This document shows, piece by piece, positions 1 through 58,702 of a stretch of 58,702 nt of DNA; within the stretch, counting starts at the first letter, position 1, and each line of letters opens with the position of its first letter. The position numbers were made by a program, and so were the translations under genes. Origin of the DNA: an uncultured Lachnospiraceae bacterium (GTDB lineage: Bacteria > Bacillota > Clostridia > Lachnospirales > Lachnospiraceae); contig CACZJD010000004.1 in assembly GCA_902781325.1 (NCBI GenBank), forward strand, positions 1-58,702, given 5' to 3'. Below the pieces are notes generated by a model. That model did no database searches and was not told the DNA's origin. It saw only the letters and a list, made by a program, of their open reading frames with translations.

Positions 1-1062
1 CGTCAGAAACAGAGGAGAGAAGAACAGAGCAAGCAGGAAGAGCGCGCCGGATGCGATCGCGGTCAGACCGGTGCGTCCGCCTTCTGCGATACCGGATGCA
101 GACTCAACGAAAGTGGTGATGGTGGAAGTTCCGAGGCAGGCGCCGCACATTGTTCCGACAGCGTCGGAAAGAAGCGCGCCCGTGATGCCGGGAAGCTTGC
201 CCTCTTCGTCGAGAAGGTCAGCCTTAGCTGCGCAGCCGATCAGGGTTCCAAGTGTATCGAACATGTCGACGAACAGGAACGCGAACATAACTACGATGAA
301 GTCCACGCTCAGGATGCTGGAGAAGTCCAGTTTGAAGAGTGTGGGAGCAACGGAAGCGGGCATGGAGATGATTCCGGAAGGAATAACGCTGCGCTGTAGA
401 AGCCTGCTTCGGGATTCGGAACATAGAGGCCGATGAGCTGGCAGATGATGCCGAGTACCCATGTGGCGATGATGCCGAGCAGGATCGCACCCTTGACGTT
501 GCGCAGCATCAGGATCGCAGTGATCAGGATGCCGAGGATAGCCAGAAGAACAGTGATGCCTTCGGAATTGAAAGTGCCGTTCGCGATAGATCCCTTAAAG
601 GAAAATACGGAAACCAGCGTAGCACTGTCCACGACGATGTGCGCGTTCTGCAAACCGATGAATGTGATGAAGAGGCCGATACCGACGGATACGGCGATCT
701 TGAGGGTTGCGGGGATCGCGTTGAAGATCGCTTCTCTGACGTTGGTAAGGGAGAGGACGACGAAGATCAGACCTTCCACGAAGACAGCTGTCAGAGCCAT
801 CTGCCAGGAAGAAGTAAGCGTTAAGACCCATACCTGCGGAGAGCACGAACGGAAGGTTTGCAAGAAATGCCATCAGGAAAGAGGCAATTGCAGAAGCCAG
901 TGCCGTTGCTGTAAAGATCGCGCCTGAATCCATGCCGGATGCGCTCAGGATGCTGGGATTTACAGCCAGGATGTAAGCCATTGTCATGAAGGTAGTAAGA
1001 CCTGCTGCCAGCTCTGTTTTGACATCAGTGCCGTGCTCCTTCAGTTTGAAAAACTGTTCCAT
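1..1062 (-). pseudogene. NCS2 family purine permease (AzgA/PbuG type), partial, with two frame disruptions
   Basis: This gene would encode a polytopic proton-coupled importer of adenine, guanine or hypoxanthine. The start at 1062 follows an AAAGGGG ribosome site. The N-terminus (MEQFFKLKEHGTDVKTE, then FMTMAYILAVNP and GMGLNAYF) matches the NCS2/AzgA family. The reading frame breaks near 809-812, where GLNAYF runs directly into SWQMALTAVFVEG. Relatives have about ten extra residues there, so a deletion of roughly 29 nt is likely. A second break lies at 387-396, where the 5-nt unit cgctg is present twice in tandem. Removing one copy restores GFYS-VIPSGIISMP. The third section runs in frame to the window edge (FAFLFVDMFDTLGT, then GTSTITTFVES), so the 3' end is missing. 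This is either a decayed gene or a sequence error. The family assignment is secure, but the exact substrate is not. Confidence 0.85.
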
Positions 1063-1215
1063 AGAGTTTTTCCCCTTTCTATTTGGGACGATCGGGTCCC
1101 GCATTAATGTGATTTTTACGGACGTATGATAACAGAGAATCTTTTTTTTTTCCATAGAAAAAGGATAAAATCATTAAATTTCTCTAAAAATTGATGAAAT
1201 TTAGCATTTAAACAC

Positions 1216-1247
1216 AAAAAGAGACACCCCTGTGAAGGAGTGTCTCT
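1216..1247 (-). terminator. Intrinsic terminator after the AGCS symporter gene
   Basis: On the minus strand an 11-12 bp stem (agagacactcc pairing with ggggtgtctct) is followed by ttttt. It lies 24 nt past the symporter stop codon and upstream of the NCS2 gene, so the two minus-strand genes are probably separate transcripts. Confidence 0.75.
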
Positions 1248-1270
1248 GCCGCGGCTGCTGATTCAGAGCC

Positions 1271-2656
1271 TTATTTTTCCTTTATGCTTGCGACGACCAT
1301 GCCGGTGAGAGCGAGGAGCGCGATGGCGTTGGGAATGACCATCAGCTGGTTGAACATGTCGGAGAGCTCCCATACAAGGTCGTTGGAGGCGAGCGTTCCG
1401 AGGAAGATGAATACCAGCGCGATGACTTCATAGACGCGGACAGCCTTCTGCCCGAAGAGGTAGATGACGTTGATCTTGCCGAACATGTTCCAGCTAAGGA
1501 CAGTGGAGAAGGCAAAGAAGAACAGGCAGATCGCGACGAAGGCGCTTCCGAAACCCTGGCCGAATACCGTACTGAAGGCGGTCTGCGCCAGGTTGGATTT
1601 TACGATCGCTTCGCCCGCCGCGTTGACGCTGCTCTGGGAGTAACCGTTCGCGAGTACGCCGTCGGCTGTGTATAGCGTGGAGATGATGACCAGCGCGTTC
1701 AGCGTCAGGACAATAAAAGTATCGATGAAGACGCCGACCATGGCGACGACGCCCTGCTCGTGAGGGCTTTTCACATTGGCCTGCGCGTGAGCGTGCGGAG
1801 TGGAACCCATGCCGGCTTCGTTGGAGAAGAGCCCGCGTTTGGCCCCCTGGGAAACGGCTGTCTTCAGAGCCATGCCAAAGCTTCCGCCGATGATAGCCTG
1901 GGGCGTGAAGGCATACCTGAAGATCATAGCGAAGGTCGCCGGAATGTAAGTGATGCGGGCGATGAGAACTACGATACCGCCGATGATGAAGATGACTGCC
2001 ATGACCGGGACGATCTTCTCTGTTACGGAAGCCAGGCGGTTCATTCCGCCGATGAAGATGACCGCGCAGATCACGACCAGGACGATGCCGACGATCCAGG
2101 ACGGAACGCCGAAGGCCGTCTGGAAGGTGGAACCGATGGAGTTGGACTGCACCATACAGCCGAAGAATCCCAGAGCGAGGATGATCGCGACGGCGAAGAA
2201 ACCTGCGAGGAACCTGCCGAAAGATCCTTTAAAAGCAGTGGTGATGTAGTAAACGGGTCCGCCCAGGATGCTGCCGTCTTCGTGTTTGATCCTTGTCTTT
2301 TGCGCGAGGACGGCTTCCGCGTATATAGTCGCCATTCCGAAGAATGCGATGACCCACATCCAAAAGATCGCGCCCGGACCGCCGGTCAAAATAGCGCCGG
2401 AAGCGCCGACGATATTGCCGGTCCCGACCTGGGCCGCGATGGCGGTGGCCAGAGCCTGGAAGGAACTCATTCCGCTCTCATGCTTTTTGCCGTTGAGCGA
2501 GATGTTTCCAAACACACTTTTTATTCCTTCCGGGAAAAAGCGTATTTGGACAAATCTTGTTTTGACTGTGTACCAGAGACCGACCACGATCAATAAAATG
2601 ACCAGCACATAATCTGAAAGATAAGCGTTGATAGTCTGCACAAGCTGCAATAACAT
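1271..2656 (-). CDS. Sodium:alanine/glycine symporter (AGCS family, AlsT/AgcS-like)
   Basis: The product is a 461-aa membrane protein of the alanine or glycine:cation symporter family, which imports small amino acids with Na+. The family signature near the N-terminus is visible: VGTGNIVG at residues 77-84, then GAILTGGPGAIFWMW. QSNSIGSTFQ and SNEAGMGSTPHAHA follow further on. About ten hydrophobic segments are spread over the length, which is normal for the family. The start at 2656 is preceded by GGAGG with about 9 nt spacing. A tandem glycine riboswitch and a terminator lie between promoter and gene, so glycine is the most likely substrate or at least the controlling signal. Most AGCS members transport alanine as well, and the exact specificity cannot be read from sequence. 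Confidence 0.93.
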   Translation of the reverse strand: MLLQLVQTINAYLSDYVLVILLIVVGLWYTVKTRFVQIRFFPEGIKSVFGNISLNGKKHESGMSSFQALATAIAAQVGTGNIVGASGAILTGGPGAIFWMWVIAFFGMATIYAEAVLAQKTRIKHEDGSILGGPVYYITTAFKGSFGRFLAGFFAVAIILALGFFGCMVQSNSIGSTFQTAFGVPSWIVGIVLVVICAVIFIGGMNRLASVTEKIVPVMAVIFIIGGIVVLIARITYIPATFAMIFRYAFTPQAIIGGSFGMALKTAVSQGAKRGLFSNEAGMGSTPHAHAQANVKSPHEQGVVAMVGVFIDTFIVLTLNALVIISTLYTADGVLANGYSQSSVNAAGEAIVKSNLAQTAFSTVFGQGFGSAFVAICLFFFAFSTVLSWNMFGKINVIYLFGQKAVRVYEVIALVFIFLGTLASNDLVWELSDMFNQLMVIPNAIALLALTGMVVASIKEK

Positions 2657-2717
2657 TTCTTTATTTCCTCCGTTTTCGCTAATAGTTTGTGCTCAGCTGT
2701 ATTCTACGGACCGGAGG

Positions 2718-2751
2718 AAAAAAAAAGACCGCCGGAATCGCTCCGGCGGTC
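2718..2751 (-). terminator. Riboswitch-controlled intrinsic terminator
   Basis: On the minus strand a perfect 10-bp stem (gaccgccgga pairing with tccggcggtc, loop about 5 nt) is followed by nine T residues. It sits between the glycine riboswitch and the symporter start codon. It is the natural expression platform: glycine binding would favour read-through, as in the known glycine ON switches. Confidence 0.85.
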
Positions 2752-2793
2752 TCAATGCGCACAAGTAAATAACGCGGCTGTTAGCCGGTCATA

Positions 2794-3003
2794 CACCCTG
2801 TCCTTTTACCTGAGAGATTCAGCATGCGCCGCATTTACGGCTCAGCCTTGCACCTTCGGTACTCGATCGCGAGATTCTCCAGAGCTACATCAATTCTTAG
2901 TCGCCGCCCGCTTATGCGGGCACCTGAGAGTGCTGCTCCTTCGGCAAAACGGCCCGGCCTCCGCTGTTTTGCCGCGGATGAAGGGCTCATTTCTTTCTCC
3001 TAA
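2794..3003 (-). promoter_or_regulatory. Tandem glycine riboswitch
   Basis: Read on the minus strand, the region carries two copies of the glycine aptamer core. The first has gccgaaggagcagc and then ctctcagg. The second has ctggagaatctc, accgaaggtgcaaggc and then tctctcaggtaaaaggac. These match the conserved gcagg/ccgaagg and ctctcaggcaaaagg boxes of the glycine riboswitch class. The two aptamers are adjacent with a short linker, as in cooperative tandem forms. A terminator and the AGCS symporter gene follow at once, so the element should tune symporter synthesis to cellular glycine. Confidence 0.92.
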
Positions 3004-3051
3004 GAATTTCAACGTAGAGGTATAAAATTGCTGCAAGAACGAGGTTAGCAA

Positions 3052-3060
3052 ATTATAACA
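3052..3060 (-). promoter_or_regulatory. Extended -10 promoter for the riboswitch transcript
   Basis: The minus strand reads TGTTATAAT, an extended -10 (TGnTATAAT), about 50 nt before the first aptamer. The -35 region is weak, which is usual for extended -10 promoters. The start point is inferred. Confidence 0.5.
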
Positions 3061-3211
3061 TTTAAGTCAAGCCCCGGAAGAAATATAGTGTAGTTAATGA
3101 GTACTATAGCGCCTTTTATGGAATGATGATAGAATGTAGACGTAGCAGTGGCCTTGACGCGCAGCGCGGTATTCCGCGGGCGGGTCCTGTATGACAGTAT
3201 TGAGGATAGAT

Positions 3212-4228
3212 ATGGGAAAAATAGTGGTCGGCTGCTGGGACTGCGATTACTGCGGCGCGGACAGGATCTCCGGAGAGGTCAAGATCTGCCCCAAATGCGG
3301 TAAACCCCGCGGCAAGGATATTACCTTTTATATGGCCGGACCTAAAGAGTATGTGAAGGATCCGGACAAGATCAATAAGAATCCGGACTGGCTGTGTCCG
3401 TACTGCAACACGCTTAATCCTGACGACAGCAAATTCTGCACCGCCTGCGGCGCCGCAAGGGCAGAGAGTGAAGCCAACTACTTCGAGAGCAAGGAGAAGG
3501 ACAGAGAGCGTGAGGAAGCCAGGCGTGAAGCTGAAGGCGCCAATATCTCCAAGGCAGGAGCGGGCAGGAGCAGGCTTCCGCTGTTTATCGCGCTGATCAT
3601 CGCGGCCGGACTGTTGATCTACCTGATGATGCCCAAGACCAAGGGACTGTATGTGGATGCCAAGTCCTGGGAGAGGTCTATTTCCATCGAGCGCTATCAG
3701 GAGGTGAAGGACAGCAGCTGGAATCTTCCGGACGGAGCCTGGGATGTCACAAGCCGCGACGAGGTCTACACCTACAATCACGTTCTGGATCACTATGAGA
3801 CCCGGACGAGGGAAGTCTCCGAGCAGGTCCTGGACGGTTATGACACGGAGATCGAGTACAGAGACCTGGGGAACGGCTACTACGAGGAGATCGAGCACCA
3901 GGTGCCGCGCTACAGGACGGAGTACCATACGGAGACCTACGAAGAACCGGTCTATGTGGATATTCCGGTATTTGCCAAGAAATATTACTACAGTATAATG
4001 AAATGGCTGTACGACCGGGATGAAGTCACATCGGGAACTGATACGGAACCCTATTATGCCGAACTCAGTCTGCCGGATACGGAGCGGGAGAGCGGCCGGA
4101 CCGAGAAGTACTGGATCCTCTCGGGAGACAAGCAGTACAGGATCAAATATGATCTGTGGCAGCAGGTGAAAACGGGGTCCGACATAAAAGCCACAGTAAA
4201 AGGCGGCGAGATCGTAGAACTCAAATAG
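3212..4228 (+). CDS. Double zinc-ribbon, single-pass membrane protein of unknown function
   Basis: I do not recognise a named family. The N-terminal 85 residues contain two zinc-ribbon modules: CWDCDYCG paired with CPKCG, and CPYCN paired with CTACG, giving paired CxxC knuckles. A charged Lys/Glu/Arg linker follows (about residues 92-120). One membrane helix comes next (LPLFIALIIAAGLLIYLMM). A domain of about 200 residues then lies outside the membrane and is rich in Tyr, Glu and Asp. The ribbons should therefore be cytoplasmic. An ATG at 3191 is also in frame, but the one at 3212 has GAGGA at a proper distance and was chosen, giving 338 aa. The gene stands alone and is closed by its own terminator. 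Similar ribbon-plus-helix proteins are common in Firmicutes without assigned function. Confidence 0.8.
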   Translation: MGKIVVGCWDCDYCGADRISGEVKICPKCGKPRGKDITFYMAGPKEYVKDPDKINKNPDWLCPYCNTLNPDDSKFCTACGAARAESEANYFESKEKDREREEARREAEGANISKAGAGRSRLPLFIALIIAAGLLIYLMMPKTKGLYVDAKSWERSISIERYQEVKDSSWNLPDGAWDVTSRDEVYTYNHVLDHYETRTREVSEQVLDGYDTEIEYRDLGNGYYEEIEHQVPRYRTEYHTETYEEPVYVDIPVFAKKYYYSIMKWLYDRDEVTSGTDTEPYYAELSLPDTERESGRTEKYWILSGDKQYRIKYDLWQQVKTGSDIKATVKGGEIVELK

Positions 4229-4252
4229 ATGTTAAAATAGTGTGAAATCGGA

Positions 4253-4283
4253 AGAGACTGTCGAACCGGCAGTCTCTTTTTTT
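4253..4283 (+). terminator. Intrinsic terminator after the zinc-ribbon gene
   Basis: An 8-bp stem (agagactg pairing with cagtctct) with a 9-nt loop is followed by a run of T. A TATAAT at 4285-4290 follows immediately and may be the -10 of the next gene. Confidence 0.75.
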
Positions 4284-4321
4284 GTATAATGGGAGATATC
4301 GATCGATGGCAGGGAAAAAAG

Positions 4322-5368
4322 ATGACTGGAAAATACAAAAAGATACTGGCAGCGACCTTGCTGATCCTGTTTGTTCTGTACTGGGCGGCAGTGAATTTCC
4401 TGGTCAGCGCTGTTCTGGTGCCTTCCTTTATGGAGAAACTGGATGCTTTCCAAAGGATCTCAGAGCAAAGCTACGCGGAACAGGTTCAGGAGACTGAGAT
4501 GAAACAGAACCTGGCCGCTATGACTGTGGTCGGAAAAGTCTGGGGAAGGCAGCCGGGCATTGAACAGGCGGAGATCCTGTCTGAGGACGGGTACAGGCTC
4601 AGGGGCGTGCTCATGCAGGCATCAGACGGCGAGGCGGAGGCAGGGCAGAAGTCTGCCGGCGGAATACCTGAGAAAGCACAGAAATCTGCTGATCCGCATC
4701 GCTGGGTCGTACTGCTGCATGGTTACACGGGCAGCAAAGAGATGATGTACGGGTACGCGTACTGGTACTGGACGCACGGATACAGTGTGCTGGCTCCTGA
4801 TTTCAGGTGCCAGGGGGAGAGCGAGGGCGATTATATCGGACTGGGAGCCACTGACAGCAAAGACCTTGCAGGGTGGATCGCTCTGATCCTGGAAAGAGAC
4901 CCACAGGCGGAGATCGTCCTGCACGGCCTGTCTATGGGGGCTTCCACGGCGCTTCTGTACTGCGGGCAGGAGAATGTGCCTGCCAATATAAAAGCGGTCA
5001 TTTCAGACTGCGCTTATACGGACGCCTACTCGATGTTTCAGGAGAAGATCGGAAGCTGGTTTCACCTGCCCGCATTTCCGGTTGTGGATTCGGCAGAGCT
5101 GATGATCCGCCTGCGCGCCGGATATGACCTGAAGGAAACCAGCCCGCTGAATGCGGTCTCCTCGAGCAGGATCCCAACCTTTTTTATACACGGGAAGGAG
5201 GATCGGATGATCCCTGTCAGCATGTGCCGGGAATTGTATGACGCGGCGGCCTGCAGGAAAGAGATCATGATCGTGGAGGGAGCCGGACACGCGCAGGCGG
5301 CAGATAAAGATCCGGCCCGCTATTTTGAAGAAGTGGAGAAGTTCCTGGAAGAAAAGGCTTACGGCTGA
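4322..5368 (+). CDS. Membrane-anchored alpha/beta hydrolase (YqkD-like serine hydrolase)
   Basis: The 348-aa product has an N-terminal signal-anchor helix (about residues 7-29) followed by an extracellular alpha/beta hydrolase fold. The oxyanion-side motif HGYTGSKEMM and the region APDFRCQGESEG are typical. The likely catalytic triad is Ser204 in GLSMGAS, Asp294 in HGKEDRMIP and His323 in GAGHAQA. The family includes Bacillus YqkD and related esterases or acylases acting outside the membrane, but the substrate is unknown. An in-frame ATG at 4289 overlaps a TATAAT box and lacks a ribosome site. The ATG at 4322 follows AGGGAA and is preferred. The gene is monocistronic. Confidence 0.87.
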   Translation: MTGKYKKILAATLLILFVLYWAAVNFLVSAVLVPSFMEKLDAFQRISEQSYAEQVQETEMKQNLAAMTVVGKVWGRQPGIEQAEILSEDGYRLRGVLMQASDGEAEAGQKSAGGIPEKAQKSADPHRWVVLLHGYTGSKEMMYGYAYWYWTHGYSVLAPDFRCQGESEGDYIGLGATDSKDLAGWIALILERDPQAEIVLHGLSMGASTALLYCGQENVPANIKAVISDCAYTDAYSMFQEKIGSWFHLPAFPVVDSAELMIRLRAGYDLKETSPLNAVSSSRIPTFFIHGKEDRMIPVSMCRELYDAAACRKEIMIVEGAGHAQAADKDPARYFEEVEKFLEEKAYG

Positions 5369-5396
5369 GCAGCAGTGACACGCCTGAAAAATACGT

Positions 5397-5430
5397 CAAA
5401 AAAGGTACCGCCGAAACGGTACCTTTTTAT
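5397..5430. terminator. Bidirectional terminator between convergent genes
   Basis: A 10-bp stem (aaaggtaccg pairing with cggtaccttt, 6-nt loop) has an A-run on the left and a T-run on the right. It lies between the plus-strand hydrolase gene and the minus-strand glucokinase gene and can serve both. Confidence 0.75.
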
Positions 5431-5464
5431 TGAGTTACAAAAAACTGTTCAACGATCAGGCGCA

Positions 5465-6412
5465 TTATTTATTCAGGATCATTCTCACGGCGCCGTACAT
5501 ACCCGCGTCGTTTCCGAGTACGGCGAGTTTGAAATCAGTATCGCGGGAAGCGTGGAAAGCAGCAGGTTTGTAGTATTTCTCCACCGCGTCAAGAAGGATC
5601 TGTCCGGCTCTGGAGACACCGCCGCCGATTACTACGACGTCGGGATCTACGACGCATGTAATGTGCGCGATTGCTTCGCCGAGCATCTTTCCTACCGTGT
5701 CGATCACGGACAGGGAGAATTCATCTCCTGTCTTCGCATAGTCGAAAACGTCCTTGGCCGTTAAGGGATCCAGATTGCGCAGAGGTGTCTCTACAGCGGG
5801 ATTGGCTTCGAGAGCTATGCGCGCGAGACGTACTACGCCTGTAGCGGAACTGTACTGCTCGAGGCATCCCTTCTTGCCGCAGCCGCAGACAGCGGTCTCG
5901 TTGTCCCTGACCTTCATATGGCCGATCTCACCGGCTGCTCCATGGGACCCTGCCAGGATCTTGCCGCCGAGGATAATGCCGCCGCCGACGCCGGTGCCGA
6001 GTGTGACCATGACGACGTTGTCATGTCCCTTGCCGCCGCCGTTCCACTGCTCGCCCAAAGCAGCGACGTTGGCGTCGTTTCCGACCGCTACATAGATTCC
6101 GTCCAGCAGAGAGGAGAGTTCTCTTCTTACATCGATGACTCCCCAGCCGAGGTTGACGCACTGATTGACAACGCCGTCGGAAAGGACGGGGCCGGGAACA
6201 CCGATGCCGACGCCTTCCAGATCATCGAGAGCCAGTTCGTTATCCTTAAGTTTTTTCTTAATAGAGCGGGCAATATCCGGAAGGATCTTCTCTCCATTGT
6301 TCTCCGTGCGGGTTGTGATCTCCCACTTATCGACAAACTTCCCGTCAGTGTTGAAAAATCCCATCTTGATCGTAGTGCCGCCGATATCGACGCCAAATGC
6401 ATACGGTTTCAT
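5465..6412 (-). CDS. glcK: ROK family glucokinase
   Basis: This 315-aa sugar kinase would phosphorylate glucose to glucose-6-phosphate in the cytoplasm. Residues 8-18 (GVDIGGTTIKM) form the first phosphate-binding motif of the ROK/hexokinase fold. The sequence VGNDANVAALGE contains the catalytic Asp. LGTGVGGGIILGG is the second nucleotide motif. CGCGKKGCLEQYSS is the ROK zinc-binding signature (CxCGxxGCxE). ROK repressors carry an N-terminal helix-turn-helix, but this protein starts directly with the kinase domain, so it is an enzyme. The start at 6412 has an AGGAGG site. Glucose specificity is the common outcome for this subgroup, though other hexoses remain possible. Confidence 0.93.
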   Translation of the reverse strand: MKPYAFGVDIGGTTIKMGFFNTDGKFVDKWEITTRTENNGEKILPDIARSIKKKLKDNELALDDLEGVGIGVPGPVLSDGVVNQCVNLGWGVIDVRRELSSLLDGIYVAVGNDANVAALGEQWNGGGKGHDNVVMVTLGTGVGGGIILGGKILAGSHGAAGEIGHMKVRDNETAVCGCGKKGCLEQYSSATGVVRLARIALEANPAVETPLRNLDPLTAKDVFDYAKTGDEFSLSVIDTVGKMLGEAIAHITCVVDPDVVVIGGGVSRAGQILLDAVEKYYKPAAFHASRDTDFKLAVLGNDAGMYGAVRMILNK

Positions 6413-6520
6413 AAATCTATAACCTCCTGATCCTTACTAAGTTACATGCTCCGCAGGCACCCCATATTACCTGAAGCCGCATGTAAATACTCTTACCGGA
6501 ATTAATCGTATCATAAAATG

Positions 6521-6553
6521 ATGCCTCTTTCCACAAATTAAGGAAAGAGGCAT
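6521..6553 (-). terminator. Probable terminator after the DUF1846 gene
   Basis: A perfect 12-bp inverted repeat (atgcctctttcc and ggaaagaggcat) with a 9-nt loop begins about 9 nt past the stop codon on the minus strand. The following T-rich stretch (cattttatg) is weak, so termination may be partial and the downstream glucokinase gene may be co-transcribed. Confidence 0.5.
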
Positions 6554-6561
6554 GAAACAGA

Positions 6562-8046
6562 TCATTTGTGATATAGTTTGTTGCTCTCGTACTGGGGCTC
6601 GCAGGTGAGGTTGACGCCGAGTTTCTTGAAAACGCCCGAATCAATCTGGGAGAGGATCACGGAGGAGTGAACTTCAAGTCCCTTCAGGTGCTCCAGCTGG
6701 TCGATCGCAGCCTTGGCGCAGGGGTCTGTCACCCCGGCGATGGCGAGCGCGATCAGCAGTTCATTCAGGTGCAGGAGAGAGGTATTGTCGCTCCCGAGAT
6801 GGTCGATCTTCATCTCCATGATCGGATTGATGAGCTGAGGGCTGATCAGTTTGATGCTGTCCTCAATGCCCGCGAGTCTCTTGAGGGCGTTGAGAAGAAG
6901 CGCCGAGGATGCGCCCAAAAGCTCTGAAGTCCGCCCTGTCAAAATAGTGCCGTCCGCCATTTCCATAGCGGCCGCGGGCGCTCCGGTCTTCTCCGCGTTG
7001 AGATTGGCTGCCATGACGACAGGCCTCTCCGAAATATCTATACCGGATTTCTTCATGAGAAGTTCGATCCTGCGGATCGGCTCTTCATCAGCGTTCCCTT
7101 TGCGGTGTTCGCACAGCGCGTCGTAGTAGCGGCGGATGATCTCCTGGCGCGCCGCCTTTTTGCAGACATCGTCGTTGCTGATGCACATGCCGACCATGTT
7201 GACGCCCATGTCGGTCGGTGATTTATAAGGAGAGGTTCCGTAGATCTTTTCAAAGATCGCGTTGAGCAGGGGAAAGACTTCCACGTCGCGGTTGTAGTTG
7301 ACGCAGGTCTTGTTGTAGGCGTCGAGGTGGAAGGGATCGATCATATTGATGTCATCGAGATCCGCCGTTGCCGCTTCATAGGCGAGGTTTACCGGGTGAT
7401 TGAGGGGCAGGTTCCATACAGGGAATGTCTCAAACTTGGCATAGCCGGCCTTGATGCCCCTGCGGTTCTCATGATAGAGCTGAGAGAGGCAGGTGGCCAT
7501 TTTGCCGCTGCCGGGACCGGGAGCTGTCACGACGACAAGGGGACGGCTGGTCTTGATGTAGTCGTTGCGGCCGTATCCGTCTTCGCTGACGATCAGCGGG
7601 ATATCTACGGGATATCCGGGGATAGGATAGTGTCTGTATACCTTCAGCCCGAGGGACTGGAGTTTCTTTTCATAAACTACGGCAGAGGGCTGGTTGGCGA
7701 ATCTTGTCAGCACTACACTTCCGACATAGAGGCCGTGATTTGTAAAGGCGTCCACCAGACGCAGAAGATCTTCGTCATATGTGATGCCGAGGTCGCCTCG
7801 GACCTTGTTCTTCTCGATATCAGCCGCGTTGATCGCCACAACGATCTCAGCCTGATCCTTGAGCTCGCAGAGCATAGTGATCTTGGAATCGGGCTCAAAT
7901 CCGGGAAGCACTCTGGACGCGTGATAATCGTCGAACAGTTTGCCGCCGAATTCCAGATAGAGCTTGCCTCCAAACTGCGAGATGCGTTTTCTGATGTGTT
8001 CGGACTGGGTCTTGAAATATTTGTTGTTATCAAATCCGATCTGCAT
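6562..8046 (-). CDS. DUF1846 family protein
   Basis: This 494-aa cytoplasmic protein matches the DUF1846 family throughout. The N-terminus (MQIGFDNNKYFKTQSEHIRKRI), the central VVTAPGPGSGKMATCLSQLYHE and the later NPIMEMKIDHLGSDNTSLHL-like region are all present. The glycine-rich PGPGSGK segment resembles a phosphate-binding loop. The family is widespread in Firmicutes and Actinobacteria and has solved structures, but I know of no assigned reaction. The length is normal and no break is seen. The start at 8046 follows GAGGGG. The gene is divergent from the DUF815 ATPase gene, and 204 bp separate the two start codons. Confidence 0.9.
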   Translation of the reverse strand: MQIGFDNNKYFKTQSEHIRKRISQFGGKLYLEFGGKLFDDYHASRVLPGFEPDSKITMLCELKDQAEIVVAINAADIEKNKVRGDLGITYDEDLLRLVDAFTNHGLYVGSVVLTRFANQPSAVVYEKKLQSLGLKVYRHYPIPGYPVDIPLIVSEDGYGRNDYIKTSRPLVVVTAPGPGSGKMATCLSQLYHENRRGIKAGYAKFETFPVWNLPLNHPVNLAYEAATADLDDINMIDPFHLDAYNKTCVNYNRDVEVFPLLNAIFEKIYGTSPYKSPTDMGVNMVGMCISNDDVCKKAARQEIIRRYYDALCEHRKGNADEEPIRRIELLMKKSGIDISERPVVMAANLNAEKTGAPAAAMEMADGTILTGRTSELLGASSALLLNALKRLAGIEDSIKLISPQLINPIMEMKIDHLGSDNTSLLHLNELLIALAIAGVTDPCAKAAIDQLEHLKGLEVHSSVILSQIDSGVFKKLGVNLTCEPQYESNKLYHK

Positions 8047-8179
8047 GGATGATCCCCTCTCTTTTTAAGAAAACACTGTCAGGTTACTCTCTTTTAAAAA
8101 ACAACTATCGTCTATTATATCTTATCCGCACCTGCATAGGAAATGTTTTTTATCACTGTTTTGCCGATAGTTATTGTAA

Positions 8180-8208
8180 TTGCCCAAAACCGCATTTAAT
8201 GCTACCAT
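8180..8208 (+). promoter_or_regulatory. Candidate sigma-A promoter for the DUF815 ATPase gene
   Basis: TTGCCC and TACCAT are separated by 17 bp, about 40 nt upstream of the start codon. Both boxes are only moderate matches, so this is tentative. Confidence 0.35.
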
Positions 8209-8250
8209 TGACGGGAAAAGAAATTCCGAAAGTTTACAGGAGAATAAACC

Positions 8251-9615
8251 ATGTATCGTCTCACATCCAAACTGATCATTTACAGGGGAATCGGCGAGGA
8301 CAGCATCCTGCGCAGCCTCGCGGAGATCTGCCGCCGCTTCGATGAAGGTGATTATGACCGGGAGATCATGATCGAAGAGATCTACGAGCAGGTCCACAGC
8401 CTGCTGGACCTCGCCACAACATATGGATTTAACAGGAATCTGTGGCACAACTATCTCGCGTATCTGATCGCCACGACAGAGACTCCCTTTACTCTGGTGT
8501 CGGAGAAAGTGGGTGCTAACAAGGGAAGTGTCAATGCCTTTGCCCTCAATGACTTCAGGATCTTCAGGGAACTGTTCAACTACGACTTTGGCAAAATAGA
8601 GAGCGCCCTGGGGATTAACTGTTTCAGCATCCTCGAGGATTACACGGCAGTGGGGAAACCGGAGAGGGTGTTCAACAGAAGCGTCAGCGAAAAGGTGCAG
8701 GAACTGAGCGCCGCGATCGAATCGGTGGAAGACAGGCGCAGGGAAACTGAGACGGAGAGCAGCTGGCAGCCCGAACAGGAGATGTACGACATCATCACCG
8801 GCTTCTATAAAGAGTACGGAGTCGGAAAATTCGGCCTCAACAAGGCATTTCGCATTAATGATGAAAATAAGGAAAAGGAGTTCCTGATCCCGATCACCGC
8901 GACCAGCGACGTACAGCTCGAGGACCTTGTGGGATATGAACTGCAGAAGGAGAAGCTGATCGCCAATACAGAGGCTTTTGTAGAGGGGCGCATGGCCAAC
9001 AATGTCCTTTTGTACGGAGATGCCGGAACGGGGAAATCCACCAGCATCAAGGCGATCCTGAACCGCTATTACAGCCAGGGACTGCGAATGATCGAGGTCT
9101 ACAAGCACCAGTTCAAGGATCTGCAGCGTATTATCTCGGAGATCAAGAACAGGAATTACCGGTTCATCATCTATATGGACGATCTGTCCTTCGAGGAATT
9201 TGAGACGGAGTACAAGTATCTCAAGGCTGTCATAGAGGGCGGACTCGAGACGAAACCCGAGAACATCCTGATCTACGCGACTTCCAACAGAAGACATCTT
9301 ATCAAAGAGACCTGGGGAGACAGAAACGACAGGTCCGACGACGAGATGCACCGCAGCGATACAGTGCAGGAGAAACTGTCCCTGGTGGCGCGCTTCGGCG
9401 TCACGATCGGCTATTTCAAGCCCTCACATCAGGAGTATCTGCACATTGTCAGTGAACTGGCGAAGCGCTATCCGGAGATCACGCTGTCAGAGCAGGAACT
9501 GGCCCTTCTGGCCAATCAGTGGGAACTGCGCAGCGGCGGCGCGTCGGGAAGGACCGCGCAGCAGTTCATCAACTATCTTGTGGGCAGCGCGCAGCAGCGG
9601 GAAAGAGATTCATAA
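8251..9615 (+). CDS. DUF815 family AAA ATPase
   Basis: The 454-aa protein has an N-terminal helical half (residues 1-210) and a C-terminal AAA module of the DUF815 family. The Walker A motif is GDAGTGKST at about residues 254-262, preceded by NVLLY. The Walker B-like acidic motif is [13 protein letters not shown] sensor-type IYATSNRRH and an arginine-rich [13 protein letters not shown] follow, the latter highly typical of DUF815. The protein is soluble. No physiological role is established in the literature I know. The start has AGGAGAATAAACC in front, and its own bidirectional terminator follows, so the gene is a single unit. Confidence 0.92.
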
Positions 9616-9627
9616 GAGCAGAACAGT

Positions 9628-9655
9628 AAAAGGGAGCCGTTCGGCTCCCTTTTTA
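9628..9655. terminator. Bidirectional intrinsic terminator
   Basis: A short-loop hairpin (agggagccg pairing with cggctccct) has A residues on the left and five T residues on the right. It separates the convergent DUF815 gene and secreted-protein gene. Confidence 0.8.
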
Positions 9656-9682
9656 TGCTTTAACTATTAATGAGGAACTTCC

Positions 9683-11347
9683 TCAGCCGGCGAACATTGT
9701 GCCGTCAAAGGCCTGATCGAGCCGGAGCCCGTTTACTTTCTGCGGCCATTCCTCTGTGACGATGAAGCGGTAAACGATGCCGTCGACTGTTTTGACATCA
9801 ACCGCATCCTTGCCGTTTGTCCGGTAGAGACTGCATTTGCTGCCCTTGGGAAGGACCGCGTTCTGCGTCGTGACCTCGCCTGTAGCCGGATCTACGATAT
9901 CGGCGGGAAGATCGGTGAGGCTGGTCAGTTCAAGATCGGAGTCGATCAGGTACTGAGAAGACAAAAGAACGGGCATTCCGTCTTCGCCGACCTTGTAGCG
10001 CGCGGTGGCGGAATAGGTGCTCATCAGATCCATGTGAGTGTCGAGACAGAAGGAATCCGGCGAGGAGATGAACTGTTCGTCCATATACCACAGGTCGGGG
10101 TCGCTGACGTCGCGCCGGAAACGCGCGGAGAATCCGGTCCCGTTGAGTTCTCCCAAAAAGACGGGCGCTTCCCCGCTCAGGTCGAATATGCAGGTGATGC
10201 GGTAGTCGTTGTCGGTGATAGTCTGCACATAGAGATAACTCTTCCCGGCGTCGGTGTGGACCAGGACACCGCGGGCATTAAAGAAATAGGTCTCGTGCAG
10301 GCATTCCTTGTCTCCCACAGCGACTCTGAGCGCTGTATAGGAGCCGACTTCGCCGCTGTCATCGGGACGGGCGTTCAGACTCACCTTCTCGGAAACACCG
10401 TCTCCGTTCAGATCCACCATCAGAGGATAAACTGTGTCGACCGGGAGTGTATAGGCACCCTTATGAGACTTATAAGCGTCAGTAAAGAGGCCGGGATATT
10501 TCTCGAAGGAAATCTCGGCTTCGACAGCGCCTTCTTCCTCGGTGCTGATCGCGCCGGGATCAAAGCGGAAGATCACGCCGCTGTCGCTGATGACCCAGGA
10601 AGGGAAGAAATTTACGGACGCGAGGGCTTCGGAGATGGATTCCTCGCGGTCGCCTGCGGAATCGCCGGTGCTGAGAAAACGGAGGTTCTCGTTTATTGCG
10701 GCGACCAGCGCCTTTTTGTCATTAAGATCTTTGATGACATCTTCGAGAGAAACCGTTTTGCCGGTGGCAGTATCGAGAGTGACTCCGCGGAAAGTAGTAG
10801 TGCCGCCGGCGGCGCCCGGAAGAAAGCTGTAGCAGGAAGTGAAGAAACTTACCGCCTTGTCATCCTGGCGGACAGGGACGATCCTGCTTTCAAAAGTAGC
10901 TGACGCCTTGTCTTCGTCGGTGATCCCGTTATCAGCGATGTACTGTCTGGATTTATCGGCAAGTTCCTTGAAATCTTCCCTGCAGGAAGCGGTGATCTGC
11001 TTGTTGAACTCAGTGAGACCGCTCATGAGGGCAGGGTACTGCTTCGAGGATTCTTCGGAGAGGAGGGCGGCCTGAAAATAGCCGTCAGCTATGCTCTCAT
11101 AGTTGTCGGATTCGAGCAGATAACACTTGGAGAGAATAAGTTCCGGGGGCATGACGGCAGGGGAAACCGGATCACTTTCGGAAGTGTTTCCCTGCTCCCC
11201 GGATGCGGCTGCTTCCTCTGTCCCGGCTTCTGAGGCAGCATCTGCAGCGTAAACGCTGACGGGAGATGCCATGGGGCTCAGAAGCGCAGTCAGAAATACA
11301 CTGCTGCACAGAAGAGGATAAATTATTACAGATTTGCGCTTTTTCAT
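9683..11347 (-). CDS. Secreted protein with DUF4163/DUF3298 (RsiV-like) region
   Basis: The 554-aa product starts with MKKRKSVIIYPLL, a hydrophobic core and a likely signal peptidase site near SVYAADA. The start at 11347 was chosen because AAAGGAGG precedes it; an in-frame ATG 13 codons earlier has no such site. Residues around 60-260 resemble the DUF4163-DUF3298 pair of RsiV and PdaC. They include a section of conflicting secondary elements, SFFTSCYSFLPGAAGG, then TFRGVTLDTATGKTVSLEDVI. The C-terminal half has repeated short strands and an acidic VDLNGDGVSEKVSL, which looks like an EF-hand-type calcium loop. The part after the signal sequence is Glu/Ala/Ser-rich and probably disordered. Function is unknown. 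A role in cell-wall sensing or binding is only a guess from the RsiV relation. Confidence 0.75.
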   Translation of the reverse strand: MKKRKSVIIYPLLCSSVFLTALLSPMASPVSVYAADAASEAGTEEAAASGEQGNTSESDPVSPAVMPPELILSKCYLLESDNYESIADGYFQAALLSEESSKQYPALMSGLTEFNKQITASCREDFKELADKSRQYIADNGITDEDKASATFESRIVPVRQDDKAVSFFTSCYSFLPGAAGGTTTFRGVTLDTATGKTVSLEDVIKDLNDKKALVAAINENLRFLSTGDSAGDREESISEALASVNFFPSWVISDSGVIFRFDPGAISTEEEGAVEAEISFEKYPGLFTDAYKSHKGAYTLPVDTVYPLMVDLNGDGVSEKVSLNARPDDSGEVGSYTALRVAVGDKECLHETYFFNARGVLVHTDAGKSYLYVQTITDNDYRITCIFDLSGEAPVFLGELNGTGFSARFRRDVSDPDLWYMDEQFISSPDSFCLDTHMDLMSTYSATARYKVGEDGMPVLLSSQYLIDSDLELTSLTDLPADIVDPATGEVTTQNAVLPKGSKCSLYRTNGKDAVDVKTVDGIVYRFIVTEEWPQKVNGLRLDQAFDGTMFAG

Positions 11348-11457
11348 AACTCCTCCTTTATACGGATAGGTATATCCTGCTATCATAGTATCACATATCA
11401 GCGCAAAGCGTCAGAGTAATCTTTGGCAGGAAGAGCGGACGTGTGAAGACCAGACCA

Positions 11458-11486
11458 TACACAGGTGCGGTTTTTCCATGTATAAT
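11458..11486 (+). promoter_or_regulatory. Candidate promoter for cysE
   Basis: TACACA and TATAAT are separated by 17 bp. The TATAAT is perfect. Its position shows that the ATG codons at 11443 and 11485 lie upstream of or within the promoter and cannot be the cysE start. Confidence 0.55.
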
Positions 11487-11556
11487 GGAAAGAAATAATG
11501 ATATGATAAAAAATATCCCGGCGGTGTTTCTTCGGCCGGCGGGGGGCGCGAAAGGA

Positions 11557-12534
11557 ATGGACGGACAGATGTCAAATGAAAAGTTGATCAACGAGAGGAT
11601 CAGGAGGATCACTGACAGCATCCTTGAGGATTACAAGAACGGAAGAGACATTGACAAGATGGATGTTTTCAGCCAGCCCGACAGCGACGCGGTGACAGAC
11701 ATCGTCAACAAACTTCTGAACATCCTTTTCCCCGGCTACTACAGGGAAAAGAATTACAGAAGCTACAACGACAACAGCAGGATCAGCATACTGATCGAGG
11801 ACGTAGTCTATAACCTCACCAAGCAGATCGCGATCGCGCTCCGTTTCAGGGAGGAGTACGCGCAGTCGGAGGAGTCAGAGATCAGGGATATGTCCGAAGA
11901 GATCGCCATTTCCTTTATAAGCCGGATCCCTGCCATCAGGGAACTGGTGGATACCGATATGGAAGCTTTCTACCAGGGCGATCCCGCAGCCTACAATAAG
12001 GAAGAGATCGTGCTCTGCTATCCCGGGCTGCTGGCCAGTACTGTGAACAGACTGGCCCACGAGCTGTTTCTTCTGAAGGTGCCGCTGATCCCCCGGATGA
12101 TGACGGAGTACGCGCACTCCCGCACCGGCATTGACATCCATCCGGGCGCGACGATCGGCAGATATTTTTTCATGGATCACGGAACCGGCATCGTTGTGGG
12201 CGAGACATCCGTCATCGGAGAACATGTCAAAATATACCAGGGAGTCACGATCGGCGCGCTCTCCACAAAGGGAGGGCAGAGCCTGCGCGGCGCGAAAAGA
12301 CACCCCACGATCGAGGATGACGTCACGATCTACGCCGGCGCGTCCATACTGGGGGGCGAGACGGTGATCGGCAAAGGTTCGGTCATCGGATCAAACGTAT
12401 TCATCACGAGCAGCGTCAAGCCCGGCACCAGAATGAGTGTCAAGACCCAGGAACTGGTGATCAGACACAGGGAAGAGATCGAGGGACCCAGGGAGACCAA
12501 GCCGGAGGGCACAAAGCCCGAGAACTGGTATTGA
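11557..12534 (+). CDS. cysE: Serine O-acetyltransferase
   Basis: This enzyme makes O-acetyl-L-serine from serine and acetyl-CoA, the first step of cysteine synthesis. The C-terminal half is a left-handed beta-helix of hexapeptide repeats. It begins at GIDIHPGATIG, carries the catalytic histidine in FMDHGTGIVVGE, and continues through IYQGVTIGALS and ILGGETVIGKGSVIGSNVF. The N-terminal about 170 residues are helical and longer than in the short Bacillus enzyme, like the longer form seen in anaerobes. The start is uncertain. The ATG at 11557 has AAAGGA immediately before it, and the ATG at 11569 (MSNEKLINERI) has that site at a longer distance. The next genes, galT and larE, may be co-transcribed. 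Confidence 0.92.
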   Translation: MDGQMSNEKLINERIRRITDSILEDYKNGRDIDKMDVFSQPDSDAVTDIVNKLLNILFPGYYREKNYRSYNDNSRISILIEDVVYNLTKQIAIALRFREEYAQSEESEIRDMSEEIAISFISRIPAIRELVDTDMEAFYQGDPAAYNKEEIVLCYPGLLASTVNRLAHELFLLKVPLIPRMMTEYAHSRTGIDIHPGATIGRYFFMDHGTGIVVGETSVIGEHVKIYQGVTIGALSTKGGQSLRGAKRHPTIEDDVTIYAGASILGGETVIGKGSVIGSNVFITSSVKPGTRMSVKTQELVIRHREEIEGPRETKPEGTKPENWY

Positions 12535-12535
12535 A

Positions 12536-12549
12536 CCGCCTGAAGGCGG
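12536..12549 (+). terminator. Weak hairpin between cysE and galT
   Basis: A 5-bp GC-only stem (ccgcc, tgaa loop, ggcgg) lies directly after the cysE stop codon, with a short TTTT seven nt later. It may be a weak terminator or an mRNA-end stabiliser. Confidence 0.3.
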
Positions 12550-12603
12550 CACTGTTTTGATGCGGGAGCGGTTTCCGGCAGAGATAATTCAGGAGGGAAG
12601 AAG

Positions 12604-14142
12604 ATGGAGAAGATTTACGGAGCGGTAAGAGATCTGACTGCATATGCGCTCGCGACAGAACTGATTGCTGAGGAAGATGTGATCTATACAGTCAATTCTC
12701 TCATAGGCGCGCTCGGGATCGACGATTATCCCGGGGACAGGGAGGAGATCATCGGGGAGGCAGCGGCCCTCGACAGGAATAAGATCGCGGACGGAACACT
12801 TCTGGAAGGAATTCTGGCGGTGATCCTTGATCATGCGTCCGGTAAAGGGATGACAGACGGCGCGTCCGTGGTCATGAGAGATCTCTTCGATACGAAGATC
12901 ATGGGCATTCTGACCCCCAGACCGAGTGAAGTGATCGCGAAGTTCCGCGGTATTTACAAGGACGATCCGGTCAAAGCGACTGACTGGTACTACGACTTCT
13001 CCCGCAATACGGATTATATTAGAAGATACAGGATCTCCAAAGACAGAAGGTGGAAGGCGCAGACAGAGTACGGAGAACTCGACATCACCATCAACCTTTC
13101 CAAGCCTGAGAAAGATCCCAAGGCGATCGCCGCGGCCAGAAACGCCGCGCAGAGCAGTTATCCCAAGTGCCAGCTGTGCATTGAGAACGAGGGATATTAC
13201 GGCAGAGTGAATCATCCGGCCAGAGAGAATCACCGGATTATTCCGATCACCATCCAGGGAAATCCCTGGGGATTCCAGTATTCCCCTTATGTCTACTACA
13301 ACGAGCACTGCATCGTGTTCAACTCCCGCCACATTCCCATGGCGATCAACCACGATACATTCTGCAAGCTTTTTGACTTTATTAAGGCATTCCCGCACTA
13401 CTTCCTGGGATCCAACGCGGACCTGCCCATCGTGGGAGGGTCGATCCTGAGCCATGATCACTTCCAGGGCGGCCATTATGACTTCGCTATGGCGAATGCG
13501 CCCGTGGAGCGCTCCTTCACGGTTAAGGGATTTGAGGACATCTCCAGCGGGATCGTGAAGTGGCCGATGTCCTGCATCCGCCTCTCCGGTCCGGATACGG
13601 ACCGCATCATCGCACTCGCCGACCATATCCTGGAAGCATGGCGCGGATATACGGATGAGGACGCTTTCATCTATGCGTTTACAGAGGAAACGCCGCACAA
13701 CACGATCACCCCGATCGCGCGCAAGCGCGGCGGACTCTTCGAAATGGATCTTGTCCTGCGCAACAACATTACTACGGACGAGAATCCGCTGGGCGTCTAT
13801 CACCCTCACGCGGAACTTCATCATATCAAAAAAGAGAATATCGGGCTGATCGAAGTCATGGGCATGGCGATTCTTCCCGCGAGACTCCTCGGCGAAATGG
13901 CAGACCTGAAGAAGGCGATCCTGGAAGGGGAAGATTTCCGGAAAAATCCCGTACTGGAAAAACACGCGGACTGGGCGGAAGAATTCATGAGCCGCTATGA
14001 GAAGATCGACGAGAGCAATATCGACGTGATCATACAGAAGGAGATCGGAGATGTGTTCCGCCGCGTCCTCGAAGATGCCGGCGTGTACAAGAGAACCCCC
14101 GAGGGTCAGAAAGCTTTCGACCGGTTTGTGGAGAGTTTATGA
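12604..14142 (+). CDS. galT: UDP-glucose--hexose-1-phosphate uridylyltransferase (GalT, type II)
   Basis: This is the second enzyme of the Leloir pathway; it swaps UMP between UDP-glucose and galactose-1-phosphate. The 512-aa length and the long N-terminal section fit the Firmicutes-type GalT family, not the 350-aa E. coli type. Visible features are CQLCIENEGYYGR, NEHCIVFNSRHIPM and the HIT-like catalytic region GGSILSHDHFQGGHYDF with its H-D-H-F-Q core. The start follows AGGAGGGAAGAAG. Neither galK nor galE is nearby. The stop codon overlaps the larE start (ATGA), so the two are translationally coupled. Confidence 0.94.
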   Translation: MEKIYGAVRDLTAYALATELIAEEDVIYTVNSLIGALGIDDYPGDREEIIGEAAALDRNKIADGTLLEGILAVILDHASGKGMTDGASVVMRDLFDTKIMGILTPRPSEVIAKFRGIYKDDPVKATDWYYDFSRNTDYIRRYRISKDRRWKAQTEYGELDITINLSKPEKDPKAIAAARNAAQSSYPKCQLCIENEGYYGRVNHPARENHRIIPITIQGNPWGFQYSPYVYYNEHCIVFNSRHIPMAINHDTFCKLFDFIKAFPHYFLGSNADLPIVGGSILSHDHFQGGHYDFAMANAPVERSFTVKGFEDISSGIVKWPMSCIRLSGPDTDRIIALADHILEAWRGYTDEDAFIYAFTEETPHNTITPIARKRGGLFEMDLVLRNNITTDENPLGVYHPHAELHHIKKENIGLIEVMGMAILPARLLGEMADLKKAILEGEDFRKNPVLEKHADWAEEFMSRYEKIDESNIDVIIQKEIGDVFRRVLEDAGVYKRTPEGQKAFDRFVESL

Positions 14143-14957
14143 GAAAAGAACTGAGCGATAAATACTCGAATCTATGTGCCTCGCTGCGCGGGGAGAGAAA
14201 ACTTGCTGTGGCTTTTTCGGCAGGTGTCGATTCGACGCTCCTGCTCCGGGCGGCAGTGAACGCGCTCGGAAATGAGAATGTGCTCGCGGTCACGGCGCTG
14301 TCCGCGTCCTTCCCGGAGAGGGAGGCCGCTGAAGCGGACGAATTTACGCGGAAGATCGGTGTGCGCAGGATCACAGTCGGGGTGGATCAGCTTTCCATTC
14401 CGGGCTTTCGGGAGAATCCCGCGGACAGATGCTATCTCTGCAAAAAAGTGTTGTTTACGCGGATGATGGAAGCAGCGCGGGAGCAGGGATTTGCGGTTAT
14501 GGCTGAGGGGTCGAATGTAGATGACCTGTCTGACTACCGGCCGGGCCTTAAAGCGATAAAAGAACTTGGCGTATTGAGCCCTCTGAGAGAAGCGGGACTT
14601 ACCAAGGCGGAGATCAGGGAACTCTCTTCAGAACTGGGACTGCCCACCTGGAATAAGCCTTCCTTTGCATGCCTTGCCACGAGATTTGTGTATGGGGAGA
14701 TTATTTCAGATGAAAAGCTCAGGAGGGTGGAACTGGGAGAGAGGCTCCTGCAGGATCTCGGATTTAAGCAGTTCAGAGTGAGGATCCACGGAGAAAAGGG
14801 GCGTCTTGCCAGGATCGAAGTACTGCCGGGGGATTTTGAGAAGCTTTTGAACAGAAGGCTGGAGATCGCCGCGGAATTTCGAAAGGCCGGATTTGACTAT
14901 GTGGCGATGGACCTGGAAGGGTACAGGACCGGAAGTATGAATGAAGTGCTCAGTTGA
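14139..14957 (+). CDS. larE: ATP-dependent sulfur transferase LarE (PP-loop)
   Basis: LarE inserts sulfur into the pyridinium precursor of the nickel-pincer nucleotide cofactor, which was first found in lactate racemase. The 272-aa protein carries the PP-loop SAGVDS at residues 27-32 for ATP activation. It has three cysteines in suggestive places: C98 and C101 in DRCYLC, and C178 in FACLATR. C178 fits the position of the sacrificial cysteine of Lactiplantibacillus LarE. A CxxC plus this third cysteine is the arrangement reported for LarE forms that hold an iron-sulfur cluster. No larA, larB or larC is in the window. The gene overlaps galT by 4 nt and is followed by a strong terminator. Confidence 0.88.
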   Translation: MRKELSDKYSNLCASLRGERKLAVAFSAGVDSTLLLRAAVNALGNENVLAVTALSASFPEREAAEADEFTRKIGVRRITVGVDQLSIPGFRENPADRCYLCKKVLFTRMMEAAREQGFAVMAEGSNVDDLSDYRPGLKAIKELGVLSPLREAGLTKAEIRELSSELGLPTWNKPSFACLATRFVYGEIISDEKLRRVELGERLLQDLGFKQFRVRIHGEKGRLARIEVLPGDFEKLLNRRLEIAAEFRKAGFDYVAMDLEGYRTGSMNEVLS

Positions 14958-14964
14958 AGCGTAA

Positions 14965-14996
14965 AGCCGCTGCCGTCATCAGGCAGCGGCTTTTTT
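14965..14996. terminator. Intrinsic terminator after larE, possibly serving both strands
   Basis: A 10-bp stem (agccgctgcc pairing with ggcagcggct, 7-nt loop) is followed by six T on the plus strand. On the minus strand, after rqcH, the T-run is short, so that use is less certain. Confidence 0.8.
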
Positions 14997-15006
14997 ACAT
15001 GCTGTT

Positions 15007-16839
15007 TTAATCTGAGACTTCCTGAAGGCCGGAGATATCGGCTCTCGCGAGAATGGAATAGTTGGTGTAGTAGACTACAAATCCCGGTTTGGCTCCGCCG
15101 GGCTTTTTTACATTGCGGCGGAGGAGGTAATCGATTTCGACCTTTCCCTGCCGGCGGCCGGCGGAGTACCAGGCAGCCAGGGAGGCAGCTTCCTCGAAAG
15201 CTCTGTCCGGAATATCGTCCATGGAGCGTCCTCCTGAGCGGAGGATCACATGGGATCCGGGTATGTCGTTGGCGTGCATCCAGATGTCGCCGGGCTCCGC
15301 GAAGTGGAAGGTGAGCTGATCGTTCTGAATGTTGTTCTTACCGACATAGATGTCGTAACCGTCGCTGCTGATGTAGTGCAGAGGTTTGCTGACGGGAGTG
15401 CGGGCACGGCCTTTTTTGCCGGACTTGTCGAAGCCGGGGCGCTTTTTGCCTCCGCCTGCGTGCCGCCGGACCAGTCCGCTGTCCTCGAGTTCCTGCCTGA
15501 TCTGGGCGAGATCGCCTTCGCCCGTGGCAAGATCCAAAGAGGTGCGGATACTCTCCAAATGGTCGATCTCCGATTTGACTTCGGTGGTCAGCGCGGTGAG
15601 AGCTTCATAGGTCCGCTTGAGTTTGGTATATCTGTCAAAATATTTCTTCGCGTTCTGGTTCGGCGTCAGTGTGGGATCCAGCGGGATCCGGACCTTTTCA
15701 CCGGTATAGTAGTTGTCTACTTCGCAGGTCTTTACGCCTTCGGGGATCGAATAGGCGTATGCGTTGAGCAGTTCTCCATAGATCCTGTACTTGTCCCGCT
15801 TTTCGGTATCCCGGATCTGCTTGCACTGCAGGTCGTATTTGTGAATGTCGCGCTCCAGGATCGTCTGGACGACATGGCGAAGGTCCGCTGATTTCTGGCG
15901 GATCCTCGTCACCTCGTTCTTCTGGTCATAGAAGGTCTCCAGAAGTTCAGACATGGAATCGAAGCGGACTTCCTCGTAGTTTGAGCCGGAATCAGTGAAG
16001 ACGCGCATTGAAACTGCTGAATAGCCCGCGGGAGCGCCGCGTCGGCCGCCCTCTTCCTTCTTATAATAAATGGAGGGCGCAAAGATCCCTTCTGATACGC
16101 TCTGCATAAGGGCACGGAATTCTTTCCACAGGGAAGTGCGGTCCTCCTCTGTCATCGAGGAAGCACTCCGGTCATTGGTGATCGCCGCTCTGTGGCACAG
16201 TTCTTCAGCCATCTGTGTGGAGAGACCCGTGTAAGCGGAGAGCAGGAGTTTGGCAGGCGGGACCTGCTGACTGCGCATAAGGGCATCGAAGCCTTCCGCG
16301 GTCTCTTCGAGAGGGTTCTTCTTATTTCTGGTGTCCGGGACAAAATAGGGTCTGCCCGGAAGTACTTCTCTGACAGAACTGACCAGTGAAGAGATATGTT
16401 TGATGCTGTCGACGATCTGTTCCTGATCATTAAGAAAGATGATATTGCTGTGCTTGCCCATCAGCTCAATGACGAGTGTGTGTCGGCAGAGATCGCCCAT
16501 TTCGTCGAGGTGTTCGACCTCAAAGCGCAGCACGCGCTCGAGTCCCGGCTGGGTGACTGAGAGGATCCTGCCGTTCTGCAGGTGCTTGCGGAGCAGCATG
16601 CAGAAGGAGGGCGCCTGAAGCGGTGCCTGTCTGTTTTTTGCCGTGAAATAGGCCAGAGGAAGGGAGGCGTCGGCAGAGAGATAGAGCCTGCACTGTCCTC
16701 CTCCCCGCTCGGCGGAAGGCTTTAATGTGAGTACCAGCTCATCGCGGTCCGTCTGCGCTATTTTATATATTCTCGCGCCTGTCAGTCTGTCGGAGAACTC
16801 CTTGCGGAGACAGGCGGTTGTGATGCCGTCAAATGCCAT
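15007..16839 (-). CDS. rqcH: Rqc2 homolog RqcH (NFACT protein)
   Basis: RqcH binds split 50S subunits that still carry a peptidyl-tRNA and adds C-terminal alanine tails, marking stalled products for degradation. The 610-aa protein has the NFACT-N domain (residues 1 to about 220), then helix-hairpin-helix and coiled-coil sections (about 220-440). The NFACT-R domain at the C-terminus is marked by DIWMHANDIPGSHVIL. Older annotations call it a fibronectin-binding protein. At the position where Bacillus RqcH has the Asp-Arg pair, this one appears to have Glu101-Arg102, a conservative change that I aligned by eye only. The start follows AAAGGAAA. It is divergent from the yicC operon. Confidence 0.93.
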   Translation of the reverse strand: MAFDGITTACLRKEFSDRLTGARIYKIAQTDRDELVLTLKPSAERGGGQCRLYLSADASLPLAYFTAKNRQAPLQAPSFCMLLRKHLQNGRILSVTQPGLERVLRFEVEHLDEMGDLCRHTLVIELMGKHSNIIFLNDQEQIVDSIKHISSLVSSVREVLPGRPYFVPDTRNKKNPLEETAEGFDALMRSQQVPPAKLLLSAYTGLSTQMAEELCHRAAITNDRSASSMTEEDRTSLWKEFRALMQSVSEGIFAPSIYYKKEEGGRRGAPAGYSAVSMRVFTDSGSNYEEVRFDSMSELLETFYDQKNEVTRIRQKSADLRHVVQTILERDIHKYDLQCKQIRDTEKRDKYRIYGELLNAYAYSIPEGVKTCEVDNYYTGEKVRIPLDPTLTPNQNAKKYFDRYTKLKRTYEALTALTTEVKSEIDHLESIRTSLDLATGEGDLAQIRQELEDSGLVRRHAGGGKKRPGFDKSGKKGRARTPVSKPLHYISSDGYDIYVGKNNIQNDQLTFHFAEPGDIWMHANDIPGSHVILRSGGRSMDDIPDRAFEEAASLAAWYSAGRRQGKVEIDYLLRRNVKKPGGAKPGFVVYYTNYSILARADISGLQEVSD

Positions 16840-16941
16840 GGAATCAGTTTCCTTTCATCATGTACAAAGTTCAGATCTTCTGATTATATCACAAAGCCCG
16901 AAGCTTGTCCCCCGGCGGCGCCAAAGGTGAGGTGTCCTTGC

Positions 16942-16970
16942 TTTACAAAGGCGTAAAACCGCTGTAAAAT
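16942..16970 (+). promoter_or_regulatory. Promoter of the yicC-remA-gmk operon
   Basis: TTTACA and TAAAAT are separated by exactly 17 bp, and the -10 ends 37 nt before the yicC start codon. Both boxes match five of six consensus bases. Confidence 0.65.
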
Positions 16971-17007
16971 CGGCTATATATGATCTTTAGCATGGAGGAC
17001 TGTAACT

Positions 17008-17886
17008 ATGATCAAGAGTATGACGGGATACGGCAGAGCAGAGTATGCTGATGAAGATCTTAAGATAGCAGTGGAAATAAAGTCAGTGAATAACCGCTAT
17101 CTTGATATCGGGATCAAGATGCCCAGGCAGCTGGGTATGCTGGAATCAGGGATCCGTGCGGAACTCAAGAAGTATATAAGCCGCGGCAAGGTGGATGTCT
17201 ATATCACATATGAAGACCTCAAGGAAGCCAACATGCAGGTCAAGTACAACAGCAAGATCGCCGGGGAATATCTGAAGTATCTCAGGCAGATGGCGCAGGA
17301 GTACGGTCTTGACAACGACATCAGAGTGTCCGCTCTCTCCAAGTTCCCTGACGTCCTGACAATGGAAGAGGAGCCCATGGATCCTGTTCAGCTGTGGGAC
17401 CGTCTGCGGGCCGTAGTTGACGAGGCGGCGGAGAATTTCCTTGCTGCCAGAGTCAGGGAAGGGGAATTCCTCAGTAACGACCTGATCGGCAAACTCGATG
17501 AGATGCAGGGACACGTGGACTTTATCACAGAGCGCTCTCCGCAGATCGTCGCGGCTTACAGGCAGCGCCTCTACGACAAGGTGAAGGAGCTGATCGGGGA
17601 CTCTGTCATCGATGACGGCAGGATCATCCAGGAAGTTACGATCTACGCGGACAAGGTCTGTGTGGATGAGGAACTGGTGCGCCTGCAGAGTCATATAAAA
17701 GCCACGAGGGAAGCGCTGGACGGAAGCGAGGGCGTCGGCCGCAAGCTCGATTTCATCGCGCAGGAGATGAACCGCGAGTCCAACACGATCCTCTCCAAAT
17801 CGGACAACCTGGAGGTATCCGACAGGGCGATCGAACTCAAGACGACTGTGGAGAAGGTCAGAGAGCAGATCCAGAATATAGAGTAA
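17008..17886 (+). CDS. YicC/YloC family endoribonuclease
   Basis: The 292-aa protein begins with MIKSMTGYGRAE, the invariant start of the YicC/YloC family. It ends with the DUF1732 domain, including HIKATREAL, GVGRKLDFIAQEMNRESNTI and KTTVEKVREQIQNIE. Members are hexameric RNA-cleaving proteins, studied in E. coli and Bacillus. The length is standard. The start has GGAGG at 8 nt. RemA and guanylate kinase genes follow closely, the order seen in Bacillus and most Clostridia. Confidence 0.93.
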   Translation: MIKSMTGYGRAEYADEDLKIAVEIKSVNNRYLDIGIKMPRQLGMLESGIRAELKKYISRGKVDVYITYEDLKEANMQVKYNSKIAGEYLKYLRQMAQEYGLDNDIRVSALSKFPDVLTMEEEPMDPVQLWDRLRAVVDEAAENFLAARVREGEFLSNDLIGKLDEMQGHVDFITERSPQIVAAYRQRLYDKVKELIGDSVIDDGRIIQEVTIYADKVCVDEELVRLQSHIKATREALDGSEGVGRKLDFIAQEMNRESNTILSKSDNLEVSDRAIELKTTVEKVREQIQNIE

Positions 17887-17895
17887 GGAAAAGGA

Positions 17896-18180
17896 ATGGA
17901 AGCATTCAGATTTATCAACATCGGTTTTGGCAATACCGTCAATGCGGGCAAGATCATCGCCATCGTCAGTCCCGACTCCGCTCCGATAAAGCGCCTTGTA
18001 TCCAAGGCGAGAGAGGACGGCAGGACAGTGGACGCCACTCAGGGACGAAAGACCAAGGCCGTGCTCATTATGGAGAATGACCGCATCATACTCTCCGCGC
18101 TGCTTCCGGAGACGATCCGGGGAAGAGCCCAGGGTATCAGAGAGGATCTGATGAGAGAAGAGCAGGAACGGGAGAACTGA
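17896..18180 (+). CDS. remA: Extracellular matrix regulator RemA (DUF370)
   Basis: This is a 94-aa DNA-binding protein that in Bacillus activates biofilm matrix operons by forming ring-shaped oligomers around which DNA wraps. The start MEAFRFINIGFGNTVN and the segment IVSPDSAPIKRLVSKARE with RTKAVLI-like strands are family hallmarks. It lies 9 nt after yicC and 58 nt before gmk, in the canonical order. Whether it controls the pilus genes further along this window is an open question; nothing here shows it. Confidence 0.93.
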   Translation: MEAFRFINIGFGNTVNAGKIIAIVSPDSAPIKRLVSKAREDGRTVDATQGRKTKAVLIMENDRIILSALLPETIRGRAQGIREDLMREEQEREN

Positions 18181-18238
18181 TGCAGACAGGCCGGGATCGG
18201 AAGACCGGGAAGTACAGGAAGAGGGAAAGAGAAAATTT

Positions 18239-18928
18239 ATGACAGAGAATAAAAGAGACGGCAAACTGGTGGTCATATCCGGATTTTCCGGAGTGGGAAA
18301 GGGAACCGTCGTGAACAGGCTCCTCAGTGACTACGACCACTATACACTCTCCGTATCGATGACGACCAGAAAACCCAGGGAAGGGGAAGTACACGGGGTC
18401 AATTACTATTTTGTCAGCAATGAAGAATTTGAGGAAATGATCAGAAACGGCGGGCTTTTGGAGCACGCGGGATACGCGGACCACTATTACGGAACGCCCA
18501 GGTCATTTGTCGAAGAGAATATGGCAAAGGGCAAGGACGTGATCCTGGAGATCGAGGTCCAGGGAGCCATGCAGATCAAGAAAGTGTTCCCGGACGCGGT
18601 CCTCATCTTTATAACTACTCCGAGCGCCGGAGAGATGGCCAAAAGACTGATCGGAAGAAAAACGGAGACAGAAGAACAGATCGACAACCGCTTTAAGAGA
18701 GCGGTGGAGGAAATAGAGCATTTAGAGAAATATGACTACATTGTGGTCAACGACGATCTGGATGACTGTGTGCGTGAAATAAACGGGATCGTTGAGACTG
18801 AAGAAGGCGGAGTCAGTCTTGACCCGAAGTTCAAGACCCGGTTCCTCAGTGAACTGCTGGAGATCATCGACGAAAGAATGCAGGCAGCCCGGGCGAGGCT
18901 GGCAGCGGAACGGAGCCATAGGAAATAA
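18239..18928 (+). CDS. gmk: Guanylate kinase
   Basis: Guanylate kinase converts GMP to GDP with ATP. The P-loop is GFSGVGKGT at about residues 14-22. The GMP-binding section is seen in SVSMTTRKPREGEVHGVNYYF and GLLEHAGYADHYYGTP. ILEIEVQGAMQIKK and the lid GRKTETEEQIDNRF complete the fold. At 229 aa it is somewhat longer than the 205-aa Bacillus enzyme, because of an extra C-terminal helical tail rich in Arg and Ala. Confidence 0.96.
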   Translation: MTENKRDGKLVVISGFSGVGKGTVVNRLLSDYDHYTLSVSMTTRKPREGEVHGVNYYFVSNEEFEEMIRNGGLLEHAGYADHYYGTPRSFVEENMAKGKDVILEIEVQGAMQIKKVFPDAVLIFITTPSAGEMAKRLIGRKTETEEQIDNRFKRAVEEIEHLEKYDYIVVNDDLDDCVREINGIVETEEGGVSLDPKFKTRFLSELLEIIDERMQAARARLAAERSHRK

Positions 18929-18953
18929 AGAAGGCTGCAAACGGTAAACAACC

Positions 18954-18983
18954 TGTACAAAACAATGGATTCTGTGTTATAGT
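18954..18983 (+). promoter_or_regulatory. Candidate promoter for rpoZ-rimO-pgsA
   Basis: TGTACA and TATAGT are separated by 18 bp, and the -10 is extended (TGTTATAGT). A leader of about 75 nt follows with a small stem-loop (tcagcgc and gcgctga, 19008-19031) before rpoZ. Confidence 0.45.
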
Positions 18984-19068
18984 AACAATTTGGAGAATTG
19001 AGAAAGATCAGCGCTTTAGTGGATGCGCTGACAATGGAGCGTATATTAAGAAAGGAACAGGTACAAAC

Positions 19069-19389
19069 ATGATTCATCCCTCTTATGTGGATTTAATGCA
19101 GGTCGTCAATAAGGGTGTTGAAGAGGGGGAGACTCCCGTCATCAACAGCCGCTATTCCATCGTCATGGCGACGGCTAAGAGAGCCAGACAGATCGTAGAC
19201 GGCGATGAGCCGCTGATCGAAGAAGCGGAAGGCGAGAAGCCGCTCTCCATCGCCGTTGAGGAACTCAACCAGGGTAAGATCCGCATTCTCGCGGAAAATG
19301 AACCTGATGAGGAACAGGAAGAGGAAGAGATCGTCTTTGAAGAGACAGACGAGGAAGAGTATACAGAAGGGGATGTAACTGCCGAATGA
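19069..19389 (+). CDS. rpoZ: RNA polymerase omega subunit
   Basis: Omega helps assemble the beta-prime subunit. The N-terminus (MIHPSYVDLMQ) and NSRYSIVMATAKRARQI are diagnostic, and KPLSIAVEELNQGKI is the second conserved helix. The 106-aa protein is longer than the 67-aa Bacillus form because of a very acidic tail of about 30 residues, almost all Glu and Asp. The stop overlaps the rimO start by 4 nt. The context after gmk is classical. Confidence 0.95.
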   Translation: MIHPSYVDLMQVVNKGVEEGETPVINSRYSIVMATAKRARQIVDGDEPLIEEAEGEKPLSIAVEELNQGKIRILAENEPDEEQEEEEIVFEETDEEEYTEGDVTAE

Positions 19390-20741
19390 AGATTCTTTTT
19401 GTATCACTCGGCTGTGATAAGAACCTTGTAGATTCCGAGGAGATGCTCGGCGCTCTGAGAGAAAGAGGCTATCAGTTTACGGACGATGAGGACGAGGCTG
19501 ATGCCGCGATCGTCAACACCTGCTGTTTCATCATGGATGCCCAGAAGGAGAGCATTGAACAGATCCTTGCACTGGCGGAGCGAAGAACGGAAGGGAAGCT
19601 GAAAGCCCTGATCGTTACCGGCTGTATGGCACAGCGCTATAAGGAAGAGGTGCTCAGGGAGATCCCCGAAGTGGACGCCGTAATAGGAACCACCTCGGAG
19701 GGCAGGATCGCGGAGATCCTGGATGAGATCCTGCAAAAAGGAGGACCTGCAGGCTCCGGCGGCTATCTTCTGGTGGACAGCGAGGATAAACGGACTGGAA
19801 CGACCGCGGAGCGCGTCGTAACGACCGGAGGTTATTACAGCTATCTCAAGATCGCCGAGGGGTGCGACAAGTGCTGCACCTACTGTGTTATTCCTTCGAT
19901 CCGGGGACACTACAGAAGCGTTCCGATGGAGCAGCTGCTCGATCAGGCGCGGCTTCTGGCCTCGAAGGGGATCAGGGAGCTGATCCTTGTGGCGCAGGAA
20001 ACGACGCTTTACGGCACGGATCTGTACGGACACAAAGCGCTTCCCGAACTGCTCAGGAAACTGGCCGGTATCCCGGGGATCGAATGGATCCGTCTGATGT
20101 ACTGCTATCCCGAGGAGATCACGGAAGAGATCGCACAGGCTATGAGGGATATTCCCCAGGTTCTGCATTATATCGATATGCCGGTCCAGCACGCTTCGGA
20201 TGAGATCCTGAAGAGGATGGGAAGGCACACCGACAGACAGGAACTGACTGAGAAGATCGCAATGCTCAGAGAAATGATGCCTGACATCTGTCTGCGCACA
20301 ACGCTGATCACCGGATTCCCCGGGGAGAAAGAAGAGGACCACAGAGCGCTTCTGGATTTTGTCAGGGAAATGCGGTTTGACCGCCTGGGTGTATTTACCT
20401 ACTCGAAAGAGGACGGAACACCGGCGGCCAGGATGTCGCCCCAGATTCCCGCGCGGGTCAAAAAGAAGAGGCAGAAGGAACTTATGCTCCTTCAGCAGCA
20501 GATCGCATTTGAAGCCGCGCAGAAAATGGAGGGCTGCGTTCTCGACGCTTTGGTGGAAGGACAGCTTGTGGGAGAACACGTTTATCTGGCGAGAACTTAT
20601 AAAGATGCGCCAGGAATAGACGGCGCTTTGTTTATCGAAACACAGAGAGAACTTATGACAGGTGATCTTGTGAAGGTTAAAGTCACAGGATCCAGAGAAT
20701 ATGATCTTATAGGAGGATTGTACTATGAATCTGCCGAATAA
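19386..20741 (+). CDS. rimO: Ribosomal protein S12 methylthiotransferase RimO
   Basis: RimO is a radical-SAM enzyme that methylthiolates a conserved aspartate of ribosomal protein S12. The N-terminal UPF0004 domain begins MKILFVSLGCDKNLVDSE, with cysteines for the auxiliary cluster also in NTCCF and TGCMAQR. The radical-SAM cluster motif is CDKCCTYC (CxxxCxxC). The C-terminal part is a TRAM domain with the ending VKVTGSREYDLIGGLYYE. The CDKN signature near residue 10 favours RimO over MiaB. It is coupled to rpoZ by ATGA and overlaps pgsA by 17 nt. Confidence 0.95.
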   Translation: MKILFVSLGCDKNLVDSEEMLGALRERGYQFTDDEDEADAAIVNTCCFIMDAQKESIEQILALAERRTEGKLKALIVTGCMAQRYKEEVLREIPEVDAVIGTTSEGRIAEILDEILQKGGPAGSGGYLLVDSEDKRTGTTAERVVTTGGYYSYLKIAEGCDKCCTYCVIPSIRGHYRSVPMEQLLDQARLLASKGIRELILVAQETTLYGTDLYGHKALPELLRKLAGIPGIEWIRLMYCYPEEITEEIAQAMRDIPQVLHYIDMPVQHASDEILKRMGRHTDRQELTEKIAMLREMMPDICLRTTLITGFPGEKEEDHRALLDFVREMRFDRLGVFTYSKEDGTPAARMSPQIPARVKKKRQKELMLLQQQIAFEAAQKMEGCVLDALVEGQLVGEHVYLARTYKDAPGIDGALFIETQRELMTGDLVKVKVTGSREYDLIGGLYYESAE

Positions 20742-21261
20742 ACTTACGGTTCTGCGTATGGTACTAGTGCCTTTCTTTGTCGCGACCCTGCTGCTGTCAC
20801 AGAACAATGATTCCCTCAAGTGGGTGGCGCTGGTGCTGTTTGTCGTCGCGTCCCTTACGGACTTTTTGGACGGATACATTGCCAGGAAATACAATCTGAT
20901 CACGAATTTCGGGAAATTTATGGATCCCCTGGCGGACAAGATCCTGACTATCTCCGGCATGATCTGCCTGATCGAACTGGGAAGGATCCCTTCCTGGATC
21001 GTCGTGATCATCGTTGCCAGAGAATTTATCATCAGCGGATTCCGCCTGGTGGCTGCCGAGAACGGCGTTGTCATCGCGGCTAACTACTGGGGAAAGTTTA
21101 AGACGAATTTCCAGATGGCCATGATCATTCTGATGATCATGAATATCCCTCAGCTTCAGCTGCTCACTGACATAGTGATGTGGATCGCGCTGGCCCTCAC
21201 GCTGATCTCGCTTTGGACCTATATTTCGGCCAATAAGCAGGTGCTCGCGGGAGACATGTAA
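20725..21261 (+). CDS. pgsA: CDP-diacylglycerol--glycerol-3-phosphate 3-phosphatidyltransferase
   Basis: PgsA makes phosphatidylglycerol phosphate in the membrane. The 178-aa protein has several transmembrane helices and the CDP-alcohol phosphotransferase signature (DGxxAR, later G and two Asp) in DFLDGYIARKYNLIT followed by GKFMDPLADK. It overlaps the end of rimO, so its ribosome site (AGGAGG, about 8 nt before its ATG) lies inside the rimO coding sequence. Confidence 0.95.
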   Translation: MNLPNKLTVLRMVLVPFFVATLLLSQNNDSLKWVALVLFVVASLTDFLDGYIARKYNLITNFGKFMDPLADKILTISGMICLIELGRIPSWIVVIIVAREFIISGFRLVAAENGVVIAANYWGKFKTNFQMAMIILMIMNIPQLQLLTDIVMWIALALTLISLWTYISANKQVLAGDM

Positions 21262-21302
21262 GTAATTGCCGCAGCAAACGCGAAGAACAGATAAGAATCA
21301 AA

Positions 21303-21332
21303 AGCCCTGCCGGGAGAGATCCTGACAGGGCT
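21303..21332 (+). terminator. Possible weak terminator after pgsA
   Basis: A 7-bp stem (agccctg pairing with cagggct) with a long loop lies between pgsA and thiN. The following sequence (gtcttgt) is a poor T-run, so read-through is likely. Confidence 0.35.
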
Positions 21333-21370
21333 GTCTTGTATCCTTGCATGAGAAAGGCGGGAATAAAGCG

Positions 21371-22066
21371 ATGAATGGAAGATGCATCCTGATGTGCGCC
21401 GGGGAATTTCATCCCATGAAGATCGAAAAAAGGCCGGGGGATTTTGTGATCGCGGTAGACGGCGGTCTCCGATACCTCAGGGAATGCGGGATCGAGCCGG
21501 ACTTTCTGCTGGGAGATTTCGACTCCCTCGGGGAAGAGTACGCGCAAACAGTGGCAAAATACCGCGGGATGGGGGAAGATCATTTCCTTCAGCTGCCGGT
21601 GGTCAAAGACGACACGGACACAATGGCAGCGGCAAGGCTCGGGATCCGCAGAGGCTATAAGGATTTCCTGATCTACGGCGCGATGGGAGGAAGGCTCGAT
21701 CACACGTTGGCGAATATCCAGACTATGACCTGGATCCTGCGAAGCGGAGGGCAGGCTTCTATGCTCGACGGAAATACCCGGGTTACGGTGATCGGACCCG
21801 GGGTATTCAGGATTCCCGGGGATTTTGAGGGAACGGTATCTCTGTTTGCGCTTGACAGATGCCTGAGCGGCGTGACGATCCGGGGAATGAAGTATGAAAC
21901 AGAAAATGCTGCGGTCCCGAACGATTATCCGGTGGGCTGCAGCAATGAGACTCTGCCGGACAGCGGCAGTAAAGGCGCTTATTATTCGATCGGAGAGGGC
22001 ACCGGCCTCCTTGTCATGACGGAGAATCTGCTCAATAGGGGTCAGACCCCATACGCTGGGGTCTGA
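21371..22066 (+). CDS. thiN: Thiamine pyrophosphokinase
   Basis: ThiN makes thiamine diphosphate from thiamine and ATP. The 231-aa protein shows FVIAVDGGLRYL, DFLLGDFDSLGEE, VKDDTDTMAAARLG and GAMGGRLDHTLANI, all typical motifs of the family. A TTG 27 nt upstream is in frame, but the ATG at 21371 has AAAGGCGGG at a good distance. The last ten codons (ending RGQTPYAGV) and the stop codon come from a palindromic element and look like an addition to the natural C-terminus, which would end near MTENLL. Confidence 0.93.
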   Translation: MNGRCILMCAGEFHPMKIEKRPGDFVIAVDGGLRYLRECGIEPDFLLGDFDSLGEEYAQTVAKYRGMGEDHFLQLPVVKDDTDTMAAARLGIRRGYKDFLIYGAMGGRLDHTLANIQTMTWILRSGGQASMLDGNTRVTVIGPGVFRIPGDFEGTVSLFALDRCLSGVTIRGMKYETENAAVPNDYPVGCSNETLPDSGSKGAYYSIGEGTGLLVMTENLLNRGQTPYAGV

Positions 22067-22070
22067 CCCC
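22038..22070. repeat. REP-like double palindrome overlapping the thiN stop codon
   Basis: Two 13-nt arms, ggggtcagacccc and ggggtctgacccc, flank a 7-nt spacer. Together they form a perfect 13-bp hairpin, and each arm is also a palindrome around its central base. The element encodes the last residues and stop of thiN and ends 5 nt before the end of the convergent CDF gene. Similar GGGGTCNGACCCC units occur next to REP-associated Y1 transposases in other bacteria. It could act as a bidirectional terminator. No transposase is nearby. Confidence 0.75.
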
Positions 22071-22075
22071 GTCTA

Positions 22076-23236
22076 CTAGACTCTGTCCACGCGGATGATG
22101 GCCTGATAGCCCGGCAGTTCACGGCTGATATAGTCAGTGAGGGCAAGCAGGATACTCTCGTCGGTTTCCTTGTAGGAAAAAGGAAACTGCGCGTCGAAGG
22201 ACACAGCGGGCATATCCTCTCCCCGCAGGATCCGGAAATCATGCAGTCCCGCCTCCGGGTCCATGGAGCGAAGCTTTTTGAGCACCCTGCTCCTGAGAAG
22301 ATGGGCCTGATGATCCTTGGAATCCACGGGATCCATATGAATGACACTCATGACGCCGAGTTCGCTGTCGAGCCTCGTCTCCAGGCGGTCGATGATCTCG
22401 TGGGCATGCACCAGGGAGAAGTCAGAGGGTATTTCGGCGTGGAGAGAGACGATCTGATGCCCGGGCCCGTAATCGTGGATCATCAGGTCATGCATATCAA
22501 GGATGCCCTCTGTGTGAAGGACGATCTCCTCGATCTTTGAGGTGAGCGCCGGATCGGGAGCCTGTCCGAGAAGGGGGCTTACAGTATCGAACGCGGAACG
22601 GATCCCCGTATGGAGGATGAACAGCGAGACGGCAAGTCCGCACCATCCGTCCAGGTGAAGTCCGAGTTTTGCTGACATGAACTGGCAAAGGAGGACGGCA
22701 GAGGTGGCGGCGCAGTCGCTTATGGAGTCCATAGCTGTGGAGCGCAGGGCAACGCTGTCAATTGCTTCTGCCAGATTGCGGTTATAGCAAAACATATATA
22801 GCTTAACGGCAATGGAAGCCGCAAGTACAGCAGCTGCCGCTCCGGAGAACACGGTCTGTACAGGGGAAACGATTCTGTCAAGTGAGCTCTTGGCGAGATC
22901 GGCTCCCACCATGATGATAGAAATGCTGATCAGGAGTCCCGCGATGTACTCGACCCGGCCATGGCCGAAGGGATGGTCTCTGTCCGCTTTTTTTCCGGCA
23001 AGTTTAAAGCCGATCAGGGTGATCACGCTCGAAGCGGCGTCTGAGAGGTTGTTGAAGGCGTCCGCAGTGATCGAGACCGAGTGAACGAGTATTCCGGCAG
23101 AGAGTTTCCCTGCAAAAAGGAGCAGATTAAGAAAAATACCGACTGTTCCCGAGAGGACGCCATAGCGGCGCCTCACCTCGGGAAGGTCGGTTTTTTCATG
23201 ATCCGGAATAAAAAGCCTGGATAATAATGTGATCAA
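22076..23236 (-). CDS. Cation diffusion facilitator family metal transporter
   Basis: This is an efflux pump for divalent metals (Zn2+, Fe2+, Mn2+ or Co2+) driven by proton exchange. Six membrane segments are visible. The metal-site helix residues are in TADAFNNLSDAASS and in DRDHPFGHGRVEYIAGL, and a cytoplasmic C-terminal domain follows. A reading frame begins at 23320 inside glnN, but its first 28 residues do not resemble the family. A TTG at 23236 follows GAGGG at about 6 nt and starts LITLLSRLFI, giving 386 aa. It lies one nt after the glnN stop, so the two are coupled. Metal specificity cannot be told by eye. Confidence 0.9.
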   Translation of the reverse strand: MITLLSRLFIPDHEKTDLPEVRRRYGVLSGTVGIFLNLLLFAGKLSAGILVHSVSITADAFNNLSDAASSVITLIGFKLAGKKADRDHPFGHGRVEYIAGLLISISIIMVGADLAKSSLDRIVSPVQTVFSGAAAAVLAASIAVKLYMFCYNRNLAEAIDSVALRSTAMDSISDCAATSAVLLCQFMSAKLGLHLDGWCGLAVSLFILHTGIRSAFDTVSPLLGQAPDPALTSKIEEIVLHTEGILDMHDLMIHDYGPGHQIVSLHAEIPSDFSLVHAHEIIDRLETRLDSELGVMSVIHMDPVDSKDHQAHLLRSRVLKKLRSMDPEAGLHDFRILRGEDMPAVSFDAQFPFSYKETDESILLALTDYISRELPGYQAIIRVDRV

Positions 23237-23237
23237 T

Positions 23238-25331
23238 TTAACCCTCGCTGAAAAGAAGATCGGAATAAGTGGGGAAAGGCCACTCGCTTCTCTTTGTAAT
23301 GGTCTCAAGCTCATCCGCATAACTTCTGCACTCGTTCATGTCGGGCACGAGAATGTCATGGCAGTAGCGCATTGCCTCTGCAGGCGATGCGGGAACACTT
23401 CGGAGATCCTTCTCCAGCTTCAGGCAGGCGTCGTGCAGGCAGTCCGACAGCATGCAGTTGTTGCGGGCATTGTTTTCTTCATATTTAAATGGAAGACCGA
23501 GTTCCCTGCGCTCCGCGAAACCTTTGCACAGGGACGCTCCGTACGCGGAAACGGCAGGAAGGATATCCTTGCGGATCATATCGATCATGGTGCGGGCCTC
23601 GATCTCGATGGTCGCATTGTAGTTCTCCACATGGATATTGTATCGGGCGTCGACTTCCTCTCTGGTGTAGATGGCGTGATCCGTAAAGAGACGGATATTC
23701 TTCTCGTCGATGTAGGCGGGAAGCGCGTCCACAGCAGTGGAGAAGTTGGAGAGTCCGCGCAGTTTCGCCTCCGCGATCCAGGACTCGTCGTAACCGTTGC
23801 CGTCGAAAATGATCCTGCGGTGCGCCGTCAGCTCACGCCGGATCAGATGGGCGATGCAGTCGTCAAAATCGTCCGCTTTTTCAAGCTCATCCGCAAACAG
23901 CATCAGTTCGTGCGCCATGACGGTGTTCAGAACGATGTTGGGACCGGCGATGGAGAGCGAGGATCCGGGCATGCGGAATTCAAACTTGTTGCCGGTGAAG
24001 GCCATAGGGGAAGTGCGGTTCCTGTCCGTATTGTCCTGGGGAATCGGCGGCATCACGTCGACGCCGATGTCCAGAGTCCGCTTTCCGAGGCCTTTCATGG
24101 CCGTGTCATTGATGATGGAATTCACAACTGCGCTCAGTTCAGCACCCAGGAAAATGGAGACAACAGCGGGCGGCGCTTCCTGCGCACCGAGACGGTGGTC
24201 GTTGCCGGGGGTCGCCACGGTGGCCCGCAGCATATCCTGGTACTCATCGACACCCTTGATAAAGGCAGTCAGAAACAGGAGGAACTGCGCGTTCTGGCGG
24301 GGGGTTGACCCGGGCTTGAAGAGGTTCCTTCCGGTGTCCGTAGACAGGGACCAGTTATCGTGTTTGCCCGAACCGTTGACGCCGGCGAAAGGCTTCTCGT
24401 GGAGCAGACAGACGAGGCCGTGGCGGTCCGCGACCTTCTTCATGATCTCCATTGTGATCTGATTCTGATCGCAGGCGGTGTTGGCATCGCTGTAAATAGG
24501 AGCCATTTCATGCTGGGAAGGCGCCACCTCGTTGTGCTTAGTCTTGGAGAGGACACCCAGCTTCCAGAGTTCATTGTCCAGATCCTGCATATAGGAGGCA
24601 ACTCTGGGGCGGATCGCGCCAAAATAGTGATCTTCCAGTTCCTGTCCTCTGGGGGGCTTGGCACCGAAGAGCGTCCTGCCGGTCATGATCAGGTCTTCGC
24701 GCTTATTATAAAGCTTTTTGTCGAGAAGGAAGTATTCCTGCTCGGCGCCCACCTGAGAGATGACCCTGGTTGTGGCAGTATCGCCGAAGAGCCGCAGAAT
24801 GCGGACGGCCTGTTTGCTCACAGCGTCCATGGAACGCAGAAGAGGAGTTTTTTTGTCCAGCGCGTGCCCGGAGTAGGAGCAGAAGATCGTGGGAATGCAC
24901 AGAGACTTTTCCTTAATAAATGCGAAGGAAGTGGGATCCCAGGCTGTGTATCCTCTGGCTTCAAAGGTAGCGCGAAGACCGCCGGACGGGAATGAAGAGG
25001 CGTCGGGTTCTCCCCTGACCAGCTCTTTGCCTGAGAATTCCAGCACGATCCTTCCCTTATCTTCGGGAGAGATGAAACTGTCGTGTTTCTCCGCGGTCAC
25101 ACCGGTCATGGGCTGGAACCAGTGTGTATAATGGGTCGCCCCTTTTTCAACAGCCCACTGCTTCATGGCTTCCGCGATCTCATTAGCTGTAGATATATCA
25201 AGGGGAGTTCCATCGCTGACACTTTTTTTCCACTGCCTGTAGCAGCTGGGGGAAAGGCGCTCTTTCATAGTATCTTCATTGAATACCATGCTGCCGAAGA
25301 GCTCCGGGAATTTCCCTGTATCATTACTCAT
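23238..25331 (-). CDS. glnN: Glutamine synthetase type III
   Basis: The enzyme makes glutamine from glutamate, ammonia and ATP. The 697-aa length and the motifs ELFGSMVFNEDTMKERL, THYTHWFQPMTG, GAEQEYFLLDK, NEVAPSQHEMAP and the long FAGVNGSGKHDNWS mark GSIII, the large dodecameric form found in Bacteroides, cyanobacteria and many Clostridia. The start follows AAGGAG. A TGATAATAT extended -10 lies upstream on the minus strand, with a small hairpin in the leader. No regulator or ammonium transporter gene is adjacent. Instead, a CDF transporter follows in the same transcript. Confidence 0.95.
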   Translation of the reverse strand: MSNDTGKFPELFGSMVFNEDTMKERLSPSCYRQWKKSVSDGTPLDISTANEIAEAMKQWAVEKGATHYTHWFQPMTGVTAEKHDSFISPEDKGRIVLEFSGKELVRGEPDASSFPSGGLRATFEARGYTAWDPTSFAFIKEKSLCIPTIFCSYSGHALDKKTPLLRSMDAVSKQAVRILRLFGDTATTRVISQVGAEQEYFLLDKKLYNKREDLIMTGRTLFGAKPPRGQELEDHYFGAIRPRVASYMQDLDNELWKLGVLSKTKHNEVAPSQHEMAPIYSDANTACDQNQITMEIMKKVADRHGLVCLLHEKPFAGVNGSGKHDNWSLSTDTGRNLFKPGSTPRQNAQFLLFLTAFIKGVDEYQDMLRATVATPGNDHRLGAQEAPPAVVSIFLGAELSAVVNSIINDTAMKGLGKRTLDIGVDVMPPIPQDNTDRNRTSPMAFTGNKFEFRMPGSSLSIAGPNIVLNTVMAHELMLFADELEKADDFDDCIAHLIRRELTAHRRIIFDGNGYDESWIAEAKLRGLSNFSTAVDALPAYIDEKNIRLFTDHAIYTREEVDARYNIHVENYNATIEIEARTMIDMIRKDILPAVSAYGASLCKGFAERRELGLPFKYEENNARNNCMLSDCLHDACLKLEKDLRSVPASPAEAMRYCHDILVPDMNECRSYADELETITKRSEWPFPTYSDLLFSEG

Positions 25332-25466
25332 TTATATTCTCCTTCCGTTTACTGATTTGAACAGTCCCGTGAGACAGATTTGTATCTGTTCATAAAACAG
25401 TTACATATTATCACAAATACGCGCAGAAAATTTCATGAAATAGGCTGATTCCAAAAAAAAACACAA

Positions 25467-25495
25467 TTTACGCCGTAATGGAATCGTGATAATAT
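25467..25495 (+). promoter_or_regulatory. Candidate promoter for the L,D-transpeptidase gene
   Basis: TTTACG and TAATAT are separated by 17 bp, and the -10 has an upstream TG (TGATAATAT). It ends about 32 nt before the start codon. Confidence 0.5.
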
Positions 25496-25527
25496 TAGTC
25501 TCGATTTACATAAAGGAGGCATGAAGT

Positions 25528-27021
25528 ATGATAGATGCGGGGCGCAAAGGCAGACGTTCGGCCGGGAAGAACTCTCTGCTTAAGTTTGCGGCGATGTACG
25601 GAGTCTCTGCCATCCTCGGAATGGGAGTTTATTACGGATACAGGTTTTACTGTGAGAGCAATAACAGCGGTTTCCTCAAGGGAACTCTGGTGGACGGCGA
25701 AGATGTTTACGGAATGTCGGCGGACGAGGTGCTGCAGCTCATTCACGACAAGTACGAGAACTCCGAGATCATTATCACAGAGAATGAAAATGAGGATCTG
25801 AGGGGAAATCTCTCTTTTTACGGCTACGAGATCGACCGGGAGAAACTTAGCGGAGATCTGCAGACCGCGGCCTCTGAACAAAAAAATAACGAGAATGTGC
25901 TGCGCAGCATATTTGACAGATATGAATGCGAGATCGAAGCGCGGCCGCAGGAAAAAACGGAAATCTTTACAAAGCAGGTCAGGGCTGACGCGCTGGAAGT
26001 GGCAAGATACCCCTCACAGGACGCCTGCCTCTACTATGACAGTCAGGCGGATGCCCTGGCGATCAGAGAAGAGATCCAGGGAAACGAGATTACAGATCAG
26101 CAGCTGCAGGACTATGTCAGGGACTGCATCAGACAGACACTGGACTCTGAAGACGGCCTTCACAGAAGTTTTGAATTTCCATGGGATCTTTGCGAAAAAC
26201 CGCAGATCTACAGAGACGACGCCGGTCTTGTCGAAAAGAGGGACGCCGTAAATGAGTACGCGGGAGCCGGGCTCACCTATACCTTCGGGGACGAAAAGGA
26301 AGAATATGATCTTATGGACCTCTGCGACCGGTTCATGGAGATCAGCGGCGGAAAAGCTCAATTGAGCGATGAGAAGATCGCGGCCTTCGTGGAAGAACTC
26401 GCGGCAAAATATGATACGCGCTATATAGAACGGAAATTCAACTCCACGCTCAGGGGTGAGATCACGATCAAAGCTTCCCGCAATGACTACGGCTATACGA
26501 TCCTTAAGGAGGACGAGGCGGAGCAGATCCGGGAAGACATCGAATCCCGAAGCCATGTGACGAGAGAACCGGTTTATCTGGAGAAGAACTCCTGGGGCAA
26601 TCCTTATTACCTGGCAAGAAACGGAACAGACGATCTGGCCGGAACATATATTGAAGTTGATCTCTCCGCACAGCATGTGTGGTTTTATAAGAACGGTGAA
26701 GTTTACACTGAGTGCAGCTGCGTATCCGGCGATGTGACAAAGGATCACGGGACGCAGACCGGGTGCTTCCCCCTTGCTTACAAGGAGAGCCCGTCTGTTC
26801 TCACCGGCGGCAACGGCGAGGATGAATATGAGACAGAAGTCAATTACTGGATGCCCTTCTATGAAGGGCAGGGCCTGCACGACGCTACCTGGAGATACTC
26901 CTTCGGCGGCAGTATCTACAAGGGAAACGGATCTCACGGCTGCGTGAACATTCCGCTTAGTGCCGCGGAAGAGATCTATGAGGCGGTCGACACCGGAACG
27001 GCGATCATTATATTTTACTAA
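25528..27021 (+). CDS. L,D-transpeptidase (YkuD) with N-terminal membrane anchor
   Basis: The 497-aa protein would form 3-3 cross-links in peptidoglycan or attach proteins to it. It has one N-terminal membrane helix (about residues 18-40). A peptidoglycan-binding region of about 300 residues follows; it begins GTLVDGEDVYGMSADEVLQLI, as in the PG_binding_4 domain of VanW-type proteins. The YkuD domain is at the end. The catalytic motif is SHGCVNIP with Cys472, and the upstream half is YIEVDLSAQHVWFY. The gene starts after AAGGAGG. proB begins 35 nt after its stop, so they may share a transcript. Confidence 0.93.
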   Translation: MIDAGRKGRRSAGKNSLLKFAAMYGVSAILGMGVYYGYRFYCESNNSGFLKGTLVDGEDVYGMSADEVLQLIHDKYENSEIIITENENEDLRGNLSFYGYEIDREKLSGDLQTAASEQKNNENVLRSIFDRYECEIEARPQEKTEIFTKQVRADALEVARYPSQDACLYYDSQADALAIREEIQGNEITDQQLQDYVRDCIRQTLDSEDGLHRSFEFPWDLCEKPQIYRDDAGLVEKRDAVNEYAGAGLTYTFGDEKEEYDLMDLCDRFMEISGGKAQLSDEKIAAFVEELAAKYDTRYIERKFNSTLRGEITIKASRNDYGYTILKEDEAEQIREDIESRSHVTREPVYLEKNSWGNPYYLARNGTDDLAGTYIEVDLSAQHVWFYKNGEVYTECSCVSGDVTKDHGTQTGCFPLAYKESPSVLTGGNGEDEYETEVNYWMPFYEGQGLHDATWRYSFGGSIYKGNGSHGCVNIPLSAAEEIYEAVDTGTAIIIFY

Positions 27022-27055
27022 ACAGCATGTAAACCAAGTTGCGAAAGGATCTATC

Positions 27056-27847
27056 GTGAAAAGAGACAGAATTGTGATCAAAGTCGGAACATCGACTCTT
27101 ACAAATGAACTGGGAAACAGCAATCTGCGGACAATGGAAAAACTGGCCATGGTCCTTTCGGATATTCAGAATATGGGGCACGAAGTCATCCTCGTCTCCT
27201 CCGGCGCGATCGCTGTGGGTGCCAACAAGATGCATATGAAAGAAAAGCCCGCCACGATGCGCATGAAACAGGCGGCGGCAGCAGTGGGACAGTGCGCGAA
27301 CATGTTTCTGTATGACAAATTTTTCGGCTACTACGACAAGACAGTTGCGCAGATCCTTCTAAATGCTGAGGATATCGCGCAGGAAGAGAAGAAGGAGAAT
27401 CTCAGCAACACTTTCTCGGCGCTTCTTGAGTCCGGCGTGATCCCGATCGTCAACGAGAACGACTCCGTCAGCTACACGGAGATCGAATCGGAGGAGAGAC
27501 TCTTTAGTGACAACGATGTCCTCTCGGCGGTGGTTGCAGTCCTGTGCCAGGCGGATAAACTGGTCATCCTCTCCGATATCGACGGATTTTTTGACAAGGA
27601 TCCCAGGCTCTATAAAGACGCCCAGCTGATCCGCCAGATCGATAGGATCGACGACTCTGTATATAAGCTGGCGGGAGGAGCCGGATCCAGGAGAGGGACC
27701 GGCGGAATGCGCACCAAGCTTCAGGCAGCTGATCTAGCCACTGCGCAGGGAATCGACACAGTGGTGACCAACGGAAAGGATCCGGCGATCCTCTACAAAG
27801 TCGTAGCAGGCGAACCGGCGGGAACGATCTTCAAGGGACGCAGATAA
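27056..27847 (+). CDS. proB: Glutamate 5-kinase (short form, no PUA domain)
   Basis: ProB phosphorylates glutamate as the first step of proline synthesis. The amino acid kinase fold is complete: VIKVGTSTLTNE, LVSSGAIAVG, PIVNENDSVSYTEIE, and GTGGMRTKLQAADLA. The protein ends at 263 aa right after the kinase domain and so lacks the PUA domain of the E. coli enzyme, as in many Clostridia. The start is the GTG at 27056 after GAAAGGA. The upstream frame extension runs into the previous gene and is not real. proA is not in the window. Confidence 0.93.
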   Translation: MKRDRIVIKVGTSTLTNELGNSNLRTMEKLAMVLSDIQNMGHEVILVSSGAIAVGANKMHMKEKPATMRMKQAAAAVGQCANMFLYDKFFGYYDKTVAQILLNAEDIAQEEKKENLSNTFSALLESGVIPIVNENDSVSYTEIESEERLFSDNDVLSAVVAVLCQADKLVILSDIDGFFDKDPRLYKDAQLIRQIDRIDDSVYKLAGGAGSRRGTGGMRTKLQAADLATAQGIDTVVTNGKDPAILYKVVAGEPAGTIFKGRR

Positions 27848-27904
27848 AGAAGCGGAGAGCAGGGGGAACTGTCAAAGTACAGCTTGCTAAATTTGTGGCG
27901 GTAC

Positions 27905-27933
27905 TTCACGATTGCGCATAAAAGTAGTAAAAT
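27905..27933 (+). promoter_or_regulatory. Candidate promoter for gpmI
   Basis: TTCACG and TAAAAT are separated by 17 bp, with the -10 ending 46 nt before the gpmI start. The -35 is a four-of-six match. Confidence 0.4.
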
Positions 27934-27979
27934 ACGAAGAAAGAGCAACTGCTATTTATATTGGAATGAGGAGAATCAC

Positions 27980-29524
27980 ATGAAACAAAAGCCAGTAGTT
28001 TTAATGATCCTGGATGGCTATGGCCTTAACGACAATCCCGAGGCAAACGCTGTTGCCATGGCAAACACTCCGGTCGTCAGCGGGCTTATGGAGAGTGTTC
28101 CTTTTGTAAAGGGATATGCCAGTGGTATGGCGGTAGGACTTCCGGACGGGCAGATGGGCAATTCCGAGGTCGGCCACATGAACATGGGCGCCGGCAGGAT
28201 CGTTTATCAGGAACTTACAAGAATCACCAAGGAGATCCAGGACGGAGTGTTTTTTGAGAATCCTGAGATCCTCGAAGCGATCAACAACTGCAAGGTGAAG
28301 AATTCCGATCTGCACATTTACGGACTTCTGTCCGACGGCGGCGTTCACAGCCACATCACGCATCTGTACGCTATTCTTGAGATGTGCAAGAAGAACGGAC
28401 TTGACAGAGTATATGTCGACTGCTTCCTCGACGGAAGAGATACTCCTCCTCAGAGCGGCGCCGATTTTATCGCACAGCTTGAGGCGAAGGAGAAGGAGAT
28501 CGGCGTAGGTCAGATCGCGATGATCAGCGGACGCTACTACGCGATGGACAGAGATAACAACTATGACCGCGTCAAGATCGCGTACGACGCTCTGACAAAG
28601 GGCGAAGGTCTCAAGGCGGAGAGCGCCCATGAGGCGATCACAGCTTCCTATGAGAGAGGCGAGTACGATGAGTTTGTAAAGCCCACCGTGATCTGCAAGG
28701 ACGGCAAGCCCCTCACGACGATCAAGGACGGCGACTCCATCATCTTCTACAACTTCCGTCCCGACAGAGCGAGAGAGATCACGCACTGCTTCTGCGACAA
28801 CGAGTTTGACTATTTTGACAGAGGACCCAGGAAGAAAGTCACATACGTCTGCTTCAAGGACTATGATCCGGACATCCCGAACAAGGAGGTCGCTTTCAAG
28901 AAGGTCGACGTCACCAATACTTTCGGCGAGTGGCTTGCTGCCAAGGGAATGAAGCAGGCGAGGATCGCGGAGACCGAGAAGTATGCTCACGTAACATTCT
29001 TCTTTAACGGCGGTGTGGAAGTTCCCAACGAGGGAGAGGACAGAATTCTGGTCCGTTCCCCCAAGGATGTTCCCACTTATGACCTCAAGCCCGAGATGAG
29101 CGCTTACGGCGTTCTCGACAAACTGGTAGAGGCGATCCATTCCAAGAAGTATGACGTGATCGTCATCAACTTCGCGAACCCTGACATGGTCGGCCACACG
29201 GGTGTGCTCCCGGCAGCGATCAAGGCCGTCGAAGTTGTCGACGAGTGCGTAGGAAAGGCTCTCGAGGCGATCAAGGAAGAGGACGGCGTTCTCTTCATCT
29301 GCGCGGACCACGGCAACTGCGAGCAGATGGTCAACTATGAGACCGGCGCACCCCACACTGCGCACACCACGAACCCGGTTCCCTTTATCCTGGCGAACTA
29401 TCACGAGAACGTCAAGCTCAGAGAGGGCGGCGTTCTGGCGGACATCGTTCCCACTCTGATCGACATCATGGGATACGAGCAGCCTAAGGAAATGACCGGA
29501 AAAACCCTTCTCATCCGCGAATAA
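27980..29524 (+). CDS. gpmI: 2,3-bisphosphoglycerate-independent phosphoglycerate mutase
   Basis: This glycolytic enzyme interconverts 3- and 2-phosphoglycerate using two Mn2+ ions. The 514-aa protein has the alkaline-phosphatase-type metal site. LMILDGYGLND gives the first Asp, QMGNSEVGHMNMG carries the phosphorylated Ser, and CADHGNCEQM with PHTAHTTNPVP gives late Asp and His ligands. Length and motifs are standard. The start at 27980 follows GAGGAGAATCAC. A larger frame upstream adds 32 residues that do not fit the family. The rest of glycolysis is not clustered here. Confidence 0.96.
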   Translation: MKQKPVVLMILDGYGLNDNPEANAVAMANTPVVSGLMESVPFVKGYASGMAVGLPDGQMGNSEVGHMNMGAGRIVYQELTRITKEIQDGVFFENPEILEAINNCKVKNSDLHIYGLLSDGGVHSHITHLYAILEMCKKNGLDRVYVDCFLDGRDTPPQSGADFIAQLEAKEKEIGVGQIAMISGRYYAMDRDNNYDRVKIAYDALTKGEGLKAESAHEAITASYERGEYDEFVKPTVICKDGKPLTTIKDGDSIIFYNFRPDRAREITHCFCDNEFDYFDRGPRKKVTYVCFKDYDPDIPNKEVAFKKVDVTNTFGEWLAAKGMKQARIAETEKYAHVTFFFNGGVEVPNEGEDRILVRSPKDVPTYDLKPEMSAYGVLDKLVEAIHSKKYDVIVINFANPDMVGHTGVLPAAIKAVEVVDECVGKALEAIKEEDGVLFICADHGNCEQMVNYETGAPHTAHTTNPVPFILANYHENVKLREGGVLADIVPTLIDIMGYEQPKEMTGKTLLIRE

Positions 29525-29568
29525 TACGCTTTTGAGAAGAAAATTCACCCAATTTTCACAATATATAG

Positions 29569-29603
29569 GCAGGCAGGAACGAAATTTCCTGCCTGCTTTT
29601 GTT
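29569..29603 (+). terminator. Intrinsic terminator after gpmI
   Basis: An 11-bp stem (gcaggcaggaa pairing with ttcctgcctgc) is followed by TTTTGTT. It separates gpmI from the ABC transporter operon. Confidence 0.8.
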
Positions 29604-29626
29604 ATGATGTGGTAAAATAGTTTGAT

Positions 29627-29645
29627 ATATGCGTCTTTTGCATAT
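29627..29645. promoter_or_regulatory. Small dyad before the ABC operon, possible operator
   Basis: atatgc and gcatat are separated by 7 nt, about 30 nt upstream of the first permease start. A TAAAAT (29613-29618) nearby could be a -10. Binding by a regulator is only inferred. Confidence 0.3.
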
Positions 29646-29674
29646 GAAAGGGACACTTTGGAGAGTAACATTTG

Positions 29675-30628
29675 ATGAGTGAACATGCAGGAAAAAAGTT
29701 AGACCGATATCTGAAAGACAATGCGTCCCGGGCTGCTGAAGAAAGGAAGTACGGGTCGGCGCGTCTGAGAAGATGGAGGGGACGGGCTGTCTCCTGGCTG
29801 TATCTTGCCCCGAGTCTGATCGGCGTGGGGCTGTTCTTTGTGCTCCCCTTTGGAGTGGTCATTTACTATTCCATGATCAACAATCCCGTCCAGCACGAAT
29901 TTGTAGGGCTTAACAACTTTATCCGCACGTGGCAGAACAATGCTTTCTCGCTTGCGGCGCGCAACACGCTGCTCTTCTCGATGATCGCTGTGCCGCTGGC
30001 GGTAGTGCTGTCTCTGTGGCTCGCGGTGATCATGGAGAGCCGCATCCCGTTTAAGAGCACCTTCCGGACTTTTTTCCTCAGCCCCATGATGGTGCCGATC
30101 GCGTCCGTGATCCTGGTATGGCAGGTCCTGTTCGACTACAACGGACTGGTCAATGTATTTCTGACCCGCGCCGGTATTGACAGGATCGACTGGCTCAAAT
30201 CGGATCTGGCGCCGATCGTTATCATACTGCTGTTTCTGTGGAAGAACCTGGGTTACAATATGATCCTGTTCATGTCGGGACTCTCAAGTATACCCAGAGA
30301 CCAGATCGAGGTGGCAAGACTTGAGAGCGCGACGGAAGGCCAGATCTTCTGGAAGATCAAGATAAGATACCTCTCTTCGACGATCATGTTCGTCATAATC
30401 ATGTCATTGATCAATTCCTTTAAGGTATTTAGGGAGGTCTACCTCCTCACAGGGGATTATCCCTACAATTCTCTGTACATGATGCAGCATTTTATGAATA
30501 ACACATTTCAGTCTCTGGATTATCAGAAACTGTCCGCCGCCGCGATCATCATGGCTGTGTTTATGATGATCGTGATCGGAATTCTGCTTTTGGCGGAGGA
30601 CCGGTTCGGAAAGGATCTTGAGCAGTAG
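29675..30628 (+). CDS. Carbohydrate ABC transporter permease (MalF/UgpA type)
   Basis: This 317-aa integral membrane subunit of a sugar-type ABC importer has six hydrophobic segments starting at SWLYLAPSLIGVGLFFVLPF. The cytoplasmic EAA loop, which contacts the ATPase, is degenerate but recognisable: IEVARLESATEGQIFWKIKI. The first 45 residues are charged and cytoplasmic. The start at 29675 has GGAGAG in front. The partner permease follows 4 nt later. No ATPase gene is in the operon, so a shared MsmK/MsmX-type ATPase elsewhere is likely. The substrate is unknown. Confidence 0.92.
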   Translation: MSEHAGKKLDRYLKDNASRAAEERKYGSARLRRWRGRAVSWLYLAPSLIGVGLFFVLPFGVVIYYSMINNPVQHEFVGLNNFIRTWQNNAFSLAARNTLLFSMIAVPLAVVLSLWLAVIMESRIPFKSTFRTFFLSPMMVPIASVILVWQVLFDYNGLVNVFLTRAGIDRIDWLKSDLAPIVIILLFLWKNLGYNMILFMSGLSSIPRDQIEVARLESATEGQIFWKIKIRYLSSTIMFVIIMSLINSFKVFREVYLLTGDYPYNSLYMMQHFMNNTFQSLDYQKLSAAAIIMAVFMMIVIGILLLAEDRFGKDLEQ

Positions 30629-30632
30629 GAAT

Positions 30633-31679
30633 ATGGGATTATTTAAGAAGAAAAAGAACGAGATCTCAGTAGAGACCGCGAATAAGGAAACGGTGCCGGC
30701 CCCAAAAGCGGAACCGGTCCAAAAAGAGAAACAGGCCAAAAAAGCGAAAACGGCTAAAAAACCGGAGTACAGGGAGTACGACGCGATCAGCGACCGCAGA
30801 AAGGCGGAGAGAAGACAGACAGTGAGAAGGACCATCGCCGCGGTCTTCTTCGCGTTTATGTTTCTGACGCCCACGGTGCTCACCTTCACGAACAGCTTTA
30901 TGACCGCTTCAGAGATCAGCGCCAATTACGGCTCGATCTTCGCTCAGAATACTTCCGGCGGCAAGGTGTTCGTCTCGGAGGTGGTGAACCTGAAATTCAT
31001 CCCGGATATGGTGACTTTCAGCCAGTATGCCACTGTGCTCTTCAAGAGCCCGGAATACCTGATGAAATTCTGGAATTCCGTGATCTACGTCGTGCCGATC
31101 GTGATCTTTCAGCTCTTTGTCGCGTCCCTTGCTTCTTTCGGATTCGCAAGGTACCGCGGGAAGGTGAAACAGCTGATCTTTTTCCTTTACATAGTACTCA
31201 TGCTGATGCCCTATCAGGTCACACTGGTGCCCAACTATATGGTCACATCGGAACTGGGGATCGTAGGGACCAGATGGGCGATCTGGCTTCCGGGTATATT
31301 TTCTCCCTTTGCCGTTTATATGCTCACTAAGTATATGAGAAGGATACCGTATTCTCTCTACGAGGCAGCATCCATAGACGGAGCCGGGGAGTGGCAGATC
31401 TTCACACAGATCTGTATGCCGATCTGCAGGGGAGGCCTTGCTTCGATCGCGATCCTGATCTTTATCGATTACTGGAACATGGTCGAACAGCCGCTGATCC
31501 TTCTGGACAATGAGGAGTTGTATCCTCTCTCCGTATTTTTATCGAGGATCAATGCGGGCGAGATCTCTCTGGCTTTTGCCGTAGCTGTCATATATATGGT
31601 CCTGCCGATGCTTTTCTTCCTGTATGGCGAGGAGTATCTGGTGGAAGGAATTCTGTACCAGGGCGGCATCAAGGAATGA
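30633..31679 (+). CDS. Carbohydrate ABC transporter permease (MalG/UgpE type)
   Basis: This 348-aa partner permease has six membrane segments and the canonical EAA loop YEAASIDGAGEWQIFTQICMPI. The N-terminus has an unusual cytoplasmic extension of about 65 residues, with many Lys, Glu and Ala (short KKAKTAKK-type tracts), before the first helix at about residue 70. The segment between helix one and two is also longer than usual and faces outward (FAQNTSGGKVFVSEV). It starts at ATG 30633 after AGGA. The order F-type then G-type permease is standard, but the next genes are not. Confidence 0.92.
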   Translation: MGLFKKKKNEISVETANKETVPAPKAEPVQKEKQAKKAKTAKKPEYREYDAISDRRKAERRQTVRRTIAAVFFAFMFLTPTVLTFTNSFMTASEISANYGSIFAQNTSGGKVFVSEVVNLKFIPDMVTFSQYATVLFKSPEYLMKFWNSVIYVVPIVIFQLFVASLASFGFARYRGKVKQLIFFLYIVLMLMPYQVTLVPNYMVTSELGIVGTRWAIWLPGIFSPFAVYMLTKYMRRIPYSLYEAASIDGAGEWQIFTQICMPICRGGLASIAILIFIDYWNMVEQPLILLDNEELYPLSVFLSRINAGEISLAFAVAVIYMVLPMLFFLYGEEYLVEGILYQGGIKE

Positions 31680-31715
31680 TGTCAGGGCCCGTCACTTTAA
31701 AGGAGCAGACAGGTT

Positions 31716-33125
31716 ATGTACGAAATCGAAGATAAGGAAAACAGAGAACGGTATCAGATGCAGCGCTCAGCCGCACGAAAGGACTGGATCAAGAATCTGA
31801 CCATTGTCTTTTTGTCAATCATGCTCATTCTGACCTTTTTCTCCAACACGATCATGAACTACTCGCTTCCGCAGGTGGCGACCCGCTACGTGCAGGAGGG
31901 AAGCATCACGCCCAAAGTGAGAGGTTCGGGCGCCGCGGAGGTGGATGATCCCTATAGCGTAAAAGCGCCCAACGGCAGGGTGATCGCCGCTGTTAATGTC
32001 AAGGCGGGCGATGAGGTCAAGAAAGACGATGTGATCTTTGAACTGCAGGATTCGGAATCCGATGAACTCAAGGAGGCCAGGAAGGAATACGAGGAGGCAA
32101 AGTCTAATTTCCAGAAAGCCCTCTTCAGCGGAGACCTGACCAGCGACGCGGTGGAAAGGATCAGAAACGGCGAGTATCTGACGGATGACGAGATGCAGGA
32201 GATCCTCGATGAGGTAAACTCCGACTACGAAGACGCGCTCTATGAAGATACGGAAGCGGGTCTTGCTGTGGAGCGGCTCAACGGCACCACCAACACTGCC
32301 AGTATGGGAGCAGATGAGGAAGCTGTCAAACAGGCCGAGAGGAATGCCAAAAAGCTTGCTGAGGCGCAGGCCTATAAAGCGGAGACAGAGGCGGAACTGA
32401 CAAGGGCGACCAACAACAGGGACACTACTGTAAAGAGTATTCAGGCGGAACTTGAGCTTAAGGCGATCCAGAAGACAATGGAAGATGCCCAGGCTAAAGT
32501 GGAGAGCCTTGAAAAAGCGGAGAAGAGCGCGACAGTCAAGGCGCCGATCGACGGAAAGATCGTTTCCGTCACCTATAACGCCGGTGACACCACATCTTCG
32601 GACACGGTAGGCGCTGTCATACAGCCCGAAGGGAAAGGAATGACGGTCAGTTTCACCTGCACCAAGGAACAGGCGCAGATGCTCAAGACCGGCATGGAAG
32701 CCAAACCCCAGAATGAATGGGCTTATTCGGACTTTAAAGCGACACTGGTGAGCATAACCGCGGACGCATCGGACAGCTCCGGCGGCAAAATATTGAAGTT
32801 TGAGATCCAGAGCCCCGATGTGGAGGCCGGAGACACCATACAGCTCAGCGTGGGAGAAAACACGAAGACCTATGACCTGACGGTTCCCAATAACGCTGTG
32901 AGAGAGGACAATAACGGCAAGTTTATCCTGATCGTCAGCAGTAAAGAGAGCCCGCTCGGGAACAGATACATTGCTACCAGGGTGGATGTGCAGGTCCTCG
33001 AGAGCGATGACCTTCTGACAGCTATCTCAGGACCCCTGAGCGGCTATGAATATGTGATCACGACTACCACCAAGCCGGTGGCCGCCGGCATGCAGGTGAG
33101 ACTTGCGGAGGATTTGCAGCAGTGA
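31716..33125 (+). CDS. HlyD-like membrane fusion (adaptor) protein
   Basis: The 469-aa protein has one N-terminal membrane helix (about residues 27-47, NLTIVFLSIMLILTFFSN). A lipoyl/barrel-sandwich half (SVKAPNGRVIAAVNVKAGDEVKKDDVIFEL) and a long acidic coiled coil (about residues 110-265) follow. The second lipoyl half (KSATVKAPIDGKIVSVTYNAGD) and a beta-barrel end come last. This is the architecture of adaptors that work with exporters. Finding it directly after two importer permeases is unexpected. The gene lies 36 nt after the second permease, and its stop overlaps the next start (GTGA), so it belongs to the operon. Confidence 0.88.
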   Translation: MYEIEDKENRERYQMQRSAARKDWIKNLTIVFLSIMLILTFFSNTIMNYSLPQVATRYVQEGSITPKVRGSGAAEVDDPYSVKAPNGRVIAAVNVKAGDEVKKDDVIFELQDSESDELKEARKEYEEAKSNFQKALFSGDLTSDAVERIRNGEYLTDDEMQEILDEVNSDYEDALYEDTEAGLAVERLNGTTNTASMGADEEAVKQAERNAKKLAEAQAYKAETEAELTRATNNRDTTVKSIQAELELKAIQKTMEDAQAKVESLEKAEKSATVKAPIDGKIVSVTYNAGDTTSSDTVGAVIQPEGKGMTVSFTCTKEQAQMLKTGMEAKPQNEWAYSDFKATLVSITADASDSSGGKILKFEIQSPDVEAGDTIQLSVGENTKTYDLTVPNNAVREDNNGKFILIVSSKESPLGNRYIATRVDVQVLESDDLLTAISGPLSGYEYVITTTTKPVAAGMQVRLAEDLQQ

Positions 33126-34741
33126 CCGCTAAAAGGAAAAAACGCGGGATAACTCCCTGGAAAAAGACCGCTCTGAAAGTCTGCGTCCTGTGGCTGATCG
33201 CGGCAGCCGGAATCCACGGATTCCGGGAATTAAAGGCGCTGGGATTTGAAGACCAGAGGGAGGCGTCCCGATGGGGCGCTCCGGAAAGCTGCGCGCAGGT
33301 GAGCGCCTTTCTTCCGCAGGAAGAAGCGCTGATGGAAGAGACGATCAAGGACCTGGAGTACAAGATCAATACGGCGCTCGCCCAGGACTCGATCAAAAAG
33401 ACTTCGGAGGGAAAAGACTCGAAATTATGGCAGGACTGCTACAGCGGGATCGGGAAACTGACTCTGGCGGCAGGAAGCAAGACAGTTACTGTTGAAGCTG
33501 TGGGGACCGGGGGCGCGTTCTTCACCTTCCATCCGCTCAAACTGTCAGCGGGCTCTTATTATCTGTCCGATTCCGTGATGAAAGATGAGATCCTTCTCGA
33601 CGAAGAGACTGCCTGGAAGCTCTTCGGCTCCTTTGACGTAGAGGGAAGAACAGTCCGGGTCCAGGATATGCATCTTCGCATTTCCGGTGTTTATAGAAAA
33701 GAGCAGGGCAGCCTGTATACAGAAGGAGGCCTGTCCGATTACGTGGTCTTTGTCCAGTATAAGACGCTGCTTGGTTACGGCGGTACAGGGAACGGCTCCG
33801 ACGGCGGCTCACAGATAACGCCGGGGACAGCGTCGAGTCCGGCAGGCTGCGCTGTCTTCGCGAAGGCTGCGGAGTCACCGGCAGATACGAAGACTGAGGA
33901 AGAGCAGTCTGATGATAGGCCCGCAGACAGCGAAGACGAACAGAGTGATTCCGGAACAGGTCAGGGGTCAGGTGACGAGCAGGGAACTTCCGGAGGAAGT
34001 CAGGGTTCGTCAGCCGCGCAGGAAACCGCCCCCGACGACACGCAGAACATGGAAAATGTCGGAACCGCCAACACCCACTACAAAGATACGGGAATGATCA
34101 CGGCTTATGAGATCGTGATGCCCGATCCGGTCGAGGGGTATGCGGCATCAGCTGTGAAAAAGGCATTTGGAGAGGAATCCGGGGTGATCGTGGTGGACAA
34201 CACTAACCGCTACAAGATCCCCAGTCTCGTGGAAGATATACGGCAGTTTGCACTTCTGGGGATGCGCACCGGAGCGGTCAGGTATCCGTATTGGGAGAAT
34301 GTGGCTCTTGGATGGGAGACGATCTTTGCGGCGCTCTTTCTTTTGGAGTGTATTCTGATCGTTTTGACGATCCTTCTGCTGCTGTGGATGCTGATCCACT
34401 GGTACAGGAACAGGAGCTGGACTCTTGCGGGAAGTGTCCGAAATCTGCAGGACAGTGTCTACGAGAGACAGTCCAGAAAGAAATATCCGGAGTATTACAA
34501 AGAGAGAGAACAAGATCCGGACAATGACGCGCCTTCAGGAGAAAAAACTGAAGCACCTCAGGAAAAGGGCCAAGGGTCCGCTGACAGCAGTTCGGAAAAG
34601 GGTATGCTGGAAGACAAGGGACTCGCTCCTTTTGAAACGATCAGGGAGAACAGAAAGGCGGTACAGTATGAAACGAAATACCAGGATGATCAGCGTGGTG
34701 ATGGCGGCAGTGCTGGCTCTGACCACGGCGGCATGCGGTAA
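33122..34741 (+). CDS. Membrane protein with MacB-like extracellular core domain
   Basis: I do not recognise a named family. The 539-aa product has a helix at about residues 15-35, then an outward domain. That domain contains SAGSYYLSDSVMKDEILLDEETAWKLFG, DVEGRTVRVQDMHLRISGVYRKE and other strands like the periplasmic core domain of MacB/FtsX-type proteins. A Ser/Glu/Asp/Gln/Gly-rich, probably disordered stretch (about residues 225-320) interrupts it. A second helix lies at about 398-426, followed by a charged cytoplasmic tail. MacB permeases have four helices, but this has only two, so it is not a working exporter by itself. The start is the GTG at 33122, overlapping the adaptor stop. The end overlaps the next gene by 74 nt. 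Confidence 0.72.
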   Translation: MTAKRKKRGITPWKKTALKVCVLWLIAAAGIHGFRELKALGFEDQREASRWGAPESCAQVSAFLPQEEALMEETIKDLEYKINTALAQDSIKKTSEGKDSKLWQDCYSGIGKLTLAAGSKTVTVEAVGTGGAFFTFHPLKLSAGSYYLSDSVMKDEILLDEETAWKLFGSFDVEGRTVRVQDMHLRISGVYRKEQGSLYTEGGLSDYVVFVQYKTLLGYGGTGNGSDGGSQITPGTASSPAGCAVFAKAAESPADTKTEEEQSDDRPADSEDEQSDSGTGQGSGDEQGTSGGSQGSSAAQETAPDDTQNMENVGTANTHYKDTGMITAYEIVMPDPVEGYAASAVKKAFGEESGVIVVDNTNRYKIPSLVEDIRQFALLGMRTGAVRYPYWENVALGWETIFAALFLLECILIVLTILLLLWMLIHWYRNRSWTLAGSVRNLQDSVYERQSRKKYPEYYKEREQDPDNDAPSGEKTEAPQEKGQGSADSSSEKGMLEDKGLAPFETIRENRKAVQYETKYQDDQRGDGGSAGSDHGGMR

Positions 34742-37364
34742 GGGCGGAAGTGATAAAAAAGAACCTGACGGAGGCACACAGGCCGCCGTGTCCGGGGATT
34801 ATGTCTACAGCGCCCAGCCGGTCGAACTGCAGGACAAGGATGGATCTCTCGCTGATTTTAATATGGAGAACCTTATGTACAAAGACGGCAGGATCTACGC
34901 CGCCGGCTATTCCTACGGATTCTCCGATTCCGGCACTCACGCGCTGGTGAATTTTGCACCGGACGGATCAGATCTGCAGTACAGCCTCCTGATCGGCGGC
35001 GGTACGCAGGATGTACTTGCTATGAACATAGGCTCTGACGGCAATTACTATGTCGCAAAGGTTTCCTATGACAGCGATTCCATCGGTTTTACTTCCGGAG
35101 ACGGGGAGCAGAGCGGCCCCGGAAGCGAAGAAGGTCCTGCGGAAGCAGTGGAAGAAGGACCCGCGGGAGCGGTGGAAGAAGGTCCTGCGGGAGCAGCGCA
35201 GGAAGGCCCCGGCGGAGCAGTGGAAGAAGGCCCGGGCGGAACAGCGCAGGAAGGCCCAGGGGCGCAGGAAGGCCCCGGAGGTATAGTGGAAGAAAGCCCT
35301 GCAGGAGCAGCCGGGGAGGGCCCCGGCGCGCAAGGCGGGGATCAGGTCGTGGAATTCTATACAGAAGGCGGAGATTCTCCCGCCAACGATCCGACACTTC
35401 AGGAGGAGGCAACGGACGGAATTACTTCCCCTGCTGACGAATTTAAGGGTGAAGGGAATGACGCGGAAGAGGAACTGATCGTTTCGGAGGCTGTAGAAGT
35501 CGATCCGGCTTCTGCGGCGCAGAACGGAGAGAGTGTATATGTACTCTCCTGCATCGCGCCTGACGGCCGGGATATCTGGACAGTGCCTGCCCGGATCCCG
35601 GAAAACAGCGAAACGGACTATTTTGTCAACAGTGTCGCTTACAGTAAGGACGGCCTTATTGTGAGTACTTCCCTGGGGCTTGATCTGTACAGCGCAGAGG
35701 ACGGATCTTTTATCAGGACGATCAGTACCGATGACCAGTTAAAGAGTATTACGCCTTATGTGCTCGAGGACGGCACGGTTGTGACTGTCACATACGGAGG
35801 AAACGGCGAGCAGATCACAGTGATCGATATGGAGACGGGAAAAACGGGAGAGAGTTATCCGGTTCCATCTGAAGCGGGGATGTCCTTTGTTTTCCCCGGA
35901 AAGACCTGGCAGCTGTACATGGCAGGCGCAAACGCGATCTACGGAATGAATCTTGACGGCGCCGGCATTGTAAAGATCGTCGACTATGTGGATTCCGACA
36001 TGGATGTCACGTCAGTCACCGGCATTGCGGAGATGGAGGACGGGAAACTTGCGGCTGTCGTCGCGGATCTGACAGGCACTAGCCTTGTGGAGATCCTTTC
36101 CAAAGTAGACCCAGAGGTCGTCGCAAATCGCAAGACGATCACGCTTGGAAGCTATTACCTTGATTATGAGGTCCGCAAACAGGTCTTTGCCTTTAACAAA
36201 ACGAATCAGGATGTCAGGATCAGCATCGTGGACTACTCCCAGTTCGACGGAGAGACAGGAACGGAAGGGCTGACAAAGCTGAATACGGATATCGCGTCAG
36301 GCAGCGCGCCGGACGTACTGGTCCTTTCCGCGGCCATGCCCATCAGCAGTTATATCAGCAAGGGGGTCTTCGAGGACCTGACCCCTTATATGGAAGGCGA
36401 TGAGGAGATCTCCGGCAAAGAGTATCTGACAAATGTGTTTGACACCTTCAAGAACGATGGAAAAACATATGCGGTCATCCCTTCTTTCTACGTAAACACT
36501 GTTGTAGGTAAAACTGAGGATATCGGGGACGGTTCCGGCTTTACGCTGGATTTTGCCGATCAGCTCGCGGCCTCCAAGGGCGTTGCTCCGGGCAGGATGT
36601 TCGGACTTGCCAGCAGGGAAGATATTCTTTATCAGGCAATGGAATTGTGCGGGGATCAGTTTATTGACTGGGAAAGATCCGAGTGTAAGTTCGACTCGCC
36701 TGAGTTTATACGCCTTCTGGAATTCGTCAGCCAGTTCCCTGCCAAAATAGATGAGGCAGCTATGCAGGAAGACACCACGGCGTTCTACAGAAACGGAAAA
36801 GCTCTGTTCGCGAGGGAGTCCCTCGGGACCTTCGACGAGTATGTAAATCTCCGATACGGTTATTTTGGATCGGAGATCACTATGGCAGGGTTCCCGTCCC
36901 AGGTGCCCGGCACCGCGGCGATCGCTCCGCAGCTTGAGATCGCGGTCAACGCCGCTTCTGATCAGAAGGATGCCTGCTGGAGTTTCGTGCGCCGCTTCCT
37001 CCTCGACGACTATCAGAATACCATCGAGATGTACTGGCCGGTCAGTATCAGCGCGCTGGATCAGCTCGCCAACAAGGCGATGGAGCCCATCTACTATACG
37101 GACGAGAACGGACAGAAGGTAGAGGACCACATCATCATGAATATCGGCGGCGAGAATGTGGAGCTGCCGAGGATCTCCGACTCCGAAGTCGACCGGATCT
37201 ATGCTTTCCTCAGAGGACTGAGCAGCAAGGCATATTTTGACAGGAGCGTCGAGAATATCATTGTCGAGGAGGCGGCAGCCTTCTTCGAGGGACAAAAGAG
37301 TGCGAGGGATGTCGCCGGAGTCATCCAGAGCAGAGTCCAGATCTATATCAATGAGAACAGCTGA
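34668..37364 (+). CDS. Large lipoprotein: propeller-like region fused to extracellular solute-binding domain
   Basis: The 898-aa product begins MKRNTRMISVVMAAVLALTTAACGKG, with the lipobox LTTAACG giving a lipidated Cys at about residue 23. Residues about 50-490 contain repeated strands of beta-propeller character (DGSDLQYSLLIGGG, KDGLIVSTSLGLDLYSAEDGSFI, MEDGKLAAVVADLTG). They are interrupted at about 150-225 by a Gly-Pro-Ala-Glu repeat. From about residue 493 (YYLDYEVRKQVFAFNK) a family-1 solute-binding domain follows, with NTDIASGSAPDVLVLS and FARESLGTFDEY. Usual binding proteins are about 430 aa. The ATG at 34668 follows AAAGGCGG; the open frame further upstream lacks a signal peptide. 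It should feed the two permeases. Confidence 0.85.
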   Translation: MKRNTRMISVVMAAVLALTTAACGKGGSDKKEPDGGTQAAVSGDYVYSAQPVELQDKDGSLADFNMENLMYKDGRIYAAGYSYGFSDSGTHALVNFAPDGSDLQYSLLIGGGTQDVLAMNIGSDGNYYVAKVSYDSDSIGFTSGDGEQSGPGSEEGPAEAVEEGPAGAVEEGPAGAAQEGPGGAVEEGPGGTAQEGPGAQEGPGGIVEESPAGAAGEGPGAQGGDQVVEFYTEGGDSPANDPTLQEEATDGITSPADEFKGEGNDAEEELIVSEAVEVDPASAAQNGESVYVLSCIAPDGRDIWTVPARIPENSETDYFVNSVAYSKDGLIVSTSLGLDLYSAEDGSFIRTISTDDQLKSITPYVLEDGTVVTVTYGGNGEQITVIDMETGKTGESYPVPSEAGMSFVFPGKTWQLYMAGANAIYGMNLDGAGIVKIVDYVDSDMDVTSVTGIAEMEDGKLAAVVADLTGTSLVEILSKVDPEVVANRKTITLGSYYLDYEVRKQVFAFNKTNQDVRISIVDYSQFDGETGTEGLTKLNTDIASGSAPDVLVLSAAMPISSYISKGVFEDLTPYMEGDEEISGKEYLTNVFDTFKNDGKTYAVIPSFYVNTVVGKTEDIGDGSGFTLDFADQLAASKGVAPGRMFGLASREDILYQAMELCGDQFIDWERSECKFDSPEFIRLLEFVSQFPAKIDEAAMQEDTTAFYRNGKALFARESLGTFDEYVNLRYGYFGSEITMAGFPSQVPGTAAIAPQLEIAVNAASDQKDACWSFVRRFLLDDYQNTIEMYWPVSISALDQLANKAMEPIYYTDENGQKVEDHIIMNIGGENVELPRISDSEVDRIYAFLRGLSSKAYFDRSVENIIVEEAAAFFEGQKSARDVAGVIQSRVQIYINENS
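35115..35340 (+). repeat. Imperfect 27-30 nt coding repeats (EEGPAGA-type)
   Basis: At least seven degenerate copies of gaagaaggtcctgcggga-like units encode EEGPAGAV, QEGPGGAV and similar peptides inside the solute-binding lipoprotein. The unit length is 9-10 codons. The segment is likely flexible and prone to length change by slippage. Confidence 0.85.
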
Positions 37365-37403
37365 GCCCCGAAGGGCGGCCTAAGAAAGGACAGCATTACA
37401 TAT

Positions 37404-39233
37404 ATGGCATCAAATCACTACGACAATATCCGGGAGAGGACCAGAAACTTCTGTATCGTGGCCCATATCGACCACGGCAAATCCACGCTGGCGGACCGCA
37501 TGATCGAGAGGACGGGGCTTTTGACCAGCCGCGAGATGCAGGACCAGGTCCTGGACAATATGGAACTGGAGCGTGAGCGCGGCATCACGATCAAGAGCCA
37601 GGCGGTGCGTCTTGTCTATAAGGCAAAGGATGGCGTGGAGTACATCTTCAACCTGATCGATACGCCCGGTCACGTAGACTTCAACTATGAGGTCAGCCGC
37701 TCACTGGCGGCTTGCGACGGCGCGATCCTTGTGGTGGACGCGACGCAGGGCATACAGGCCCAGACACTGGCCAATGTCTATCTGGCGCTTGAACACGATC
37801 TGGACGTATTCCCCGTGATCAACAAGATCGACCTCCCCAGCGCAATGCCCGAGGAGGTGCGGCATGAGATCGAGGATGTCATCGGCATTGAAGCGGAGGA
37901 CGCCCCTCTGATCTCGGCAAAACAGGGCATCGGCATCGAGGATGTGCTGGAAGCGGTGGTGGAAAAGATCCCCGCGCCCGAGGGAAATGCCGAGGAGCCT
38001 CTCAAGGCTCTGATCTTCGACTCTCTCTATGATTCTTACCGCGGCGTCATCGTGTTCTGCAGGATCCGGGACGGCGTGATCCGAAAGGGTATGCAGGTGC
38101 GCATGATGGCGACCGGAGCGGTTGTGGAAGTAGTGGAAGTGGGTTATTTCGGCCCGGGCCAGTTCATCCCCTGCGAAGAGCTGGCGGCGGGACAGGTCGG
38201 CTACTTCACGGCCTCGATCAAAAACATCAAGGACGCGCGGGTCGGCGATACTGTCACAGAACACACGCGCCCCTGCGCGGAGCCTCTTCCCGGCTACAAG
38301 AGAGCGCAGCCCATGGTCTACTGCGGACTCTATCCGGCGGACAGCGCCAAGTACCCGGACCTTCGCGACGCGCTGGAGAAGCTACAGCTCAACGACGCCT
38401 CTCTGTTTTTTGAACCGGAGACGTCTCTGGCCCTCGGTTTCGGATTCCGCTGCGGATTCCTGGGACTGCTTCACATGGAAGTCATCCTGGAGCGCCTGGA
38501 GAGGGAGTATGATCTGGACCTGATCTCCACAGCGCCCGGCGTTGTTTATAAGGTCTATAAGACGGACGGCACGATGATCGAGCTGACCAATCCTTCGAAC
38601 CTGCCCGATCCTGCCAAAATAGAGCACATGGAAGAGCCCATCGTGAGCGCCGAGATCATGGTGACCACAGAGTTTATCGGACCGATCATGCAGCTGTGCC
38701 AGGAGAGGCGCGGCCGCTATCTGGACACGGAGTATATTGAAGCGACCCGCGCGGTCCTCAAATACGAGCTTCCCCTCAACGAGATCATCTATGATTTCTT
38801 TGACGCCCTTAAGTCGAGATCGAGGGGCTATGCCTCCTTCGACTATGACCTCAAGGGCTATGAGACCAGCGAACTGGTCAAGATGGACATCCTTGTGAAT
38901 AAGGAACCTGTGGATGCTCTCTCCTTCATCGTTCACGCTGCGGGCGCATACGAGCGGGGCCGCAAGATGTGCGAAAAACTCAAGGAAGAGATCCCGAGAC
39001 AGCTCTTCGATGTGCCGATCCAGGCGGCGGTCGGCGGACGCATCATCGCCCGCGAGACGGTCAGACAGCTGCGCAAGGACGTTCTTGCCAAGTGCTACGG
39101 CGGCGATATTTCCCGAAAGAAGAAACTGCTGGAAAAGCAGAAGGAAGGAAAGAAGAGAATGCAGATCGTCGGAAACGTAGAGATTCCGAAGGAAGCGTTC
39201 ATGAATGTATTGAAACTTGATGCCGGAAACTGA
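37404..39233 (+). CDS. lepA: Elongation factor 4 (LepA)
   Basis: LepA is a translational GTPase linked to ribosome assembly or back-translocation. The 609-aa protein has G1 [10 protein letters not shown]3 DTPGHVDF and G4 NKIDLP. The LepA-specific switch region is [14 protein letters not shown]. The C-terminal domain starts at about residue 400 and ends with [17 protein letters not shown]. The length is normal. The ribosome site AAAGGA is rather far (about 13 nt) from the ATG, so initiation may be modest. The next gene, hemW, follows 12 nt later, a conserved pair in Firmicutes. Confidence 0.96.
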
Positions 39234-39245
39234 AAAAGGTGCCGT

Positions 39246-40439
39246 ATGATTGAATTTAACCGCGGCGGACCGGTCTCTCTGTACCTGCACTTTCCCTTTT
39301 GCGAGAGAAAGTGCAGGTACTGTGATTTTCTGTCAGGACCGGCCGGCGAAGAGACAAGAGAAGAATATATTGACCTGCTGTGCCGCGAGATCGAACTTCG
39401 GGCAGGCGAGACCCTTGTCACGGACAAGGGCGCCGAAGTTGTGGACACGATTTTCATCGGGGGAGGAACGCCCTCTCTGATGACGCCAGCCCAGGCAGCC
39501 CGCGTGATGGATACGATCCGCTGCTGTTATCATGTTCTGACGGACGCGGAGATCAGTATGGAAGTAAATCCCGGTACCGTAGATCCGGATAAACTTCGAG
39601 GCTTCAAAGCTGCCGGCATAGGAAGACTGTCTGTAGGCATGCAGTCTTTTGACGATTCCGAACTTCGTCTGTTGGGGCGGATCCACACCGCCGCTCAGGC
39701 GCGGGAGACTTTTTTTGCCGCGCGTGAAGCCGGATTTAACAACATCAATCTGGACCTCATGTCGGCGCTGCCCGGCCAAAACATAGAAACCTGGTCTCAC
39801 ACGCTTGAAGTAGCGGTGTCGCTCGGACCTGAGCACATCTCGGCGTACAGCCTGATCATTGAGGAGGGAACACCTCTTGCTGCTTTGCTGGATGCCGGAA
39901 AGCTGCCTGATCTTCCTTCGGAGGAAGAAGACCGCAGAATGTACCACTTCACGAAGCAGTTTCTGGCTTCGAAGGGGTACCGGCGCTACGAGATCTCGAA
40001 CTATGCCAAAGCGGGATATGAGTGCAGGCATAACTGCGGCTACTGGACCGGACACGAATATCTGGGGCTGGGACTTGGAGCGTCTTCATATCTTGATGGC
40101 GAGCGGTTTAAAAATCCGGATGAAATGGATGAATACCGGAAAGCCGTTATGAGCACAAGCGATTCTAATTCTTTAGAGACAATGCGGCGCGAGAGGCAAA
40201 AGCTTACTCAGAAGGACTGTATGGAGGAGTTCATGTTCCTGGGACTTCGTATGACGGACGGCGTCTCCGAGCCGGAATTTGAAAGGCGTTTCGGAGTGAA
40301 GCTGGAAGATGCTTTCGGAAGCGTGCTGCACAGACATCTGGAGCAGAATGTGGTCTGCCGGACTTCTGATCACAGGATTTCGCTGACAGAATACGGACTG
40401 GATGTAGCCAACTATGTTATGGCAGACTATCTGCTGTGA
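39246..40439 (+). CDS. hemW: Radical SAM heme chaperone HemW
   Basis: HemW is a radical-SAM protein that binds heme and delivers it to target enzymes. It is often mis-named as oxygen-independent coproporphyrinogen III oxidase. The cluster motif is CERKCRYCDF (CxxxCxxC). It is preceded by YLHFPF and followed by DTIFIGGGTPSLM, SMEVNPGTVDP and LMSALPGQ. The C-terminal HemN-type domain (MEEFMFLGLRMTDGV) is present. True HemN has a longer N-terminus. The start at 39246 has AAAGGTG in front. Placement after lepA is conserved. Confidence 0.93.
   Translation: MIEFNRGGPVSLYLHFPFCERKCRYCDFLSGPAGEETREEYIDLLCREIELRAGETLVTDKGAEVVDTIFIGGGTPSLMTPAQAARVMDTIRCCYHVLTDAEISMEVNPGTVDPDKLRGFKAAGIGRLSVGMQSFDDSELRLLGRIHTAAQARETFFAAREAGFNNINLDLMSALPGQNIETWSHTLEVAVSLGPEHISAYSLIIEEGTPLAALLDAGKLPDLPSEEEDRRMYHFTKQFLASKGYRRYEISNYAKAGYECRHNCGYWTGHEYLGLGLGASSYLDGERFKNPDEMDEYRKAVMSTSDSNSLETMRRERQKLTQKDCMEEFMFLGLRMTDGVSEPEFERRFGVKLEDAFGSVLHRHLEQNVVCRTSDHRISLTEYGLDVANYVMADYLL
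39281..39320. repeat. Perfect 14-bp inverted repeat inside the start of hemW
   Basis: gtacctgcactttc (39281-39294) and gaaagtgcaggtac (39307-39320) are exact reverse complements with a 12-nt loop. It lies about 35 nt past the start codon and covers the codons of the radical-SAM cysteine motif. Confidence 0.85.
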
Positions 40440-40460
40440 ACAAGCCTGGGAAAGCATGGC

Positions 40461-40490
40461 AAAAAAGTCGGGGATTCCCCCGGCTTTTTT
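40461..40490 (+). terminator. Intrinsic terminator after hemW
   Basis: gtcgggg pairs with ccccggc (one G-T wobble) around an attc loop, flanked by six A and six T. It may function in both directions. Confidence 0.8.
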
Positions 40491-40512
40491 GTCGGCATAG
40501 AGCCTTCATTTT

Positions 40513-40545
40513 CCCTTTACTGGTGGAAAATCCGCCAGTAAAGGG
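40513..40545. repeat. Intergenic dyad copy 1 (CTTTACTGG/CCAGTAAAG)
   Basis: Two 15-nt arms (ccctttactggtgga and tccgccagtaaaggg) around an AAA centre pair with a single mismatch. A second, related dyad lies 86 bp away, both upstream of comM and downstream of the hemW terminator. It may be a pair of protein-binding sites or a REP-like repeat. Confidence 0.7.
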
Positions 40546-40598
40546 TCGAGCAAACACGTACCTATAGTCTCCGACCCAGCGGGTACCCTTTCTCACAA

Positions 40599-40631
40599 CC
40601 CTTTATTGGCGGGATTTCCGCCAGTAAAGAG
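40599..40631. repeat. Intergenic dyad copy 2
   Basis: The arms ccctttattggcgg and ccgccagtaaagag are separated by 5 nt and share the core of copy 1. The left arm and right arm have each changed by one or two bases from copy 1. A GGGTACCC palindrome lies between the copies (40581-40588). Confidence 0.65.
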
Positions 40632-40745
40632 TAAAAAAACAGGGTATACTGATTTTTTTTTATAGAAAAATGGAACAAAAGAAACGACATTTTGGAAAAA
40701 ATGAGCGGTTTGGGTTAAAAATCTGAGAGTTTATTTTTTTTGATG

Positions 40746-40775
40746 TTGAACTGTCAAAGGTCTGGTCTCTATAAT
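40746..40775 (+). promoter_or_regulatory. Promoter of comM-dprA
   Basis: TTGAAC and a perfect TATAAT are separated by 18 bp. The expected transcript has a leader of about 135 nt before the comM start. Between dyad copy 2 and this promoter the sequence is A/T-rich with T-runs but without further clear signals. Confidence 0.65.
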
Positions 40776-40916
40776 TGTCCTATCTTACAAATCCCGCTTG
40801 GTCTTATGGGATTTGGATCAAACACATCTGAGCTTTCTTTCCGGTTCCGGAAAAAATCCTCAAGAAACAAAATTTCATAGCAGCAGTTACAGGACAATAT
40901 GTATTCAGGAGGTGGC

Positions 40917-42542
40917 ATGTACAGCAGTATTATTACAGGCGCAGTCCACGGGATCGACAGTTATTTAATGAGGGTTGAGACTGATATTTCAAACGGACTG
41001 CCATCATTTAACATGGTAGGCTTTATGAGCGGAGAGATGAGGGAGGCCGGCGAGCGCGTGCGCGTCGCACTTAAGAATCTGGGGATTCATATGCCTCCGC
41101 AGAGGATTACAGTCAATCTGTCACCGGCAGGCATTCCCAAGAGAGGGATGGTGGTCGACCTGCCGGTGAGTGTCGGACTGCTGGTCTGCCTCGGGTTTAT
41201 TCCGGACGGAGCAGTCAAAAATGTTCTTGTGGCGGGGGAGCTCGGGCTCAACGGCGAGATCAGGCCTGTGAACGGAATCCTTTCTATTGTTATGGAAGCG
41301 AAGGCTAATGGGATCAGCACCTGCCTTGTGCCTAATGGAAATCTCAAGGAAGGCGCGCTGGTTCACGGAATCCGCGTCGTGGGAGTCCGCACATTGGCCG
41401 AATTGGTCAATTACCTGAAGAAAACTCTGGAGGAAAGGGATCGTTTTCTCCCGCCGGCAGAAGTGGACGCGGAGCAGCTGCTCGGGCAGACTTCAAACAA
41501 GGGATACCCGGATCTGTCTCAGGTGCACGGCCAGATTCAGGCCAAAAAAGTGCTGGAGATCGCGGCTGCGGGGTTTCACAATGTTTTGATGAGCGGACCT
41601 CCGGGCGCCGGGAAGAGTATGCTTGCGAGGTGTCTGCCGGGCATCATGCCGCCTCTGACCAAGGAAGAGGCACTGGAGATCACAAAAATATACAGCGCAG
41701 CCGGCTTATTGCCGGAGGACACGGCGCTGATCACGGAACGGCCGTTTCTGTCACCTCATCATTCTGTGACGAGGGCAGTTCTGATCGGAGGCGGAAACAT
41801 TCCTGCTCCCGGGCTTATCACACTGGCACATCTCGGAGTCCTGTTTCTGGACGAGATCTCGGAATATAAAGCGAATGAACTCAATTCTCTGCGGGAGCCG
41901 CTGGAGAATCAGGAGATTATAATAAGAAGATTGACAGGAGCCTACCGCTACCCGGCGAGACCGCTCCTGGTGGCGGCGGCAAATCCCTGTCCCTGCGGGT
42001 ACTATCCGGACATGAACCGATGTATCTGCACGCCCAAGGAAGTGCTTAAGTACCAGAAGAGGATCAGCGGTCCTTTTATTGACCGGATCGACTTCAGGGT
42101 AAACGTCGGAAGAGTTGGTTCGAGTGAACTGCAGGGCAGTGATCATGCAGAGAGCAGCGAGATGGTACGGATTCGGGTCATGGAGGCGATCGAGAGACAG
42201 AAACGCCGCTTTAAGGGGACTCCCTTTCACTACAATTCAGATATGACGCCGGATGCGGTGGAACATTTCTGCCCGATGAATTCATTGCTCACTGAGAAAA
42301 TGCGGATGGTTTATGACCAGTTGGGAATGAGCGTGCGCTCCTATCACAAATGCCTGAAGATGGCGAGGACTATAGCTGACCTGAACGGAAGGGAAATGAT
42401 CCTGGAGAGGGATCTGATGATGGCTGTCGGGTTCAGGCTGCCTGAGTATAACGAGGACGAGAAATCCTCGGGAAGGGAATTCAGCAGAGACAAAAAGATT
42501 GTACCGGCAAACAAAAGAAAAAACGTGGAGGAACTGTCATGA
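40917..42542 (+). CDS. comM: ComM/YifB family Mg-chelatase-like ATPase
   Basis: ComM is a hexameric AAA+ helicase that promotes branch migration during natural transformation in Gram-negative bacteria; the Firmicutes copy is usually called YifB. The 541-aa protein has an N-terminal S5/Lon-like domain (SNGLPSFNMVGFMSGEMREAGERV). Walker A is SGPPGAGKSM and Walker B is GVLFLDEISEY. A cysteine cluster follows (NPCPCGYYPDMNRCIC), and a C-terminal Mg-chelatase domain ends the protein. The start at 40917 has AGGAGG; an ATG 18 nt upstream is also possible. It overlaps dprA by ATGA. Confidence 0.92.
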   Translation: MYSSIITGAVHGIDSYLMRVETDISNGLPSFNMVGFMSGEMREAGERVRVALKNLGIHMPPQRITVNLSPAGIPKRGMVVDLPVSVGLLVCLGFIPDGAVKNVLVAGELGLNGEIRPVNGILSIVMEAKANGISTCLVPNGNLKEGALVHGIRVVGVRTLAELVNYLKKTLEERDRFLPPAEVDAEQLLGQTSNKGYPDLSQVHGQIQAKKVLEIAAAGFHNVLMSGPPGAGKSMLARCLPGIMPPLTKEEALEITKIYSAAGLLPEDTALITERPFLSPHHSVTRAVLIGGGNIPAPGLITLAHLGVLFLDEISEYKANELNSLREPLENQEIIIRRLTGAYRYPARPLLVAAANPCPCGYYPDMNRCICTPKEVLKYQKRISGPFIDRIDFRVNVGRVGSSELQGSDHAESSEMVRIRVMEAIERQKRRFKGTPFHYNSDMTPDAVEHFCPMNSLLTEKMRMVYDQLGMSVRSYHKCLKMARTIADLNGREMILERDLMMAVGFRLPEYNEDEKSSGREFSRDKKIVPANKRKNVEELS

Positions 42543-43696
42543 AAGAGAGAGCGATCAACCCGTATGCTCTGTGGCTGTCAAGTATAAGGGGAGTGGGGAA
42601 TCTGACGATAAAGACTCTTTTGGAAACCGCGAGCTGCGCGGAAGAGGTCTACCATATGACGGATGATGAGATAAGCATGTGTCTTGTGGACAAACTCAAG
42701 AGAAGGGGCGACGCGACCGGGAAGGCGCTCAGTATTTATTTTGCACAGGAACGGGATCCGTTCGAAGAGGCGGAGAGACTCAGGCAGAAAGGAATAGGGT
42801 TCGTCAGCATAGAGGACGACTGTTTTCCGGAAAGGCTTAGAGGAATACCGGATTGTCCTTACGGAATCTATTACATCAGAGATCTTCCGCCGGATGATGT
42901 GCCGTCGGTTGCTATAGTCGGCGCAAGGAACTGTTCATCTTACGGGAGGGAGCAGGCCAGAGTTTTTGCGGAAAAGCTGGCTTTGAACGGGATCTCGGTG
43001 GTGAGCGGAATGGCCAGGGGAGTTGACGGCATCGCGGGAAGAGCGGCAGTAAACGCGGGGGGACGCTCCTACGCGGTGCTGGGATGCGGAGTCGACGTGG
43101 TCTATCCGGAGGAGAACGGGGAACTCTACGATATTTTGAAAGAGAGGGGCGGACTGATCTCTGAAAATCCGCCGGGAACAAAGCCGCAGACGAAACTGTT
43201 TCCCAGGCGCAACAGGCTGATCAGCGGTTTGGCGGACCTGGTGCTGGTGATCGAAGCCAGAAGAAGATCAGGCACAGTGATCACAGTGGATTCGGCGCTG
43301 GAACAGGGGAGAGATATTTTCGCGCTGCCCGGGAGAGTGAGCGACGCGCTCAGCGACGGCTGCAACTTTCTGATCTCTCAGGGAGCAGGCATTGCGTGTA
43401 CGCCGGAATCTGTGATCGAGCATTTTTACGGGGTCAATGAGAGCGGGACGGACATGTTCGAACAGAAAAGGAAAGAGAGAAATCTAAGAAGAGAGGATCT
43501 ATCCGGAATGGAAAAGGTCCTTTTTGACGTGTTGGGGTGTGGAGAGATCATGGAGCCGGATTTCCTGATCGGCCGGATGGAGAGCATACTCGGCAAACAT
43601 ATAGACGTGGAAGAGTTTACATCATGCATGACGGACCTGCAGATGAGAGGGCTGGCCGCCGAGGTCGGCGCCGGACATTATAAAGGAATCGGATAA
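42539..43696 (+). CDS. dprA: DNA processing protein DprA
   Basis: DprA loads RecA on incoming single-stranded DNA during transformation. The 385-aa protein has an N-terminal helix-hairpin region (LSSIRGVGNLTIKTLLE). The DprA Rossmann fold carries AIVGARNCSSYGREQA, SGMARGVDGIAGRAA and LGCGVDVVYPEEN, then PRRNRLISGLADLVLVIEA. A C-terminal winged-helix-like domain completes it. The gene is coupled to comM, a common pairing. No other competence gene (comE, comG) is in the window. Confidence 0.94.
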   Translation: MKERAINPYALWLSSIRGVGNLTIKTLLETASCAEEVYHMTDDEISMCLVDKLKRRGDATGKALSIYFAQERDPFEEAERLRQKGIGFVSIEDDCFPERLRGIPDCPYGIYYIRDLPPDDVPSVAIVGARNCSSYGREQARVFAEKLALNGISVVSGMARGVDGIAGRAAVNAGGRSYAVLGCGVDVVYPEENGELYDILKERGGLISENPPGTKPQTKLFPRRNRLISGLADLVLVIEARRRSGTVITVDSALEQGRDIFALPGRVSDALSDGCNFLISQGAGIACTPESVIEHFYGVNESGTDMFEQKRKERNLRREDLSGMEKVLFDVLGCGEIMEPDFLIGRMESILGKHIDVEEFTSCMTDLQMRGLAAEVGAGHYKGIG

Positions 43697-43709
43697 TGCT
43701 GATCAAACA

Positions 43710-43738
43710 TTGATTTCAGTGTCAAAAAATTGTAAAAT
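43710..43738 (+). promoter_or_regulatory. Promoter of hisS
   Basis: TTGATT and TAAAAT are separated by 17 bp, 67 nt before the hisS start. The leader is too short to hold a T-box, so no tRNA-sensing control is visible. Confidence 0.55.
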
Positions 43739-43805
43739 CATTTATTGTTAAATTATGGAGTGAAAAAGACAGAAGTCTTAATAAATACTGAGAAAGGAAC
43801 CAGGT

Positions 43806-45066
43806 ATGGCACTGATCAAGAAACCGGTCACAGGCATGAAGGACATTCTCCCCGCGGAGATGGAGATCCGCGACTACTGCATCCGTCATCAAGAAGACGT
43901 ACGCGGAGTTTGGATTCCAGTCCATCGAGACGCCCTGTGTGGAGAATATCGCGAATCTTACGAGCAAGCAGGGCGGCGACAATGAGAAACTGATCTTTAA
44001 GATCCTCAAAAGAGGAGAGAAACTGAAGCTGGAGAGCGCACAGAGCGAAGCGGATCTCGTGGATGGAGGTCTGAGATATGACCTCACCGTGCCGCTGGTG
44101 AGATATTTTTCCAACCACCAGAATGAGCTGCCGATGCCTTTCAAGGCACTGCAGATGGGCAACGTCTGGAGAGCGGACCGCCCCCAGAAGGGAAGATACC
44201 GCCAGTTCATGCAGTGTGACATCGACATTATCGGTGAGCCCAGCAATCTCGCTGAGATCGAGCTGATCCTGGCTACGACCACGACTCTGGGAAATCTTGG
44301 CTTTAAGAATTTCCAGATCCGCATCAATGAGAGGCGGATCCTGAAGGCTATGGCGGCTTACAGCGGATTCCCGGAGGACAGATATACAGACGTTTTCATC
44401 ATTTTGGACAAAATGGATAAGATCGGTCTGGACGGCGCGGCTCAGGAACTCATCGAAGAGGGATTCACCGAAGAGATGAGAGACCGCTATGTGAGCCTGT
44501 TCGAAGGACTGCAGAGCGCTGACGACCAGCTGGCTTACCTTGAGGAGAAGCTCGAGGGCTTCATCGAGCCCGACGTGATCCCGCAGCTGCGCGAGGTCAT
44601 GGAGAGCGTCGACGGAACAAAGACAGCGGATTTCAGGATCGTGTTCGACCCCACGATCGTGCGCGGCATGTCCTATTATACAGGAACGATCTTTGAGATC
44701 GCTATGCCAGAACTCGGCATCAGCTGCGGAGGCGGCGGACGCTATGACGGCATGGTCGGCAAGTTCACCGGCAAGGATGTCCCGGCATGCGGATTTTCCA
44801 TCGGCTTCGAGAGGATCATCCTTATTCTTATGGAGCAGGGATTCCGGATCCCCGGCCGTCCGGTCAAGAAAGCATATCTCATCGAGAAGAATATGCCCGC
44901 CGACCGCCTTTGCGAAGTGATCCGTCAGGCGCAGAAAGAGCGCGCGGAAGGCACACAGGTGCTGATCGCCCGCATGGCCAAGAACAAGAAATTCCAAAAG
45001 CAGCAGATGGCGGAGAGAGGCTTCGAGCAGTTCGAGGAGTTCTACTGCAACCCGATCAGTAAATAA
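43806..45066 (+). pseudogene. hisS: Histidyl-tRNA synthetase, frameshifted near codon 26
   Basis: This class II enzyme charges tRNA-His. The ATG at 43806 starts MALIKKPVTGMKDILPAEMEIRDYCI, the conserved N-terminus. The frame is lost after the ATC at 43881-43883. Stepping over C43884 continues VIKKTYAEFGFQSIETP and then runs cleanly to 45066. Homologs have a glycine at the junction, so a 2-nt loss (GG of a GGC codon) explains it best. The rest is normal: motif 2 in VWRADRPQKGRYRQFMQCD, and the histidine loop GGGGRYDGMV. Because hisS is normally essential and the remainder is intact, a sequencing or assembly error is more likely than true loss. A second copy elsewhere could also explain it. Confidence 0.9.
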
Positions 45067-45131
45067 GAAAAAAATACGCAGGGATCAGTCAGAACGGCGC
45101 GGTCTCTGTGACAGGAGGAATACAGATAATC

Positions 45132-46928
45132 ATGGCTGAATCAATGTTGGGATTAAAGCGCACATGCAGATGTGCGGAACTTAGCGAAGCGAACGTTGGC
45201 CAGACCGTCACCGTTATGGGATGGGTGGCAAAACAGAGAAATAAAGGTGGTCTGGTCTTTGTCGATCTGCGCGACAGAAGCGGAATTGTGCAGCTGATCT
45301 ATGAGGAGACAGACTGCGGCGCTGAAAATTTTGCCAAAGCAGAGAAGATGAGAGCGGAGTTCGTCGTAGCGGCGACCGGAATCGTCTGCAAGAGAGAGGC
45401 GGTGAACCCGAACATCCCTACCGGTGCGATCGAGATCAGGGTAAAGGAGACCAGGATCCTCTCCGAGGCAGAGACGCCGCCCTTTCATATCGTCGAGAAC
45501 AGCAACACAAAGGAGGACCTGCGCCTCAAATACAGAAGCCTGGACCTTCGCCGTCCGGATATGCAGAGAAGACTGATCCTCAGAAGCCAGATGATCCAGA
45601 ACATGAGAGAGTTCATGGCGGGAGAGGGTTTCCTCGAGATCGAGACACCCATTCTGTGTAAATCCACGCCCGAGGGAGCAAGAGACTACCTGGTGCCCAG
45701 CCGCGTGCATCCCGGCAATTTCTATGCTTTGCCCCAGTCTCCCCAGCTGTTCAAGCAGCTGCTGATGTGCTCAGGCTTTGACAGATATTTCCAGATCGCC
45801 AAGTGCTTCCGCGACGAGGACCTTCGCGCGGACAGACAGCCCGAGTTCACCCAGGCGGACATGGAGCTCTCCTTCGTGGATGTCGACGATGTCATCGACG
45901 TCAATGAGCGTCTGATCCAGTACGTGGCAAAGAAGACCTTCGACATCGACGTGCAGCTTCCCCTTCCCAGAATGAAGTGGATCGACGCCATGAACAACTA
46001 CGGCTCCGACAAGCCCGACACACGCTTTGACATGAAGCTCGCGGATATCACGGATGTGGTAAAGAACTGCGGCTTCGCAGTCTTCTCCGACGCGGCAGCC
46101 ATGAAGAACGGCTCTGTGCGCGGCATCAACGTCAAGGGACAGGGCGGCATGGCCAGAAAGAAGATCGACGCCCTGGTCACTTTCGCCAAGGGCTACGGCG
46201 CCAAGGGCCTTCCTTACATTCAGCTCAAGGAAGATGGCAGCGTCAAGTGCTCTTTTGCCAAATTCATGAAAGAGGAAGAGATCGCAGCGATCGTTGAGAG
46301 AATGGGCGGCGAGAAGGGCGACCTTCTGCTCATCGCCGCGGACCAGAACAAGATCGTATGGAACGTTCTGGGCGCTTTGAGACTTAAACTCGGCGAGGAA
46401 CTGGGCCTCATCGACCACAACAAGTTCAATTTCCTGTGGGTTGTGGAGTTCCCGCTGCTGGAATGGAGCGACGAGGAGGAGAGATTCGTCGCCATGCACC
46501 ATCCTTTCACCATGCCCATGGATGAAGACTGGCACCTGATCGACTCGGATCCGGGCGCAGTCAGGGCAAAAGCTTACGACATCGTACTCAACGGCGTAGA
46601 ACTGGGCGGCGGCAGTGTCAGAATCCACCAGAACGACATCCAGGAGAAGATGTTCGAAGTAATAGGCCTTAAGCCCGAAGAGGCGCAGGAGAAGTTCGGC
46701 TTCCTCCTGACCGCTTTTAAGTACGGCGTACCGCCGCACGCAGGACTGGCTTACGGAATCGACCGCTTCGCCATGCTGATGACAGGCGCGGAGAGCATCC
46801 GCGACGTCATGGCTTTCCCCAAGAACAAGGACGCCGTCGATCTCATGAGCGAGGCTCCCAATGTTGTGGATCCCAAGCAGCTGGAGGAGCTCTCCATTGC
46901 GATCCTCAAGGTGGAAGAAACAGAATGA
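45132..46928 (+). CDS. aspS: Aspartyl-tRNA synthetase
   Basis: AspRS charges tRNA-Asp and, in organisms lacking AsnRS or GatCAB separation, may also charge tRNA-Asn. The 598-aa bacterial-type enzyme has the N-terminal OB fold (VTVMGWVAKQRNKGGLVFVDLRDRSG). Motif 2 is CFRDEDLRADRQPEFTQ. The inserted GAD domain and motif 3 (GLAYGIDRFAML) are present. The ATG at 45132 is 13 nt from AGGAGG. A GTG at 45108 or an ATG at 45144 could also be used. It follows hisS, the classical order in Firmicutes. Confidence 0.96.
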   Translation: MAESMLGLKRTCRCAELSEANVGQTVTVMGWVAKQRNKGGLVFVDLRDRSGIVQLIYEETDCGAENFAKAEKMRAEFVVAATGIVCKREAVNPNIPTGAIEIRVKETRILSEAETPPFHIVENSNTKEDLRLKYRSLDLRRPDMQRRLILRSQMIQNMREFMAGEGFLEIETPILCKSTPEGARDYLVPSRVHPGNFYALPQSPQLFKQLLMCSGFDRYFQIAKCFRDEDLRADRQPEFTQADMELSFVDVDDVIDVNERLIQYVAKKTFDIDVQLPLPRMKWIDAMNNYGSDKPDTRFDMKLADITDVVKNCGFAVFSDAAAMKNGSVRGINVKGQGGMARKKIDALVTFAKGYGAKGLPYIQLKEDGSVKCSFAKFMKEEEIAAIVERMGGEKGDLLLIAADQNKIVWNVLGALRLKLGEELGLIDHNKFNFLWVVEFPLLEWSDEEERFVAMHHPFTMPMDEDWHLIDSDPGAVRAKAYDIVLNGVELGGGSVRIHQNDIQEKMFEVIGLKPEEAQEKFGFLLTAFKYGVPPHAGLAYGIDRFAMLMTGAESIRDVMAFPKNKDAVDLMSEAPNVVDPKQLEELSIAILKVEETE

Positions 46929-46984
46929 CAAGCTGCTACAGTATAGGATCCTGTGTAGAGGCATATTGAATCAGGTAATAAATA

Positions 46985-47026
46985 GGCGCAGGAAGTACAA
47001 ACTTTTGGAATTGTACTTCCTGCGCC
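46985..47026. terminator. Perfect 16-bp hairpin after aspS
   Basis: ggcgcaggaagtacaa pairs with ttgtacttcctgcgcc around a 10-nt loop. The following catattta has few T residues, so it is an unusual terminator or an mRNA 3' stabiliser. It starts 57 nt after the aspS stop. Confidence 0.5.
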
Positions 47027-47541
47027 ATATTTAGGCAGAAAAACAGACGCCGATTACGCGCGCCGACTAAGCCTGAACAGAAAAATTTAGGGTATGAGAT
47101 ATATTCGAAAAGTGGTCAAAAAAATGGACAAAGCAGATTTATGGTAAACTTGTGTATTGATTTTTCCTGTAATTCAGTATAATTAAAGCAGTAATCTAAA
47201 ATGCTCTTAGCAGATGCTTTTGTAAAGCGTTGACAAGAATAGAGTTTTGAACACAAATAATACAAAAAAAGTTTCAAACACTAGATAAATATGACAGAAA
47301 TGTTGTATAATTGATTAAGACATTATAGGTATGTATTGTTCCGGAGTTCGTCCGGGTTATATTTTAGAGTATTTAACTATTTAACAGTTATATTGATATA
47401 TGTGCTGAATTTCGTATATAATTAAGAGAAATTCAAAAAGATACTGTATCCGGACGAAAATAAGTGCGGCTATGTAACGTTAATAATGAATAACAGCATA
47501 AAGATTTATGCATACCGGAAGACAGGCGGAGAGGAGGCGTA
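47027..47541. other. A/T-rich gene-free stretch before the pilus locus
   Basis: I see no credible ORF on either strand here. The base composition is much richer in A+T than neighbouring genes. It holds several -10 and -35 look-alikes (TTGACA at 47230, TATAAT at 47303-47308 and the better pair listed separately). It looks like a complex regulatory region and marks the left edge of the pilus locus. Confidence 0.6.
47393..47422 (+). promoter_or_regulatory. Probable pilus operon promoter with flanking inverted repeat
   Basis: TTGATA and TATAAT are separated by 18 bp, 119 nt before the signal peptidase start. The 9-nt arms ttcgtccgg (47347-47355) and ccggacgaa (47450-47458) are exact inverted copies and lie on both sides of the promoter, about 100 bp apart. 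That suggests binding sites for one regulator, or long-range RNA pairing if transcription starts upstream. Confidence 0.5.
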
Positions 47542-48135
47542 ATGGGCACAGAGGTGACCGGGGCAGAGACGCTGCCCGGAAGTGAGGAACTGACAGTAGC
47601 AGTAAAGCGGGAGAGATACCTCCATCAGTTCCGGACAACGGTGCGCAGCACCTTCTTTACATTAGTAGTAGTAGCAGCCGTTGCAGTACTGGTCGCAGTG
47701 TTGTTCCTGCCGATCCTGCGGATCTATGGCAAGTCCATGAACGGGACGCTGGACAGCGGGGACATCGTGGTATCAGTCAAGACATCGGACATGAAGACGG
47801 GAGACGTTATCGCTTTTTACTATAACAACAACATCCTCGTTAAAAGAGTGATCGCGAACCCGGGCGACTGGGTGGATCTCGACAGTGAAGGAAATGTATA
47901 CGTCAACAATGTAAAGCTGGAAGAGCCTTACTTGATGGAAGAAAAGGCTTACGGTGAAACAAATATTGAGCTTCCCTACCAGGTACCGGAAGGCAAGATC
48001 TTCGTGATGGGCGACAACCGTTCGGTATCGATCGACTCAAGAAATACTTCGATCGGCTGTGTATCAGAGGAACAGGTAGTAGGGAAGATCGTTTACAGGG
48101 TTTGGCCGCTCACAGGATTTGGGGCGGTGAACTGA
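47542..48135 (+). CDS. lepB: Signal peptidase I, pilus-associated
   Basis: The 197-aa membrane protease removes signal peptides from Sec-exported proteins. It has one N-terminal helix (about residues 33-60), then the catalytic Ser65 in YGKSMNGTL and Lys101 in ILVKRVIA. The box MGDNRSVSIDSRNTSIGCV is the conserved C-terminal motif with SxDSR. The start follows AGGAGGCG. Pilus loci of Gram-positive bacteria often include such a dedicated copy (SipA-like), which may process pilins or assist their folding. Its place directly before the pilin gene supports this role. Confidence 0.92.
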   Translation: MGTEVTGAETLPGSEELTVAVKRERYLHQFRTTVRSTFFTLVVVAAVAVLVAVLFLPILRIYGKSMNGTLDSGDIVVSVKTSDMKTGDVIAFYYNNNILVKRVIANPGDWVDLDSEGNVYVNNVKLEEPYLMEEKAYGETNIELPYQVPEGKIFVMGDNRSVSIDSRNTSIGCVSEEQVVGKIVYRVWPLTGFGAVN

Positions 48136-48205
48136 CAATATAGGTATAAATGCCGGAGAGGATCCGGTATACGGACAGGACATTTGATCGTGCTGGGAGG
48201 ATAAT

Positions 48206-48355
48206 ATGAACCCCGTTGAAAAGATGCATGAGCAATCCTTTAAAAGGAAGAAAACACTTCATACATTAAGCGGCGCCGTTATACCCACGACATCTGCTTT
48301 AATGTACTGCTCCAGGATGAGGCGCAGAGAAAGGAGGTTAAACAACAGCCTCTGA
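48206..48355 (+). CDS. Possible 49-aa basic small protein
   Basis: An ATG with GGGAGG at 5 nt starts a 49-codon frame. The product begins MNPVEKMHEQSFKRKKT, has a short mildly hydrophobic middle (TLSGAVIPTTSALMYC) and ends in Arg-rich RMRRRERRLNNSL. It lies between the signal peptidase and the major pilin. I recognise no family. The good ribosome site is the main support. It could instead be a leader peptide that affects pilin expression, or chance. Confidence 0.4.
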   Translation: MNPVEKMHEQSFKRKKTLHTLSGAVIPTTSALMYCSRMRRRERRLNNSL

Positions 48356-48550
48356 TCTCGACGAAAAAGCTAACGCCGAAACTGGAACAGTCAAATACAA
48401 AACCGCTGCCACAATCTCGTAGTCAGTCGGGATGACGGGACGGCAGCAAAACCCGCTGTGGTTTAAACAGCGCATCAGAACACTCTCAGAGTGCTGAAAG
48501 AAATCAGTTCCTGAAAGAAAACAAAACAAAAAAAGAAAGGGAAAAAAGGC
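48356..48550 (+). other. Untranslated leader before the major pilin gene
   Basis: This 195-nt stretch has no credible ORF. It contains short hairpins (cgctgt/aacagcg at 48452-48473 and cactct/agagtg at 48482-48494) and ends in an A-rich segment with AAAGGG and AAAAGG before the pilin ATG. It may set the high expression of the shaft pilin. Confidence 0.4.
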
Positions 48551-50356
48551 ATGAAAAACATGAAGAAGTTGATTGCGCTTTTGCTTACATTCACGCTGGT
48601 GATGGCGATGGGCATTGGCGCAATGGCGGCTCCCGATGACGAGGGCGGCGATCCGGCTCCGGCCGCTCCTGCATATGATTATCCTCTTACAGTTACCGGA
48701 CTTTCAGTAGATGAGGATGGCAATCACGATACTGTAAAGTTCTATCAGGTAGTAGAATGGGTCGGCGAGACCGCAGATAAGAGTGATGTTTCAGGCTGGA
48801 AAGCTGTTTCTGCTTACAGCAGTGTATTAACTAAGGATGTACTGAAGTCAATGCTGGTAGGCGATCCTGACGCAGATCCTGCAGTTGCTCCTACAGGAAT
48901 GACTTCTGAAATCGCAGGTCAGCTTGCAAAACTTGCTACAGGAGGCGTAGACGCTACAAGTTATTCAGTTGACGGCAAAACAGCAACTCTCGAAAATGCC
49001 ACTTCCGGAATGTGGATGGCATTGGTAACTCCTGTAGATGCTGACACAGTTTACAACCCTGTATTTGTTTCTGCAGACTACAACAAGGAGACCGGCCATG
49101 AAGGCACAGTTGCTGTTAATGGAGAATTCGCTGATGGCGTTGCAAAGAGCAGCACAGTTACCTTAACAAAGACTGCTTCGACTAGTGAAGATAATTGGGA
49201 TGACGGCAAACCCACAACGACTGCCGTAGGTGATACTGTGAATTTCACTGTTACCACAACTATCCCCGGCTATGGCGATGTATATACAGCTCCTCACTTT
49301 GCAGTAACTGATACGCTCACCGCACTTGAACTGGATACGGACAGTGTTGTAGTAGCTAATCTTGAAAAAGGTGAGGATAAGGACTACACCGTAAGTGCAA
49401 CTGCTTCTGGCTATACAATCACATTTACAGAGAAGTACCTGAAATCCCTGAAGGCTGCAACTTCAGTAACAATCACATATTCCGCAGTCGTCACAGTTGA
49501 TGCTGTTAATGCAGTTAACGAAGAAAACAACGAAGTTTCCATTGAATACTCCCACAATCCTAACAATCAGGGAGATTACGACGTTAAGAAAGATACAACA
49601 CAGCATTATACATTCTCCCTTGACGCCTCAGGCATTGGTAAGGATGTAATTGAGTCACTCAAAGGTAAGAAGACTTCTGAGATCGTCAAGATAGGTAAGG
49701 ATGCTGCTGGCAAACCCATTACTGAGACAAGAACCACAAGTGAAATCGGTGATCCTGAAAAAGATTATGTAGAAGGACCTCTGCAGGGTGCTGTGTTTGG
49801 ACTCTTCACAGATTCCGAAGGTAAAGTGCCATATAAAGATAAGGACGGCAATAATGTTACCGCTGAGTCCGGCACAGATGGCCGTATGAACTTCAAGGGA
49901 CTTGACGCAGGAACCTACTATCTCAAGGAGATTTCCGCACCTGCAGGATATGTAACAAATTCCACAGTACATACAGTGGTAATTGCTGCTGAAACAGAGT
50001 CTGTATCTGTAACAGAGTGGTGGAACGGAAGTGCATGGGTAAGTGAAAAGCCTGCTGAAGGAACTGCAAAGGAAGTTACCTATGATACTGATATCCTTAA
50101 GTCATATACCGTAACGATCGATGGCAAGGAAACTGCTAAATACACGTTCACTAACAACAAGGAACCTCACAGCACAGAGATCCAGTGGGATGAGGCAGAG
50201 CTTATTGAGCATCCTTTCCCCTTCGATAACACCCAGGGAACCGAGCTTCCTTCCACCGGCGGCATTGGCACGACTATGTTCTACATTGTCGGTTCTGTCC
50301 TGGTACTTGGCGCAGCGGTACTGCTGATCTCCAAGAGAAGGATGAACGTACGCTGA
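48551..50356 (+). CDS. Major pilin (SpaA/FimA type, LPSTG anchor)
   Basis: The 601-aa protein begins with a signal peptide (MKNMKKLIALLLTFTLVMAMG, cut near AMAAPDD). Several Ig-like domains follow. A fimbrial-isopeptide D2-type domain is seen in TTTAVGDTVNFTVTTTIPGYG. A CnaB/SpaA domain is in LQGAVFGLFTDSEGKVPY, with the E-box YYLKEISAPAGY giving the isopeptide Glu. The sorting signal LPSTG is at about residues 566-570, followed by a helix and KRRMNVR. This makes it the shaft subunit, polymerised by the sortase next door. Codon use is A/T-richer than in the housekeeping genes. Confidence 0.92.
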   Translation: MKNMKKLIALLLTFTLVMAMGIGAMAAPDDEGGDPAPAAPAYDYPLTVTGLSVDEDGNHDTVKFYQVVEWVGETADKSDVSGWKAVSAYSSVLTKDVLKSMLVGDPDADPAVAPTGMTSEIAGQLAKLATGGVDATSYSVDGKTATLENATSGMWMALVTPVDADTVYNPVFVSADYNKETGHEGTVAVNGEFADGVAKSSTVTLTKTASTSEDNWDDGKPTTTAVGDTVNFTVTTTIPGYGDVYTAPHFAVTDTLTALELDTDSVVVANLEKGEDKDYTVSATASGYTITFTEKYLKSLKAATSVTITYSAVVTVDAVNAVNEENNEVSIEYSHNPNNQGDYDVKKDTTQHYTFSLDASGIGKDVIESLKGKKTSEIVKIGKDAAGKPITETRTTSEIGDPEKDYVEGPLQGAVFGLFTDSEGKVPYKDKDGNNVTAESGTDGRMNFKGLDAGTYYLKEISAPAGYVTNSTVHTVVIAAETESVSVTEWWNGSAWVSEKPAEGTAKEVTYDTDILKSYTVTIDGKETAKYTFTNNKEPHSTEIQWDEAELIEHPFPFDNTQGTELPSTGGIGTTMFYIVGSVLVLGAAVLLISKRRMNVR

Positions 50357-50420
50357 TTTGACCCTGAACAAAGAGGCGGTTTGGGGTAAACGGATCCTGA
50401 ACAGAGAATGAATATCGGAA

Positions 50421-50447
50421 GGGAAGCCGGCATAATGCCGGCTTCCC
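50421..50447 (+). terminator. Hairpin between pilin and sortase genes
   Basis: A perfect 12-bp stem (gggaagccggca pairing with tgccggcttccc) with a 3-nt loop is followed by a poor T-run. It is probably a partial terminator or RNA stabiliser that lets pilin mRNA exceed sortase mRNA. Confidence 0.55.
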
Positions 50448-50555
50448 GGAAGATTTGTTTACGTAGGTTAGAGGATGTATATTTTCCTAGCTTTACAGCG
50501 GAGGAAACGCTGTGCAGTTAGTAAAGTACACATTAAAACAGTAACCAGGGATGAA

Positions 50556-51578
50556 ATGAGCGAAAACAATACAAAGGCGAAATTTAAGAATAAACCGTCC
50601 GAAACGAAGATAGAGAACCGGCTTTTCCTTTCAATCGGCGACAGGCTGTTCACCAAGATTCTTGTCGGGGCGCTTGCCATCGGGGTGTGCCTGTTGGTGT
50701 ACCCGTCTTTCGCGGATTATTGGAATTCGATTCACCAGACCAGAACGGTCATGAATTACGCCGAGGCGGTGGCTAACATGGATGCCGAGGAATACGAGAG
50801 GATCCTCGGCGAGGCCAGGGCTTACAACGCACAGCTCGCGGAGAGAGGAATCAACTGGGTCATGACCGATGAGGAAAGAGTTGCTTATGAGAACCAGCTT
50901 AACGTCGGCGGCCAAGGTGTTATTGGTTATATCAGGATTCAGAAGATCGATGTGATGCTTCCGGTCTACCACGGGACTGCTGAGGAAATCCTTCAGACTT
51001 CTATCGGGCATCTGGAGCAATCCTCCTTTCCTATCAGCGGGGAGAGCGTCCACAGCATGTTGTCGGGCCACAGGGGGCTGCCGTCGGCAAAGCTTTTTTC
51101 GGACCTGGACAAGATGAAGGAGGGCGACACCTTCACAGTAACGGTCCTGAATGAGACCACGACTTATGAAGTAGACCACGTCTGGATTGTAGAGCCCGCA
51201 GATCTGTCGCACCTTGACATTGAGAGTGGGAAAGACTTTTGTACGCTGATCACCTGCACGCCTTACGGGATTAATACCCATAGGCTGCTAGTGAGGGCAC
51301 ACAGGATTGAGAACGCGAACGGGAGCGCCATGGTCGTTGCGGACGCGATCCAGATCAGGCCGGTATTCATAGCACCGTTTTTGGCAATACCCCTGCTGCT
51401 GCTTCTTCTTGGTTACATGCTTGTCAGTACTGCCATAAAAAACAGGAAGAGCATGGATCTGAAAGCAGCCTACCTTGAAGAGCACAGACTTACAGAGCCA
51501 ATCGAGGAGATCGAAGATCAGGGCGACATCATTGATGCGGTACAAAGATTATTTGAGAAAAGAAACAGGAAGAGATAA
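50556..51578 (+). CDS. Class C (pilin) sortase
   Basis: The 340-aa transpeptidase links pilins through the LPXTG-type motif to a lysine of the next subunit. It has an N-terminal helix (about residues 30-50) and a C-terminal helix after the catalytic domain, typical of class C. The triad is His172 in SGHRGL, Cys234 in TLITCTPYG and Arg247 in LLVRAHR. The tract before the core (ADYWNSIHQTRTV) matches pilin sortases and includes the region of the lid. The ATG at 50556 has AGGG at 5 nt. An earlier ATG at 50475 lacks spacing. Confidence 0.93.
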   Translation: MSENNTKAKFKNKPSETKIENRLFLSIGDRLFTKILVGALAIGVCLLVYPSFADYWNSIHQTRTVMNYAEAVANMDAEEYERILGEARAYNAQLAERGINWVMTDEERVAYENQLNVGGQGVIGYIRIQKIDVMLPVYHGTAEEILQTSIGHLEQSSFPISGESVHSMLSGHRGLPSAKLFSDLDKMKEGDTFTVTVLNETTTYEVDHVWIVEPADLSHLDIESGKDFCTLITCTPYGINTHRLLVRAHRIENANGSAMVVADAIQIRPVFIAPFLAIPLLLLLLGYMLVSTAIKNRKSMDLKAAYLEEHRLTEPIEEIEDQGDIIDAVQRLFEKRNRKR

Positions 51579-51599
51579 TACAAAGAGAAAGGGACAGCC

Positions 51600-52331
51600 A
51601 TGTGGAATAAGGAAGGCTATGCAGCCGGAAAAAAGGTAAGACGTTTGGCAAGAGCGCTAACAGCGTTTACAGTGTGCTTGGCCATGATGATGACAGGGAT
51701 GGCAGCCTCTGCTGCCGGGCCCGAAATACCTGACCTGAACAGGAAAGGATCCCTTTCGATTACTTTCACTGTCAAGGGCGAACCGATCAGCAACGGGAAT
51801 GAAGTAGGGATCTACAAGGTTGCGGACGCGGTAGAAGGCAACGGATTTAAGTTTGTTTACAATGATACGTTTGCAGAAGCCGGAGAGATGCCGGAGGATT
51901 TAGACGCGGTAAATGGAGAACTTGCCTTAAAGCTGGAAGATATCGCGGAGAAACAGAAGGCACCCTTGTACACAAGCTCACAGAAACTTGACTCGAACGG
52001 AAATGTTACATTCAGTGACCTGGAAGTGGGACTATACCTGATCGTCCATACAAAAAAGACAGAGATCACGCTCTCTGATAAGACAAAAGTGGTTTATACG
52101 ATCAATCCGTTCCTTGTTTCAATCCCGCAGAAAAAAGACGGGGAGTTGGTTTATGACGTGACGTCGAAGCCGAAAGTATCACCGGAAAAGAAGGTTACGC
52201 CTCCAAAGACAACTCCTCCTCCCAGGCGTATTCCTCAGACAGGACAGCTGTGGTGGCCGGTGATGGCACTTGGAGTAGCCGGTGCAGTATTCGTCACATT
52301 CGGATTGATCCGAAAGATGAAGAGCAATTAA
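51600..52331 (+). CDS. Minor, probably basal, pilin (IPQTG anchor)
   Basis: The 243-aa protein has a signal peptide ending near ASAAG. One pilin-type domain follows (GSLSITFTVKGEPISNGNEVGIYKVAD, then FSDLEVGLYLIVHTKKTE). A proline- and lysine-rich stalk (KKVTPPKTTPPP) precedes the sorting signal IPQTG at about residues 211-215, a helix and RKMKSN. The Pro-rich stalk and small size resemble basal pilins such as FctB/GBS52-type subunits that join the pilus to the wall. It lies 21 nt after the sortase gene. The basal role is inferred from architecture. Confidence 0.85.
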   Translation: MWNKEGYAAGKKVRRLARALTAFTVCLAMMMTGMAASAAGPEIPDLNRKGSLSITFTVKGEPISNGNEVGIYKVADAVEGNGFKFVYNDTFAEAGEMPEDLDAVNGELALKLEDIAEKQKAPLYTSSQKLDSNGNVTFSDLEVGLYLIVHTKKTEITLSDKTKVVYTINPFLVSIPQKKDGELVYDVTSKPKVSPEKKVTPPKTTPPPRRIPQTGQLWWPVMALGVAGAVFVTFGLIRKMKSN

Positions 52332-52343
52332 GAGGGAGAAAGC

Positions 52344-52368
52344 GGCTGTTCCATTTTTTGGGGCAGCC
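52344..52368 (+). other. Hairpin before the tip adhesin gene
   Basis: ggctgttcc pairs with ggggcagcc (two G-T pairs) around a T-rich 7-nt loop, 12 nt past the small-pilin stop. No T-run follows, so it is more likely an mRNA processing or stabilising element than a terminator. Confidence 0.35.
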
Positions 52369-52479
52369 AGAATAGCAATACTACGGATGAAGAGAAATCT
52401 CAAGTAAATAAACAAAACAGAGATATCAATACACAAGTGTTCGATAAAAAGCTGTAATTAGCTTAGTCAGGAGAACAAA

Positions 52480-55400
52480 ATGAATTTCTTTAACAAGATG
52501 GCGGAAAAGTTTCTAACTGCAAACCGCAGACTTAAGAAGTGGCAGAGGGTTGTCTCAGTGTTGGCAGCAGTCGTCGTCTTTGTAACGACCTATGCCCTGG
52601 TCTTGCCGGCTATAACACTGGACAAAGAAACTGCATCCACGCAGGCGGGCATGGAGATCGTAGCGAGCGAACAGGAGCCCGGGAGCGATGGAACTGTCTA
52701 TGAAGCCGAGCCCGAAGAAGAGCCGGATGAGGTCCAGGCGGAATCGGGCGAGGCGGAACCTCAGGCAGAATCAGCTTCAGAGGACAGCGGAAGCCAGGAA
52801 GCAGAAGTCTCAGAGGATTCAGAGGATCAGTCCGGAGAATCAGAAGATGCGGATTCCGGGCAGGATACTACAGAGACAGCGGAAACCGTTGAGGAAGTTC
52901 AGCTGATCACTGAGAAGACGCAGCTTTCCTATCGGTACATCGATGAGAACTTCGAAACAGATCCGGATGATAATGTAGATGACGGGTATACTGTCTACGC
53001 AGAATTTGATGCAGATGCGAAGCTTCCTGTCGGAGTGGAGCTGAGGGTAAAGGAGATCACGAAAGAGAGTGATCCGGAAGCATACGAGGCTTACTATGAA
53101 AAGACCTTGAGCGAAATGCAGGATAAGTATGATGAGAATACAGATCTGTCTTTTGCAAGATTCTATGATATTTCATTTGTCTATAACGGAGAAGAAATTG
53201 AGCCGAGCGGCTATGTCAAAGTAAGGATTGAGTACAACAAGCCGGTGGAAGTCAAGACTGACGAAAACGTCGATGCAGTTCATTTTGACAAGTACAATGA
53301 CGAGAAGCCGGAAGTCATTGATTCTGAGGTCGAGACTGAGAAGAAAGGCGAAGACGACACGCTCAAGACAGTAGAATTTGAGTCGGGTTCTTTTTCTGTG
53401 TATGGTATCATCGGATCCTATACAGTTGACTTTCACTGGGAAGTAAATGGGAAAGAGTATGAATTAAGCATCCCCGGAGGAGGCTTTGTGAGTTTTACAG
53501 AACTTGTAGAAGTTCTGGGAGTAATTGACGGTACGCACAAAGGGGAAAACATCGCTGAAAATGAGGCTGCGCAGTCAATACCGAATGAATTGACCGTGTC
53601 TGACACTACCAGAGAATTCGTGGCTGATGTTGCGAACGTGGAGTTTAGTTCACCGGAACTTGTATCTGTGAGTAAAGTTGAAAAAGATACCACGGTTGGG
53701 AGAATCAAAGAAGAACTTCATCTAGAGTGTGAGTATTCTTTGGAGCTTACGGATGAGCAAATCAAAACAATCAATGAGGGTGAAGTTAAAGCAGGAGATT
53801 GGGCGCTTATTTCGCTAAAAGCGTTTGATACAGAAGAAACACTTACGATCACTATGAATAATGGAGAAGTGTTTGTTATCAAAGTGACAGATGATCAGGA
53901 GAATCCACTGGGATTACACGGAAAAACCTTTAGTATTCTCGGACAAAAAAACAACACACAATACTACTTGAATAACACTGTAACCTCATCAAATACTCTA
54001 AGCGCAACAGCAGTCAATTCTTCGACGAGTCGAGGAACACCGTGGACCTTTGAATGGACAGGTACAGGTAAGAATTACCTGATTCATGACAATGATGGCA
54101 AGTATATTATTATTCAAGATGACAATAAGGTAACTCTAACCACAGACAAAAATCAGGCACTGGATAATCCTATAACAGTTAATTCAATTGATGGTAAATA
54201 CTCTTTTGTAAATAAGAATAATATTGGATTAAACATCTATGGGAATTCCGGCTTTGGCGGTTGGCCTTATGATACGTCGAATGATGATTTCATGATGACA
54301 TTACAGAGCCCCGAGGATCTTACTCGGCCTGGAACCATTGCAACTGCCGATTCAAGTGATGGAATTACGATCAATCTGTTCGACTATGGCCCGGAGGATC
54401 AACTCGACACTGTAGATCATCACAATGGAAATCCGGCAGATGCAGGGGTTAATAGTGGACATACACTGAAATTCTTCTCCTATGGAAATGTTGTAGGAAC
54501 TGGAATCAATGATTTTACCGGTACTGGAAACGGCGCACAGGTTGGTATAGTCAACGACAGGTTAGGATCAGACAATTATCCGGTATTAGCAGGATCAGAG
54601 GAATCCCTGAACTATCTGTTCGGCGGCGTGTCAAATCAATACGTTACAGGATACTACGGGCTGAATCATCTTTTTACAAAAGATGAGGATGAGTATTATC
54701 GCTATGACAGTGATACCAATTACGCTTACTACGATTCTTCAAATGGAAACAGAGATTTTAAAGTATACAGTAAGACTTTTCGTGAAGAAGGAGCGGACGA
54801 ACAATACTTTGCCATAGGATTTTTCCCCTTTAATGATTACGATGAATATCACAATTGTATTCACGGCATAAACTTTAACTGGGACACCGATACCACCAGA
54901 CAGGGCTATTATAACCACCACTTCGGTATGGAGATGAAAGCTGAGTTTACTTATCTGCCCGGCGGACAGTACAACGGGAATGATATTTCTTATCATTTCT
55001 CCGGTGATGATGATATGTGGGTATTTGTCGACGGAATCCTAGTTATGGACATAGGCGGCATACACAATCCGGTTGCGGGGGATATTAACTTCAGGACCGG
55101 TGAAGTAACCGTACATGGGAGTTCACAGGAGAATTTTAAAGTTAAATACAAGAGAATAACAGGTAAAGACTGGGATGATTCTGATTACTCAACTCATGAT
55201 TTCAGAGTGTTCTATATGGAACGCGGCGGTATGTACTCGAACTTGGAAGTGGAGTTCAATCTGCCGACCTTTAAGACGATTGCTGTAGAGAAACAGATGG
55301 AGGAGGGACTTACGGAAGAGCAGCGCGAACTCTATAAAAACGTAGAATTCAAGTATGAGCTTCTTTTAAATGGTGAACTATATAACGGTAATCAGACGGT

Positions 55401-56616
55401 CAGGCAAGATAAGAACGGCGATGTAATCGAAAAGGGGTTTGAGATATCAAACGGCGAAATATCAATTAAGGACGGAGAGGTTGTGGCGATCACACATCTT
55501 ACGAGACAGGATGTATTCTCTGTATCTGAGAAAAACCTTGATATGTCTCAATACAATGTTCCTAATGCTGAAAGAGTTCATTTAGATGATAACGGAGGAA
55601 GGATTACTGAGGATATTACTCTAACGGAAACAACTGCCCAATATCAGCCTGTGGAAGGAAGAAAAACCTGGATATCAGGTACTTACAATGCTGCGGAAAC
55701 AGAAAAGGTAACCATAAAGAATAAACCTCTTCTGGGTAGCCTTCGCATTGATAAGAAGGTCACCTATAATGGTGCCGCCCCTGTGTCAGACGAGGAGAAA
55801 GCATCACTTGCAGGAACATATGTCTTTAAGATTTTTAAAGACGTAGACTGCACAATCCCGTATAAGGAGAACGGTGAGGATAAGACAATCTCCATAACGA
55901 TCAACAACGACGGCACAGCCCAGTCCAGTGAACTGGTTTCACTACTCGAAGGAGTTTATTGGATTCAGGAAGAAACGCCTGATAATGGTGCAGCTCCGAT
56001 TCAGAATAAGTTCGAGGTGAGAGTTACACCGAGCCATACAACAAGCGCTCCTGCCATTGTTACCTTTACAAATAACATAGAGGGAGAAGTATCAATCGAT
56101 ATATACAAGATTGATAAGAGCGACAACACGAAAAAGCTTTCCGGAGCAGTCTTTACGCTGAGAAAAATAGCAGATAAAGATCCTATTTCTGAAGGCACCT
56201 ATGAGAGTGAAGAAGGGTTTGATCCTATTGATTCTGAACCGACTGCTGAGGGAACAGGTAAGACGGGATTTGCTAATCTGAAGTCCGGTTACTATGAGTT
56301 GACAGAGAAGACACCTCCTGCCGGTTACATTAAAACAGAAGATCTTGCAGTCTATTTCAAGATTAAGAACGGAAAGGTAACCTGGCTCGAAAAAGGATCA
56401 GGAAAGCCCTCTACCTGGGAAGAAAAGACAGAGGATACAATGGTTTCCTTTGAGGCGGCTAAAGATGATGAAAACGCATCCTTTTCCGTTAAGAATGAAC
56501 CCGGTGCAGTTCTTCCCGCGGCGGGAGGCCCTGGAACAAAACTCTTCACAATCCTTGGATCGATCCTGATCGCAGGAGCGGGAGCATTGTTGTTCAGGAA
56601 ACGCCGTCTGGCATGA
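52480..56616 (+). CDS. Giant pilus tip adhesin with fibro-slime and CnaB domains (LPAAG anchor)
   Basis: The 1378-aa protein has a long N-terminal signal (RRLKKWQRVVSVLAAVVVF, ending LVLPAITLD) of a type frequent in Lachnospiraceae surface proteins. An acidic Glu/Ser-rich linker (about residues 60-145) follows. Residues about 625-930 form a fibro-slime (PA14-like) lectin-type domain with YFAIGFFPFNDYDEYH, FSGDDDMWVFVDG and DIGGIHNP. Two or three CnaB domains come next (from about 945, 1086 and 1202), with the E-box YYELTEKTPPAGY. The anchor is LPAAG at about 1345-1349, then a helix and RKRRLA. The size and the PA14-like domain fit a tip adhesin. The middle third (about 53.9-55.6 kb) is strikingly A/T-rich. 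Confidence 0.9.
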   Translation: MNFFNKMAEKFLTANRRLKKWQRVVSVLAAVVVFVTTYALVLPAITLDKETASTQAGMEIVASEQEPGSDGTVYEAEPEEEPDEVQAESGEAEPQAESASEDSGSQEAEVSEDSEDQSGESEDADSGQDTTETAETVEEVQLITEKTQLSYRYIDENFETDPDDNVDDGYTVYAEFDADAKLPVGVELRVKEITKESDPEAYEAYYEKTLSEMQDKYDENTDLSFARFYDISFVYNGEEIEPSGYVKVRIEYNKPVEVKTDENVDAVHFDKYNDEKPEVIDSEVETEKKGEDDTLKTVEFESGSFSVYGIIGSYTVDFHWEVNGKEYELSIPGGGFVSFTELVEVLGVIDGTHKGENIAENEAAQSIPNELTVSDTTREFVADVANVEFSSPELVSVSKVEKDTTVGRIKEELHLECEYSLELTDEQIKTINEGEVKAGDWALISLKAFDTEETLTITMNNGEVFVIKVTDDQENPLGLHGKTFSILGQKNNTQYYLNNTVTSSNTLSATAVNSSTSRGTPWTFEWTGTGKNYLIHDNDGKYIIIQDDNKVTLTTDKNQALDNPITVNSIDGKYSFVNKNNIGLNIYGNSGFGGWPYDTSNDDFMMTLQSPEDLTRPGTIATADSSDGITINLFDYGPEDQLDTVDHHNGNPADAGVNSGHTLKFFSYGNVVGTGINDFTGTGNGAQVGIVNDRLGSDNYPVLAGSEESLNYLFGGVSNQYVTGYYGLNHLFTKDEDEYYRYDSDTNYAYYDSSNGNRDFKVYSKTFREEGADEQYFAIGFFPFNDYDEYHNCIHGINFNWDTDTTRQGYYNHHFGMEMKAEFTYLPGGQYNGNDISYHFSGDDDMWVFVDGILVMDIGGIHNPVAGDINFRTGEVTVHGSSQENFKVKYKRITGKDWDDSDYSTHDFRVFYMERGGMYSNLEVEFNLPTFKTIAVEKQMEEGLTEEQRELYKNVEFKYELLLNGELYNGNQTVRQDKNGDVIEKGFEISNGEISIKDGEVVAITHLTRQDVFSVSEKNLDMSQYNVPNAERVHLDDNGGRITEDITLTETTAQYQPVEGRKTWISGTYNAAETEKVTIKNKPLLGSLRIDKKVTYNGAAPVSDEEKASLAGTYVFKIFKDVDCTIPYKENGEDKTISITINNDGTAQSSELVSLLEGVYWIQEETPDNGAAPIQNKFEVRVTPSHTTSAPAIVTFTNNIEGEVSIDIYKIDKSDNTKKLSGAVFTLRKIADKDPISEGTYESEEGFDPIDSEPTAEGTGKTGFANLKSGYYELTEKTPPAGYIKTEDLAVYFKIKNGKVTWLEKGSGKPSTWEEKTEDTMVSFEAAKDDENASFSVKNEPGAVLPAAGGPGTKLFTILGSILIAGAGALLFRKRRLA

Positions 56617-56639
56617 AAAGCAGTATAAGCTAATGAGAA

Positions 56640-56687
56640 GGAGCTGTCCATCCGCTAAGGCATCCAAGACGCCGGATGGTCAGCTCC
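56640..56687 (+). other. Hairpin after the tip adhesin gene
   Basis: ggagctgtccatcc pairs with ggatggtcagctcc with one mismatch around a 20-nt loop. It lacks a T-run; the terminator listed next is the better end of the operon. Confidence 0.45.
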
Positions 56688-56710
56688 ATTTCATATCCGT
56701 ATAACACAAG

Positions 56711-56738
56711 AACCGGGCTCCAAAGAGTCCGGTTTTTG
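56711..56738 (+). terminator. Pilus operon terminator
   Basis: aaccgggctc pairs with gagtccggtt (one wobble) around caaa, followed by TTTTT. It closes the pilus locus on its right side. Confidence 0.75.
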
Positions 56739-56873
56739 CTGTAAAATGCGGGCACACTCTTTTTTGGTTTATATAGAAATGCAATCGCTTTGTGCATGGT
56801 AATAAATGACTGTAAAGAATAGTATACCAAATACACATTACCACATCTACCGTTTCGATATGAACAGAATGCA

Positions 56874-56906
56874 CGAAAAAAAGGCCTGCCGGAAGAAGGC
56901 AGGCCT
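56874..56906 (-). terminator. Terminator of the phosphopantetheinyl transferase gene
   Basis: On the minus strand aggcctgcc pairs with ggcaggcct around a 7-nt loop and is followed by a run of seven T. It lies a few nt after the stop codon. Confidence 0.8.
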
Positions 56907-56910
56907 GCGG

Positions 56911-57609
56911 TCATTTGATGATCTTTATACATTCCGGCTGCAATGGAACATAACTGCTGACAGAAAGGCAGTACCCTTCAGGAGCATTGCACTCGGTCAA
57001 ATAAATCCCGTTCGCGGATTTTGTAGTCCTGATCCTTCCGCGATCGAGATCCGGTCGAAAACTATTGAAAGGTTCGGCCAGCCCCCGGCCGGTCAGTTTC
57101 ATATAGCTCTCTCTGGCGGTCCAATAGCGGCAGAAGAGAAGAAGAGCGGATGAGCTGTCTCCTCCGCGGACAAGCGCACGAAGAGACTCTTTCTCCTCGT
57201 CTGAGAAGAAATGGTCCGCAATCTTCAAGACCTTTTCAGGATTGGTCGGAATTTCCTGAATATCAATACCGATCGGCTGGGGATCTTTGCCGCCGCAGAT
57301 CACGCCGCAGACTACATATCTGCCGGAATGGGAGATGTTGTAATGGAAATCGGGAAAGTCTTGAAAATAAGGCTTGCCCTCCGGCGTGCGGGTTTCACAG
57401 GCAAGTTCTTCCGGAGAAGGCTTGTGTCCGAGATATGATTCAAGGGCTCTTGCGGTCAGCTCACGGGCAATGACGGATTCCGGCTTTGAAATTGCGGAAG
57501 TGGATACTGATTTACTTAAACAGGTCTTCAGTGAAGTTCCGGACGGAATCTCAGCGATAAATATCATAAGGATATATCCGGACTCTTCGGATGAATTGTC
57601 GGTTCTCAT
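56911..57609 (-). CDS. 4'-phosphopantetheinyl transferase (Sfp/HetI type)
   Basis: This enzyme attaches the phosphopantetheine arm of CoA to carrier proteins. The 232-aa protein has the Sfp-family motifs NISHSGRYVVCGV, PIGIDIQEI (metal-binding Asp) and the helix CRYWTARESYMKLTGRG, matching WxxKExxxK with Arg at the first Lys. The length is typical for two-domain Sfp types. AcpS (about 120 aa) is ruled out. The start at 57609 has AGGAG at 8 nt, and an earlier ATG at 57636 does not. No polyketide, peptide synthetase or fatty-acid genes are near, so its client is elsewhere. Confidence 0.9.
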   Translation of the reverse strand: MRTDNSSEESGYILMIFIAEIPSGTSLKTCLSKSVSTSAISKPESVIARELTARALESYLGHKPSPEELACETRTPEGKPYFQDFPDFHYNISHSGRYVVCGVICGGKDPQPIGIDIQEIPTNPEKVLKIADHFFSDEEKESLRALVRGGDSSSALLLFCRYWTARESYMKLTGRGLAEPFNSFRPDLDRGRIRTTKSANGIYLTECNAPEGYCLSVSSYVPLQPECIKIIK

Positions 57610-57691
57610 AGAGACGCTCCTATGTGAGGAATTCAAACGGCGTTCATTGATATTTATATAGGAAAATTAACATGCCGTCAAATATTTACGT

Positions 57692-57719
57692 TTTACATTG
57701 GGATGAATTGTGCTATAAT
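57692..57719 (+). promoter_or_regulatory. Promoter of secD
   Basis: TTTACA and a perfect TATAAT are separated by 16 bp, and the -10 is extended (TGCTATAAT). Transcription from here would give a leader of nearly 200 nt. Confidence 0.7.
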
Positions 57720-57753
57720 TTCAAAGGTTGTAGGCTTTTTTGGGAAATTACCG

Positions 57754-57862
57754 CAACACAGGGGGATATCCCCCACTGTGTTAAAGATGCACACGCGTGC
57801 GGAAAGGCAGATGTTGCCTTACAGGCAACCCGCACGCGGCACAGCGGCTCGCTATGCGAGCC
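57754..57862 (+). ncRNA. Structured secD leader RNA of unknown class
   Basis: Three consecutive hairpins can form. The first pairs cacagggggatatc-region arms with ccccactgtg (57756-57781). The second is a long stem, gtgcgg with ccgcac, whose inside holds gttgcc, ttaca, ggcaac and a one-sided bulge aaaggcagat (57795-57838). The third is ggctcgc, tat, gcgagcc (57846-57862). No strong T-run follows. It does not match a riboswitch class known to me. It could be an attenuator, a protein-binding leader or a cis-acting sensor of secretion. Confidence 0.5.
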
Positions 57863-57923
57863 TTAATTAGGGGGTTTTTCCGAAAGGGACCTGCAGGCAT
57901 TGAAAGATAGAAGGAGATGTAAC

Positions 57924-58702
57924 ATGAAAAAATCGAGAGCAGTCATCGCACTGATCTTAACCGCGGTGATCACCGGACTTATGGCGTATACCGCACTGGT
58001 AGGTCTGGGCAGCGGGCACAGAGGATCTTATCACAACATCAAGCTTGGACTCGACCTTGCAGGCGGCGCCAGCATCACTTATGAGGCAGTAGGCGACGAA
58101 GACCCCTCGGCAGAGGATATGTCGGACACCGTTTACAAGCTTCAGCAGCGTGTTGACCAGTACAGCACAGAGGCGCAGGTCTACACGGAGGGCAGCGACA
58201 GGATCAATATCGAGATCCCCGGCATCTCCGGCGTCGAAGAGACCAACAAGATCCTCGAGGAACTGGGCAAGCCCGGCTCTCTGTATTTTATCAGACAGAC
58301 AGATGAGAGCGGAAACCAGAACTATGAACTCGGAACTGACGAGAACGGCAATTACGGCTATGTCCTGACCAAGGATCTTGCGCAGATCATCGCGGACGGC
58401 GACGCTGTTCTGCAGGGCACGGACGTGGCGGAAGCCAAAGCCGGCTATCAGTCCGACAATATGAACAATCAGGAAATCGTGGTTTCCCTTACATTTACTG
58501 ACGAAGGCAAGCAGAAGTTTGCTGATGCGACGACCAAGGCCTATGCGGCCGGCGAGAGCATCGGTATCTACTACGACGGCAAATTTATTAGCGTTCCCAG
58601 AGTTCAGGCGGCGATCACAGACGGCCGTGCGGTCATCACCGGCGAGAGTACGATCGAAGAGGCGGAGAGCCTTGCCTCCAATATCCGTATCGGCGGACTT
58701 AA
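57924..58702 (+). CDS. secD: Protein translocase subunit SecD (or SecDF fusion), 5' part
   Basis: SecD works with SecF after SecYEG to pull exported proteins across the membrane using the proton gradient. The visible 259 residues have the first membrane helix (about 7-28), then IKLGLDLAGGASITYE, the SecD signature. The P1 domain follows with YKLQQRVDQYSTEAQVYTEG and RINIEIPGI. Near the edge are LTFTDEGKQKFADAT, ISVPRVQAAITDGRAVITG and ASNIRIGGL, which precede helix 2. The window ends before the C-terminal membrane part, so a SecDF fusion cannot be excluded. The start follows AAGGAG at 7 nt. Confidence 0.94.
   Translation, partial: MKKSRAVIALILTAVITGLMAYTALVGLGSGHRGSYHNIKLGLDLAGGASITYEAVGDEDPSAEDMSDTVYKLQQRVDQYSTEAQVYTEGSDRINIEIPGISGVEETNKILEELGKPGSLYFIRQTDESGNQNYELGTDENGNYGYVLTKDLAQIIADGDAVLQGTDVAEAKAGYQSDNMNNQEIVVSLTFTDEGKQKFADATTKAYAAGESIGIYYDGKFISVPRVQAAITDGRAVITGESTIEEAESLASNIRIGGL

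Follow-up and report, generated by a model that had tools for sequence, protein, structure and literature searches.

We describe a cassette that joins the genes of a sugar importer to two genes of exporter families, located at positions 29675-37364 of a 58,702-nucleotide stretch of DNA (the window) from an uncultured Lachnospiraceae bacterium. Our preferred reading, to which we give a probability of roughly 0.55, is that the products form one machine: a CUT1 (maltose-transporter) type oligosaccharide importer with a permanently added MacA/YknX-like adaptor and a shortened, ATPase-free MacB, which would extend toward the wall. Comparison among relatives supports the exporter-type parts as constant partners of the sugar importer, and the conserved gene set suggests an importer reaching out toward the cell wall. 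Among the titles and abstract openings listed from the open-licence literature we found no description of this adaptor and MacB-core pair combined with a sugar importer, and as far as that literature goes the first-pass annotation's choice of it as a candidate for an undescribed system is supported.

The five open reading frames lie on the plus strand in the order P1-P2-ADP-MAC-SBP, and the overlapping one-strand arrangement first reported for them agrees with both the reading frames and their Pfam matches. Between an upstream phosphoglycerate-mutase-like (gpmI-like) gene and P1 is a terminator-like stem-loop of 13 pairs (29567-29598, plus strand), the longest stem among the terminator-like sites listed, although it is a consensus match only and nine such sites occur in the window against 6.9 expected in shuffles. 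P1 (29675-30628, with a TTG start at 29672 also possible) and P2 (30618-31679, alternative start ATG 30633) are CUT1-type permeases in the MalF/UgpA and MalG/UgpE positions. Both carry BPD_transp_1 above the curated Pfam cut-off (3.2e-17 and 2.7e-11), and their closest NCBIfam models, UgpA for P1 (3e-27) and GlcU (2e-25) and UgpE (1.4e-17) for P2, are all matched under the models' own cut-offs. A Pfam scan of the five genes found no ATPase, enzyme or regulator. The absence of these from the operon, as originally claimed, is thus correct for the window; the absence of ATPase and regulator does not extend to all relatives, some of which hold a MalK-type ATPase (family f34) or a two-component regulator (the second subtype described below).

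The adaptor ADP (31716-33125) matches HlyD_3 in Pfam (1.9e-10) and RND_mfp in NCBIfam (1.3e-26, with 93.4 bits slightly below the cut-off of 94.9). Its single transmembrane helix, predicted at residues 28-46, is followed by lipoyl, alpha-hairpin, beta-barrel and membrane-proximal regions whose borders were assigned by eye. The share of the majority residue is 0.77 in the transmembrane helix, 0.69 in the membrane-proximal region and 0.35 in the hairpin region, which is 158-492 residues long (median 266, 27 sequences). In a tree ADP separates from four exporter adaptors (SH-aLRT 99).

MAC (33122-34741) overlaps ADP by GTGA and had been described as a two-helix protein with a MacB-type extracellular core, which is what we find. 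Two helices are predicted (residues 16-34 and 403-421) on either side of a MacB/YknZ-type core with a PYWEN motif, MacB_PCD is matched at 1.8e-9, and in a fold comparison the AlphaFold2 model comes closest to YknZ, in its extracellular domain (5f9q), with E 1.2e-8 and a TM-score of 0.52 normalized by target length. The protein has no TM3 or TM4 and no ATPase. Two helices were counted in 45 of 49 MAC sequences and one in the other four, while three MacB-type neighbours have four. Majority-residue shares are 0.62 around PYWEN, 0.64 in the central core and 0.37 in the helices. According to the accessible text of PMC5985334, the coupling helix of MacB lies between TM2 and TM3 and contacts the ATPase, so that a MAC of the window's type, being without TM3 and TM4, would also be without this contact.

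The gene of the lipoprotein SBP (34668-37364) overlaps the last 74 nt of MAC. We set its start at ATG 34668, which is followed by the lipobox; the listed reading frame is longer and runs from TTG 34425. It has an N-terminal all-beta part, a disordered insert rich in EEGPAG and a C-terminal sugar-binding-protein domain. Of the earlier description as a propeller and solute-binding lipoprotein, the second half stands: SBP_bac_1 is found in the C-terminal half (3.3e-8), the lipobox Cys23 is invariant in 36 aligned sequences, and the structural model matches sugar-binding proteins, the first being CbpC of C. thermocellum (7x0o, 4.2e-20), which we take to serve cellodextrins. The propeller has its sole basis in the roughly 25 strands of model residues 42-480. 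Pfam gave propeller matches of only 0.04 and 0.13, and none of the 50 fold matches listed is a propeller, these being to the sugar-binding half or to fusions with such proteins.

The order P1-P2-ADP-MAC is kept in 42 of the 45 loci of the window's type (subtype I) that were fetched, spread over four families, and the other three are cut by contig ends, so the arrangement is not due to chance. The search first suggested for this gene order was one across a single family, Lachnospiraceae, but the cassette extends to three more. Within the window's family it is patchy, with a strong match in 29 of 299 genomes; 7 of the 36 matched genomes matched no more than weakly and were scored as being without the cassette, and one weak-match locus (L063) holds a MacB-type ATPase and a four-helix MacB. 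In a set of 150 family genomes, 14 have a high-scoring ADP (best match 330-710 bits, the next tier reaching 173), each with a strong MAC, and judging by the numbering among the matches listed these are also all the strong-MAC genomes of the set. Lower-scoring ADP genes lie beside P1 and P2 in 19 of 21 loci, which we call subtype II. The remaining two are cut by a contig end (L147) or belong to an exporter (L155, so called from its MacB-type ATPase; the next protein has 436 residues). These distribution counts omit the context of two class-level hits (G858 and G899) and of weaker phylum-level hits. The first-pass annotation had named adaptor and core genes lying mostly apart from the permeases as the observation that would tell against it, and the opposite is seen in both subtypes. 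Of the five-gene order it proposed, the first four genes are constant, whereas SBP directly adjoins them in only 35 of 45 subtype I loci and is missing from that position in 10. Comparison of the loci thus shows a constant core of four genes, which is inherited as a unit.

The permeases, as their trees show, have diverged together with this unit. For P1 as for P2, the sequences of the two subtypes group together to the exclusion of other CUT1 permeases (SH-aLRT 100 and 99), with subtype I itself supported at only 89 and 88. These values come from quick searches with the subtype I rows thinned to 25 (P1) and 24 (P2), and they are compared with just 11 and 7 CUT1 rows of the ordinary kind, several of them long-branched with false-join warnings. 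The EAA coupling loop of the window's P1 has diverged (LESA...KIRYLSS), and in subtype I as a whole its glycine column is kept in 20 of 45 rows and its proline column in one, the proline being gone from the other 44. This loss tells against our preferred reading, since the coupling of P1 to an ATPase may be weakened or altered. The loop is canonical in P2 of all 45 subtype I rows and in both permeases of subtype II (19 of 19).

The ATPase itself can be placed in some relatives. In family f34 a MalK-type ATPase directly follows MAC in seven of eight loci, and in the remaining locus it lies upstream of SBP in divergent orientation; the two that were scanned are composed of ABC_tran, OB_MalK and TOBE_2. 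Its presence in these operons argues for an importer and not a MacAB exporter. Such an ATPase also follows P2 in two subtype II loci. The genome of the window has three MalK-type ATPases above the cut-off, all away from the cassette, and the DNA fetched for the 37 subtype I loci outside f34 gave none, so that the energy source of these is assumed.

These parts may be assembled into the machine we favor. MAC, without the helices that couple MacB to its own ATPase, would act as a platform in the membrane, its core binding ADP at the membrane-proximal region. ADP would form a ring or tube from the membrane toward the wall, like MacA and like Spr0693, which the accessible text of PMC5768738 describes as a hexameric nanotube rising about 154 Å above the membrane. 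The highly conserved transmembrane helix of ADP would pack against P1 and P2, and the tethered SBP would capture oligosaccharides at or above the ADP collar and pass them to P1-P2, driven inward by a MalK-type ATPase whose gene lies at another place in the genome. By standing on MAC beside the importer, the ADP ring would move oligosaccharide capture outward toward the wall. In a bolder form of this proposal, which we hold only tentatively and consider somewhat less than an even bet, a MacA/MacB exporter chassis was captured, minus its ATPase and two helices, and reversed into a through-wall intake duct, giving a new architectural class of importer in monoderms.

The likeness to known systems is divided. 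MalEFGK and UgpABCE are CUT1 ABC importers, and with this class the cassette shares two BPD_transp_1 permeases, an SBP_bac_1 lipoprotein and, within the operon of some relatives only, a MalK-type ATPase. It differs from them in its two constant exporter-family subunits, the large extra N-terminal all-beta domain of its SBP and the diverged P1 coupling loop. With the MacAB, YknXYZ and Spr0693-0695 exporters it shares an RND_mfp/HlyD-type adaptor and a MacB-core protein encoded side by side, but its operon has importer permeases and no MacB-type ATPase, and the subtype I MAC is without TM3 and TM4.

Hints at what the importer would carry come from neighboring genes and from the enzymes of cassette genomes. 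In family f178, genes for GH94, GH9-CBM3 and GH5 proteins lie at most three genes after MAC in three of four loci scanned (six were fetched). GH94 was found in 21 of the 29 genomes with the cassette and in 113 of the 270 counted as without it (p 0.003); for GH9 the corresponding numbers are 13 and 46 (p 0.001), these p values being from raw genome counts uncorrected for genome size and phylogeny. Neither was found in the window's own genome, which is 82% complete. In the window's family, 70 of 101 flanking proteins gave 123 Pfam families, of which the best 25 are largely housekeeping, and an ABC ATPase domain was present in six of the 70. Ten flanking proteins picked for inspection included GH10 (L060), GH43 (L056) and GH5 (L043), beside one locus each, so no constant enzyme partner is seen in the flanks scanned and we rejected an enzyme-linked polysaccharide locus as a reading for this family. 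A likely cargo, at which these data hint weakly, would be plant-derived beta-gluco-oligosaccharides.

The largely housekeeping flanks also fit a different role, which we think unlikely though it is the alternative that survives best. Here the cassette would be a transporter for cell-wall homeostasis like YtrBCDEF of Bacillus subtilis, importing glycan pieces or muropeptides released from the wall, or else a signal derived from them, and tuning wall synthesis instead of serving nutrition. To our knowledge YtrBCDEF has no CUT1 permeases and no adaptor, and its permeases differ. A VanY-type D-Ala-D-Ala carboxypeptidase encoded between ADP and MAC in one subtype II locus (L153) points in this direction, as does a homologous pair of OmpR-type regulator and histidine kinase in 15 of the 21 loci with a lower-scoring ADP. 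The accessible text of PMC8060467 gives further likeness, since the Ytr transporter is a presumed importer that contains a MacB-core protein, YtrF, and is linked to wall thickness; it also gives YtrBCDEF two ATPases of its own, however, where the window's five genes have none. The match of the SBP model to sugar-binding proteins, CbpC first, and the glycoside hydrolase neighbors in f178 speak for sugar uptake, and a strong match in only 29 of 299 family genomes would be odd for wall housekeeping.

The same kinase pair, together with the altered P1 loop, could also be read as the mark of an extracellular sensor or scaffold, in which ADP, MAC and SBP form a surface complex that reports its state to a two-component system, transport having become secondary or been lost. 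We hold this to be less likely again. Peptide modules of the BceAB/BceRS type have a large extracellular domain and an adjacent two-component system, as subtype II has, but are not known to have an adaptor, CUT1 permeases or an SBP. Antibiotic sensing does occur among MacB-like transporters (accessible text of PMC5985334). Against this, the kinase pair is present in none of the 45 subtype I loci, three of which have an unrelated pair; the coupling loop is canonical in P2 and throughout subtype II; and the f34 operons hold an ATPase.

Much more doubtful is that ADP and MAC work as a separate exporter with a MacB-type ATPase encoded elsewhere and only share the operon of the importer. Both have exporter-family folds, and MacB-type ATPases are found in related genomes, in two of the 45 fetched subtype I stretches close to the core (1.2 kb away in L037, where it comes with a separate adaptor and MacB, and 4.3 kb in L112). 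None adjoins ADP-MAC in the 20 importer loci of subtype II, with a weaker match several kb off in L136 and L137; the profile used for relatives was built from three sequences. The missing helices and coupling helix of the subtype I MAC (the latter as located in the accessible text of PMC5985334), the invariant gene order and the separate permease clade led us to reject an independent MacAB exporter as the main reading. The MAC of subtype II is recognized weakly, which tells against our preferred reading: the subtype I profile gives 21-44 bits in eight loci, one sequence gave MacB_PCD at 7.3e-5, below the cut-off, helix counts range from two to five in eight sequences, and L136 has ADP with no recognizable MAC. 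The eleven MacB sequences from exporters do not form one clade in the tree of MAC (2 changes), so this tree does not demonstrate common descent of MAC in the two subtypes. Chance adjacency or an annotation artefact, for which we found nothing in favor, can be set aside given the conserved order in four families and the second subtype.

In thick-walled bacteria the passage of large oligosaccharides across the peptidoglycan to an importer in the membrane is poorly understood. An importer that is conserved together with a dedicated adaptor and MacB-core protein would provide defined parts with which such uptake can be tested, and would broaden the view of what adaptor proteins do. If the reading as an intake duct is true, adaptor tubes work in uptake and not in efflux alone. 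Since the high-scoring ADP matches and 19 of 21 lower-scoring ones in the 150 genomes lie in sugar-importer cassettes, adaptor and MacB-core genes of this kind should not be read as efflux or drug-resistance genes.

The window is one complete contig from a genome of 82% completeness, whose closest relatives found with names are Lachnospiraceae MAGs. The cassette comprises five closely packed genes on the + strand, lying between a phosphoglycerate-mutase-like gene (27884-29524, named by eye from the sequence) and lepA (from 37404, with a LepA_C match), which follows the SBP gene. Pfam and NCBIfam assign the products as two CUT1-type permeases (P1 and P2), an RND/HlyD-type adaptor (ADP), a MacB-core protein (MAC) and a solute-binding lipoprotein (SBP). 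The most probable start codon of the lipoprotein gene is ATG 34668, as opposed to the TTG further upstream in the listed ORF. A 13-pair terminator-like stem is located 5' of P1. Because the gap from the SBP gene to lepA is only 39 bases (37365-37403) and no + strand terminator-like site is listed in it, lepA may possibly be co-transcribed with the cassette by read-through. The gpmI and lepA flanks and the gene order recur in four named relatives (L001-L004). Within the SBP gene, 24-nt tandem repeats (window 35127-35332) are in frame and code for a segment rich in EEGPAG/EEGPGG, around which about 150 residues of the SBP model have a pLDDT below 50.

The cassette is conserved as a unit. When 299 family genomes were searched with the MAC protein, 36 had a match and 29, including the window's own, a strong one; the other 28 strong family matches and 17 from other families gave the 45 subtype I loci that were fetched. 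The order P1-P2-ADP-MAC is kept in 42 of them, the contig end being reached before the permeases in the remaining three (L038, L047 and L106), and an SBP-type gene directly adjoins this core in 35/45. The adaptor of L117 is read in two frames. Adaptors scoring high in a profile search (at least about 330 bits for the best match) were found in 14/150 family genomes, and all 14 have a strong MAC. Outside the family, strong MAC matches occur in 8/20 genomes of family f34 and, among 245 class members, in three genomes of f176 and six of f178, the latter all of one genus. Among 398 phylum members, full-length matches came only from two f34 and two family genomes, and the remaining matches span mainly the core region.

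A second set of cassettes, subtype II, came from adaptors that scored lower in the 150 family genomes (75 to 173 bits, with a threshold of E 1e-20); their 21 loci were all fetched. The order SBP-P1-P2-ADP-MAC is present in 15 of the 21, one of which, L153, has one inserted gene, a VanY-type D-Ala-D-Ala carboxypeptidase gene (8107-8817) between ADP and MAC. In L142 two regulator genes separate P1-P2-ADP-MAC from the SBP gene, L136 has SBP-P1-P2-ADP with no recognisable MAC, and L147 is cut by a contig end to ADP and MAC. L139 and L158 run consecutively SBP, small protein, ADP, MAC, P1, P2 and MalK-type ATPase; the small gene in these two rearranged cassettes (L139:2484-2999, L158:10187-10822) is lipoprotein-like by eye, with a DUF5666 match under the cut-off. 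L155 carries a MacB-type ATPase and was counted as an exporter. The profile made for subtype I gives subtype II MAC proteins only 21-44 bits, so a separate one was built for subtype II; one of these proteins matches MacB_PCD in Pfam under the cut-off (7.3e-5), and eight sequences have 2-5 predicted TMs. Near 15/21 of the lower-scoring loci lie an OmpR-type regulator and a histidine kinase that are homologous between loci; Pfam confirmed three pairs and BLAST searches with the pair from L148 identified the others (regulator identity 47-58%), the pair of L158 being only remote. This pair was found in 0/45 subtype I loci, three of which have unrelated pairs.

Compared with ordinary CUT1 permeases, which were few and on long branches, the permeases of both subtypes together separate with SH-aLRT 100 (P1) and 99 (P2). 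Subtype II permeases form one clade (97 for P1, 98 for P2), as do those of subtype I with weaker support (89 and 88), and each subtype, represented by 16 rows, is one clade in the ADP (97, 99) and MAC (96, 100) trees. It follows that the association of importer, adaptor and MAC is old and that the permeases specialised along with the cassette.

In f34, a MalK-type ATPase gene lies immediately 3' of MAC in 7/8 loci and divergently, upstream of the SBP gene, in the eighth (L114); two of these ATPases were identified by Pfam and the others by BLAST, profile and position. None was found in the fetched stretches of the 37 non-f34 subtype I loci, and the window's genome has three above the family cut-off, all elsewhere than the cassette. 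The MalK-type ATPases and the SBP indicate that the machine is an importer. MacB-type ATPases are present in 2/45 subtype I stretches (L037 and L112). The EAA coupling loop of P2 is canonical in every subtype I row, and in P1 the conserved proline is replaced in 44/45 rows (by arginine in 34), whereas it is kept in 19/19 subtype II and 17/17 ordinary permease rows, the latter with some duplicates. This contrast points to an altered ATPase contact on the P1 side in subtype I, where coupling may be asymmetric or weakened.

L037 contains, a short distance 3' of its subtype I cassette, a MacAB-type exporter (ATPase, adaptor and four-TM MacB; 12228-15835); in the genome it comes from, G144, subtype II occurs as well (L135). 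In L064 (5296-9487) the gene directly after a MacAB-type exporter encodes a large SBP lipoprotein that belongs to the family found in the cassette (707 bits), and the 18 kb fetched there contain no match to CUT1 permeases. L062, a diverged family locus, has between SBP and P1 an ABC ATPase (14362-15210) of neither clearly MalK nor clearly MacB type.

MAC is laid out as TM1, a MacB/YknZ-type extracellular core, TM2 and a variable tail. Hydropathy predicts two TMs for the window's MAC and for 45/49 subtype I relatives (one for 4/49), compared with four in each of three MacB proteins from other fetched loci. For the whole MAC model pLDDT is 71; it reaches about 90 within the core and drops below 50 in a long insert as well as over much of the tail. 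The model's best fold matches, with modest TM-scores, are YknZ 5f9q (0.52 by target length), MacB and the pneumococcal transporter. A PYWEN motif immediately outside TM2 has invariant P, E and N and an almost invariant W (n=28 sequences). According to PMC5985334, MacB is coupled to its ATPase via a helix between TM2 and TM3, which subtype I MAC, unlike MacB, cannot have. ADP has one TM helix plus adaptor regions, and its mean majority-residue share is highest in that helix (0.77), falling to 0.72 in the stretch that borders the helix on the outside and to 0.69 in the C-terminal region near the membrane. Conservation is lowest in the hairpin (0.35), which spans 158-492 residues in 27 sequences, the longest being in the 789-residue adaptor of L056 (10139-12508). 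PMC5985334 reports that pneumococcal adaptor variants deprived of both cytoplasmic region and TM helix failed to stimulate the MacB ATPase; the membrane partner of ADP here may be P1/P2.

The SBP model finds its top fold match, at E 4.2e-20, in CbpC from Clostridium thermocellum, with the second best at 1.1e-15. Three of the four f178 loci scanned, out of six, have a glycoside hydrolase gene within three genes 3' of MAC (GH94 in L108, GH9-CBM3 in L111, GH5 in L112), and L109 has none in the two genes scanned. Among the 299 family genomes, GH94 is carried by 21/29 with the cassette vs 113/270 without, and GH9 by 13/29 vs 46/270. A beta-glucan cargo is thus plausible, not established; counting against it, neither GH94 nor GH9 was found in the window's genome (82% complete), and no constant enzyme neighbour of the cassette was seen in its family.

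Among the entries listed from the open-licence literature, we found no description of an importer combined with an adaptor and a MacB core; the closest known idea is YtrBCDEF, which is presumed to be an importer and includes a MacB-core protein (PMC8060467). The Gram-positive MacA Spr0693 is a hexameric nanotube whose modelled assembly rises about 154 A above the membrane, similar to the space below the wall (PMC5768738). In the simplest reading, MAC would be a passive base carrying the adaptor ring beside the importer. The ADP ring or its long hairpins would extend toward or into the wall, and the tethered SBP would operate in that zone.
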